Positions 1-64,000 of a DNA stretch of 64,000 nucleotides are shown piece after piece. Below the pieces are notes generated by a model that made no database searches, was not told where the DNA came from, and saw only the letters and a list, made by a program, of their open reading frames with translations. How positions within the stretch are numbered: the first letter of the stretch is position 1; each line of letters starts with the position of its first letter. Position numbers and translations under genes: made by a program. Origin of the DNA: Sacculina carcini (lineage: Eukaryota; Arthropoda; Thecostraca; Sacculinidae); contig OU696578.1 in NCBI GenBank assembly GCA_916048095.2, positions 8,664,045 through 8,728,044 of the forward strand. The letters run 5' to 3'.

Positions 1-265
1 GTGTGTGTGTGTGTGTGTGTCAGTGTCATTGTGTCATTTATTAAGCATGCGCTCATTTCTGCACACGTCCTATTAATTTCATCTGTTATGCATGTTAATT
101 GCTCAGCTTGATATAGTTCATTTGGTCGCGCATTACACTACGAGATTGTGTGCATGTTTGTATGTGTGTGTGTGTACGTGATGATCACGTGCCATTCCGT
201 CATCATCATCATCCTCAGCGTGATAAACTGCTCGTTGTCATGACAACACCATCAACAACGATTAT

Positions 266-296
<31 letters not shown>

Positions 297-1065
297 CTCT
301 TTCAACGCTTGATGGTGGCGTGTGTGTGCGTGTGTGTGTATGCACATTAGAGTCAGGCTGCACATCGTTAAGATAATCGCGAGTTTGCTGCTGTGGCGCG
401 GCCAATGGTGGCGCGGCCAGTGGTGGCGCGGCCAGTGGTGGCGCGGCCAGCAATGGTGACAATTAACAGCGGTGTTCAGGGACCTCTGCGTCCATACTGC
501 TGCTGCTGATGGTGGTCCTCGGGGAATACTCAGACCAGAATATATCACTGTCTATCTCTCTCTCTCTCTCTTTCTCGAACCCAACACATCTCTCAATATT
601 ACGGCGGCGGAACATTTAGAATGGCGACTGTGTAAGTTCGTATGTAAGTGTGTGTGTGTGTGTGTGTGTGTTCTAAGTGTTTGACAGTCTAGAACGGGTT
701 GGTAACTGGTGGGAAATTCCCCTGTCTGGTGGGGAATGGAGCGGTTGTCAAGTGTCAATCAGAAGGTTGGACAGAACAGGACAACTATGTGTGTGTTTTC
801 TGTTGTCAATTCGAATTTGTTTATTTTGGTTTCCAGTGATTTGGTGTGATATTTAACTTGGTTCAGCCAACGCCACCTAGTCTGAATTTACTGGATTTCT
901 TATGTCCGATTATTTACAGGACTCAGAGAGACAGCAATCTAAGTGAGGAATCAGAGAGAAGAAATGTGATTTCAGTAGCCAACTCGCACATATCGGCTCC
1001 GAGCTGGTTTTCTATTATCTGATATTTCGATATTGTGTGGCATTTTTCTGCATAGTGTTGTTATG

Positions 1066-1098
1066 TGACGTCACTGCTTTCCTCAATCGATGACGTCA
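1066..1098. promoter_or_regulatory. Pair of perfect CRE palindromes
   Basis: Two copies of TGACGTCA lie at 1066-1073 and 1091-1098. This is the full CREB/ATF palindrome. Their position upstream of the kinase exons would fit an enhancer or promoter, but no transcription start can be seen, and the same 8-mer recurs elsewhere in the window inside probable repeats. Confidence 0.3.
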
Positions 1099-2272
1099 CG
1101 ACAAGTCCAATCACAATTTTACAGTTAGCATTCGTTGTACTCTCTTATCCATCCTACACACCTACAGTTCACGCAACTAGCTTGATTGTTGTAGTTTTAT
1201 TGCGCTCGTTGCTGTTCCCTATTCGGCCATTCAACATCTAATTCCGCACATCTGTGTTTATGTTTATGGGAATGCATATTTAATGCACTCACACACACAC
1301 ACACACACATACACATTCACATTCAAACTGTTTACGGGCAGCACTTTAGATGTACCTGCTTTTAATATCCTTCATACTGTGTAACTGTTTGTCGCACATA
1401 TTTCCCACGGGTGACTCATGTGTGTGTGCGTGTGTGGGGTGGGTATTACCCCATCCTAGGGGGGGGGGGTGAATGGTAGCACATGCTCGCGACAGTGCCA
1501 TAGTGTCTGTCTATTCAATCTTGTCTTGTCACCCCAATCGTATATTGCACAGTGCAAGTGCAAGCATAGGATATCTACGTGTGTGTGTGTATGTGTGTAT
1601 GATGGATGATGGGTATTTTATAAGGCGTACAATCCAGTTCCCATGGGATTCCACCCGCCTAGTTATATACACATCCATCCTTACCCCGTGTCTGTATACT
1701 AGTATGTATGTGTGTGTGTATGTGTGTATGTAATATGTGTGTGTGTGTGAGCTGAAGTCGCCACGCGGAAGCATAGGAGGAAAATTGTATTTATCAATCA
1801 TACTTGTACCCTACACACACACACACACACACACACATACATACACAGGATGTCTGTTTGAGAAAGGGTGTGTATGTTTTGCACGCAATTTGCTGCATTC
1901 TGCGATGCACACCCGTACACACACACATACAGACAGAGAGACATATTTTGGGGGGCTGTCACCCCATTCGTCCTACACACAGCATTTGTCTGTCTGCCCC
2001 TATACACACACACACACACACACACACACCAGTTTTGCACGAGTGGACGGTGATAAATCCTAATAGAATTGAGACGAGTTGCTTGAAGCTTGAAGCGTGA
2101 TTTGATGCCGTTTCATCGCCTTGTGTATGTATGTGTATGTGTGTGTGTGTGTGTGTGTGCGAATCGAGTTATTTACGAGTGTACACGGCATTCAGTTATT
2201 GCACATCCTTCACTCTACGCTTGTCTCTGTGCTTCGCTCTCTCATCTGTGTCTTCCGCGCGTGGTTGCTGTG

Positions 2273-2430
2273 CAGTGGCGTCGCAAGGATTCCTCCTTTG
2301 GTGGGGCCATGAGCCTCTACTCTCGAAATGTCCATGGTCAGGATTTTGTTGGTGGGCTCGGGGGCTTTGCTTATTTTTGGGGGGCTTCAGCTCCTCTAGC
2401 CCCCCCCCTCTTGGGGCTGCCACTGTCCCA
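2273..2430. repeat. Probable hAT-type repeat fragment
   Basis: The stretch opens with CAGTGGCGTCGCAAGG and runs into G-rich then C-rich tracts. CAGTGGCGT is a common hAT terminal sequence. No matching opposite end or 8-bp target duplication was found, so this is a fragment at best. Confidence 0.3.
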
Positions 2431-2799
2431 GTGTGTGTGTGTGTGTGTGTGTGTGCTGAGTGGGCGACAAACAATGCGGAAATATATGAAGACTCAGCGA
2501 AAATATTGCCGTTTGTTTGTTGTCACGAGCGTGTGCTGAAAATCAAATTGCCAACACTCCTCCGCTCTTTCTCTCTCCCTCTCTCTCTCTCTCACATACA
2601 CTCAGATAGAATCGAGATTGTGTTTTTGTTGGATTTTTTTTGTTTGTGGTTGATTTTTCCCGCATCTTGTTTGTCCTATGACCTCTGATTTTGTATGATG
2701 AGGACGGATGAGGAAAGTTTTCCCTAGCTAAGCCATGTATATATATTAATGTTGACAACATTTTGTAAACGCGGTAATATGCTTAATGGGGCATGCAAA

Positions 2800-2835
2800 A
2801 AATTTTAACGGACTGAAAAAGTTTGGGAACCACTG
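2800..2835. repeat. Fragment of a hAT MITE end
   Basis: The sequence ends in GTTTGGGAACCACTG, the reverse complement of the CAGTGGTTCCCAAAC end typical of short hAT elements. A similar end (CAGTGGTTCTCAAAC) occurs at 15971. The other terminus was not found. Confidence 0.35.
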
Positions 2836-4088
2836 GCCTATGAGAGCCTGTATGCTTGTTGTAGAATAGCGATCTAATGTGATTTTACTTAATATTCGTT
2901 ATATCATTATGTATGTAATTTTGTAACACGTTTCATTTGACGCAAATAGAATTGTTTTACATTGATTTATCTCGCTGTATCCAAGCAAGCACGTGGACCC
3001 AGAATGAGCAAGTGTTTATGTGTGTGTTTGTGTGTATGTGTCGTTTGTACTTGTGTGATTCGTGTTGGTGTGGTGTTCAGGCCAGCCCAACTGCGAATTC
3101 ACTTCCTATCCTAGCCAATTGTCTTTGTCGTCGTCTCTCTTTGTTCTGTCTGTCTGACTGGCTGGCTGACTCTCTTTGCATCGGGCACCGATTTCCATCT
3201 CACCGCTGAATATCGACAAGATGAGCATTCTGTGTGTGTGTGTGTGTGTGTCAGGTTTTTCTTTGATGTAGCTCTGTTGCTGTACAATTCCGCTATTGTC
3301 TCATGTCTCTCTTTTTTATCTCCTCTTTCTATTCCCCTCTCTCTTGGTCTGCGTTTGCTCGCATATATTCGCTTTGCATACATAATCGGATTGTTTTCGC
3401 GTTGCAATTTGCAATCGCTCGTGGGAGAATTCATCATGTTCATCATCGGTGCGTATCTCTCTCTCTTTCTCTCTCCATGTGTGTGCTTGTGCCAGAACCC
3501 GCTACAAAGTTGTGTAATTTGTTAGTGTTACTCATTGTGTATTTGATGTTGGGCCGTTCCTGTAGTATGTGTATGCGTGTGTGAGTGTGTGTATGTTTAT
3601 TTATGTGTGTGTATGTATGTGTGTGTGTGTGTGTCTGTATGTTTATAGGAGTATGAATCTGTGTGACTCGTGATTTGCATAGAAATATTGTCATTTATCA
3701 GTGTTTGTTTATATCACAGCTGTTTTTATCACCACCTCGTTCCTCTTCTCTGCATACCCTTCTTCTGTTCAATCCTTCGTGTCTCTCTCTCTCTCTGTGT
3801 GTTTGTTTGTGACCGAATGTGGTTTTATAGCATCGAGTGTGTTATGCATTACTCAATGCTGTCCACTTTTTATGGGTTTGTATGCGTGCGTGTGTGTGTT
3901 TTACGTTGTTTTTCTGGTTCAGTTTGTGATGGTGTCGTTGGTGTATTTTACACCGTCTACCTTCCTCAATCACCATCAATATCACATAAATACTTATTTG
4001 GATGTGTGTGTGTGTGTATGTGTGTCAGTATGTGTGGTTGTGTTGTGGGCTATTTCCGCGAATGTAACTATGCATCAGCGCCTCCTTG

Positions 4089-4125
<37 letters not shown>

Positions 4126-5039
4126 TTGATTGCCGTTCTTCGAGCAGGCATTTTCCATGGGGTAAAAGTTTTTATAGTTCTGCTATTCGAGATGTGTTGT
4201 ATTCGCACGGGATGCATTTGGTTCATCTTGTGTGTTTGTGTGTGTGGGTGGGGGCGTTTCATTGCTCCATTATTCTCGCATTTGTAGGCTTGTGTGTGTG
4301 TGTGTGTGTGCATGTGTTGTTTGCTTGGCAATATTGCAATGATGCAGCATGACAGGCTGACAGTCGGCATGTCTGTCTGTCTGTTCAATTCGTTGAAAAC
4401 AACAGGACAGACTAGCGTAGAAATTCCATTAGATTTCCAGTTGAATTGTCCGCCTTATATGATCGGGAAACTTTATACATCACTCTTCTATTTCTGTGAT
4501 CAATCAGGAATTATTGTTTTTTCATAATTTAATTATTGATTTAATTATTCCTAGCTTCACTAAAGATGAGTCAATCATTGTTGAATATTTCGTGGAATTT
4601 CTTCGAAGTACTTCGTCAGTTGATGCGCGTGTTTCAGCAGTTATTTCCGTTGCTTTGTGGTGATATTTTCTCATAATTATCATCATGTTTCGAGATTTTT
4701 TCTCGTACGCTTCTATTTGTGGCTGATTTATATTTCTCAATGTTCCTATCCGTTCCTTCTTTGGTTTCCTCCAACTCATTCGTACTAACATCCTTTCTAG
4801 TCAGTGGTTATATCTGTATGTATGTGTGTGCGTGTGCGTATCCGGACTTTTCCGGACTCATGCCCGAGTTCCCGCACACACACACCGCACTAATCTCACC
4901 GCTGACTCATCCCATCGTGAGGTCAGTGAGTGTGTGTGTGTGTGTGTTCGTTCACGTTGATCAGGTCTATGGTCTATTGACATCACTCTCTGAGTTCCTG
5001 TTCTCAATGCGTTTGCGATTTCAGTGCAACACAGTGTGT

Positions 5040-5041
5040 AT

Positions 5042-5122
<81 letters not shown>
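5040..5122 (+). repeat. (GT)n microsatellite, about 80 bp
   Basis: An almost uninterrupted GT dinucleotide run, the longest in the first 20 kb. A cysteine-valine reading frame through it is an artefact. Confidence 0.95.
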
Positions 5123-5124
<2 letters not shown>

Positions 5125-5164
5125 GAATAGTGTATAAGCTTTCGTTCAATACATGTACTTTTGT

Positions 5165-5596
5165 CACGCTACCACTGACACGACATCACTGACACGACAC
5201 CACTGACACAACATCACTGACACGACACCACTGACACAACATCACTGACACCACACCACTGACATGACACCACTGACACTACACCACTGACACTACATCA
5301 CTGAGACGACACCACTGACACGACACCATTGACACGACATCACTGACATGACATCACTGACACGAAACCTCTGACACTACATCACTGACACGACACCACT
5401 GACACGACACCACTGACACAACACCACTGACACGACACCACTGACACGACACCACTGACACGACACCACTGACACTACATCACTGACACGACACCACTGA
5501 CACGACACCACTGACACGACACCACTGACACGACACCACTGACATGACACCACTGACATGACACCACTGACACGACACCACTGACAAGATACCAGT
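5165..5596. repeat. 14-bp minisatellite, about 30 copies
   Basis: Tandem copies of a 14-bp unit close to CACTGACACGACAC, with scattered variants (ACAACATC, ACTACATC, ATGACACC). Because 14 is not a multiple of 3, the minus-strand 60-residue frame through it is not a plausible protein. Confidence 0.93.
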
Positions 5597-5722
5597 GTCG
5601 TATATTCAATGCATAGTGGCCCAGTTCATATTTGATGGGCTCATTGAACATTCAAGCGGCGTCTTTTTTACGATCGCAATTTGCCATATTCATATTCATA
5701 TCTGGCCTTAGGCTGCATGTGC

Positions 5723-5772
<50 letters not shown>

Positions 5773-6734
5773 TGCTGTGTCAACGTTTCACTCGTTCCTT
5801 CTTCTTTGTGAACACGCAAAACCTTCCCTGGTCACTCTTGATACTCTGTCTATGTGTATGTATGCGTGTCTGTCTGGACGTGTATGTGTGTGTGTGTCGT
5901 TCAGCTGGTCGTTTTGCATGCATTATGGTGCCATTGCAAACATGCACGTGTGCGTGTGTGTGGGTGGGTGCAGGTCGTTTGATAAACTGGGTCTTTGACA
6001 ATTTTCTGCTGTGTGTGCACTTCTTGTGTGTGTGTGTGTGTGTGTGTCGTGCCGTTATTGGTCAGTGTTTTTTTTGGCTGAGCACATAACGATCAAACAC
6101 ACACTCCTAATACATTTTCCACCATCTAAATGTGCAGTCATGGAAAAAGTTCGTATTTATGAATTTGAATCAGATGCATTTCTAATGCATCTTGCAAAAC
6201 GAAATGATTTTTACAGCACAGTTTTCTACTCTGTTAATATATCTCTCTCACTGTCTTTATTTCTCCCTCTCCCTGCGCGTGCATTTTGCGCCGACTCTTG
6301 TTCACGTGCCAAATTCGGCATGCACTTTTTAATTGCAATTTAAATGCGGCGTCCACTCAACTTATATGACTAATGGACGAATTTTAATTGTGCACACCCT
6401 CGCGCGTGTGTATGTGTGTGTGTGTGTGTGTGTGGCAACATTAATTATTCATCAGTAGACGAAACAAAGATACCCGCATACACACACACACACACGTCTA
6501 TATACACACACGTATGTAGTGCGTCGTTTCCGCACAGTGTTTATCGCTGCTGTCACACTGTGTGTGTGTGTCACTTGCACCAGGCTCATTTTTATTCTTC
6601 TCGTGTGGTGTTTGTTCAGGCGCTTGCCACATCACAACTGGCGCGCCCCGAGTGTCTTTATTCTCGCCCTGTGAGGCGTTTGTTATGGGCTGCCTATTTG
6701 ACAGCCACTGCAGTGTCTTCCCTGGTCTCCTCCG

Positions 6735-7021
6735 CTTTGTGCTACCATTTCTCAGTTACCATCTGTCATCTATCATTTCTTCGTTACCATCTCTCATCTC
6801 CCATTTCTCCGTTACCATGTCTCATCTACCATTTCTCCGTTACCATCTCTCATCTACCATTTCTTCGTTATCATCTCTCATCTACCATTTCTCCGTTACC
6901 ATCTCTCATCTACCATTTCTTCGTTACCATGTCTCATCTACCATTTCTCCGTTACCATCTCTCATCTACCATTTCTTCGTTACCATATCTCATCTACCAT
7001 TTCTCCGTTACCACCTTTCAG
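6735..7021. repeat. 28-bp minisatellite (TACCATCTCTCATC type)
   Basis: About ten imperfect copies of a ~28-bp unit built from two half-units, CGTTACCATCTCTCATC and TACCATTTCTC. It lies just upstream of the first recognised kinase exon. Confidence 0.9.
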
Positions 7022-7110
7022 TTTTCAATCAATTCAGCCCAAAGGCTAAATGGTGTGGCAAGACTCATGTATGAGGGTTTTTTGTAATCAACAACGCGAC
7101 AAGAATACAC

Positions 7111-7141
<31 letters not shown>

Positions 7142-7303
7142 ATGATTCACTACGCCTAACCAACGTCGAAATCCAATCACCAATCCAACGTCGAAATATT
7201 TGTGTGTGTGTGTGTGTGTGTGTGTATTTTCACGGCACGCTGAAGTGGATGAGTGTGTATACACAATTCATGTGTGTGTGTGTGTGTGTGTGTGTGTTGG
7301 TAG

Positions 7304-10300
7304 GTGTGGTATATGAACATCCCCGTATCATCGGTTCCGATGGTGAGTCAGAGGAGGCCAGTGCCGCATCTGATGACATTGTCACCAGTCCCGTGCGAAG
7401 AGTCAAGTTACGCGACAAGGCCCGTTCTGATCGCAAATGCAACGCCATCAACGTGAGTTCTCTCATACTCTCTCTCTCTATTTCACACTCTCTCACAATG
7501 TGTGTGTGTGACAAGATTGTGATTGTGTATGTACCGATCACTTCTGCAGGTTATCAATTTGAATGGATATTCCATTGAAGATAAATTTGGTGACGTGTTC
7601 AATTTCCTACCCAATCATTATTATTATATATTAATAGGTTATTATTGTTAATAATTATTATAGATTGAAGTGTTTGTTTTATCAGTTGTATTTATTCTAA
7701 TAATATTGCCTATTATAACTTATTAAGCTACATCGATATTGTTTTGGTGAAATATCTTTGAGTTGAGTAGGTTTTAGGCTCATGACAAATGAGCTCTAAA
7801 TGTCGCCATTCCACCAATTTCGTCTGGGCAGTTAATATTTGCACTGCTCTCGTCTCATATCTGCTTCTCGTCTCATATCTACTTCTATGTCTGCTTCTCG
7901 TCTCATATCTGTTTCTATGTCTGCTTCTCGTCCGTGAATGCGAGGTTCTTGTTTCAAGTCAAACACTGGGCCAATGCAATATTTGTTTGCAAAATTTATC
8001 TGCTTCTTATATGTATTTATTTGTATGCCCTCAATTAAAGTTGTATCCGGATTATAATGATGTTGGGCTATATATATATTTATGAATATAGTTGAAGATA
8101 CAAACGACATTTACTAATTCATCAATTTATCATAACATATGTAGTACAATTTAATTTTCAAACTTCACTCCATCTTTTTGTTGTTCTGCTGGTTTGTTTA
8201 TAGCGAGATGATTTGTCAATGTTTTAATATGGTTAAAATGACATTTGTGTGTGTGTTTCTGGAAATGCAGAACTGACAAACTCTTACGGTAGTAATAATG
8301 TTCAGCGAATAAGAATTAGATGAAATTAACGAGGCATTTTGCCTGTTGACCCGTGTAATCGATCTCGCCTCAATTCCTCCACTTGGTTTGACTAGTTCAC
8401 AGACAATTTATCCACTGACAAGGCTCAATTTGTTATCCATTTTCCGCTGTGTTAGCGCATGTATGGTCTTTATCCAACATCAAGTCTTTGTTGGAATAGG
8501 GTGACACAAGTGCGTATCGAGCTACTGATTCAAGTGGGGCATATTCTCGTTCAGATCCAAGGTCCTCTATGAGAGGGTTTTTTCTTAATTCGTATCTAAA
8601 ATACAGTAACTTCACTGAGCGATTGAAATACTCGTGGATCTGGAAGACATACTGGCAAATAACATGATTGGTGATAATTTTTTGAACAGTCAAGTAAAGG
8701 AGGTATGGGACCATATTAGACAATCCATCGGAGGTATAGAACCTCTGATCCAACCACTTAAGAACCTCTGATCCAACCTCTTGGGCCCGCTCCATTCTCT
8801 CTAACACAGAGGTTCCCAACCGGTGGGTCGCGACCCCCAGGGGTCGTGAGAGCCGCCTGAAAATATTTGCATCGGTCAAAATTAGCATTAAATTATTGTT
8901 TTTTCTTTAGTGTTTTCGAATACATTCAATAACGATGGCATTAAAGTATTGAATGTGATAATAATTCATTATAAAGGTGTTTTTATAACTTCTCTCATTT
9001 TTACTGGGGGGTCATGGAGCCCTCCGGATCTCTCCTGGGGGTCGCGGAGCGACAAAGGTTGGGAACCCCTGCTCTAACACCTTGCTCCGTCCATGAACCC
9101 ACATTGCCGTGTGATGTGATGTTTGGTTGTATTGAGCACGCGATGGTCCATGCTAACTTTTCGACTTCATTTGCCAACTGTCTGAGGAGTTTGAGGAGCG
9201 ATAACTTCTGGACCAGTCTAGCGCGAGGGCCAAACTTGTGACAACCACACGTGGCAGGGCAGGCTTGGAATCTCAAGTAGCACTCCACCGACGTTAATTA
9301 GCAATATTTCCGCATGATATCACCGTCTTCCTAATCGTTTTTCGTACGGCCAATCTTTCAATGGAGTTTCAAACGAGTACTACCAATTTTACGCGCAGCT
9401 TGTTGCGAGCAAATTTTCAACGAACTCCTCCCCGCTTTGATCCTTCTTGCAGAGTCACGATGTTGAGTATTGCGTCAGTCGTGGTTTTTGCGGATCTAAA
9501 GGACATTTCTCCCCAGGCACGTTTGATCTCGCTACAGTCCCGGCTCTCTCTATCTCTCTTACTGTATGTTAGGTTAGTTAGGAAAGGAAAAAAGTCGGCT
9601 CTGAACGTACCCAGGACGTGATATCATTGTTGCCGTTCTTGCCTTGCCAGTGTTCTTGTACAAACACAGAGGGGCAGACGGCAGCACCTGAGGAGCAGGG
9701 ATGTCACTCGACACTTCTGCTGCTGCCGCTCGCGTGTGTGTGTGCCAATTTGTCGGCTGTCACTTTGCTGCCTCTAATACGTCAAATCATCAGTGTAATC
9801 TCGCGCTTCGTGTTGACACCACTCCATCACGCCATTTGCTCATCACTAGCACACACATGTGTGTGTGTGTTGGCCGGTCGCCAGCAATTGTTTCTGTGGT
9901 CATCCATCTCGTCTGTCTGTGTGTCAGTGTGTGCTTATCTGTCAGTGGGGTCCGGTAATCGGCCGATAAACACTCGCGCGCACGATGGCGTGACATGTCG
10001 CCGTGTGTGTGTGTCGATCACCCAGCACAGTGGATGCGGCATATGCCGTTAATGTGCCTAGTGTGGCCCTGTTCCAGCACAACAATGCATGTGTGTGTAT
10101 GTGTGTCTGTAAGCCGGGTGTTAGAAGCGGAATAAGAAGGGGGTAGGTAGGTGGGATGGTGGACACAGGATCTGGAAACTTGAGCAATGTTTCGTCGCGA
10201 AGTATAATCCCCGAGTGAGATATTACGAGAATAGTATAGACGTTATCACCTGAGACACCGTGTGTGTGTGTGTGTTTCTCTGTCATAGCAGTGCAGTGGT

Positions 10301-12923
10301 ATGATTTCATTGGTAGTATGTTGGGGTGTTTTGATCGCAAAAAAACTCAAAATTTGCAGTGGTAGAAACAATGCGTTAATCAGAGTCTTGATCTTTTGGG
10401 CGCTTCATTTTCAAGAAATCGATTAATTAAGGTATTTGTCAAAGATGAAAATAAGAAGTTTCTATTAGCAAATATCACCGCAACATTACGAATAAGCTAA
10501 AATAAAATGCTGCCAACTTACCTACCAACATCCCTACGGCGTCGTATTACAAGTTATTTGTCGCATGTGGGTGTGTGGCTGGCTGTTTTGATGACCGATG
10601 TGATGTGTTTGTTTTTGTGTCTGTCTGTCTGTCGGTTCGCTCTCTTGATTTGTTTGTCAGTTTAGTTTGAGTGTGATGGTGTGCGGGGCGGCGGACGAGT
10701 AGGATGAGAGGGTGAGGTTGTGTTGCTGTGTGCTGTAACTGCTGCGATGGTGCTATCAATCCACTCTCTCATACACAAAATGCGCGCACATCTCGGAGCC
10801 TACACGGAAACACATTTAGATAAGTAATGCCTGTCGCGTTTCAATTTTCCAAACATCCTTGCTGTCGGTGGCCACCACGACAGCGCATCAAACTGCATTT
10901 CCAACCAGACACATCAACTTAGTGCGTCTTGTGCATTCAGCGTCTCCATAGCGGACATTTGGCGGCAATATTGGCGCACAACTTGTGGCCACTTCTTTCT
11001 ATAGCTGTCATCCCACGTGCAACTGGGTTTTATGTGTTGTCCGAGCCGCCCCCCCTCGTCGTCTCTCACTCCCCACAAATGAAGTAACGTCATATTGATC
11101 GGATGATAATATCGGATCAAGTGCGACATAGAACTGTGTTGGAAAGTGATTGAAACCTGCTAAATTTGAGAATTGTTGCTACAATAATCTCATTTTGTGA
11201 ACGTTCTTCGAGATTCTATTGTGTTTTTGTTCTAATTTCGTGGCAGTAATAGCGAGGCAGAAATGCAGCTATCAAGAAGTTTTTAAACACAAATACAACT
11301 TTCCTTTTTTGCCTATCAATATCTTGTTACATCATATTCCGACTAACACGTGTTCTACGGGTCGATATCTGTTGTATTGATATCTCTCCCTGTCTCTATC
11401 AATCGATTCGATGGAGTACACGTTCATCACAACTGCCTCCAACAGTTGTTTTAGGACATGTTTATTGTGAAGTGTTATGTGACATCTCATATTCCAATAT
11501 CTTACACATCAGGTAAAATGTATTTATCAAAGAGGAGTTTCTTCTTCGCTGGAATGTTTTCTCTCTAAATAGGAGTTTCATGTATTTCCTCGTGTGTGTG
11601 TGTGTGTGCCGGTTCCTGTATGTGTTGACCAACTTTATCTTGATGTGATGTGATGTCGGGGTGAGATCAGGAGATCAACAAGCGGTTGTCGTTGCCGGCC
11701 GATCTTCATCTTCCGGATGCATTTCTCGAGAAGCAGCAGTTGTTGTGTTCGACGGAGGTGGCGGGAGCAGGGTTGCACATGAGCCGAGCCACGCGCCGCC
11801 AGTCGCTCTCTGAGATCGGCTTCGGCCAGCAGGACACCTACGTCAAGGAGGAGAAGATCGGAGAGGTGAGATTGAAGTGGTTGAACTTTCGTCAGATCTA
11901 GTAATGATGCGTGATCTGTGGGGAATTCGCCACTGGCAGGGAATGGTGAGTTTCCAAGTGGGGAATTGAAGGTCGGACAGAACAGGACATCTATGCCTGT
12001 GTACTGTTATCATTTCGAATCAGCTTCTAATAACTTGCTGGCGTTTCATTTAACTGAATGTATTCTATTTGTCGGCGCTGTTGTGTGGAAAATGAAGAAT
12101 TGGCTTATTAACAAGTGGTTAATCAAACAGAAAAAGATCCACGGACCACTCGTCTGAAGGGAGTTTAATATTGCTTCACTTGTCATCCACATAACTAATA
12201 TAGCGGTGCTCTCTTCCTGTTCATCAGGAGATCATTCGCGTTTAGTCGACGTTAATGTTTCCATTTTGTTTGTGCCCAGGGAACATACGCCACCGTGTAC
12301 AAGGGCAAATCCCGTCTAATTCCCACTCGAATAGTGGCACTGAAGGAAATTCGTCTCGAACACGAGGAAGGCGCGCCCTGCACCGCTATCCGCGAGATTT
12401 CACTGCTGAGAAAGCTGAAACACGCCAATATAGGTTAGTAAAGCACATGTCCACAGTACAGCACAGTCTTTCACCGAGTATAGTCAACTGATCAAACGCC
12501 CCTGATTTTCCCCGGAAATGTCCTTTTTTGGGGGTTGACCGCTCTGTCCGGGTTCTTTTTGCAAAATGTTTCAAATGCTCGGGGTTTATATAGTCTGGTC
12601 TTAAAATGGTCTATTGAAGCATTTGGCCTATAAAAGGGTCATTCTCAGTGAAATGTCAAATTTTCGTGCTCAAAGGTATGCTGTTTTTAGAGATTAGTAA
12701 TATGATCCATCTAGAAACGAAATATCGACAATATTCACTGAGTATGGATATTCAACAATAATCACTTCAAGCTCTTGTTTTTATTATGTGAATTTATTTC
12801 TTACATTTGACAGCAAATTGGCTTTTTCGTTTTTTTTCTTCGATATTTCGACTGGCTGAACACTGCATGCGTTGTTTTTTTCACTTGCTCATTTGTGTGC
12901 ACTGCTTCGGTTGCATTATATGT

Positions 12924-12956
<33 letters not shown>

Positions 12957-13358
12957 CGTTCGATGCTGATGCAAGTATACAACGTTAATTACGCACGTGC
13001 ATGCAAACACACACACATACACACACACATACACATACATACACATATTGTTCGTGTGTGTTTACTGTTGATATTCTACCCTGGAGGCGATATATATCAA
13101 ATTTCGCTCAGTGTGTGTGTGCGTGTGTGTGTGTGTGTGTGTATTGATCCGTATATTCGTGTTCATACCATATTCGTATACACGCACGTACCATATGTGT
13201 TTGGATGTCATTTGTCAATTTTTGGTAACTAATCTAATAATAATAATAATATTTAACTATGTGTTAATATCTCATATTGTAGTGAAATTGTGTTTGAATT
13301 GATCGAGTGCAATTGAGTTTGTGTTGAATCCATTTGTGCGTACACAATTCCTCAATCC

Positions 13359-13389
<31 letters not shown>

Positions 13390-14786
13390 GTGTGTGTGTG
13401 TGTGTGTGTGCGCGCAAAATTACGCCTGTTGTGTGCAAATTGGTGTCAATCCAGTGTGTCATATCGTTTTCCAATTGTACTACTCACTGTACACTGTACA
13501 CTGTACACTGTACACTTGGGTCATTGGGGAACCGGGCCATTTGCTTATTGCAATCCAGTTAATTGTTCGTTTGTATGTCTGTATGTTTGTGTGTGTGTCA
13601 AGCTAGTACGGTTATTGACTTATTGTGTTGTGTAGCGAATTTATCATTCGTCTACGTGTTCTATGCTAAATCTGAAACTATTCCGTCATCAACTTGTTCA
13701 AAAATATTTCAAGTTTTATTATTATTATTATTAAAATCAATTAACAAGGTTAAATTTCATTAGAGTGAACGTTGTGAATAGCACATGATTGCAATCTCCA
13801 TGCATCTTGATCATCAACAAACACACAGACAGACAGAGGAGAAAATATATTTGTTACTTGTGAAAAAACTTTCGCTGTTATAGCAATTTTTATTTCAACT
13901 CAGGCTGGATTCTGCTGAAAGATGCGTTTTTGCTTTTTGTTCTTTGCTTTATCATGGGGTGAATTTTTCGGGTGTTTCTATGTGTAAAAACCCACACAAA
14001 AATCCAAACAATTGCGATTATAAATTTACTTTGTACAACTGGGTAGATTAATAATACGTATTTGTCATTATTGTATGTTTTTGTTTCGTCTTTACGTATG
14101 GAACACGCGTAGCTAATTTTCTCTGAATTTTTTGTGAATATCGTATTTCTGTGTCGAACATATCAATTACATTTCCGATAATTACCCGCCTCTGTGTGTT
14201 TCCGCGCGCGTGTGTGTGTGTGTGTGTGTGTCAGTAGTCATTAAATGTGGTAACATCAGATTGTACTCATGTGTGGGTGTGTATGTGTGCGTGTCAGATC
14301 TGATATGTACCCCAGTGTACTAGTGTACCGGTGTGCTATGTTGGTCTTGTACATCTGTCCATTGATTTGTTGTTGCTGTTGGTAGTGTAACCATAGGCCA
14401 AAATAAGTACGTGTGTTTCTAGCGTCACAAAAACCACACTCATTTCTATCAATATAAAATTATTTTTAATCTCAAGAGAAAAATTATCTTGTCCCAAGAA
14501 AGCTATTAATTGTAATAAAAATTGCTTCATTGGATCTGTCTCATATCTGTGTAATCAATTAGTATGATTTTGTTCACCTTATTCGTGTCTTTCAGTGTAT
14601 CTTCTTACATGTACACTCACAAACACACGCACACACACACATTGGTGAGCTTTGGTAACATGCAAAGGTGAGGTTAGCACGTGAGGTGACGTGTTTGAGT
14701 GTGTTGTTGAGTATAGCAGTTGAGTCTGCTGCCTTAATGGCTTCTTCGTGCACGTGCTGAGGCTTCTGTACTCTCACACCCTTTCT

Positions 14787-14825
<39 letters not shown>

Positions 14826-16994
14826 TTCTTCTGTTCGCTCTAGCCCTTTTTTCTCTGTCCGTCTTGGAGTGTTCATTTGGGTGCTTCGCTGATTCCTCTG
14901 TCTTGTGTAGGTGCTGATGTATGTGTGTCTGTCTGTGTGTGTAAGGCATTAATTTCGTTGCCAAATCACCACTGTAAATATATTATTTCAAGGGATTCAT
15001 GTTAAATTTTCTAGACTTTTTGGGGCTTACCTACTGGGATTTTTTGCGAAAATCATCATTATCAATCATTTCGAATCATCTTCAATCATTATTGGAATGG
15101 GTTCGATTCTTTTCTGGTTTCACTCAAACTTATATATCTAATATGGCGGCCATTTTGTTTGTCAGTAACTCTACACGATGTATGCAACACGAGTACATCA
15201 ATGACTCTGGTGTTTGAGTACCTGGACCGTGACTTAAAGCAGTACATGGATGACTGCAGTAACACGCTGCACATGCACAACGTCCGGGTGAGACATATAC
15301 TCACGACTGAGGTCCAATAGGCCACTACTAGCGTGGTTATTGCCATTGAAAACACCATCTTTAATTCATGTGTTTGCTTGATTATAGATCCTCTCTTTAT
15401 TTTGAAAATTGCTATGAGAGAAATATATCGTTGCATGTTTAATTATTGGTTTTAGTCTTATTCGTAGATTGTCTCTCTCTCTCTCTCTCTCATCTACCTT
15501 GGATGTTTATCAACTCACGTTTTGGTGTTGTTTTCTCGGCCTCTTTCTCTCCTTTTCCTTCCACCACGTTCCAGAGCCCACTGTTAGTAGGTGGCATTGT
15601 GTCATCTCAGTATTCAGTCAGTAAACGTATGTGTGTTTGGTGGGGGCAGTTGTTTTTGTACCAGTTACTGCGCGGTCTTGCCTACTGTCATCGCTACCAT
15701 GTGCTACATCGAGACCTCAAGCCACAGAACCTGCTCATCAACGCGCTGGGGGAACTCAAACTGGCAGACTTCGGTCTGGCACGAGCCAAATCGGTACCAA
15801 CGAAAACCTACACCAATGAAGTGGTTACCTTGTGGTACCGCCCTCCCGACGTTCTGCTTGGCATCACCGACTACTCCACCCCCATAGACATGTGGTGAGA
15901 GGCGCCGTCTCATCTTGTCTTTAATACACGCATCTTGGTAAAATACACGCAATATAATGTTTGTGGACACCAGTGGTTCTCAAACTTTCTCACTGTCGCA
16001 CCGTTTTCAAACCGGCAACTCAGCATTTCAATTTCAATTCAGCAATTTCAATTCATTTCAAAAAGATAAAAATAATAAACTAAAAAATACACTTTTTATT
16101 CAATATTCATTCATACAAAATAAAATTCCTTCAATTCTCCTTCCAGATCTTTTTCCCAGGAAAACAATAAATCATTGGTAAAACGTAAATTATCTTTAAA
16201 TTTTCATAGGATTCCTCGCACCCCTTAGAAACCAAGAGGTGCAATGTTTGCATCCTTGGTGTGCGAGGCTGGCGTACACAGTTGATATTGTGTGTGTGTG
16301 TGTGTGTGTGTTAGGGGTGTGGGGTGCATATTTTACGAGATGTGCGTGGGCCGGCCGCTGTTCCCCGGCTCGACGGTGCGCGATCAGCTATCTCTCATCT
16401 TCCGTCGTCTCGGCCATCCGTCTCCGTCCAGTTGGCCTCTGCTGTCCGACCCTGCCGCCGCCGCCCAGCTCGACCAACACGACCTCTCCCGCTCGGCAGA
16501 CAGTCACAGCACGAGCGGCATGGCTGGAGGAGCAGCGGCCAGCAGTTGTATGGTGGTGATGAGGGCAGGAAGATTGGACGCGGCCGGCGGGCGTCTATTA
16601 TCGCAGTTTCTCGTGTATGATGCTGCAGGACGCGTGGCAGCGGCGGACGCCATGAATCATCACTATTTCGACACGCTCTCGCCTCTAGTAGCTCATCTGG
16701 CCGACGGTGAGATCCTCACGCACTCTTTCTCACACTTTTACACTCTTACACTTACACACTTTTACATTTACACACTCTCTAACTCTCACTAACTTTCTCA
16801 CACACACATATTGTATGCTGGTTTGTTTAGAAATGTGTGTGTGTGTGTGTGTTTGTCTTGCAGATGTTTCGATATTCAGTGTGTCGGGTGTTCATCTTAT
16901 TCCGGAGCGTTGCGACCCGTGCGACCGCCACTCGTCGACTGACGAGCGATCACGACATTCAGCGCCACGCAACGGCGTGTTTCATAAGCTCTAG
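7304..16994 (+). CDS. CDK16/17/18-like: PCTAIRE-type cyclin-dependent kinase (CDK16/17/18 family), seven exons, 5' incomplete
   Basis: Serine/threonine kinase of the PCTAIRE subfamily, which is activated by cyclin Y-type partners and acts in vesicle traffic, neurite growth and spermatogenesis. Exons: 7304-7452, 11671-11865, 12280-12433, 15166-15287, 15650-15894, 16315-16706, 16864-16994. All junctions are GT-AG and the phases join cleanly. Visible motifs are the N-terminal TSPVRR and [11 protein letters not shown] stretches typical of the subfamily, the glycine loop [11 protein letters not shown] spanning the exon 2/3 junction, VALKEIRLE with the catalytic lysine, the literal PCTAIRE helix, [13 protein letters not shown] and [14 protein letters not shown]. 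The seven exons encode about 461 residues. The first exon begins inside a codon, so N-terminal exons are missing or lie upstream. The C-lobe after the GSTVRDQL stretch is unusual, rich in Ala and Ser, and the C-terminal tail is divergent. GT repeats directly precede several acceptors. Confidence 0.93.
7848..7932. repeat. Short minisatellite in kinase intron 1
   Basis: Several imperfect copies of a CTCGTCTCATATCTGCTT unit with an inserted CTATGTCTGCTT variant. It lies in the 4.2-kb intron between the first two recognised kinase exons. Confidence 0.8.
8433..9288 (-). pseudogene. Unrecognised protein-coding remnant, split by a hAT MITE
   Basis: Two minus-strand frames read like real protein: about 70 residues upstream (9288 to ~9075), then about 118 residues downstream (~8790 to 8433) rich in Leu, Tyr and Arg. 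They are separated by a 265-bp hAT MITE at 8807-9071. Removing the MITE and one target copy brings the two stretches close together. I do not recognise the family. It has no introns, lies inside an intron of the kinase gene on the opposite strand, and contains a 22-bp tandem duplication near 8750-8780. This fits an old retrocopy or a transposon-borne gene fragment. Confidence 0.4.
8807..9071. mobile_element. hAT-type MITE, 265 bp, with 8-bp target duplication
   Basis: Terminal inverted repeats CAGAGGTTCCCAACC and GGTTGGGAACCCCTG, one mismatch over 15 bp, flanked by the 8-bp direct repeat CTCTAACA at 8799-8806 and 9072-9079. TIR type and target length are diagnostic of hAT. It has no coding capacity and interrupts the remnant at 8433-9288. 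Confidence 0.93.
9300..11670. other. Kinase intron 1, distal part: no gene seen
   Basis: AT-rich intronic sequence with scattered GT and CA tracts (for example 9843-9870 and 10260-10275). I see no exon and no recognisable element. The short open frames are not conserved-looking. Confidence 0.5.
12434..15165. other. Kinase intron between the PCTAIRE exon and the VTLHD exon
   Basis: A 2.7-kb phase-1 intron. It holds long GT runs (12918-12954, 13109-13140, 13361-13410, 14205-14230, 14790-14821), a short (ACTGTACA)n array near 13485-13517, and AT-rich single-copy sequence. No exon is seen, and none is expected because the flanking exons join exactly at a GTA valine codon. Confidence 0.7.
15971..16240. 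repeat. Probable decayed hAT MITE in a kinase intron
   Basis: Starts with CAGTGGTTCTCAAACTTTCT, a typical hAT terminus, followed by AT-rich DNA. The right end near 16210-16240 keeps a sequence related to the left subterminal GTCGCACC (CTCGCACCCC), but the exact terminus and target duplication are lost. Confidence 0.45.
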
Positions 16995-17558
16995 TTGACT
17001 ATTGTGTCCATAGATGGCGGTATTGTCTTTTTCTCAAGTTTGCAAGCGTTTGATGCATAGAAAAGTGGACTGCAAGATTAATTCTGCGTTGCCATGGCAA
17101 TCAAAAATGTTGAGTGTGAAAATAACAGTTTTATGTGTGTGTGTGTGTGTGTGTGTGTGTCATTCTCACACATTATGTATTTACGCAAAACAAATTGCTA
17201 AATTCACTCAAACATTATCATGTCTGCGTGTAGCATATGTTGATGTATGTGTGTGTGCATGAGTCGGGGACTTTCAATTGAGTTTGGCAACACTACAAGT
17301 GTCATACCTGGCATCACTGCTTCAAACACTGTCACATTTCTTATTTAATAACTTTGTTTATATTTTTATTTTGTTGTTTGTGTGTGTCTGCTGTCGTTGT
17401 TTACTTGCGAGTTTTTTAGTGTCGCGTATACCAGGTACTGCCCATCACTTATGTTATCGGCCATTTTGTTGTTTTTTGGGGCTGTCGTAAATTCTGCTGT
17501 GATTATGTGTTGTTTTTGTTGTGGTGGCTTTTTTGGTTTTTGTATTTCGCAGTTTGTA

Positions 17559-17591
<33 letters not shown>

Positions 17592-18357
17592 CACTGTGTT
17601 CAGACCACGATTATGTGAGAAAAATGAGTGAATTATAAACCGCCCGTAAACCGATGTATAGTTAGTCAAATATCTGCCAATGTGTGTTTTTCAGCCATAG
17701 CTAAAACAGGGTCAATTTCGCCCGAGTATAATTTGTGTGTGTGTGTGTGTGTAGTAGTGGTAGTTTGTAGGTAGAGTTGCCTTGTGTCCACAATGATTTA
17801 TATTGAGGGTTCCAACTTGCTCCGTCTCTATGTACTTACCAGTATAAATATGGCTAGTGTGTATGTTTGTATGTGTGTGTGTTTGTTGCTATTGGTTTTA
17901 TTTGTGGCAATTTTCAGATGTGTTGTAATACACTCGGGAGAGTGAGAAGGTGAATTAATCTCATCATGATGATTCTCTTAATCAATCAGTTTCGATTGAT
18001 TAATCAATCAGTGGTATCTGATTATATTGTGGAACATGTAGATGGTGCATACGAAGTAACTTGGTCATCACAAGGAAATTAAGGCTAAATAGAAACTTAT
18101 TTCGGTAGATGGATAGAAAAGAAGACAGCTGCATTAATCCAAGGGAGTGCCAACTCTGTTTAATTATCGCTCCCCCTCGGACATTGCAGTACAGGGAGGG
18201 AGGAAGCAGAGGGTCTGCTTTTAGTCGCCTCTTACAACACGCAGCGGGTACGGCAACAACATGCAGCATGAAGCTGCATTCTTATTCCTGACCGCAGTCC
18301 TACAAACTTAGAAAGGATGGACCAAGTAATGTAGGTATGTAACCGTACACTCCAGTG

Positions 18358-18785
18358 TGACGTCACAGACACGTCATGATAGTAAGCAGCCAATCAACGC
18401 AGAGCATTCGCCTGTTATAGTCACTAAATGACGTCATTCCGCACTACACGGTTACAACACGGCCTACCTTATAACGCAAGTTTTACAGTTTTCGCCTAAT
18501 TAGCTTCGATATTTTTTCGTGTCATGAAAATGGGATCATTTATAGATGGCGCTTTATTTGCCTCTGCACAACGTTTTTACTTCAATTTATCCGAATTAAA
18601 AAAAGACGCTTTATAATGATCTTAGCACTGAGAGCAGTGGTACGGATACGTGCAACAGACTAGAAAATCTCGAAGCTAATTAGAAGAAAAACGAAGTATA
18701 GGTTGCGTGAAGTAGAGGTAACCGTACAGTCAACGCCACCTAGATGCCTATCTAGGTGGCGTTGGTACAGTGCAGCATGACGTCA
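18358..18785. promoter_or_regulatory. Cluster of three CRE palindromes
   Basis: TGACGTCA occurs at 18358-18365, 18429-18436 and 18778-18785. The first and third sit in related sequence (a CCGTACA/GGTACAGTG motif just upstream), so they may be parts of a repeat and not a promoter. The position between two convergent 3' ends also argues against a promoter for either known gene. Confidence 0.3.
18731..18764. repeat. 14-bp inverted repeat with 6-base loop
   Basis: CAACGCCACCTAGA and its exact reverse complement are separated by TGCCTA. The core CAACGCCACCTAG also occurs once near 868-880, so it is probably part of a dispersed repeat. Confidence 0.7.
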
Positions 18786-19012
18786 CAATAAAACTTTGCA
18801 CCATTCTTCCGCGTCAAATATTTCAATTTAAGCTTAGTTATATCAAGTATATTTTTACTATCACAAATATTGTTCAATCAGTTCTTGAAATTTGCCTAAC
18901 GCTAAATATATAAGTATCTCCCTGCCTCCCTCTGTGTATTAAAACTTCCCAGTAGAAAACGAATATTCAATTTAATATTACACAGACAATTTATATTGTC
19001 GCACAGACAGTG

Positions 19013-20341
19013 TCAGTGGACGGCTCCAGATTGCACATAGTCGCGCGCTTTCTGTCGCACGTGCATTTGCTGCTGTTGTGAGCCGTGCTCTTGTTCAAAC
19101 TCAAGCCATTGCTTGAAAACGGTGCGCATTCGGTGGGCGCCTAGCGGGGTGCGGCTCATACGCTCATACACGCGCCGGGCGGCGTCCATGTCGCCGCTGC
19201 GACGCACGTGCGTCACGTAGACGAGCCACTGATCGAGACGGCGCGGGTAGGAAGCTAGCAAGCTGTCAAACATGGTGCAGCCCCGGCCCGCGTCGCCCAG
19301 ACTCATCTCCAGCTGAGAGAACTTGCTGATCAGCTGCACATGATGGCGCGGGTCCAGACTCTTGAGCGCGCGCTGCATGAGAGTCCTGGCATCATGTGCC
19401 CGTCCGGCCTTCATCAGGAAGACGCCGTAGCGCAGCCAGACATCCAACGTGGCGGGCATTTTGCGTGCCAGCGTGGCCAGCTGTCGTTCGGCTAGATCAT
19501 GACGATCATTGGCGGCGTGCAGCTCGGACATGCGCGTGTACACGAGGAACATATCGTTGGCCTGCACTGCTCGCTGTGTCACACTGGCCAGCGACTCACT
19601 CGAGCCGTGCAAACTCTCCAGGTTGATCCAGGCCAGGTAGATGTTCAGTTTGTCCTCCTCGCGCCGGAAGTTGATGGTGTCGAGTGCTCGGCGGGCGACG
19701 GCACGTGCCTTCTCCACCTCGGTGGCCTGCAAGAAGTGCGCCATGTAGCGGATCCAGACAGTCGAGTCGTCGGGGCTGGCCACAACCAGTCGCTCCAGAT
19801 CGTCAGCGGTCTCCACACTCAACCCGTCCTCCAAGCGTCGACGCTCCAACTCGTACAGGCGCTGTTCTTCCTGTTTGGCGCGTGAGGCTCGGTCGGCGGC
19901 GCTGCCTTGAGGTCGTCTGCTCGTCAAGCGAACTTCGTCATCCGACTCACCATCCGACTCGGAGTCCGGTCTGCCGGAAGACTCGGCGCCGGTGTAGCTC
20001 GGAGGTCGCTCGTCGTCCCAGCTGAATCCGCCGGCAATATGCAGACGGCGGGGCTGCTGCGCTGTTGCATCGCTGTCATTTGCCGCTGAATTCAACTGGC
20101 AAAGTCGCGACGAGACACAGCCACGATCAGCAGCCGGCTCCTCTTCTTCCACTGCTCTCCCTGTTGCTCTAACACGTCTCCCTTTCTTGGCCTTCTTCTT
20201 GAAGCTCGGTTCAATGCGTGAAACGCCATCGTGTGAATCAGCGACAGTGGACGCAACAGTTCGTCTCTTTTTCGAATTTTTCTTCTTGACTGTCGAAATA
20301 AAGCTGCAATCCTCGTTTACTTTGTTGACGCATTTTTTCAT
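19013..20341 (-). CDS. PDCD11-like: RRP5/PDCD11-like protein, C-terminal HAT-repeat portion only (442 aa)
   Basis: RRP5/PDCD11 is a nucleolar factor needed for cleavages that produce 18S and 5.8S rRNA. The full protein has about a dozen S1 RNA-binding domains followed by C-terminal HAT/TPR-like helical repeats. Here residues 1-165 form a Lys-rich then acidic linker (DSESDGESDDE). Residues ~165-435 match the HAT block, with DDLERLVVASPDDSTVWIRY, FLQATEVEKARAVARRAL, INFRREEDKLNIYLAWINLE and RRVYERMSRTPLGAHRMR in the expected order. The reading frame is uninterrupted and GC-rich, with an ATG and a TGA stop. No S1 domain is encoded anywhere in the window. It may be the last exon of a larger gene, a stand-alone C-terminal gene, or a retrocopy. 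Its first ~85 codons and ~350 bp upstream are duplicated at 31385-31996. Confidence 0.88.
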   Translation of the reverse strand: MKKCVNKVNEDCSFISTVKKKNSKKRRTVASTVADSHDGVSRIEPSFKKKAKKGRRVRATGRAVEEEEPAADRGCVSSRLCQLNSAANDSDATAQQPRRLHIAGGFSWDDERPPSYTGAESSGRPDSESDGESDDEVRLTSRRPQGSAADRASRAKQEEQRLYELERRRLEDGLSVETADDLERLVVASPDDSTVWIRYMAHFLQATEVEKARAVARRALDTINFRREEDKLNIYLAWINLESLHGSSESLASVTQRAVQANDMFLVYTRMSELHAANDRHDLAERQLATLARKMPATLDVWLRYGVFLMKAGRAHDARTLMQRALKSLDPRHHVQLISKFSQLEMSLGDAGRGCTMFDSLLASYPRRLDQWLVYVTHVRRSGDMDAARRVYERMSRTPLGAHRMRTVFKQWLEFEQEHGSQQQQMHVRQKARDYVQSGAVH

Positions 20342-20937
20342 CCTCGATGTGAAACCTCAAGCAGATAGCAAACTATGCAGCAAACAAAAATACAAACACC
20401 AGTATAACAAATAAATTAAGAGTCAAAAACTTCTCCTTCATCGTGTGCGTAAACATAATGAACTTCCACACAGCAATATTGAAACGGTATGATAAATTAT
20501 ATAATGACTGAACTTGGTTTCACCTCAAAGAATAAAGTGACAATTAAGTATTCCTTCTGATAAATACCCATAATAAAAGCAACATCCTAACATCATTAAT
20601 AAAAACAAACTAAACTTACCGGGAAATTAAACTTGAAAACAAAAAATACAAGGGCCAAATTACCTGACGCAGTCAAAGCACGCGAGTCAGACACGCGCCA
20701 CTTTTCGTATTGAAAACACCACTATTGAAATATCTAGAATTTCACCAAATTTTTCTTATGCTTAATTGACGGTCTGAAATTTTTCTATGTAGTAAATAAA
20801 CTGTGAAACTGTGACTTAACTGTGAACTACATTTTTGTTCCCGCATTATTCGCATTTGAGAAGCAGTCGTGGCACATCATTTCTTCTCCGCCGACAAAGA
20901 TATAATTTTACAAATATAAGCAAATACGAAGCAATTC
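20342..20937. other. 5' flank of the RRP5-like ORF
   Basis: AT-rich sequence with no S1-coding exon. The part from 20342 to about 20692 is repeated at 31641-31996 with few changes, so it may carry the promoter or the preceding intron of the RRP5-like gene. Direct evidence for a start site is lacking. Confidence 0.5.
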
Positions 20938-20942
20938 GTTAT

Positions 20943-21224
20943 TGTTCTGATTTACCTTGTCCCACAAGAAACACACCCAGTAAAAGTACACACTGATATT
21001 GCACAGTACACGTCACAGGCAGCGTACATCAATACTACCCGAACACAACTACCACATGTCAATGTCACACCACTAGCACACGCGCATACACACAGTCAGT
21101 CAGCACATACACACATTCAGTCAGCACATACACACAGTCAGTCAGCACATACACACAGTTAGTGTAGCTGGGTCATATTCGCAGGAGCGCACTCCGTAAC
21201 GCGTAGGGGAGCTAACTCCCAACA
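20943..21224 (-). repeat. 3' LTR of the Mag-like element (282 bp)
   Basis: Begins and ends with TG/CA-type termini in element orientation. It contains three ~21-bp units (CAGTCAGTCAGCACATACAC), one more than the partner LTR at 25425-25685. Confidence 0.95.
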
Positions 21225-21240
21225 CCTCTCCCATCAGAAC

Positions 21241-22482
21241 TCATATCTCCTCAATGAGTCTGGCTGGTCGGCGGCGTGTTCTCGCTGATCTTCTGAGTGC
21301 CGGCTCATCAGGAATTACCTGATCAGTACCGTCCGACTGGTCTCGTTTTGGAGAACTAGTTTTCTCGGGTGATGCAGTCTTGCTATCGGCAGACGAAGCT
21401 GGCTCAGTGTCCAGGTGTCTGTTTTGCTGAGGCAGTTTTGCGTGAGCGAACCGTCGTCTGATGAAGCGTCTGTTGCGACATAATACTCTGCCGCTCGTCA
21501 TTCGGATGAGGTATTTCCGATTTGGATTTACCGCAACAATAACCCCGTACCGAGACCATTGCTTTGTAACGGGGTCTTGAACAGCAACTTGGTTGCCAAT
21601 TGACAGTCCATGTAAATCACGCGATGTCTGATTGTAACGCCGAATCGTCGGAGATGGCGTGCTATCGGCCACGTCAGCGATGGTTTGCCATTTCTGGCTG
21701 AAGGCTCGTCGATGAGCCGGGAGGCTGTCTTGTATTGGTCGTCCAAATATTACTTGAGCAGGAGAAAGTCCATTTGCATATGGTGTATTGCGATATTGCA
21801 ATATAGCGCGCGTCCACTGCTCTCGATCCAAAGTTTTGCCGCGTCGGCACCAACACTTTGCGATGATTTTCTTTATGCTTTTCACACCAGCTTCCGCCCT
21901 CCCATTAGATTGAGGATAGTTGGTCGACGAATATCTCGGTTCCACATCCCAGCGTCGCAGAAAATCACGGAAGACGTTTGATGTGAATTGTGGCCCACCG
22001 TCTGAATACCACACATCTGGTACTCCGGCGAAACAAAACATGTCCTGCAGTATAAAAATTAACCGTCGAGTACTGCTATCGGTGCCCAGCTCTCCGATAG
22101 TTGGCCAACCAGAGAAGTGATCAACCACTACCAAAAAGTGTTTCCCACCGTATTCCGCCAAGTCCGCTGATACGACTTGCAATAGTCTTTCGGGAAGTGC
22201 GTGACAACGGTAGGTCTCCTTCTGCTGTAACGGAAGCCTTTGCTGACATGATTCGCAGGCTTTCGTTGCGGCTTCTATGTCACGATCAATCCCAGGCCAA
22301 TATACAATTTGTCGTGCTCTGGCTTTACACCGTTCTTGTCCTTGGTGTCCTTCGTGCAGCAAAGTCAGAATTTGTTTACGCATGACGCGAGGAATGATCA
22401 GTCTTTGCCCACAAATGACTAATCCATCATCTTCAGTAATCTCCGGATGTTTCGGCCAGTACGACCTCAGAGTATGTGGCAA
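21241..22482 (-). pseudogene. Ty3/gypsy integrase region
   Basis: Catalyses insertion of the cDNA. In order: the HHCC zinc-binding motif (H, H in HEGHQ through C, C in KACESC), then a DD35E core. The three acidic residues sit in SADLAEYG, YSDGGPQF and GRAEAGVKS, with exactly 35 residues between the second Asp and the Glu. A basic C-terminal tail of about 150 residues follows and I see no clear chromodomain. The frame is continuous with the upstream RNase H but separated from it by a TAA at 22483-22485. The first codon after that stop is TTG, so this is not an independent gene but the 3' part of pol. Confidence 0.9.
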
Positions 22483-24110
22483 TTACTGTTTGGATGTCGG
22501 AAATCCGTGCCGAACGTATTTCCTGAGTAGTCGGAGCTCGGGATCAGATTCGGATCTACACTTCACTTCCTGAAGCCGTATGTTCAATCCTGACTCGCGT
22601 GTCGACTGAGCTATTAATACACACAGTGACGGCTCGTCGTTGTCTTCGGCTAGTTCGTCAGAAAGTTGTGGTTGTCGATTGGGTGCTCGAGACAACGCGT
22701 CTGCGGCTTCATTGTCTGCACCTTTGCACCATGTCATGTGAAAATTGAACTCAGCGGCTTTTAAACGCAATCGCTGAAGTCGCGGGTCGTCGATCTCGTC
22801 CAGCCGCTTTAAATTGAATATGGGGACCAACGGTTTATGATCGACGATCATGTCAAAGTGTTGCCTTCCCACCAGGAACTTGCGACATTTGTGCAATGTC
22901 CAACTCACGGCAAGTGCTTCGAGCTCATTGGTTGCGTAGCGCGACTCCGTGTCGCTGATGAATCGCGAACCGGCTTGCACGACTCTCCACTCGCCATCTT
23001 CTTGCTCTTGTGACAGTATGAAGCCTAAGCCATGAGTGCGACTAGCGTCGGTTGTCAGCGAAGTTGGTCGACTCGGGTGATAGAAAACCAACACTGCATT
23101 TGATGACAATATTTGTCTGGCATTTTGAAACGCACGATCATGACTGACGTCCCACAAAAACTCGTTGTTCTTCTTCAGAAGGCTGCGTAACGGTTGAAGT
23201 GCACTGGCGACAACCTTGGAGAATGACGCTATTTGATTGGCGAGGCCGAAAAATGCTCTCAGTTCTGTGATGTTCCGTGGGGTAGGGAACTCAGCCAATG
23301 CGTCGGTGAGATCAGTGTCTAAAGAATAACCATTTCTTATTACTACATATCTAGCAAACTTTACCGCATTTTGCGCGACATAAAACTTCTCGCGGTTCAG
23401 CGATATGCCAGAATTAGCGCATTTTTCTACAAACTCGGTGACGTGCTTGATGTGCTCATCGAGTGTCATGTCATAGAGCATCACATCGTCGACCACACGT
23501 GCAAAGCGAGGTAGACCAGAAAGACACTCGGTCATACGTCTGTTGTAATGATCAGAGATACTGCTGATGCCATATGGGGCTCTTAAAAATGTGTACATCC
23601 CAAAAAGTGTCAAGAACGTTGTGAGACTTTGGCTTGTTTCGTCCAGCTCACACTGGTGATACCTTTGAGCGCATCGAAGGTTGCAAAACACTGTGCGTCA
23701 GATTGTGAAATAGATGACACAACATCTGCCGGACTGTCGCTCATGTAAGACTCCCTGACGACATACCGATTTAGGCGCGTCAGATCGATGCAAAGACGAA
23801 TTTTGTCGCAATGTATTTTTGGTGCCACGACTATTGGGGCACACCAGTCCGACGTTTCAGTTAGTGATAACGCCGCTTCGTACGAGAATGTCAAGTTCAT
23901 CTTTGAGTTTGTCTCTTAGAGCGAACGGTACCTTCTTCTGGGTGATGTAACGCAGAAAGGCTTGGCGTCTTCACGAAGAGCAGTTTTGAATTTTTCACCC
24001 GGAAGTGGTCTGATGATTCCGTCAAAAACTTGAGGAAAACGCTGCATTATGTCATCGGTGATTTTTTTCAGCACTTTGGCATCATCATCGCTTGCTGGAT
24101 GTGAGACCAT
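22483..24110 (-). pseudogene. Ty3/gypsy reverse transcriptase-RNase H region, frameshifted
   Basis: Copies element RNA into DNA. The RT fingers/palm segments lie in three frames: about 24110-23916, 23900-23655 and 23660-22486. The catalytic motif reads ARVVDDVMLYD, keeping the two aspartates. The RT-RNase H connection (ELRAFFGLANQI) and RNase H region (LTTDASRTHGLGFIL, NELEALAVSW, ADALSRAP) follow. Frameshifts near 23905 and 23660 plus the terminal TAA mean no intact polyprotein can be made. Confidence 0.9.
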
Positions 24111-24195
24111 CGCCTTTTAAGGTTCGCTAGCGACTGTATGTGCCTTTACAGTACCACTTGCGTCGATCCCGCACACTGTTTGTCTTAGGTACTGT

Positions 24196-25424
24196 TCATG
24201 GAGGAAATGAAGAGCACGCGAGGTGCGCCATGATAGAATGAGTCCTTGAACTCCACGCAGCACATGAAAGACTTCTCGTGCGTTGTGTCGCCCGCAAGAG
24301 ACGTTTCCTAAAAATGTTCCCAGTCTCCACTGCTGATTGATCGGCCAGTTTCGGACGATTATGAGCCTCAGCTGGAGTCAAATCAGCTGGTGTCATGCTC
24401 AGTCGATGTAGTATATCGAGTCCAGCTACTGAAATATCAGCTCCGGAATCCGGAAGTGCCGATACTTTGATGGTCTTGTCGGTTTGCAACGTCACTGTCA
24501 CCCGTGGTGCATGTTCAGCCGTCGTGCTGGCTATGATGCTCGTGACTTGCATCTGTGATACGCTTTGCGATTGTGTCCTTGAACGCTGGCGACACACTTT
24601 CTGAAAATGTCCTTTTTTCTTGCAAAATTTGCACGTGATCTGTCGAGCGGGACACTGAGTCACATCAAGATGCCACCTACCGCCGCACCACGAACATGTT
24701 TTCTCATGTGGAGTCGCGGAACCCGCCTTGCTGAATCGCTTGTATTTTATTTGAGCCACTTGGTGTCCAAGAATAGTCGATGCGTCGCGACTAGCGGCTT
24801 TCTGTGCTCTGCAAATTTCTATAGCATTCTGCAGAGAAAGATTCGGGACAGCACACAGCTTCTGTACCGTAGAGGCGTCTTGTAGCCCCATCACAATTCG
24901 GTCACGAATAAGTGATTCACGACAGCTGTTGCAAAACTTGCAACGCGTCGCCAAGTCTTTCAATGCTGTGCAAAAATCGTCGAAGCATTCTCCTTCTGCT
25001 TGTCTTCTGGCGTTGAAGTTGCGCCGTTCGATAACATCATTGGTCTTCCCAACGATGTATGCCTCCAGGCCGGCTATAATAGAGTTAACGTCTTCAAATG
25101 CTGCCTGTGGTAAGTCGAGGTTCTCCATGACCTTGATGGTGTCGTCTGAGAGACACGACCTCAGTGCAGCTAACTGTATGGTCTTCGGTGCCGCTCTCAG
25201 GCCTGTTAACAGTGCAAAATCGTCCCACCGCCGTCTCCAGGCTCGAAACGAGTGCTCTCTGTCCACTGAAATTTCTAATCTGTGTGGCTGGATCGCTTTT
25301 GCCAACCACGAAAATGGCTCACCTTGTCGAGGGGCCGGCACTGGCGGTTCATGCTGAGGCAATGCTTGATCAACAACGGAAAGCTCGTCCTTGAACTTCG
25401 CTGTTGATCCTGTCGGCTGCGCCA
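24196..25424 (-). pseudogene. Ty3/gypsy gag and protease region
   Basis: The ATG lies directly at the LTR edge, so the gag start codon overlaps the primer-binding site by one or two bases. The capsid-like part (residues ~40-210) is followed by two zinc knuckles, CX2CX4HX5C (slightly off) and CX2CX4HX4C (canonical), at roughly residues 240-275. An aspartic protease active site, LPDSGADISVAG, lies near residue 330. Two knuckles followed by protease in the same frame is typical of Mag-lineage elements. The frame is lost downstream before RT. Confidence 0.9.
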
Positions 25425-25685
25425 TGTTCTAATTTACCTTGTCCCACAAGAAACACACCCAGTAAAAGTACACACTGATAATGCACAGTACACGTCACAG
25501 GCAGCGTACATCAATACTACCCGAACACAACTAACACATGTCAATGTCACACCACTAGCACACGCGCATACACACATTCAGTCAGCACATACACACAGTC
25601 AGTCAGCACATACACACAGTTAGTGTAGCTGGGTCATATTCGCAGGAGCGCACTCCGTAACGCGTAGGGGAGCTAACTCCCAACA
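25425..25685 (-). repeat. 5' LTR of the Mag-like element (261 bp)
   Basis: Matches 20943-21224 apart from a few substitutions and one fewer 21-bp repeat unit. It is followed by the GTTAT target repeat at 25686-25690. Confidence 0.95.
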
Positions 25686-25690
25686 GTTAT

Positions 25691-26846
25691 TGAAAAAATT
25701 CACGGTGAAGTTTAAGAATATGTAGCCATTAGCTTCAGAAAAAAACCAGCATTCACAAAACTATTACGCGCATATATTAGGTCCGCAACCAAAACGTGAC
25801 CAAGGAACGACCCAAGCTGTCTGTGTGTAAGCGGCGTCTCTACTTACTGCCAGGTCATTGCTGACGTGGACCAATCAGGTGCCACGCCAGCGACAGGTCA
25901 GACGTGGACCAATCATAAAGCCGAGAGTGGCCCACACAGCACAAGAACATATTTAAATACGACACTAACATTAAATAATGCAAAATAAAACTAATAGCAA
26001 TTACAATAAATATATAATATAACATTACACCAATTTATACTAAAACAACTCACAGTACTCAAAACACAAAAAAATAACAATGGACAGCGCAATTGTCGCT
26101 TAACGCTTATATGCGTCGCAACCACTCCAAATGAAACAAAGTCACCACAAATAAGCCTCAAACATATGGAGCGAAATTACAACACCGCTAAAACGTCAGA
26201 TCAATGGGATTCTTCCAATTCACTGCGTATGAATAGTCCATGAACCTCAATCAACCTGTGTCGAAACCCTGATTTAATTCTAGCAGAAAGTCAAGCACTT
26301 AATAGCATAAAAATCCAGCCGCCATCGATGAACGAGGACAAGTGTTAAAACGTTTATTCAAGCGGACACGTATCACAACTGCAAACTCAAAAATAAACGC
26401 AAATATTTCGGCGAAAATGAGCATAACACAGACCACCAACTATATTACAACTATTCAATATGTCAGTAACTATATATACATATATTGGCGTTTATAATTT
26501 AGCTCGCATATAACACGCCACCAGAAAACCCTCACTGTAGGTGCATTAATATAAGCGGCGCGTGAAAAATAGGAGATTTGATGATGAACATACACGTGCC
26601 ACAACATCAAACATATGAGACACATGAGTGAACAGACAGACAGACAGACAGACGGTGAAGGTGTAACACAAACAAAAGCACGCACAAATAACGACTGAAT
26701 ATTAGCAACACACAGACTTCTAGACTAACACACTAACACACAAACACACACAGAAAACAGCAATGGCGTCCCGTATTAGCATGTGGACAATGTAGGAACG
26801 TGACAGGACAGAGAGAGAGAGAGAGAGTAAGAGAGAGAAGACGCAG
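25691..26846. other. Intergenic DNA and 3' UTR/flank of TMBIM copy A
   Basis: No gene is seen from 25691 to about 26240. From about 26245 the sequence matches 36208 onward, marking the 3' edge of the tandem duplication. It holds short AC- and GACA-type tracts near 26640 and 26720, and a (GA)n tract near 26812-26840 just below the stop codon of copy A. Confidence 0.6.
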
Positions 26847-28724
26847 TTAATCGCTGGATGATCCGACCAGTTGAAGTAATGCTATGAAAATTTCCATGAT
26901 GTCCATGTAGAGTACAATGGCACCGTAGATATGTTCCTCGGCACTGATCTCATGTTTACGACCTCCCACTATCTGCTGCGTGTCGTACACCAAGTACTGA
27001 CACACACACACACACACATACAATCACATATACACGAACACATACACACAGACAGACAGACAGACGGATTGTTGATGCTACCACACCAGCACTGACCATG
27101 GAGAAGAGCAGAGCGATGAGACCGGCGTAGACCAGCTGAACGATCTTGATGTCGGTGTAGATACTGATGAAGATGGCGACCAGGCCGAACAGGAAGACGA
27201 CCAGCGAGGCCACACCCAAGAACATGCCGCAGCCGGTGAAGTCGTACTTGGTCTGCGTGGCGAACATTGACAGCAGCAACGTGATGCCGGCGGTCAAGCC
27301 CACCGCCAGAATCACTATTTTTGTGTCGTAGAACGAAGATATCATGGCACTCATGTACGCGAACGATGCCGTCTAACAAATACACATACAAACATATGAA
27401 GAGAGAGAAGAAAACACAAATGACTGCCACTTTAGTCAAACGTTTCGGTCTTGAGACCTTCGTCAGTGACTATAGACAGATTAGTCACTGACGAAGGTCT
27501 CAAGACCGAAACGTTTGACTAAAGTGGCAGTCATTTGTGTTTTCTTCTCTCTCTTCATATATGTCGAGAACTTCAAATACAAACATATGTGTGGCGTATT
27601 TATTCCCGAGTATAACGCGCGCAAACGTTTCTACCCGAACAAGAAGTATAAGAAGTTTGGTTGTGTGTGTGCGTTATGAACGAGGTCTGGTCATATTCAA
27701 TACAAATACATATATCGATTGTTCAGTGTTTTGACTGAGCCGCTGAAGTGACACGCTGAAGTGTCTTCTATATGCTTTTATAAATGTTATTAATTATGAC
27801 CGCGCGTGTTCAACAATATGCGTCACCTAAAATCTCACTTTATCTCAACTGAGAATGGGCGGAAATAATGGCATGCCGATTTCTAATAGAAAATTACGGG
27901 TTGGTGTATGAGTGTGTGTTAGTGGGTAGGTGTGTGTGTCGATGTGTCAGTATGTGTCAATGTGTCAGTGTGTGTCAATGTGTGTCAATGTGTCAGTGTC
28001 AGTATCAATGTGTGTCAGTGTATCAGTGTCAGTGTGTCAGTATCAATGTGTGTCAGTGTGTGTATCAGTGTATGTGACTCACGAAGAGAATGAGCATGAT
28101 GAAATTGGCGGGGAACTTTCGTCTCAGACCGTGACAGCACATCAACGACAGAGAGGTGATGAAGAACACACCGAACGATACCCAGTACAAGTAGGAATTA
28201 CGACGCACAAACTCCTTTACATCTTCACTGCTCAACCACACAACAACAACAACACGCTAACATTAACAACAACAAGCTACTATCGCCATCAACAACACAA
28301 CACACCAACAATACGTGTGTGTATGTGTGTGTTTTGCTGCCTAATTAGTAACTATTCTATCATTATTTACAACATGATAATGACGTCATATCTGTGTTTT
28401 ATTATTATTTCAAATCATATTTGATATATTCCCGTGTGTTGTGTATAATTTAATTTCTATCTTCAAGTGTTTGTTTGTGCATCTGTGTATGTACGCGTGT
28501 GTGTCAGTTTGTCAGTATTAGTGTTAGTGTGTCAGTATGTCAGTGTCAGTGTGCATACTGACTTCAGTACAAACAATGCAACGATAGCCAGTGTTGAGCT
28601 CAGTTGCACACTCAAAATCACGTATACTTTACGGATAAAAGCATGTCTTATGGCCTTGGAGGAGAATGACGTGCCAAAACCAGCCACATTCTCCACCTTC
28701 GGCTCCTCCATGCCTCCCGCCTCA

Positions 28725-28788
<64 letters not shown>

Positions 28789-31361
28789 GACGTAATATAC
28801 ACCAGTACAAGAAATATATAAACCTGCGTAATATGACAATATATGTTGCGATGAATTGCCTAAATTTCGTTAAAAAAAGATGCATAATTAAAATCAAACA
28901 CGACCCATACAACTTGTCAAATTACTTTGAATATTCAAAAATTAATATATCAATGTTTTATATAGTTATAAAGTGGCCATACTTCACCTTCAATAAGAGA
29001 TAAACAAACGATTTTATCAGTCACTTTGGAAAAATCGACAGTTCAATTCTGTGATGTGGAAAATATTTGGCTGCAAGCGAGAAAAACACTTGTTGTTTGA
29101 TAAAATCAATATTTATCGCTGGCTGTCATGGCAACGCACAAACAAACTCACAACTTGCGTCAAATCACGGGCTCAAGCAACAAGACATCTTCCAGTATTA
29201 GAAAACATTACAAATACAACACACACACACACATGAATATGATGAATTTAATAGCAAGAAACAACCAAAGAAAACACAAAACTCACAATTAATAATTAAG
29301 CAAGCGAAAAATACTCTTCATCAATCTGTTTTATTCAATGGAACAAATTCGACATTGTGACACCAATATGGTTGAGAAAACAGGCGAGATTGTTTGAAAG
29401 CCACTGTCAAGAGGAAAACTCGGCTGAATACACGCTGCACGGCGTAAAAACAAAAACTATAAGCCAATATACAAACACCAGAAAACAGAACAATTAACCG
29501 ATTTATATTCAGAGAGTTAAAAAAGATTGAAGGCCTCAAGTGACAGCTGATACACGCGAAAAAACCGAAACTTATGAACACACACATGTGTGTCCCGTGC
29601 AGATCGCTACCACCGCAGAACCAACCCTCTCCACACTATGGCGCCACAAGGACGGAGGACGAATTAGAGAGGGCCATCTCCCCAGAATGCATGACACAAC
29701 ACATGACTGATATCTGGCACCATCTACTGCTGGGTGGACAGGGGCTGATTACAGAATTCGCCCAAGAAATTCCGCTCCGCCGGGTTTCGAACTGCTTGTG
29801 AGGTGGGTGTACTGCCACTACACCACGCAGTCATATGACAGTCTGAAAAGAGAAGAGATTATAAAAACATGCAAAAGATTCAAGCTGCACCCGGACGTGA
29901 TCAATATTATTGCGGAAGTGTACCAAGAAGACTCGACACAAATTGAAATTGGGAAAAGAAAGAGCAATATGAAGATCACAAGCGGAGTAAGACAAGGCTG
30001 CACAGCGTCCACCTCGTTGTTCAAATTGGTCACGCTCGAGATCATTGAAGAAATAGAAAAATTGGGGAAAGGATTCAGAGATGAAGAGCTGAAAATACCA
30101 TGCCTGTTTTTTGTCGATGATGCATTGCTGCTAGCTACAACAGAAGAATGTGTGTATGTGTTTGTGTGTATGTGTGTATGTATGTGTTCAATTTTACAAG
30201 CACCCACGTACTTTCTGTCGATTTGTGCTCCATATTTTTGTCCCCATACCGCTCTGTGTCTACACTTTATTACCCTGCTCCTGCTCGCGCCTTTGTCCTC
30301 GAAAGTGCGCTATATTAAATACATGTTGTTGTTGTTGTTGTTGTGTCATGTGAGTGTGCATTGTAAATAAGTGCGGAGTTCGAGTAAATATGGACATATG
30401 CCTAGGTGTATGTGGATGTAAATACATGCGAAAAAAAACTTATGCTATGCTATATAGCGTTGTTAGGTGGTTTATAGGTTGTATGTATGTATATATATGT
30501 ATGTATATGATGATGAAGATGTGTGTATAAACCGGTTATTCGAGTGCCAACATAAGGCACTGTTGTGTGTTTACAGATAAAATACAAATAGCATCAGAGA
30601 GTGCCGTTGTAAAGGCCAAACTCTCGTCTCTGATCTGATCTGATCAGTCCACTTATTACCAGAAAAAGCCAGTTGGCAATTGTGTGGAACGAAAATGCAG
30701 TTAGATACCGCAAACAGTCGCAACACGGTAAATGGATGTCAGTTGATAAGCAAGTGCTTGATGAGAAGGTGTCATTTAACACCAGCTCATCACGCACGTG
30801 CTACGATGTAGTGACGTCAATGAGTGGAGCATTTGGTGATTCAACACGCACATAATGACGTGCACACAATCACACACACACACACCGTGATCCATTTCAA
30901 GCAATAATTCATGCAGGCTACACAATGTTACTGCGACATAGCAGGAACGTGTGCTGCATCCACCAAAATACCTGTATGTTTACATAAAACAAAGCAATCA
31001 TTTTCTTAGCTCGGTTCAATGCGTGAAGAATTGACTCCTCTACCCAAGGATATTTGGGGCAATTAAAAGAATATTCAGCAATTACAAACCCATCAATTAA
31101 GCCACTGAACCTCATTGCGCTTATTGGTAAGAAGTACACTCAGTAGAGAATACACTTAATCAACGTGTCAGTGTGTCAATGTGTGTGTCAGTGTGTAACT
31201 CACAGATGAAGCGAATCCAAACGCCGATTGTGTTGGATGTCCAGCATTTGCAGGCGGATAACCGCCCACCTGGGCTGGAAACCCCGGCTGTGGAGCATAC
31301 CCCGCCTGGGGCGGATATGCTTGTGGTGGGTAACCTGCTTGTGGTGGGTACCCACCTCACT
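26847..31361 (-). CDS. TMBIM/GRINA-like: TMBIM/Lifeguard family gene, copy A, first exon truncated and chimeric
   Basis: Bax-inhibitor-1 superfamily membrane protein; family members sit in ER/Golgi membranes and modulate calcium leak and cell death. Exons in transcription order: remnant exon 1 at 31204-31361, exon 2 28559-28720, exon 3 28083-28227 (acceptor uncertain), exon 4 27097-27372, exon 5 26847-26996. Exons 2-5 are intact and encode the multi-pass core, including [12 protein letters not shown], the first membrane helix, [28 protein letters not shown] and the C-terminal VYDTQQ...[10 protein letters not shown] signature. Exon 1 has lost its ATG and most Pro-rich repeats and joins RRP5-derived DNA at about 31361-31385. 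Translation could only start at the exon 2 methionine (GGMEEPK) or in the fused segment, which is out of frame. The intact core suggests recent or ongoing function. Confidence 0.85.
27394..27560. repeat. Near-perfect hairpin insertion, 78-bp arms, 11-base loop
   Basis: Left arm 27394-27471 and right arm 27483-27560 are reverse complements of each other. The insertion lies in intron 3 of copy A and is absent from the matching site in copy B. The direct repeat ATACAAACATATG at about 27384-27397 and 27580-27592 looks like a target duplication, with an extra TCGAGAACTTCAA tail on the right. Each arm contains CTGACGA, a short GGTC/GACC stem and GAAAC. Confidence 0.9.
28727..28784. repeat. (CA)n microsatellite at the exon 2 acceptor of copy A
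   Basis: 58 bp of pure CA (GT on the sense strand) lying immediately upstream of the GCTTGAG acceptor of TMBIM exon 2. In copy B the same place holds only about 16 bp of repeat. Confidence 0.95.
29690..29832 (-). repeat. tRNA-derived SINE (copy A intron 1)
   Basis: Read on the minus strand, it starts with a tRNA-like head containing an A-box-like TGGTGTAGTGGC and a B-box-like AGTTCGAAACC. GCCTCACA-type anticodon-arm sequence resembles tRNA-Val. A body ending near ATCAGTCATG follows. The same element is present at the paralogous site in copy B, so it predates the duplication. The discriminator and stem pairings are degraded, so it is not a functional tRNA gene. Confidence 0.7.
29834..30647 (+). 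mobile_element. 5'-truncated non-LTR retrotransposon fragment
   Basis: Absent from the paralogous site in copy B, where the sequence runs straight from the SINE head into TCCACTTATTACC. The first ~310 bp encode part of a reverse transcriptase: YDSLKREEIIKTCKRF, then SGVRQGCTASTSLFKL and the catalytic LFFVDDALLLA. Coding capacity ends in a GT tract near 30150. The remaining ~500 bp are non-coding, with a (TTG)n tract and short TATG repeats. It is a dead-on-arrival insertion inside intron 1 of copy A. Confidence 0.75.
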
Positions 31362-31384
31362 GAATTCTGACAAAGTGACAAGAA

Positions 31385-31996
31385 CTGAATTCAACTGGCA
31401 AAGTCGCGACGAAACACAGCCACGATCAGCAGCCGGCTCCTCTTCTTCAACTGTTCTCCCTGTTGCTCTAACACGTCTCCCTTTCTTGGCCTTCTTCTTG
31501 AAGCTCGGTTCAATGCGTGAAACGCCATCGTGTGAATCAGCGACAGTGGACGCAACAGTTCGTCTCTTTTTCGTATTTTTCTTCTTGACTGCCGAAATAA
31601 AGCTGCAATCCTCGTTTACTTTGTTGACGCATTTTTTCATCCTCGATGCGAAACCTCAAGCAGATAGCAAACTATGCAGCAAACAAAAATACAAACACCA
31701 GCATAACAAATGAATTAAGAGTCAAAAATTTATCCTACATCGTGTGTGTAAGCATAATGAACTTCCACACAACAATATAGAAACGATATGAGGAATTATA
31801 TAATGACTGAACTTGGTTTCACCTCGCCATCATCATATCCAAGAATAAAGTGACAATTAAGTATTGCTTCTGATAAATACCCATAATAAAAGCAACATCC
31901 TAACATCATTCATAAAAACAAACTAAACTTACCAGGAAATTCAACTTGAAAACAAAAAATACAAGGGCCAAATTATCTGACGCAATCAAAGCACGC
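31385..31996 (-). pseudogene. Duplicated 5' end of the RRP5-like gene fused to TMBIM copy A
   Basis: Matches 20086-20692, with a small number of substitutions and a ~15-bp insertion near 31827-31843. It carries the same ATG and the first ~85 codons (KKCVNKVNEDCSFISAVKKK and onward), plus about 350 bp of upstream sequence. The reading frame continues across the junction into TMBIM exon 1 in the wrong frame and ends at a TGA that overlaps the exon 1 splice donor. So the RRP5 5' region now lies directly upstream of TMBIM copy A on the same strand. Confidence 0.9.
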
Positions 31997-32149
31997 TGTT
32001 GTTGTTGGTTACTGCATATAGAACACGATAGGCTCAAATGCAGGCAGAGCTGTTCACAAGGTTCACACAGTTGGTTTGATTTTACACAAGCACCATATAT
32101 ATATGATACTTATGTTGCCTTAACCTAGAGGTTCTTATTTAGAAAATAG

Positions 32150-32286
32150 TGTGGCCACCTGTGCGAGTGGCGTCTTGGTGGTGTGATCGTAGGCTCCGCC
32201 CACCACTAGCGCCTCTGAGTTTGCGTGTGTGCGTGACAATACATCAGTCTCTTGTTTCGTTCTGTGTAGTGAGCAGCGCTTCTACA
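32150..32286 (+). repeat. 5' LTR of the plus-strand CsRn1-like fragment (137 bp)
   Basis: TG...CA termini, adjacent to a tRNA-Trp-type primer site at 32288-32298. It has the same length and the same first seven bases (TGTGGCC) as the LTR at 36071-36207, though the internal sequence has diverged. Confidence 0.8.
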
Positions 32287-34352
32287 GTGGTGACCCCGTT
32301 TGTTTGCGCTCCTAAAATGGAAGGCACGCCAATGCAGTGTTCGTTCGGTACTCGGGTTGAATTACCTACCTTCGATCCCATCGATGTGGATACATGGCTT
32401 GCCATGTGTGACAATTCGATGGCGGATGCAGGCATCACAGTGCAGAGCACCATGCTGAGGAAAGTATTAGCCAAACGGCCAGCATCACACTTTCGCCTGG
32501 TTAAGGATTTGGCTACAGCAAGTCCTCTACCTGCCGACTGCTACTGACAGCTGCGTGCACGACTGAAGCAGCGTCTCCATCTCACCCCCGCAGAGCGGCT
32601 AAGACGACTCAACAGTCTGCCAGCTGAATTGGGCTCACGTAGACCCTCAGATCTTTATAGCGACATAGAAGCTCTGTATCCAAACGACACAGGACACGAA
32701 ATAATCATCGAGACCTTTCTGTCGCGTCTGCCATCGCCCTTGCAATTGCTGTGCCGCGATTGGCTTCAAAAGATGACTCTCCTGGCAGTAGCCGTCAAAG
32801 CAGACGCTTATCACCGGCCATTGCACTCCGTAGCGACATTTCGCCACGAATCGGAGTGTGAAGAAGATGACGCAGTTGTTTTATCCACAAAACATGCTCC
32901 AGTTCGTCCCGTGGTTGTGTCTCATCGTGGTCGGCGACAAGCAGCGTCTGATCGTGCCTCACAACACATGTCGACGAGCGATTATGTCAATCGCTGGTGC
33001 AAGTACCACCGGCAGTGGGGACCAACCGCCCGCAGGTGCACAGCCCCTTGCACATTCAAATCAGACTTCCAGGGAAACGCATCCCGCAGTCGACAGTAAT
33101 GGCAGTTGCCGGCTGCAATTCCGAATGCTTCACGTTGTCGATCGCAGCGGACGCCAGTATCTGGTAGATAGTGGCAGCGAGGTTTCGCTGATACCCGCTG
33201 GAAATCAGCAGAAAACCGCTGGCACTCAACAAACCAATTCTGCGTGCCGCTAATGGTACGGTAATAAGTGTGTACCAGAACGACCTATCCCTTGAAGTTG
33301 ACCTTGGCCTCGGCAGAGTATACAAATTCCAGTTCTTGGTGGCAGCAGTTCCAGCGCCTATTTTGGGGGCCGACTTCCTAAGAGAGTTCGGCCTTGTTGT
33401 CGATATGCGCAACAGATGTTTGACAGACAGTGTCACTCACCTGTCGACACACAGCGGTGGTACAACAGAGCTGACTCACCCTGTGTTAGCGCACATAAAC
33501 AAGACACAGGGCTCACGCTGCGACGGGGAAGGGTTCGGTGTCATACGCTCATCAACCGAGTTCCAGCGTGTTTGTATTCCGCCTAAAGGATTCCCTGCAA
33601 TAAATATTCCTGGAGTCGAACACAAAATTTGTCACCAGACGTGCGCCTGTTCACGCTCGTCCTCGTCGCCTGATGCCCGGCAAATTGACTGCGGCGAAGC
33701 GCGAACTGGACGAATTGTTGGAACGCGGTATAGTCGTACCTTCATCGTCTCCGTGGTCCAGTCCAATTCATTTGGTGCAGAAAGACGGCGGCAAGATGTA
33801 CGGAATGGTTGGTTGTTACGAGCGTCTCAACGCCATGACAACCCCCGACAGATATCCGATACCTCACTTGCAGACTTTTGCTGATCTTCTCGACGGAGCC
33901 ACCATTTTCAGCACACTAGACCTCGCGCGGGAATTTGCGCAGATACCAGTTACCGCTGAGGATCAACCCAAAACCGCAATCACGACACATTTCGATCTCT
34001 TTCAATACACGAGGATGTCGTTTGGTTTGTGTAATGCGGCACAGACCTTCCAGCGCGTGATCGACTCGGTGCTGAGAGGCATGCCACGTGTATACGCGTA
34101 TATCGACGATATACTCGTATACTCACCCTACAAGGAAACTCATCACAAGGATCTGCGCGAGCTGGTGAAACGTCTCTCTGCTGCAGGTCTTGTGGTGAAA
34201 CCGGAAAAGTGCAGATTTGGCCTCCCGACCGTGCGTTTTCTCGGTCTTGAAGTGTCATCGAGTGGAATTTCTCCTCTGTCAGACCGAGTGAGTGATCTCT
34301 GCACGTCTCGCCAACCCCGAGATGCCAAAGAATGTCGCCACTTTATAGGAAT
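32150..34352 (+). mobile_element. CsRn1-like Ty3/gypsy fragment (5' LTR to RT), truncated
   Basis: A 137-bp LTR (32150-32286, TGTGGCC...TTCTACA) is followed, after one base, by TGGTGACCCCG. This matches the complement of the tRNA-Trp 3' end, the primer used by CsRn1-clade elements. The gag starts at ATG 32317 and carries the CX2HX9CX3C (CHCC) motif typical of that clade, with an in-frame TGA at about 32545. Protease (YLVDSGSEVSLIPAG, ILGADFLREF) and RT (YAYIDDILVYSPY) follow in shifted frames up to about 34352. There sequence switches abruptly to the opposite-strand partner. RNase H, integrase and 3' LTR are missing. Confidence 0.9.
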
Positions 34353-36207
34353 GATTAACCAGAAGACCAGTCGGGACGCCTGCAACATCACGGCGCTCAA
34401 TACGAAGCGAGGAAGAAGCGGCGAGAGCGGCGATATCTGAAGCTCCTTGTGCTAATGCAAGCTTTTTAAGATCTAAGCCTTGCTGATCCTCAGCATGTAT
34501 CTCAGACACTGAACGTAGAGCAGCGTTTGGTGGACGACTGAGACAGACTGAGACGGCATTGTCACGGCCCTTGATGTGCCTGACGTCTGTCGAGAATTCG
34601 CTGAGGTACGCCAGTTGGCGCTGAACGCGAGCTGATCGCTCGGATGAGCTGGTGAATGCATGAATCAGCGGTTTGTGGTCAGTCCACAGTTGTAAATTCG
34701 GACGGCCTTCTAAGAGGTGTCTGAACGGCGCTGAACAAGGCAAACAATTATTTGTCTCCTGTACACCACTTTAGCTGTGAACCGGTCAGTATGCGTGAGT
34801 GATACGCAAGTGGTACCCACTTGTGATTCTGCGCTGTCGACGAGTCGCCGGCCTTGCATGTCAATCATGAGACGATATTCCCTCAAGAAGTCTGCGCCGA
34901 TTATAATCGGCGCGGCTGTACCCACACCGATAAGTATCGGTGTGGGTACAGCCGCGACGATGAATTTGAAAGAATAGACTCTACCCAGGCCCAGATCGAC
35001 GCTGACTAGGCGACCAACCTCGTAAACGGGAATGGAAGAGCCGTTAGCCGCTCGAAGTTTCGTTTGAGGCAACTCGCTGAGGTGTTTCTGACCAACCGGT
35101 AACAATGACACCTCTGAGCCACTGTCAACAAGATACTTGCGGCCAGAGATGTCGGTCACAAACAACAGGTGGCACTCACGTTTGAGGCAACCGGACGTGG
35201 CCATTACCGCCGGTTGCCGTGCCCGTTTCCCGGTCGCTGGAGCTGTGGCAGGTCAGCGTGGTACGTGCACGGTCCAACACAATGGCGCGCGGCGGGACCG
35301 CATTTGCCGTAAAGGCGACACCAGCGGTCGACGAAACTTGATCCTGCAGTTGCTTGCTGTGAGCTGTTTTGACGGCGGTTAACCGCGTCTGTTGGGGCAC
35401 GTGCGGCAGCATGGCTCGTGACAGCAACAACACATTCGTCGTCGTCACTGATCTCCTGGCTGACCGCAAGAGTTGACGCTGGTGTCTCATGAGATCGTGC
35501 ACGATGGTGGATGTCGATTTGGAGGGCAGCCTCACGAAGAGTTACTGTCTTCAGCCATTCTCTGCACAGAAGCTGCATCTCCGTGGTAAGCCTGAGCAAA
35601 AAGATCTCGCGCAAGATCTCGTGATGCATATCATGTGGGTGAAGCGCGTGCATGGCGTCATAAAACTCGGATGGCTTCATGGAGCCCAGCCGCCGTGGAA
35701 GGCTCTCCAAACGCTGGAGCATCTCAGCTGGAGACAGTTGGAGCCTGGTACGCAGTCTGTTTTGAAGCCGATCGTAGCAGTCGGCTGTCAGCGGTGATTG
35801 ACTCGCGAGGTCCTTGACACTGCGAAACTTCGCGGGGGGAAGTTTTGCTAATACTTTGCGAAATTTAGTCAGCTTTGTCTTCACTCCTCCATCTTCCAAG
35901 AGATTATCACACATCAGTAGCCACGTGTCGATATCAATGCCATCAAACACGGGCAGCTCCACCCGGACTGCTGCTGAAAGAGCGTCTGCTTGCTCAATTG
36001 ACATTATGATATTTCGCACAGGCGAGGAAATACAGAAAAATATTTTACAACGAACGTTCGGGGTCACCACTTGTAGGAACGCCTACAAAGGATAATAACA
36101 CGTAACTGTGTATTGATCGACTGACTAGAAACGTACATCCGAAACCACAAATGAAACAACACGTATACAAATAAATATAAATATACAATGGTGGCGCGGA
36201 GGCCACA
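34353..36207 (-). mobile_element. Second CsRn1-like Ty3/gypsy fragment, inverted, RT deleted
   Basis: The LTR is at 36071-36207 (minus), then TGGTGACCCCGAACG two bases inside. The gag start is ATG at about 36005, and capsid similarity to the plus-strand partner is clear but diverged. The CHCC motif has Tyr in place of His. Protease (YLVDSGSEVSLLPVG, IIGADFLREYRL) is disrupted by a palindromic insertion near 34895-34956. The sequence then jumps to an RNase H segment (LQLWTDHKPLIHAF), so the RT is deleted. It ends at about 34353 tail-to-tail with the other fragment. The LTR edge abuts the start of TMBIM duplication homology at 36208. Confidence 0.88.
34894..34956. repeat. Two adjoining perfect palindromes inside the protease segment
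   Basis: A 20-bp perfect palindrome at 34894-34913 overlaps a second inverted repeat with 22-bp arms at 34911-34932 and 34935-34956 and a 2-base loop. Read on the minus strand, the insertion adds about ten residues between PTPI and IIGADF, so it is in frame with the protease. Confidence 0.9.
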
Positions 36208-36792
36208 AACCTCAATCAACCTGTGTCAAAAACCTGATTTAATTCTAGCAGAAAGTCAAGCCATCGATGAACAAGGACAAGTGTTAAAACGTTTATTCAA
36301 GCAGACACGTATCACAACTGCAAACTCAAAAATAAACGCAAATATTTCGGCGAAAATGAGCATAACACAGACCACCAACTATATTACAACTATTCAATAT
36401 GTCAGTAACTATATATATACATATATTGGCATTTATAATTTAGCTCGCATATAACACGCCACCAGAAAACCCTCACTGTAGGTGCATTAATATAAGCGGC
36501 GCGTGAAAAATAGGAGATTGGATGATGAACATACACGTGCCACAACATCAAACATAAGCACCATGAGACACATGATTGAACAGACAGACAGACAGACGGT
36601 GAAGGTGTAACACAAACAAAAGCACGCACAAATAACTACTGAATATTAGCAACACACAGACTTCTAGACTAACACACTAACACACACAGAAAACAGCAAT
36701 GGCGTCCCGTATCAGCATGTGGACAATGTATGAATCTGACAGGACAGAGAGAGAGAGAGAGAGAGAGTAAGAGAGAGAAAGAGAAGACGCAG

Positions 36793-39700
36793 TTAATCGC
36801 TGGATGATCCGACCAGTTGAAGTAATGCCGTGAAAATCTGCATGATGTCCATGTAGAGCACAATGGCACCGTAGATATGTTCCTCGGCACTGATCTCATG
36901 TTTACGACCTCCCACTATCTGCTGCGTGTCGTACACCAAGTACTGACACACACACACACACATACAATCACATATACACGAACACATACACACACACAGA
37001 CAGACTGATTGATTGTTGATGCTACCACACCAGCACTGACCATGGAGAAGAGCAGAGCGATGAGACCGGCGTAGACCAGTTGAACGATCTTGATGTCGGT
37101 GTAGATGCTAATGAAGATGGCGACCAGGCCGAACAGGAAGACGACCAGCGAGGCCACACACAAGAACATGCCGCAGCCGGTGAAGTCGTACTTGGTCTGC
37201 GTGGCGAACATTGACAGCAGCGACGTGATGCCGGCGGTCAAGCCCACCGCTAGGATCACTATTTTTGTGTCGTAGAACGAAGATATCATGGCAGACATGT
37301 ACGCGAACGATGCCGTCTAACAAATACACATACAAACCATAGATAACAGTAGACCTGGATTTGACACTCGTCGGCTGAAAGGGACCGGCGACTGCCGTAA
37401 GGTACCCAAATGAATATTTAATATATAGCCAATTTAAACCATTTAAATATCATCATTGGTTTTTATTTAGTGTATTGAACAGTTTAAAGGTATATTTGAC
37501 AGCATAATTCAATTATAAACGAGTATTAACAGATAATTCATGAATATGCTGGCTGATGTTCGCTAGTGATTATTTATTAAATTACTTTCATCCATGTAAT
37601 TATATGCCATGCCCTTGTCTTACTAGTAATCTTAGTTAATTTATATATATTTTTACAAGTTTTTATAACTTATAACACCTTAATTTTAAAGATAACAAAA
37701 AACAAATAATAATTGTATTTACATACGCGGGCGGTTTTGATGTCGCATTAATGGCGCATCGTTTACGACCGGTTTGAAAAGTCCGTTGCAGGGTTTCCCC
37801 GTGTTGATTTGTGATTGTTTCCTGAGTGAATAGGTCTTTTTTATATTCAGTGAGGTTTTTAGTGAGCTGCTATTTAATCACACCTCTATTTGTTTTTGGG
37901 GTCATCGAGTTTTTTATAAGAATGGTGAAGTGTGCTGCATTTGGGTGTAGATCGGGCTATAGGCCTACTAATGCTGAAAAGAGTGTCGCTAAAAGCGGCG
38001 TTTGTGATCCTAAGAAGCATGTCTTTCATTTCCCGAAAAATCCAGTATTAAGGAAAGAGTGGATAAATCGTATTAGACGACAGGATAAGGAATGTAATCC
38101 TAAAAACTCTGGAGTATGTGAACTTCATTTCACTGATGCTGACTATGCCACTGGATCAACAGTGAAAACTGGTGTTGATCGTATCAGGGTGAGACTAAAA
38201 CCAGGATCAAAACCAAGTGTGTTTAAAGATTACCCTGCAACTGCCCAGCCTTCTGTTGTTCCAAAGCGGATGACATCAATGGTCACTTCTACTGTCCGCC
38301 TGGCACAGCAACAGGATTTGATAAAGCAGCAGTCTGTTGATTTTTTCAATGCTGATACTGTATCAAATTTTGTGGAGCTTCAGGAAAAACTACAAACTGA
38401 AAAACTACCATCAGGTTTCAGGTAACTATGCTCTGGAGTCACATTTACTCTCCATAACCTGGTTACATCATGTACCAGAACATAATGTCACATCATCTGT
38501 TAACATCATGTTGCCGCTGGTTCGACACATGCTATGTAAAATCACCTTACATGGCTGGTCGATTGAAAGACCAAAACCGTGTACCACTTCGGCTAGACTG
38601 TGCCGATAGTGAGCGATCACTATCCTTCATCGAAGAGTTCGGCAAGTTTATGCGTCGCTGGCTTGTGGATAGCAGTATTCCTTCTTCTGATAAAATATCC
38701 AAAGATACGTGTATGGCTGTTTACTATACATCTAGGGGACTGGCTGGTCTTTCGAGGTACCTTCTACAGCAGAGTAAGTCCGAGATTAGTTACGTTCTGC
38801 TAGGAAAAATTCAATCTGACCGAATCGAGGAACATTTCGGCCATTTGAGGAAGCTCGCCGTTGTTAATTACTGGGCCAGCATCAGGCAGTTTATGGAGAA
38901 TGAAGCAGTGATACGTGTACGCAGTTTGATTTGGTGGTCTGGTTTCAGTGTAAGGGAAGTGTCGGAGACGATGCTCCCATGCCGTAAGGATCGTCAACTG
39001 AAGGATGAGCTAATACTCGACCATTTGGTGGAAGAGTTGAAGCAAGTGGCCGACAGTGAACTAGCAGACAGCACCAAGGCAGCGCTGGGTCACATCGCTG
39101 GTTACCTCGCACGATCGGCTACTAGAGGAAACCGCTGCTGCCACTGTGCCGACCTTCTAGTAGATAGAAGCTCGTCTCCACTAGCCGTCACCTACCACAA
39201 TGATACTGGCCAGTACTCACACTCCATCTACCGGTCATTCACAGAAATCCTCGATCGTGGAAAGCTGCTGGTCCCTTCTACCTTGGCAATCGAGGTCACA
39301 GTGCAAGTGTGCCAAATCTGGAAATCATTGGCAGAAATGGAGTCCACCCGGTCCAAGTTATTGGGCTGCAACTCTCCGAGGAACGTGTTCGTCGGCCTTG
39401 TTTCCCGCACCATGGCCGACCACGTGGACCTGATGTGCTCCACCTGCAGCAGCGGACATGTGCTCGCTGAAACCCTGCTTCGTCGTATGTCCGCCGCCCT
39501 ATTCAACCTGTTTGCCGGCAACATGGTTCGTGATGCGAACAGTGACGTCCATGCTGCCAACCGACCGCGCTCATCTCAAGTTGTAAGTTCCCAGTCGAAC
39601 GACAAACGTCAAAAATTGTCGGGGACTAAAAAATGCTAAAGGGGCTAAATGCTAAAATGCTAAATACTCACTGTAATTTCTGCTGTTGTTTTGTTGTCGT

Positions 39701-42700
39701 TTTTGCTAGTAATGCAATATATATGTTAATTGTTGTCAACACCCATTATATAAATTGTGCTACAACTGATTACCATGTTTTAAATTTTCGAGTTGTATGT
39801 CCCATTAGTAGCAAATTGATAAGATTTTATGCTGAATTATAATTTTTTAATTAACATAATATGATTCAATATTACAGTTTGACATGCTACCTCTGTCTCC
39901 AAAACTCGAGTGAAATTAATAAAAGTAGGTCTCGGGGTGATATTTCGCTGTTAAGTGTTGGGTACCTTACGGCAAACACGGCAAAACGAGTGTAAAATCC
40001 AGGTCTACTGTTATCTATGTACAAACATGTGTGGCGTATTTATTCCCGAGTATAACGCGCGCAAACGTTTCTACCCGAACAAGAAGTGTAAGAAGTTTGG
40101 TTGTTTGTGTGCGTTATGAACGAGGTCTGGTCATATTCAATACATATATATATATAGATATAGATATATCTATATATATAAAAGAGATCCCCGTCCGACC
40201 AACTATAGACAATATAACGTTCAATTTTCCCTGTAGAATTAATCCATACACAAAACCAATGGATTTGACTTCAAATATGAATTTCATTGTATGAATTGTT
40301 CCGCACGACGGGCGGGTTTAAAAAAAAGTGTTTCCATTTTTTAGTTCATTTCTTTCAAATGGTTCATTTAAAAAAAGTATTTTTTTAAAAATAAAAATGC
40401 TCCGCGGGCAGCAACTATAGACAATAGAACGTTCAATTTACCCTGTAGAATTAATCCATACACAAAACCAATGGATTTGACTTCAAGATGCAGAACGGAT
40501 CGTGTTCGAGTTCTGAATTATTCAGCACGACGGGCGGGTTTAAAAATGACTCAGGCGGACTGAGGGGAAATATTGTGTCGAAATAAAAATAATTAAACTT
40601 ATAATTTTCAATTGATTAATATTTTTATGAGTGTACCCTATTTCATTTTTATTTTTCCATATTTTTTATGAATTGAATATGAATTTCATGTTATGAATTG
40701 CTCCGCACAACGGGCGGGTTTTAATGCTATATATACAGGGTGGCGCCGGTAAATAACCACAAATTTCAAACCTGTATTGCGAGTAAACTATTTTGTGCAG
40801 AGCAATAATTTTTTGTATATATGTTCAAGGCTTTATGGTAGTTGTGTGCCATAGCAAGAGGGAACGTTGCAGCTAAAGATGATAACAGAAGAAATGAAAA
40901 GGCACGCTGTCATTGTGGCGCTTCACGCCGACAACGCTTCACGCACTTCCTCAAGGTCGACAGAAGCTTCGTGTACAAAGTCAAGCTAAGCTTGGATGAG
41001 TCTGGGGGCAACGTCCAGTCTGTGGCAAAGCGGAAGAAGCATTCCCGACGATCTGATGTCATCAGAGACGACGATTTCATCGCCAAAGTCCAGAACATCG
41101 TCGGCGATGACCCGAGCAAGTCAATCCGAGCCATCGCTCGGGAGCTGCAGGTGCATCACAAGACAGTGTGGCGTTGCATCCACGATGATTAACGCTACAG
41201 CTCATTTGTGATGAGGCGGAGTCAGTTTATGAAACAACAAACCAAGGAAAACCGCAACGAAAAAGCAAAAAGTTGCTGTGTGAAATCAAACAACCCTAGG
41301 AACCCAAAATGCTTTGGTTCTTTTCCGACGAGAAAAGTTTCGACCAAGAACAAAAGGTGAACGGGAGGAACGACCGGTGGTTGTGTCAGGACCCCGAGGA
41401 TATACCCCACGTCATGCACACAAAGTTCCCAGCCACCTTCATGGTTTTCAGCGTCGTCTCCAACCAGGGAGACGTCATGCCTCCGCACTTCTTCGAGAAA
41501 GGACTTAGGGTGAACGCCGAAGGTTCTGTGTGAAGGTTCTGCGTGAGTCGTGAAGCCCTGGATCGACGGAGTGGCCGAGGGAAGGCCGTATGTCTTCCAG
41601 CAGGACTCGGCACCTGCCCACAAGACCAAGGCGACGCAGGAGTGGATGAGCGCCAACCTGCACAGCCACATCACGCCCGAGTTCTGGCCGCCAAACTCCC
41701 CGGACTTGAACCCGCTCGTCTACTACCTGTGTGGCGTAGTCGAGAGGGACACCAACAAGCGCCCACACAACACTCTAGACTCCCTGAAGTCAGCCATCAA
41801 GCAGGTGATGGTCAAGATGAACAAGGTCATGCTGACCAAGACCTGCGCCCGGTTCAGGCAACGAATCGAGGCCGTCATCGCTACGCAGGGAGATTCATCG
41901 AGTGAAGTGTGATCGACAGGTCGCCATCAGCTACCCCAGTTCAAACCTTTCATCCAATGTACTGACTTTTGTCAAAAAATAAAAGTTTTGTGTGGAGCGC
42001 ATACTGTCTTCATTTACAGGCGCCACCCTGTATACATAAAGAAGAAATTATCTGTCTGTCTGTGTATGTATGCTTGAATATGAGGTGACATAATTGCGCT
42101 GGCTCATGGTTCGCTGGTTCAATTATCAGGGGCTTCAAACGCAAACGAAGCGATGGCTCATTTTTATGAAATAAAAATGTCCCGCGGGCAGCAATAAAAC
42201 GTTCAATTTCACCGTATAGAATGAATTCATATACAAAACTAATGGATTTGACTTCAAGAACCAGAACGGATGGTGTTCGAGTTCTGAATTTTTCCTCACG
42301 TCGGGCGGGTTTAAATATGAGGCGGGTTGAGTGAAAATATTTTGTCAAAATAAAATTAAAAATAATGAAATTTAGACTTTTTAATTGATTAAGGTCTTCA
42401 TGAGTTTGCCTTATTTATTTTTAATTTGCAATATTTTAATGAATTGTTCCGCACAACGGGCGGGTTTTAATGCGGTTTTAATGCTATATATATACATAAA
42501 GAAGAAATTATCTGTCTGTCTGTGTATGTATGCTTGAATATGAGGTGACATAATTGCGCTGGTTCATGGTTCGCTGGTTCAATGATCAGGGGCTTCAAAC
42601 GCAAACGAAGCGATGGCTCATTTTTATGAAATAAAAATGTCCCGCGGGCAGCAATAAAACGTTCAATTTCACCGTGTAGAATGAATTCATATACAAAACT

Positions 42701-45700
42701 AATGGATTTGACTTCAAGAACCAGAACGGATGGTGTTCGAGTTCTGAATTATTCCGCACGTCGGCCGGGTTTAAATATGAGGCGGGCTGAGTGAAAATAT
42801 TTTGTCAAAATGTAAATTAAAAATAATGAAATTTAGACTTTTTAATTGATTAAGGTTTTTATGAGTTTGCCTTATTTATTTTTAATTTGCAATATTTTTA
42901 TGAATTCTTCCGCACAACGGGCGGGTTTTAATGCTAGTCTATATATATAAAAGAGATCCTCTGTGTGTGTGTCTGTGTGTGTGTGTGTCTGTGTGTGTGT
43001 GTGTCTGTGTGTGTGTTCGACCCTCCTTGGTCCATTTTCTATCAGCTATTATTCGGCCACCACTCAGCCTACCCGCTAACAATTTATACCATCACGTTGG
43101 AAATTTTCTTGTCTACACTTTAGATTAAATTTTAAATTTCAAAAATGAAATCAAAAAAAGTTATAGCGGTGAAAAGACAAAATGAACCCTGAAAAATGCG
43201 AAAATTGTGGTCAATGCTCTGCCATCTACTCCTCATAAACCAGAAATGGTACAGCCAAACAGATTATACCACTGTGTAGAGAATTTTCTGTTCTACAAGA
43301 TAGGTTATAATTCATATCCAAAAATAGAACATAAAAGATGTAAACATGACAAAATTTCAATCTATATTCAAAATTATATATATACTCCACGCGTCCGATT
43401 TTCTATACTTTTTTCTCTATGTATCAAAAACTAATTATCACACAACTAAATAAATAATACCATCATGCTGGGAATTTTGTTTGCTACAACACGGTATAAT
43501 TTTTAATTTTCCAAAGTGTATTAAAAAAAAGTTACGGCGGTGTGAAGTCAAAATGACAAAGTCAAAAATGCAAAATTAGCACTGGAAACCGTGAATGTTT
43601 TGGTAAATATTCCCCTATCTATTCCTCATAAACCAGCAATGGTACAGCTATAAAAATTATACTATTGTGTAGATAAATTTGTGTTCTACAAGAAAAGTTA
43701 TAATTTATACCCACAAATGATACAAAAAATGTGTAAAATTGGCAAAATTGTCAAATACATCCAAAATTACACTTGATCACCGGGCGCCTAAATTAATTCA
43801 TTTTTCTACCTATTTCTCAGGAACTATTTGTCACACATTAAAATAAATTATATCATCGTGCTGGAAATTGTATTTTTTTAAATGCGGTATAATTCTTAAT
43901 TTTCCAAAGTGTATCTGAAGGAAGTGACGGCGGTGTAAAGTCAAAAGGACATATTGCCAATTTGACAGCTATTATGCGCACTTGCGATTACACAGGAATA
44001 TACTACTGTGTAGAGAATTTTGTGTTCTACAAGAAAAGGTGTAATTTATACCCACAAATGATACAAAAAACGTGTAAAATTGGCAAAATTCTCAAATACA
44101 TCCAAAATTACACTTGAACACCGGGCGACTAAAATTAATTCATTTTTCTACTATTTCTCAGTAACTATTTGTTACACATAAAAATAAATCATACCATCGT
44201 TCTAGAAACCTTTTCTTCTACAATACGGTATAATTTGTAATTTTCCAAAGGGTATCTGAAGGAAGTTACGGCGGTGTAAAGTCAAAAGGACATATTGCCA
44301 ATTTGACAGCTATTATGCGCACTTGCGATTACACAGGAATATACACCGATTAAATTTCACTGAAGCCCAATCACAATTAAGAATGCATCATATTATCTCC
44401 AAGCATGGATGGTGTGGTTTTATTGCGTACAGTTTAATTAATGCTACACTCTACTGAATATAAAGGCTTTATTGTCCTCAATAACGTTCCGCACGACGGG
44501 CGGGTAAAATGCTATTGGGAACAAAGTAAACTACTGAATTTAACTGTGTAATTTAATTGGTTTAATTTCAAGTTGCATAAGCATAAGTTGCATAAGGATA
44601 TGGGTTGCAATATCATGTAATGCCAACTTATGCTGTTTTAGCGGAAGCATTAACCTGGAATTATAGAGATGACAGAAGGTTGCATTGTTTTGATAGTGTT
44701 GTGGAAAAACATGTTTTCTAAATTGAAACATAAATTTCACATTTAGACTTTTAGATTAGCTATAACTTTCCTGTGGGTTTGTTTTTCTTTTTCAATTTGC
44801 ACTAATTTTTCTATGAATTGAATATTAATTATATTTTATGAACTGTTCCGCACGACGGGCGAATTAAATGTATCTATAAAGAGTGGGTTTAAATGATAGC
44901 GAGGTATATGATATTTTGCTAGCAGTAAATATTCTAGCGATAAAAGTAGAATAGCTCTTAAGCAAATGATTTTGGAGAATGATGTGAACCTTTAAATATA
45001 TTTTGCGATCTGATGATATATGTATTAGGAATAATACGTAGCAGAATATAGATTGCATAATATAATATCGGCTGTAATATCAAGGGCTGCATTATCGATG
45101 TAATCCAAAAAATAACAACTGTATGAATATGATGCATTAGTGGAAGCATTAACCGGGAATTATGAGATAATATGATAATGGTGTAAAATTATATCGCATT
45201 ATGCAACAAATGTGAATTTAGCTACCTTACAGTTTGGTCCCGATACTATATTGGCGGGTTGAGAGAAAAGTATTGGTGGGCCGCGTGTTTGGGACCCCTG
45301 GGGTAGATAATCTCAGTCTTCTGATTACAAATTATGATCGCATCAGTATATTTTGTGATCACAAACTAATAAGTTAAATCACCTCAGACTAGGCTGAGAG
45401 CGGTCAAGATTGAATGGTTGGGTTGGGTTGGGTAGGTTTGACTCAGGTTATATTGGGTTTTAATGATAGCGGAAAATATATAAATTTTAACAATAAATAT
45501 TATAGCGGTAAAAGTGAAATAGTACTTAAGCAAATGATATTGGGGAATGATGTTAAGTAATAAATATAGTTTGGAAACAGTCTGATGAAAAGATTTCATC
45601 ATCTTTCATTGTTTGTTTCGTGTTTGTGTTCTGAATTATACCACACGACGGGCAGATTTATATATCAGGCGGGTTGAGGGATAATATTTGTCAAAATAAG

Positions 45701-46741
45701 AACAAAAATATTCACATTTAGACTTTTCTATTGGTTAAGATATTTATAGGTTACATTTTTTGCTTTTCGATTTGTATTCATTATATTTTATGGATTTGAT
45801 ATGAATTTTATTGTATGAATTGTTCCGCACGACGGGTGGGTTTAAAAAAGTGTTTTTAGATAATTTTTTCAAATGGTTCATTTAAAAAAAGGTTGTTTTT
45901 TTTAAAAATAAAAATGTTCCGCGGGCAGCAACTATAGACAATAGAACGTTCAATTTACCCTGTAGAATTAATCCATACACAAAACCAATGGATTTGACTT
46001 CAAGATGCAGAACGGATCGTGTTCGAGTTCTGAATTATTCAGCACGACGGGCGGGTTTAAAAATGACTCAGGCGGACTGAGGGGAAATATTGTGTCGAAA
46101 TAAAAATAATTAAACTTATAATTTTCAATTGATTAATATTTTTATGAGTGTACCCTATTTCATTTTTATTTTTCCATATTTTTTATGAATTGAATATGAA
46201 TTTCATGTTATGAATTGCTCCGCACAACTGGCGGGTTTTAATGCTATATATATACATAAAGAAGAAATTATCTGTCTGTCTGTGTATGTATGCTTGAATA
46301 TGAGGTGACATAATTGCGCTGGCTCATGGTTCGCTGGTTCAATTATCAGGGGCTTCAAACGCAAACGAAGCGATGGCTCATTTTTATGAAATAAAAATGT
46401 CCCGCGGGCAGCAATAAAACGTTCAATTTCACCGTATAGAATGAATTCATATACAAAACTAATGGATTTGACTTCAAGAACCAGAACGGATGGTGTTCGA
46501 GTTCTGAATTTTTCCTCACGTCGGGCGGGTTTAAATATGAGGCGGGTTGAGTGAAAATATTTTGTCAAAATAAAATTAAAAATAATGAAATTTAGACTTT
46601 TTAATTGATTAAGGTCTTCATGAGTTTGCCTTATTTATTTTTAATTTGCAATATTTTTATGAATTGTTCCGCACAACGGGCGGGTTTTAATGCGGTTTTA
46701 ATGCTATATATATACATATATAAAAGAGATCCTCTGTGTGT

Positions 46742-46778
<37 letters not shown>

Positions 46779-49700
46779 CGACCCTCCTTGGTCCATTTTC
46801 TATCAGCTATTATTCGGCCACCACTCAGCCTACCCGCTAACAATTTATACCATCACGTTGGAAATTTTCTTGTCTACACTTTAGATTAAATTTTAAATTT
46901 CAAAAATGAAATCAAAAAAAGTTATATCGGTGAAAAGACAAAATGAACCCTGAAAAATGCGAAAATTGTGGTCAATGCTCTGCCATCTACTCCTCATAAA
47001 CCAGAAATGGTACAGCCAAACAGATTATACCACTGTGTAGAAAATTTTCTGTTCTACAAGATAGGTTATAATTCATATCCAAAAATAGAGCATAAAAGAT
47101 GTAAACATGACAAAATTTCAATCTATATTCAAAATTATATTTATACTCCACGCGTCCGATTTTCTATACTTTTTTCTCTATGTATCAAAAACTAATTATC
47201 ACACAACTAAATAAATAATACCATCATGCTGGGAATTTTGTTTGCTACAACACGGTATAATTTTTAATTTTCCAAAGTGTATTGAAAAAAAGTTACGGCG
47301 GTGTGAAGTCAAAATGACAAAGTCAAAAATGCAAAATTAGCACTGGAAACCGTGAATGTTTTGGTAAATATTCCCCTATCTATTCCTCATAAACCAGCAA
47401 TGGTACAGCTATAAAAATTATACTATTGTGTAGATAATTTTGTGTTCTACAAGAAAAGTTATAATTTATACCCACAAATGATACAAAAAATGTGTAAAAT
47501 TGGCAAAATTGTCAAATACATCCAAAATTACACTTGATCACCGGGCGCCTAAATTAATTCATTTTTCTACCTATTTCTCAGGAACTATTTGTCACACATT
47601 AAAATAAATTATATCATCGTGCTGGAAATTGTATTTTTTAAAATGCGGTATAATTCTTAATTTTCCAAAGTGTATCTGAAGGAAGTGACGGCGGTGTAAA
47701 GTCAAAAGGACATATTGCCAATTTGACAGCTATTATGCGCACTTGCGATTACACAGGAATATACTACTGTGTAGAGAATTTTGTGTTCTACAAGAAAAGG
47801 TGTAATTTATACCCACAAATGATACAAAAAAACGTGTAAAATTGGCAAAATTCTCAAATACATCCAAAATTACACTTGAACACCGGGTGACTACAATTTA
47901 TTCATTTTTATACCCATTTCTCAGGAACTGTTTGTCATACATTAAAATTAATTATACCATCGTGCTAGAAATTTTGTTTTCTACAATACGGTATAATTTT
48001 TAATTTTCCAAAGTGTATCTGAAGGAAGTTACGGCGGTGTAAAGTCAAATTGTCATGTTGCCAATTTGACAGCTATTATGCGCACTTGCGATTACACATG
48101 AATATACACTGATTTAATTTCACTGAAGTCCAATCATAATTTACGCACTTGCGATTACACAGGAATATACTACTGTGTAGATAATTTTGTGTTCTACAAG
48201 ATAAGCTATAATTTATACCCACAAATGATACAAAAAACGTGTAAAATTGGCAAAATTCTCAAATACATCCAAAATTTCACTTGAACACCGGCCGAATAAA
48301 ATTAATTAATTTTTCTACTATTTCTCAGTAACTATTTGTTAAACATAAAAATAAATTATACCATCGTGCTAGAAATCTTGTTTTCTACAATACGGTATAA
48401 TTTGTAATTTTACAAAGTGTATCTGAAGGAAGTTACGGCGGTGTAAAGTCAAATTATCATGTTGCCAATTTGACAGCTATTATGCGCACTTGCGATTACA
48501 CAAGAATATACACTGATTAAATTTCACTGAAGTCCAATCACAATTTACGCACTTGCGATTACACAGGAATATACTACTGTGTAGAGAATTTTGTGTTCTA
48601 CAAGATAAGCTATAATTTATACCCACAAATGATACAAAAAACGTGTAAAATTGGCAAAATTCTCAAATACATCCAAAATTACACTTGAACACCGGGCGAC
48701 TAAAATTAATTCATTTTTCTACTATTTCTCAGTAACTATTTGTTACACATAAAAATAAATTATACCATCGTTCTACAAAATCTTTTCTTCTACAATACGG
48801 TATAAATTTGTAATTTTCCAAAGGGTATCTGAAGGAAGTTACGGCGGTGTAAAGTCAAAAGGACATATTGCCAATTTGACAGCTATTATGCGCACTTGCG
48901 ATTACACAGGAATATACACCGATTAAATTTCACTGAAGCCCAATCACAATTAAGAATGCATCATATTATCTCCAAGCATGGATGGTGTGGTTTTATTGCG
49001 TACAGTTTAATTAATGCTACACTCTACTGAATATAAAGGCTTTATTGTCCTCAATAACGTTCCGCACGACGGGCGGGTAAAATGCTATTGGGAACAAAGT
49101 AAACTACTGAATTTAACTGTGTAATTTAATTGGTTTAATTTCAAGTTGCATAAGCATAAGTTGCATAAGGATATGGGCTGCAATATCATGTAATGCCAAC
49201 TTATGCTGTTTTAGCGGAAGCATTAACCTGGAATTATAGAGATGACAGAAGGTTGCATTGTTTTGATAGTGTTGTGGAAAAACATGTTTTCTAAATTGAA
49301 ACATAAATTTCACATTTAGACTTTTAGATTAGCTATAACTTTCCTGTGGGTTTGTTTTTCTTTTTCAATTTGCACTAATTTTTTCATGAATTGAATATTA
49401 ATTATATTTTATGAACTGTTCCGCACGACGGGCGAATTAAATGTATCTATAAAGAGTGGGTTTAAATGATAGCGAGGTATATGATATTTTGCTAGCAGTA
49501 AATATTCTAGCGATAAAAGTAGAATAGCTCTCAAGCAAATGATTTTGGAGAATGATGTGAACCTTTAAATATATTTTGCGATCTGATGATATATGTATTA
49601 GGAATAATACGTAGCAGAATATAGATTGCATAATATAATATCGGCTGTAATATCAAGGGCTGCATTATCGATGTAATCCAAAAAATAACAACTGTATGAA

Positions 49701-52700
49701 TATGATGCATTAGTGGAAGCATTAACCGGGAATTATGAGATAATATGATAATGGTGTAAAATTATATCGCATTATGCAACAAATGTGAATTTAGCTACCT
49801 TACAGTTTGGTCCCGATACTATATTGGCGGGTTGAGAGAAAAGTATTGGTGGGCCGCGTGTTTGGGACCCCTGGGGTAGATAATCTCAGTCTTCTGATTA
49901 CAAATTATGATCGCATCAGTATATTTTGTGATCACAAACTAATAAGTTAAATCACCTCAGACTAGGCTGAGAGCGGTCAAGATTGAATGGTTGGGTTGGG
50001 TTGGGTAGGTTTGACTCAGGTTATATTGGGTTTTAATGATAGCGGAAAATATATAAATTTTAACAATAAATATTATAGCGGTAAAAGTGAAATAGTACTT
50101 AAGCAAATGATATTGGGGAATGATGTTAAGTAATAAATATAGTTTGGAAACAGTCTGATGAAAAGATTTCATCATCTTTCATTGTTTGTTTCGTGTTTGT
50201 GTTCTGAATTATACCACACGACGGGCAGATTTATATATCAGGCGGGTTGAGGGATAATATTTGTCAAAATAAGAACAAAAATATTCACATTTAGACTTTT
50301 CTATTGGTTAAGATATTTATAGGTTACATTTTTTGCTTTTCAATTTGTATTCATTATATTTTATGGATTTGATATGAATTTTATTGTATGAATTGTTCCG
50401 CACGACGGGTGGGTTTAAAAAAGTGTTTTTAGATCATTTTTTCAAATGGTTCATTTAAAAAAAGGTTTTTTTTTTTAAATAAAAATGTTCCGCGGGCAGC
50501 AACTATAGACAATAGAACGTTCAATTTACCCTGTAGAATTAATCCATACACAAAACCAATGGATTTGACTTCAAGATGCAGAACGGATCGTGTTCGAGTT
50601 CTGAATTATTCAGCACGACGGGCGGGTTTAAAAATGACTCAGGCGGACTGAGGGGAAATATTGTGTCGAAATAAAAATAATTAAACTTATAATTTTCAAT
50701 TGATTAATATTTTTATGAGTGTACCCTATTTCATTTTTATTTTTCCATATTTTTTATGAATTGAATATGAATTTCATGTTATGAATTGCTCCGCACAACG
50801 GGCGGGTTTTAATGCTATATATATACATAAAGAAGAAATTATCTGTCTGTCTGTGTATGTATGCTTGAATATGAGGTGACATAATTGCGCTGGCTCATGG
50901 TTCGCTGGTTCAATTATCAGGGGCTTCAAACGCAAACGAAGCGATGGCTCATTTTTATGAAATAAAAATGTCCCGCGGGCAGCAATAAAACGTTCTATTT
51001 CACCGTATAGAATGAATTCATATACAAAACTAATGGATTTGACTTCAAGAACCAGAACGGATGGTGTTCGAGTTCTGAATTTTTCCTCACGTCGGGCGGG
51101 TTTAAATATGAGGCGGGTTGAGTGAAAATATTTTGTCAAAATAAAATTAAAAATAATGAAATTTAGACTTTTTAATTGATTAAGGTCTTCATGAGTTTGC
51201 CTTATTTATTTTTAATTTGCAATATTTTTATGAATTGTTCCGCACAACGGGCGGGTTTTAATGCGGTTTTAATGCTATATATATACATAAAGAAGAAATT
51301 ATCTGTCTGTCTGTGTATGTATGCTTGAATATGAGGTGGCATAATTGCGCTGGTTCATGGTTCGCTGGTTCAATGATCAGAAGCTTCAAACGCAAACGAA
51401 GCGATGCCTCAGTTTTATGAAATAAAAATGTCCCGCGGGCAGCAATAAAACGTTCAATTTCACCGTGTAGAATGAATTCATATACAAAACTAATGGATTC
51501 GACTTCAAGAACCAGAACGGATGGTGTTCGAGTTCTGAATTATTCCGCACGTCGGCCGGGTTTAAATATGAGGCGGGCTGAGTGAAAATATTTTGTCAAA
51601 ATGTAAATTAAAAATAATGAAATTTAGACTTTTTAATTGATTAAGGTTTGATGAGTTTGCCTTATTTATTTTTAATTTGCAATATTTTTATGAATTCTTC
51701 CGCACAACGGGCGGGTTTTAATGCTAGTATATACATAAAGAAGAAATTATCTGTCTGTCTGTGTATGTATGCTTGAATATGAGGTGACATAATTGCGCTG
51801 GTTCATGGTTCGCTGGTTCAATGATCAGGGGCTTCAAACGCAAACGAAGCGATGGCTCATTTTTATGAAATAAAAATGTCCCGCGGGCAGCAATAAAACG
51901 TTCAATTTCACCGTGTAGAATGAATTCATATACAAAACTAATGGATTTGACTTCAAGAACCAGAACGGATGGTGTTCGAGTTCTGAATTATTCCGCACGT
52001 CGGCCGGGTTTAAATATGAGGCGGGCTGAGTGAAAATATTTTGTCAAAATGTAAATTAAAAATAATGAAATTTAGACTTTTTAATTGATTAAGGTTTTTA
52101 TGAGTTTGCCTTATTTATTTTTAATTTGCAATATTTTTATGAATTCTTCCGCACAACGGGCGGGTTTTAATGCTAGTATATATATATAATCGATATATCT
52201 ATATATTAATCGATATATATAATATTAATATAATATTAATTATATATAATATAATATATATAATATACATATATATTATATGTATGTTATATTATATATT
52301 TTTATATTATTATATTATGTATATTATATTATATTATATTATAATATCATATATATTATATATATTATATATATAATATACATATATATATTATATATAT
52401 AATATACATATATATAATATAAAAATATAATATTAATATATATATATATATATATTAATCGATATATATATATCGATTGTTTAGTGTTTTCAATGAGCCG
52501 CTGAAGTGACACGCTGAAGTGTCTTCTATATGCTTCTATAAATGTTATTAATTATGACCGCGCGTGTTCAACAATGTGCGTCACCTACAATCTCACTTTA
52601 TCTCAACTGAGAATGGGCGAAAATAATGGCATGCCGATTTCTAATAGAAAATTAGGGGTTGGTGTATGAGTGTGTGTGTTAAATAAAGTAAAGTAAATAT

Positions 52701-55700
52701 ATTTGCCACTCATCATAACATGTACACAATAAAGAAAGATAAAGCAATATATGTGACGCATGTCCATTAAGCCGAAGCTCCTGATGGACATTTAGGATAA
52801 ATATATAGATACATGAACAATTATACACGCACAACACATACACGAACACTTATACACTTATACATACATACATACATACATGTTTGCACACATCAGTGAT
52901 TCATCTTCATCAATGCGATGGCTGTGAGTCGCAACAACCACCGGGCACTATTGCTGCTGCTCAAGCTATTGTTGGCGAAAGTGTTTTTTATCTTTATTTC
53001 AACAGAGTTCAGTGAACCAGAGTGTGCTAAAGTTTTAATTTTTGCTGGTATATTATTATATATTTGAATGCCTGAATTAAATATACTGTTTCTGAATAGA
53101 CTGGTTCTGAATTGGGGTGTAATTAGATTCAAATTTGTGTCACGCGTATTGTATTGGTTTTGCAAAGTTTTAAAGTAATGCTTGTTGCGACCGGCACGTA
53201 CAGTTTTTATTATCAACAACGAGACAACGTATTGAACGATATTTTGAGTACATTTGAGGAACTGAACAATGAAGAGGTAGCGTGGTATTTTGGCTTGAAA
53301 TGAATACACCTGATAATTCGTTTTTGTACTTTCTCTAGTCTAGTTAGAAATGATGGACATGTACATGACCATATTGGCAAGCAATATATCAAACGTGAGT
53401 AGCCTAGATCATAATATATACTAAGCATGGCCTCACTTGTCAGTTTACTCCTAATTTTGTATAACACACAGCACAAATTTGACAAGGAGCAAACAACATT
53501 ATCTATATGATTCTTCCAGTTCAGATGCTCATATATTTGAATTCCTAAAAATTTAGTACTAGTGACATTCTCGACAGGCAAATTTTCCCAATTTATTCCT
53601 GATAGTGAATTTTTCAGAGATCTATTTTGAAAAAGAATATATTTTGTTTTAATTATATTTATTTTCAAATTATTAGCTTTTATCCACTGCGATAGTTTCA
53701 CTTATTCGGAGTTTGCATCATTTCGCAGAGAAGGCAGGTTTTATCCAGCCAATAATAAATTATAACAAACTTGAATTTGGAACTAGTATTAATTATACCA
53801 TTTATATATATTAAAAATAAAGTGGTCCCAATACAGACCCCTGTGGGACTCCGGATATGATTGACTTACTAGTGGAAATTTTCCGTTGCAGTGGACACTT
53901 TGGCTGCGATCTTTCAGATAGTTTTTGAATAAGCCCAAAGAAACCACTCTAACACCTATATTTTCCAATTTTTCGAGGAGGATTCGGTGATCCAGTACGT
54001 CAAACCCTTTTGATAAGTCAATAAAGATGCCAAATACAAACAATTTTTGTTCCAAATAATTATATATATTATTAACAAATTCTAGGATGGCAGTTTCTGT
54101 AGAATGGTCAGAACGAAATCCATGCTGATGGTCGGAGAGCATTTTGTATTTTTCCAAGTAGTTTTTCAGTCGACTAGTAATGATTTTCTCAAATACTTTG
54201 CTGATTGCTGGAAGAATTGAGATGGGGCGGTAGTTGTTTATGCAATCCCTTGATCCTCTCTTATGCACCGGAATTATTTTGGCATGCTTGACTAGTTTCG
54301 GAAATATGCCTGTTTTAAATGATAAGTTTATTATGTATGAAAGTGGGACAGAAATTACTTCGGAGCAGTGTCTCAGTACCTTTGGTGATATACCATCTAT
54401 GCCCTCGACATCAGTGGATAATGACTTTAAATATCTGTTTACTTCCATATAATCGGTTGGTGACATGTAAAATGAGAAGTCTGGTGATGTATCGAAATAT
54501 TTCCTATGTTGTTTAACGGAGTTGTACGCAGCTGATTGACTTACCTGTGAATTGAGGAAATGTTGGTTGAATGCTATATTTATATTTTCGGTTGACTTGG
54601 AATTATTCGGATTCAATATGTTTTTCTTCATTTTCCATTGTGTCTTTGGGTTTCCCAGTGACTCCTTTAGCTTGCTATTATAGTAATTTCGTCGAGCATT
54701 CCTCAACACACTAGTCAAGTTGTTTCTGTATTTGCGATATATTTCACCGAAAGTTAGCGACTGTTTACGTGCCAGCTTCTCTAACCTATTCCGTTCCCTT
54801 ATACGTCTTTTAAGATCAGAAGTGATGTATGGGCTTACAATGTTCTTTCTTTTGTTGGTGTTATATTTCACAGGAAAACATTGTTCATACAAGTCAGAAA
54901 ATTGAGTGAAAAATATTTTGTATGCTTCATCAGGACATCGTCTCGTTACTACTTCTGTCCAGTCAATTTGAATCAGTTCAGTATACATCCTTTGAAGGGA
55001 TGATTCATCTATCACTCTTGTCTTATATTTTTGTTTGTCTAAATGTCTCCTGTGACCGAACACGAATTCCGATATGACTGGGAATTGGTCCGATACATCA
55101 GTTTGGATTATCATATTTCGCATATTGTTATCAACTTCCGTTGACCAAACATGATCTATTAGTGTGGCAGTTGTTTCTGTTTTTCTTGTGGGTTCAGTTA
55201 TAAGCGAGAATACGGAAAATGAATGCATAAGGTCATTAAGCTCTCTAACATTCTCATTGATTATTAATAAATCTATATTTAGATCTCCCATAATGTGGAT
55301 TCTGGTGATTTTCTTTGTCTGGATTTGGAGCAGAATTTCAGATAGCTTCTCTATGAATTTACAAATATTGCCACTAGGGGGTCTATAAATTGCCAAGAAT
55401 ATATGTTTTTGGTTATTTACAACAATTTCCACCCCAACACACTCAAAGTAGTTTTCAGCTATAGTAATTGCGATATCTGTGCTTGAACCATATCTATTGG
55501 ATACATATAGAACAAACCCACCACCATGTGTATTTCTCGTACTGTGGTGAGTTCTAAAACCCTCAAGAGAGTACAAATTTATGAGATGTTCGCTTAGTCT
55601 CACTTCAGTGAAGCATACCACGTCAAGCTTATGCCAAACATCGCACAAGTAATCTTTGAAAGTTCCCATATTCTTGGGGAGTGATCTAATATTCATGTTC

Positions 55701-58700
55701 AATAGTGTGAATATATTTCCTTCAATGTGATCTATATCTTCAATATATCCGTATTCTGAGCCCTTGATTTGGGTGAGTTTTTCTTGGACGTAGCAGTCTA
55801 CAAAATTTTCGGTATCATTGGAATTATCAACATTAGTGTGTGAATGCCTATAAACAGACATTACAATTTACTTACCTGTACACAGTCTCGTAGACACCTC
55901 AAGCTTCCCCCGCGAGCTCCCGCACGACCGACACGACCGTGCGTGTTACGCAGGCTGAAGACACGTGAAGAGTCCCCACCTTTTATTGCCTGCTGAGGTT
56001 CACGCTCACGCGCGGGGCTGTTTGAAGGGCCAGCAGTCGCTCCATTTCCCTCAGAACCAGCAGCAACTGTTTCCGCTGTCGAGTTTTCGGCTTGGACCGA
56101 TTTGATGGAATGCAGGTGGTCTGATCGTCCATACCCACCAACCTCTGTATTTCGGTCCTTGATAATCAGACTCGTTTGGCGGAAATATGCAATCTTCCCT
56201 TCTTCTCTAACTTTTTTCAGCAGGGGAATTTTCTCTTTCTTGATTTGCTGAGAGGCCTGACACAGATCATCATTCATATATATCTGTGTCCCCTTAAGTT
56301 TCGCTCCATTTTTGATTACAGTGGTGCGATCCCGGTACGTCTTGAAGCGTGCAATTATCGGCCTGTTGTCATTGTTCCGTTGTGGCCCAACTCTTTCAGC
56401 CACATCAATCTCCATGCTTGGCAGTTGCAGTTTTTCCTCAATCATTTTCGTCACAAGCACAGTAGTTTGTTCCATAGTTTCCCCCTTGGGCTCCTCCAAT
56501 CCAGTAATTTTCAAGTTGTTCATTCGTTTTTTGTCTTCCAGTTCACGCACTGCTGTTTTGCTAGCTGCCAGTTCCTGAGTGAGGAGGTTGATCTTTTCTT
56601 CGTCTCTTTTCTTCTCGTCTTCATAGACATGTAGCTTGCGCTTGAGGTCGTCAACTTCATCCTGGGTAAACTCCAGACTCTTTCTGAGCTCTTGTACAGT
56701 TTCCAGGCATTACTACGTTTTTGCGTCAATAGTTTTCACGCAAGCTTCCAGCGCAGCGCGAAATGCCTGCTCCTGCGCTCGCAGTAGATTACTTGACGAA
56801 TCACTCATTGACAAATTTCCCCAATCCATAACACAACGCAGCAGTGCGACACAACCGTTCACAGTCAAGTTCAAACACCATCTTGTTGTTGTGTTAGTGG
56901 GTGGGTGTGTGTGCCAATGTGTCAGTGTGTGTGTCAATGTGTCAGTGTGTATCAGTGTCAGTGTGTCAGTATCAATGTGTGGCAGTGTGTGTATCAGTGT
57001 ATGTGACTCACGAATAGAATGAGCATGATGAAATTGACGGGGAACTTTCGTCTCAGACCGTCACAGCACATCAACGACAGATAGGTGATGAAGAACACAC
57101 CGTACGATACCCAGTACAAGTAGGAATTACGACGCACAAACTCCTTTACATCTTCACTGCTCAACCACACAACAACAACACGCTAACATTAACAACAACA
57201 AGCTACTATCGCCATCAACAACACAACACACCAACAATACGTGTGTGTGTGTGTGTGTGTGTTTTGCTGCCTAATTAGAAACTATTCTATCATTATTTAC
57301 AACATGATAATGACGTCATATTTGTGTTTTATCCAATTCGGCCCGAAGGTCCGAATTGATGGTAATTTTTTTGCACGGCACTGATTGCAAATTGTATAAA
57401 TGTCTGTTTGTACCCTATTTCCTCCTAAACCACTGGACGGATTTTGATGAAACTTGGTCCCTAGCTGTAAAATGAATGCGAAAAGGTCATAGGCTAGGAT
57501 TTGTTGACCTCCAAGGTCATTTTCAAGGTCATTGAGGTCATTTGTGTCTGTTTACCCTATCACCTCCTAAACTACTGGACCGATTTTGATGAAACTTGGT
57601 CCCTAGGGGTAAAATGGATGCAAGAAGGTCATAGGCTAGGTTTTCTTGACCTCCGAGGTCATTTTCAAGGTCATTGAGGTCATTTGTGTCTGTTTACCTT
57701 ATATCCTAAACCACTGGACCGATTTTGATGAAACTTGGTCCCTAGGGGTAAAATGGATGCAAGAAGGTCATAGGCTAGGTTTTGTTGACCTCCGAGGTCA
57801 TTTTAAAGGTCATTGAGGTCATTTGTGTCTGTTTGTACCATATCTCCTCCTTAACCACTGGACCGATTTTGATGAAACTTGGTCCCTAGGGGTAAAATGG
57901 ATGCAAGAAGGTCATAGGCTAGGTTGGTTTGGTTAGGTTTGTTGACCTCCGAGGTCATTTTCAAGGTCATTGAGGTCATTTGTGTCTGTTTGAGGACTTT
58001 TTGTTTGTTTGTTTGTCGATGGATTTTTCGTCGTTCCCGTTTTCCGCCAAACGCTGCCGCCGTCGATTTTTGTTTTGTCGGCGGCAGCTCGCATCTCGCA
58101 TTCACAACAATCTTCAAAATAAATCTTCGAAGAAGGAAGAACCAAAAGAAATTAAAAAGAGACAGTCATCTCCCCCCGCCGGCCTCATCCCGCGGATGTA
58201 ATCTGTCCATAATGTGTAGTTGGTTTAGGATATCAAGGCCGAATTGGGGGTATGCAGCTTTGGATGTGGTTTGTGGCCAGACAAAGTTGCACGCCTACTT
58301 AATTTTTAATCATATTTGATATATTCCAGTGTGTTGTGTATAATTTAATTTCTGAAGTGTTTGTTTGTGCATCTGTGTATGTATGCGTGTGTCAGTGTGT
58401 CAGTATTAGTGTTAGTGTGTCAGTATGTCAGTGTGTATACTGACTTCAGCACAAACAGGGCGATGATACCCAGTGTTGAACTCAGTTGCATGCTCAAAAT
58501 TAAATATACTTTGCGGATGAACGCGTGTCTTATGGCCTTGGAGGAGAACGACGTGCCGAACCCAGCCACATTTTCCTCCTTCGGCTCCTCCATGCCTCCC
58601 GCCTTACATACACACACACACGCTAACATTAACATTAACATATCTTTTTTATTAAATGGAACAAATTCGACATTGTGACACCAATATGGTTGAGAAAACA

Positions 58701-60379
58701 GGCGATATTGTTTGAAAGCCACTGTCAACAAGAAAACTCGGCTGAATACACGCTGCACGGCGTAATAACAAAAGCTACGAGCCAATATACAAACACCAGA
58801 AAACAAAACAATTAACCGATTTATATTCAGAGAGTTAAAAAAGATTGACAAGTGAACAAAGTGACAGCTGCTACACGGGAAGAAGTCGAGGCTTATGAAC
58901 ACACAGAGGTGTGTCCCGTGCAGCTCGCTGCCACCACAGAACCGACCCTCTCCACGCTAAGGCACCACAAGGACGGAAATGGGCGCCACAAGGCGGAAAT
59001 GGCTAGGGCGCCACAAGGACGGAGAGGACCATCTCCCCAGAATGCATGACACAACATGTTGTGAACGCGAGGCAATATTCGACTTGTATTAGTTCAACCC
59101 GTCATTCTTTGTCACTTGCGGCGCTCGAAGGATAAAAGTTTTTTTTCAGTATTTGGATTGTCTTGGTGATGGATTGAAAGGGCGTGGATTGCAAAGAGAT
59201 ATTGTAACTTATCTTATACTTACCTTGTCTTATCGTCAGCTTATACGTATCGTCATCCTATCTGATTTTCAACGTTTGAAGGGAAATTAATACACGGATT
59301 GTTGAAAGGAAGGATTGATATCGTATTGCTGGAACGATATATTGGTTCACATATTCCGTGCTGCAGATGTCTGTGCGGAGTATATTGGTGGAAATACATT
59401 GGTCATAACACAACACATGACTGATATCTGGTACCATCATTTACTGCTGGGTAGACAGGGGCTGTTATGAAGGGGTTGGATTATAGAATTCGCCCAAGAA
59501 ATTCTGTTCCGCCAGGTTTCGAACCGCTTGTGAGGCGGGTGTATTGCCACTACACCACGCAATCCACTTATTACCAGAAAAAGCCAGTTGGCAATTGTGT
59601 GGAACGAAAATGCAGTTAAATACCGCAAACAGTCGCAACACGGTAAATGGATGTCAGTTGATAAGCAAGTGCTTGATGAGAAAGTGTCATTTAACACCAG
59701 CTCATCACGCACGTGATACGATGTAGTGACGTCAATGAGTGGAACATTTGGTGATTCAGCACGCACATAATGACGTGCACACAATCACAAACATTCACCG
59801 TGATCCATTTCAAGCAATAATTCATGCAGGCTACACAATGTTACTGCGACATAGCAGGAACGTGTGCTGCATCCACCAAAATAACTTAACATTAGATAAC
59901 AACTTATGGATAAACAACGGCAGCGTATGAAAATCCAGAACAAGGATATTTGGGGCAATTAAAAGAATACTCAGCAATTGCAAACCCATGAATTAAGCCA
60001 TTGAACCTTATTGCGCTTATTGGAAAGAATACACTCAGTAGAGAATACACTTAATCAACGTGTCAGTGTGTCAATGTGTGTGTGTCAGTGTGTAACTCAC
60101 AGATGAAGCGAATCCAAACGCCGATTGTGTTGGATGTCCAGCATTTGCAGGCGGATAACCGCCCGCCTGGGCTGGAAACCCCGGCTGTGGAGCATACCCC
60201 GCCTGGGGCGGATATGCTTGTGGTGGGTAACCTGCCTGTGGTGGGTACCCGGCCTGTGGTGGGTAACCTGCTTGAGGTGGGTAACCTGCTTGAGGTGGGT
60301 GAGCTGCCTGAGGTGGGTAACCTGCTTGAGGTGGGTAACCTGCTTGAGGTGGGTAACCAGGTTGTTGTTGATAATTCAT
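36793..60379 (-). CDS. TMBIM/GRINA-like: TMBIM/Lifeguard family gene, copy B, complete five exons
   Basis: Membrane protein of the Bax-inhibitor-1/Lifeguard family, nearest in layout to GRINA/LFG1. Exons: 60101-60379, 58441-58602, 57012-57156 (or -57143), 37041-37316, 36793-36942. The ATG at 60377-60379 opens a 93-residue Pro/Gln/Gly-rich cytosolic N-terminus of repeated GYPPQA units, followed by six to seven membrane helices. The product is about 332 aa, close to the family's usual length. Family marks are [35 protein letters not shown] (cytosolic edge of helix 2), [12 protein letters not shown] and [10 protein letters not shown]...[10 protein letters not shown]. Intron 3 is about 19.7 kb because of nested transposons; copy A's equivalent is 0.7 kb. 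No frame break is seen. The exon 2/3 junction is hard to define as a GT-AG intron. Confidence 0.9.
37922..38424 (+). pseudogene. P-type transposase N-terminal part: THAP DNA-binding domain
   Basis: The ATG at 37922 opens a C2CH THAP zinc finger: [13 protein letters not shown] carries the first two Cys, and the pair CELHF lies about 65 residues later. [14 protein letters not shown]-type and FKDYP stretches sit at expected places. THAP domains bind transposon ends in P elements. A Gln-rich stretch and a coiled-coil-like segment ([12 protein letters not shown]) follow, then a stop at 38423-38425. CAGGTAACT sits right at the end and could be a splice donor, so an intron to the next part cannot be excluded. 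The catalytic RNase H-like middle is missing. Confidence 0.8.
38470..39639 (+). pseudogene. P-type transposase C-terminal part (389 aa)
   Basis: A long clean frame resembling the C-terminal region of P/THAP9 transposases: [74 protein letters not shown] and [21 protein letters not shown] Cys-rich segment (CCHCADLL) follows. It is in a different frame from the THAP part and lacks the upstream RNase H-like and GTP-binding segments, so the element is internally deleted and probably non-autonomous unless splicing joins unseen pieces. The ORF is otherwise intact, suggesting a young insertion. Confidence 0.8.
40736..42030 (+). mobile_element. mariner-like transposon, 1295 bp
   Basis: TIRs CAGGGTGGCGCC(G/T)GTAAAT (19 bp, one mismatch) at both ends, flanked by TA at 40734-40735 and 42031-42032. 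It is inserted in the Helitron-like array inside a TATA stretch. Other array units show the empty site, so it arrived after the array's modules had spread. Confidence 0.95.
40842..41912 (+). pseudogene. mariner-family transposase, frameshifted
   Basis: N-terminal helix-turn-helix region ([19 protein letters not shown]) lies in one frame to 41192. The first catalytic Asp ([10 protein letters not shown]) lies in another frame at about 41309. The last part at 41550-41912 returns to the first frame with the second Asp ([10 protein letters not shown]) and [17 protein letters not shown]. The third catalytic position, 37 residues after the second Asp, is Val where Asp is expected. That spacing fits the DD37D (maT-like) branch. 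Two frameshifts and the lost Asp show it is dead. Confidence 0.88.
42036..42937. repeat. Two tandem ~450-bp Helitron-like end modules
   Basis: Each module begins ACATAAAGAAGAAATTATCT and ends with the CCGCACAACGGGCGGG hairpin and TTTTAATGC. Further copies lie at about 46255-46710, 50825-51285, 51286-51727 and 51728-52176. Confidence 0.85.
43240..44340. repeat. ~350-405-bp internal tandem repeats, three copies
   Basis: Each copy carries CTGTGTAGA..ATTT, GTTCTACAAGA, ACAATACGGTATAAT-type and TTACGGCGGTG segments. The corresponding block in the second long unit (about 47014-48900) has five copies, which accounts for its 812 bp of extra length. Confidence 0.85.
47014..48900. repeat. ~350-405-bp internal tandem repeats, five copies
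   Basis: Same repeat as at 43240-44340 but expanded. GTTCTACAAG marks copies at about 47053, 47444, 47787, 48192 and 48596. Confidence 0.85.
52177..52475. repeat. AT-dinucleotide-rich tract
   Basis: About 300 bp made almost entirely of A and T, in TATA/ATAT/AATATT patterns with ATCGAT interruptions. Copy A has only a short ATACATATATCGATTG at the same site, so this is an expansion next to the Helitron-like array. Confidence 0.95.
52893..53701 (-). pseudogene. LINE ORF2, C-terminal part after the catalytic-site break
   Basis: Thumb and C-terminal segments of reverse transcriptase: [39 protein letters not shown] and a Cys-containing C-terminal region ([19 protein letters not shown]) typical of CR1/Jockey-group ORF2 ends. 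The frame changes again near 53300 (continuing as [18 protein letters not shown]) to a stop at 52893. Confidence 0.85.
53789..55861 (-). pseudogene. LINE ORF2, endonuclease and reverse transcriptase (690 aa, 3' broken)
   Basis: Residues ~50-270 are an apurinic-type endonuclease: [37 protein letters not shown], and a terminal LIDHVWS...SDQFPV. RT follows from ~470: [35 protein letters not shown] and [17 protein letters not shown]. The frame stops at 53789. About 55 bp later the site expected to encode YADD reads YWLD after a small insertion, so catalysis is lost. Confidence 0.92.
55862..56805 (-). pseudogene. LINE ORF1 (coiled coil plus RRM-like domain)
   Basis: The frame opens at an ATG near 56805 ([18 protein letters not shown]), is interrupted by adjacent TAG and TAA codons at about 56709-56714, then continues in the same frame as a heptad-rich coiled coil ([20 protein letters not shown]). 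An L1-ORF1p-like segment follows: [39 protein letters not shown] and [11 protein letters not shown]. The C-terminal ~70 residues are Arg/Gly/Ser-rich. It would coat LINE RNA as a nucleic-acid chaperone. Confidence 0.82.
57333..58247. mobile_element. TIR element with four ~140-bp internal repeats
   Basis: Absent from copy A at the equivalent intron 2 site. Termini CCAATTCGGCC (57333) and GGCCGAATTGG (ending 58247) are inverted repeats. Inside, a ~139-144-bp unit containing GATTTTGATGAAACTTGGTC and AAGGTCATTGAGGTCATTTG is repeated four times (near 57439, 57582, 57721, 57865). About 60 bp beyond 58247, up to ~58305, also lack a match in copy A, so the right end is uncertain. No transposase is seen. 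Confidence 0.65.
59057..59410. mobile_element. Solo LTR, 354 bp
   Basis: Starts TGTTGTGA and ends TCATAACA, with the 5-bp direct repeat CAACA at 59052-59056 and 59411-59415. Copy A has the uninterrupted site at about 29693. Size, TG...CA ends and 5-bp target repeat identify a solo LTR. Its sequence differs from the other LTRs in the window. Confidence 0.85.
59411..59565 (-). repeat. tRNA-derived SINE (copy B intron 1)
   Basis: Paralogue of the SINE at 29690-29832, better preserved. The head reads GCGTGGTGTAGTGGC with B-box GGTTCGAAACC, and anticodon-arm sequence GCCTCACAAGC resembles tRNA-Val. The body is interrupted on its far side by the solo LTR. Confidence 0.72.
60170..60375 (-). repeat. 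Coding minisatellite (18-bp unit) in TMBIM exon 1
   Basis: Tandem copies of an 18-bp unit encoding Pro-Pro-Gln-Ala-Gly-Tyr. Unit length is a multiple of three, so copy-number change keeps the frame. Variants AAHPPQ and AYPPQ interrupt it. This is the segment partly lost from copy A. Confidence 0.9.
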
Positions 60380-60754
60380 AGTGTCACACCCACACACACA
60401 CACGATATGGCGACCAATTCACCAAACACAACCTGCATCCAGACACACAGCAAGCGAATTAAAACCACTACGACAAACACTAACACACATACACACACAC
60501 GCGCGCATGACCGAGGAATAACCGGATAGATGGATGATGAGAAGACAAGAAACAATAAACAACAGAAACAGTGTCATACACAGGACAGAATCGCGCTAGA
60601 CAAATATCAATATTACTGCACGAGCCACACACACATACACACACATATAGTGGCTGGTCAGAGGAAAATGAGAATGTATTGGCGGCACAGTGGTGAAGAT
60701 AAACCACACACACACTGACACACAAACACACACACACACTGACACACAAACACA

Positions 60755-60785
<31 letters not shown>

Positions 60786-62045
60786 TGACACACAAACACA
60801 CACACACACACACACACACACAGTCAAACAGACAAGGCAGCACGAACGGGAAACAAACAAACTGGTCGACAAGAACAAATTGAAAATGAATCGCGCTGAA
60901 AGACAAACATGAATATCACACACAAATGAATTACATGAGAAACTCACACACGCACACAAACACACACACACACACTGAAATTAGAACAAGACATGTTAAT
61001 GAAGTGAAGCAGCAATTATGCAAATCAAGCAATAACTCATATTATATCGGGCCATATCAGATCTCTGTTGAAGTGCTTGGAAATTACAGTCATGTACTTT
61101 ATATCTTTATTTATTTTTAATTTCATGTATTCTTGAATGAGTGAAAGCATTGAGAATTCTAGACGTAAAAAACCACACATCGTTGCTTCGGCACAAAGCC
61201 AAATGCATAACAATGAAAATCGATCAACTGTGTGAAATACCAGTGGGGTCGAGACACCTAGTATAATTACACCTGGCTGAATTGTAAAAATTATGGAGCG
61301 AATTTGTATGAAACACTACATCAATATCACCACTCACATTAATATTTAATTGAACGTCGGAAATTTACAATCAACATTGTAAAACCTTGCATTTTAAACA
61401 CTAATAAAAACACACGGAAATTATACACACACATTTCAACACACAATTAATCATTAACCATTGATCACTTCCTATCTATATCATATCCCCTTTTTCACAA
61501 TCCCGTTAAATTCAAGTCTTCAAAGCCAACACGAAACATACTAACACTAGCTTCAAGTGATAAATATTTGCTCGATACGCCAGACATCAATTTATAATTA
61601 CAAACATTTATAGTCAAATAAACTAATTGAGAACAAGCCACTCGAGCTGAGCTGAAATTGTTGAAAAATACCATTGACATTATTATTGTTGAAATGCGGA
61701 CCTTCGAAGATATTAGAAGCCATATATACATATATCATGCAGATGTAATACCATAGCATGCTTCACCATGATTCGTATACACACCAAACACAACCTACCT
61801 CGTATAAAAACGTCAAATAAACCGAACACATTTCATAAATTAACACCGTACAACTCAAATGGAAAAAATAAAACCCAACATACCTGAGAAATAACAACAA
61901 ACTGAAGCAGAAGCCAAGACAACACCAAACCTGGCAGGACAATGATCTACCTGGCAGCCCTCTATGACTCAGTTGTGGAATATCGTTGATTTCCATGATG
62001 CGGTGAAATCAATTGCTTCTAGAAATTTACGTATTATGTAATCAC
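60380..62045. other. 5' flank of TMBIM copy B, CA-rich then AT-rich
   Basis: No coding exon. CA tracts with CTGACACACAA interruptions fill 60710-60825 and 60945-60975, and the rest is AT-rich. This region should hold the copy B promoter and any 5' UTR exon, but no TATA box or initiator can be assigned. The minus-strand VCVC frames here are repeat artefacts. Confidence 0.5.
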
Positions 62046-63301
62046 TGGGGCTGTCAAAAAAGTAACCTAAAAATCAGAAAAAAGGAACTTTATTTTCGAG
62101 AAAAAGTAACCTAAAAAAGTAATATAAAAATAACCTGAGTTTTAAAGTTATTATCAATTTTGTATCGTTTTATCACATGTTTATCACGCCTTTGCTGATT
62201 AGTGCGCTATGTGAAATACGCGGTTTGTTTGTTGTTTGTTTGTGAACATATTAAGTAACCTAATAACCAATAAAAAGGTAACCTAAAAATAATCTCCTTC
62301 AAAAAGGTCAATTTCTGTTTGCAGTTCTGAAGGAAGAAAATACACCAGTCCTTCTATTTTATCATCTTTCCGAGTTGGTACTACTTTTCCACCCTCTCCG
62401 ATCTGGTACCATTTTTACAACAAACAACCAAAAGTGACTTAACATAATTTGGCTAACGTCGAAAAAGGAGCATAACCATCAAAATATAATTTTTAAGTGG
62501 AAAGCTCATACAAATGCGAAATACACTAATTGCAAATGTAAATATTTTTAGTAATGGTCGCAATGATGTTCTTTATATTTTTTCAATGAAGCTTTTTATC
62601 AAATAGCACGTACTACAGTTTGTATATTAGTGTGAGCGTAAACACTGGATGTGTGAATGCCACCCGTCCTCCCATATGTCAAACGTGGGATAATGGCGCT
62701 ATCTCACGCCCTGAAAATCACGTGCAAATTCCTGTTCAAGTAAATACGTACTGTCAAGTGCTGCAGTGCAGTATCTGGTATAGAGAGCTCACACATCGTA
62801 CTATACCACGCTCCAAACATCTCACGACACCCTCCGGTTCGTGGACATTTCCTAAAATGGAATAACACTATCCTGCGTACCCAAAAACGTATAAATATCG
62901 AGTAGCACGGATATTAAGATGAATATTAATTGCTAAATCCTAACAGCAGAAATGCTGACATTTCTTGATCTTCAGACCTAATATTCCATCTCTTTTCTTA
63001 CTTCATCCTCATATATACCGTTTTTGTGCCTCTTATCTGCAAAAAGTCACCAAACTTCGTGGTAAACTTACCTAATAACAAGAAAAATAACAAAATGTAA
63101 CCTGACGATAAAAAAGTAACCTTAAAAGCAAAAAAGTAACCTTAAAAGCAAAAAAGTAACCTAACGATGGAAAAGTAACTTTTGGTAACCTAATAACTTT
63201 TTTAATAATCATCGTACACAACTTTTCATGCAGTTTTAGGTAGCTTATGAAAAAGTGACCTTTAGGTGAAAAAGTAACTTTATTAACTTTTGACAGCCCT
63301 A
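62046..63301. mobile_element. Non-autonomous hAT-like element, 1256 bp
   Basis: Ends TGGGGCTGTCAAAA and, inverted, TAGGGCTGTCAAAA; flanked by the 8-bp direct repeat GTAATCAC at 62038-62045 and 63302-63309. Subterminal DNA is built from AAAAGTAACC(T)TAA-type motifs repeated many times at both ends, the kind of array transposases bind. The only open frame (62620-62865, 81 codons) has no recognisable domain. Confidence 0.88.
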
Positions 63302-63309
63302 GTAATCAC

Positions 63310-64000
63310 CGATCGAAAAAAAACGAGAAAACAACGCCATCAAATAAATTAATTTTATCAAGAAATTCTGCACGCTGGGTACGCGTAATAGCAAAATTTA
63401 ATAGACCGACCTTTTGCCAAATTCAAGCTAACAAATTGGTATTTTACTAAAGCAGAAATGTAATTTACCTGTGCACTCCTGCTTATGGGCAAGAACTATT
63501 GAAAGGGCTTGAATTTCATCACTTTGTTCAGAAAATTATATTTTATATGATCAGAAATAAAACCAATTGATATACGATATATGTTGAGCCATGTAATTGC
63601 AAATATACGTTTCAAAGTGAAAATATTGTTTGCGCATTCACTTCTTACACATCTTGTCTTTGATCCGATGCAACGGCGCTTACATCAGCAGAAATAAAAC
63701 ACGCGACACACCGGAAACTGACTTTAATTGAGCTAGAATGATATGAGAAGCGTGAAACACCGCTGGTGCACTAAACATCACCACACCCACGTTATCCTGA
63801 TGGCAACAAAACAACAAGAACAGCAACAAGCCACCAGAAAGCCAAGCCAACCCAAGCACAAGTTCAAGATCACACACAGACAAACGTTAGTCTAAACCAT
63901 AACACTTCACCACATCACACTGTTAGTCAACCGACCGCCAGCTAATAAAATACATCGCCAAACATGTTATTTCTGCAACAAACTTGCACGTGAACTATAA
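63310..64000. other. AT-rich DNA with no recognised feature
   Basis: No exon, RNA gene or repeat end was recognised. The 67-codon minus-strand frame at 63680-63883 shows no family resemblance and lies partly in low-complexity sequence. Confidence 0.4.

Follow-up and report, generated by a model that had tools for sequence, protein, structure and literature searches.

In the 64,000 nucleotides of Sacculina carcini DNA analysed here (the window, C10 8664045-8728044), the 5' end of an RRP5-like gene is joined to the middle of the first exon of a TMBIM (Lifeguard) gene copy, designated copy A. The best explanation, to which we give a probability of about 0.7, is that this joint is the seam of a tandem duplication and that copy A is probably decaying. 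The order and orientation of the pieces, the breakpoints, the filler between them, the equal divergence of the two parts, the frame of the fusion and the start of the adjoining repeat were observed directly. A single head-to-tail tandem duplication with breakpoints in TMBIM exon 1 and in the coding part of the RRP5-like gene would have left a whole RRP5-like gene, a beheaded TMBIM copy A, an RRP5-like piece and a whole TMBIM copy B, with a chimera at the seam composed of the RRP5-like 5' end and of TMBIM from the middle of exon 1 onward. To judge from the filler, error-prone end joining with copying of short local templates probably reunited the broken ends, and the DNA upstream of the chimera would later have been replaced by repetitive elements. 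Copy A would then be a young, beheaded and probably decaying duplicate, with too little time elapsed for its exons to have lost their open frames.

Gene copies and the seam

All genes of the locus lie on the minus strand, in the order RRP5-like gene, TMBIM copy A, filler, RRP5-like piece, repeats and TMBIM copy B. Copy B (36793-60379, ATG at 60379) is complete, with exons 1 to 5 at 60101-60379, 58445-58602, 57012-57156, 37041-37316 and 36793-36942, and its introns hold other DNA. In the spliced gene model of copy A, exons 5 and 4 occupy 26847-26996 and 27097-27372. Exon 3 is at 28083-28227, its acceptor CAG (28228-28230) having been picked by protein alignment (the start of exon 3 in copy B was set in the same way), and exon 2 is at 28563-28720. 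The truncated exon 1, delimited by BLASTN of the window against itself and by the gene model, is at 31204-31353 and lacks the start ATG, the counterpart of which in copy B is at 60379. Exons 2-5 of copy A, described as intact in the original prediction, were found open and free of indels, with every splice dinucleotide kept. The methionine codon of exon 2 (28711-28709), proposed as a possible start, is also a usable one. The protein starting there scored 130.8 bits against Bax1-I (PF01027, cut-off 34.1), compared with 126.2 bits for copy B. The closest Lifeguard relative carrying an organism name among the best 120 of 548 relatives, P0004 of the barnacle Amphibalanus amphitrite (76% over 71% of the query), is a 251-aa 'lifeguard 2-like isoform X2' which begins near the same methionine.

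The introns of the two copies contain several further structures. At 27394-27560 in an intron of copy A, where the homology between A and B ends, there is an inverted repeat with 79-nt arms, 100% complementary, around a 9-nt spacer. Intron 1 of copy A carries an insert at 29833-30644 that is missing from copy B and is, by reading, partly reverse transcriptase-like. Between 40200 and 52220 an intron of copy B contains repeated blocks of ~450 bp, arranged in larger copies ~4.6-5.5 kb apart.

The chimeric 5' end of copy A is real and has the predicted orientation. In the self-comparison of the window by BLASTN, positions 31385-31996 corresponded to 20086-20683 in the same orientation at 93.6%, and 30645-31353 corresponded to 59560-60250 at 91.6%. 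The duplicated piece (31385-31996) consists of 256 coding bp, or 85 codons with the ATG at 31640, and 356 bp of upstream DNA in which the donor GTAAGT is kept at 31932; its source, the same 85 codons and 5' DNA of the parent gene, is at 20086-20683. Upstream DNA and about 85 codons are therefore joined on the same strand, as had been stated. The predicted loss of the ATG also held, but the break in exon 1 had been placed at about 31361 and TMBIM homology already ends at 31353. A search of the genome (264 Mb in 43 contigs) with 31204-31996, which passes over simple repeats, gave four matches. One was the query, one was the beginning of the RRP5-like gene (20086-20683), and the other two lay in copy B's exon 1; no third copy of the RRP5-like piece was found in this search. 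Both parents are whole at the outer ends of the arrangement, the fusion lies at the seam and the copies stand head to tail, which is the order expected of a tandem duplication. Order and orientation are better explained in this way than by the insertion of a captured piece, as first supposed.

Between the two homologies lie 31 bp of filler (31354-31384) with no other occurrence in the window when as many as 3 mismatches are allowed, and a 29-bp pattern spanning the filler and the RRP5 edge had a single exact occurrence in the genome. The 8 bases at the RRP5 edge, CTGAATTC, are repeated within the filler (0.0003 for random 31-mers of local composition), and the TMBIM edge plus the first bases of the filler form the reverse complement of a repeat in exon 1 (TACCCACCTCA vs TGAGGTGGGTA; 0.003 for random 31-mers). 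The remaining 17 of the 31 bases (31368-31384) gave only 10- and 11-mer matches, from which the template is not clear. A filler with fold-back and flank-copied bases fits error-prone end joining using copied templates as the presumed repair pathway. Templated insertions occur at end-joining or template-switching junctions. Like them, the filler is short and combines a fold-back copy with a copy of one flank; unlike them, more than half of it has no clear template, and one seam cannot prove a pathway. Sequence comparison revealed a further segment of ~74 bp in intron 1 of copy A (30971-31044), 326 bp from the seam, that is unlike copy B and holds a perfect 20-mer of RRP5-like coding sequence (31008-31027, identical to 31502-31521 and 20203-20222). 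Searching the genome with 30965-31050 returned no location other than its own. This replaced segment is a putative second templated insertion near the seam.

A single duplication predicts that both parts are of equal age, and the noncoding divergence matches this prediction: 20 of 334 sites (6.0%) differ in the RRP5 piece and 119 of 2055 (5.8%) in the TMBIM blocks (p 0.90). The TMBIM figure omits the run 30947-31063, 100 aligned sites with 36 differences, because it covers the replaced segment. What counts against a single duplication is the intergenic DNA missing on the right. About 370 bp of left intergenic DNA (20684-20937, 25691-25720 and 26150-26234) had no counterpart there in the self-BLASTN of the window or, for 20684-20942, in the genome search; repeats occupy the place instead, so that this DNA must, if the duplication was single, have been lost from the right side. 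The rest of the left intergenic DNA is made up of an LTR element at 20943-25685, on the minus strand as inferred from reading, with its LTR pair at 20943-21224 and 25425-25685 and GTTAT on both flanks (20938-20942 and 25686-25690), and of a repeat at 25721-26149 with at least 40 genome matches.

The RRP5-like gene and the fused frame

The parent of the captured 5' end is a whole ORF of 442 aa (19013-20341, minus strand), recognised from its translation and its PDB and Pfam matches. Its best PDB matches are the rRNA biogenesis protein RRP5 (query 175-438, E 1.8e-58) and its Pfam matches are HAT/TPR families. In RRP5 (PDCD11), HAT repeats come after a row of S1 domains. The name RRP5 given in the original prediction is thus apt as to likeness, but only the C-terminal HAT part is encoded and the S1 row is absent from the ORF. 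An RRP5-like S1 cluster was not found in genome searches with PF00575 (4 matches) and PF23459 (1 match), which are lossy and yield candidates only; the matched ORFs are presumably eIF2-alpha, DHX8, RPB7 and SPT6, none of them an RRP5. Since all S1 matches were of this kind, the idea that the DNA upstream of the ORF is an intron of a full-length RRP5 was set aside, although a lossy search is no proof. Two stand-alone relatives, one of 426 and one of 421 aa, suggest that the RRP5-like gene is a separate short gene and raise the possibility that this lineage has RRP5 divided between two genes.

By reading, the DNA that the chimera retains ahead of its ATG resembles a short untranslated exon with the intron that follows it, and another potential donor in the piece has been altered from CAG-GTAATT to CAG-ATAATT. 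For 20684-20942, the 259 bp that precede the intact gene on its 5' side, the genome search gave no match but the query itself, and no copy was found beside the chimera. Repetitive DNA (31997-36199) is present there instead, comprising a repeat followed by what read as two facing gypsy-like pieces. The repeat adjoins the RRP5 homology directly, its first base being 31997, and all 40 other matches among those listed for the query 31980-32150 start at that point. Since the repeat stands where the 259 bp would be, the RRP5-like promoter was probably lost from the chimera; a promoter may lie inside the kept 356 bp.

The predicted reading through the fusion is indeed out of frame, but it continues past the exon 1 donor, where the TGA straddles the splice site and so disappears from the spliced message. 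From the RRP5 ATG the spliced fused ORF runs for 169 aa to a stop codon in exon 2 (28650-28648), which leaves 85 nt of that exon and three junctions further downstream. A stop upstream of exon junctions usually makes a transcript a target of nonsense-mediated decay, and the spliced chimeric transcript is predicted to be such a target. As the fused ORF overlaps the exon 2 methionine, ribosomes reaching the stop are not expected to re-initiate at that codon. No open frame leads from the RRP5-like 5' end into TMBIM: the shifted frame ends in exon 2, so a chimera translated from the RRP5 ATG cannot make Lifeguard. The exon 2 methionine would be freed only by skipping the chimeric exon (31932 to 28720) or by a transcription start in intron 1. 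With the upstream DNA replaced by a repeat and an out-of-frame ORF lying across the exon 2 methionine, the earlier proposal of promoter capture giving a short Lifeguard was not supported.

Selection on copy A

The comparison of copies A and B by the Nei-Gojobori method gave a dS of 0.150, a dN of 0.029 and a ratio of 0.19, with 13 amino-acid and 22 silent codon differences over all exons. A ratio below 1 in exons 2-5 had been proposed as a check on copy A; the overall value agrees with it, but exons 3-5 taken separately fit an unconstrained copy A. The overall ratio is driven by an excess of silent differences in exon 2 (28563-28720 vs 58445-58602), where 21 of 158 sites differ, giving 14 silent and 5 amino-acid codon differences. 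This is more than double the rate in noncoding DNA (139/2389, p 0.0009) and also exceeds that in coding exons 3-5 (19/571, p 1e-5), and exon 2 alone contributes 14 of the 22 silent differences between the copies. No part of the duplication model explains this excess, which counts against it. Conversion of exon 2 by a retrocopy was rejected as a source, since the intronless TMBIM-domain match at C10:7554670-7555278 (67% over 216 bp) is a distant paralogue; a genome search with exon 2 of copy A found only itself and copy B, and no conversion donor. CpG decay was likewise rejected, as only 8 of the 21 differences lie at CpG sites, which is too few.

We simulated a neutral copy A beside a copy B with an assumed ratio of 0.05, using the noncoding divergence as a clock. 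At a clock of 0.055, 14.5 amino-acid and 9.3 silent codon changes were expected, the probability of 13 or fewer amino-acid changes was 0.41, and 54% of the runs left copy A without a stop. The corresponding values were 17.3 amino-acid changes, 0.18 and 47% at a clock of 0.065, and 38.1, 0.00 and 18% when the overall dS of 0.15 served as the clock. The share of amino-acid changes was below the neutral expectation at all three clocks (p 0.011, 0.009 and 0.000 for 0.055, 0.065 and 0.15). Low as it is because of the silent differences in exon 2, this share (p about 0.01) argues for constraint on copy A. At a clock of 0.055 the amino-acid count fits a neutral copy A and the share does not. As a decisive test, dN/dS was rejected.

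For exons 3-5, with 8 amino-acid and 8 silent codon differences, a neutral A beside a constrained B would give 12.3 and 7.7 (probability of 8 or fewer amino-acid changes 0.15), and a ratio of 0.05 on both copies would give 1.2 and 8.1. Eight or more amino-acid changes arose in 0 of 3000 runs with a ratio of 0.05 on A, and with p 0.009 at a ratio of 0.2. When the 13 amino-acid differences were polarised against P0001, P0004, P0005 and P0006, 7 proved derived in A, 3 derived in B and 3 ambiguous. Four of the 7 A-derived residues, and the residue at one B site, occurred in none of the 120 aligned relatives (the best 120 of 548). The differences in exons 3-5 thus lean towards relaxed constraint on A, and those in exon 2 point the opposite way.

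Rival readings and comparable rearrangements

The kept reading frame of copy A would also be expected if it were functional. Transcription from the RRP5-like 5' DNA or from the neighbouring repeat could yield a 239-aa Lifeguard without the Pro-rich tail, by splicing from 31932 directly to exon 2 or by a start inside intron 1. Besides the open exons and kept splice sites, this agrees with the donor retained at 31932, with the lack of any ATG between 31995 and that donor, with the overall dN/dS and with the start of the Amphibalanus amphitrite isoform X2. We nevertheless consider a functional capture unlikely, because the DNA upstream of 20683 was not found beside the chimera, the default transcript carries the overlapping out-of-frame ORF, exons 3-5 fit an unconstrained rather than a strongly constrained A, and A has four derived residues seen in none of the 120 aligned relatives where B has one. 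That copy A lives on specifically through an RRP5-like leader spliced from 31932 to exon 2, skipping the out-of-frame exon, is quite improbable. The exact coincidence of the end of the RRP5 homology with the start of the repeat, together with the left intergenic DNA not found on the right, would suit two events, a duplication of TMBIM and the later arrival beside the repeat of a 612-bp RRP5-like piece, perhaps carried by it. A single event, however, accounts for both strand and order, and the two parts are equally diverged; two events are accordingly very unlikely. Least probable of all is an assembly artefact that placed two diverged haplotypes one after the other and would make A and B alleles: misjoined overlapping haplotype contigs would yield the same gene order and constraint on exon 2 would suit alleles, but the 31 bp at the seam, unique in the window and containing copies of their own flanks, are neither a shared overlap nor a gap, and part of exon 1 is missing in copy A.

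The tandem-duplication seam with its chimera is of a known kind, a routine outcome of such duplications. Chimeric genes formed by tandem duplications that ignore gene boundaries are described by Rogers, Shao and Thornton (2017, PMC5460883), and, like the chimeras in that account, the present one combines a 5' gene end with the 3' end of the adjacent gene and leaves the parents whole. It differs from them in that its fused frame is shifted and its upstream DNA has been replaced by a repeat. Stewart and Rogers (2019, PMC6776367) describe rearrangements that put the 5' end of a gene onto other DNA; here too the 5' end of an existing gene stands on new sequence and could bring a transcription start. 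Their account concerns new exons formed from untranscribed DNA, whereas here the 5' end was joined to a known gene and probably lost its transcription start. The locus offers a clean duplication seam within two coding exons, with a filler that records repair and with both parents adjacent as controls.

If a short Lifeguard is made from copy A, a frame-breaking fusion would have been rescued by splicing through exon skipping, and a membrane protein of an anti-apoptotic family would be controlled by a ribosome-biogenesis gene or by the adjoining repeat. The cytoplasmic N-terminal half of GRINA/Lifeguard1 is described as containing a Pro-rich domain with predicted cleavage and nuclear-localisation sites (PMC6719933), so the loss of the Pro-rich N-terminus could matter. 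Elsewhere in the window, arrays with a 14-bp period are present at 5101-5688 and 6714-7076.
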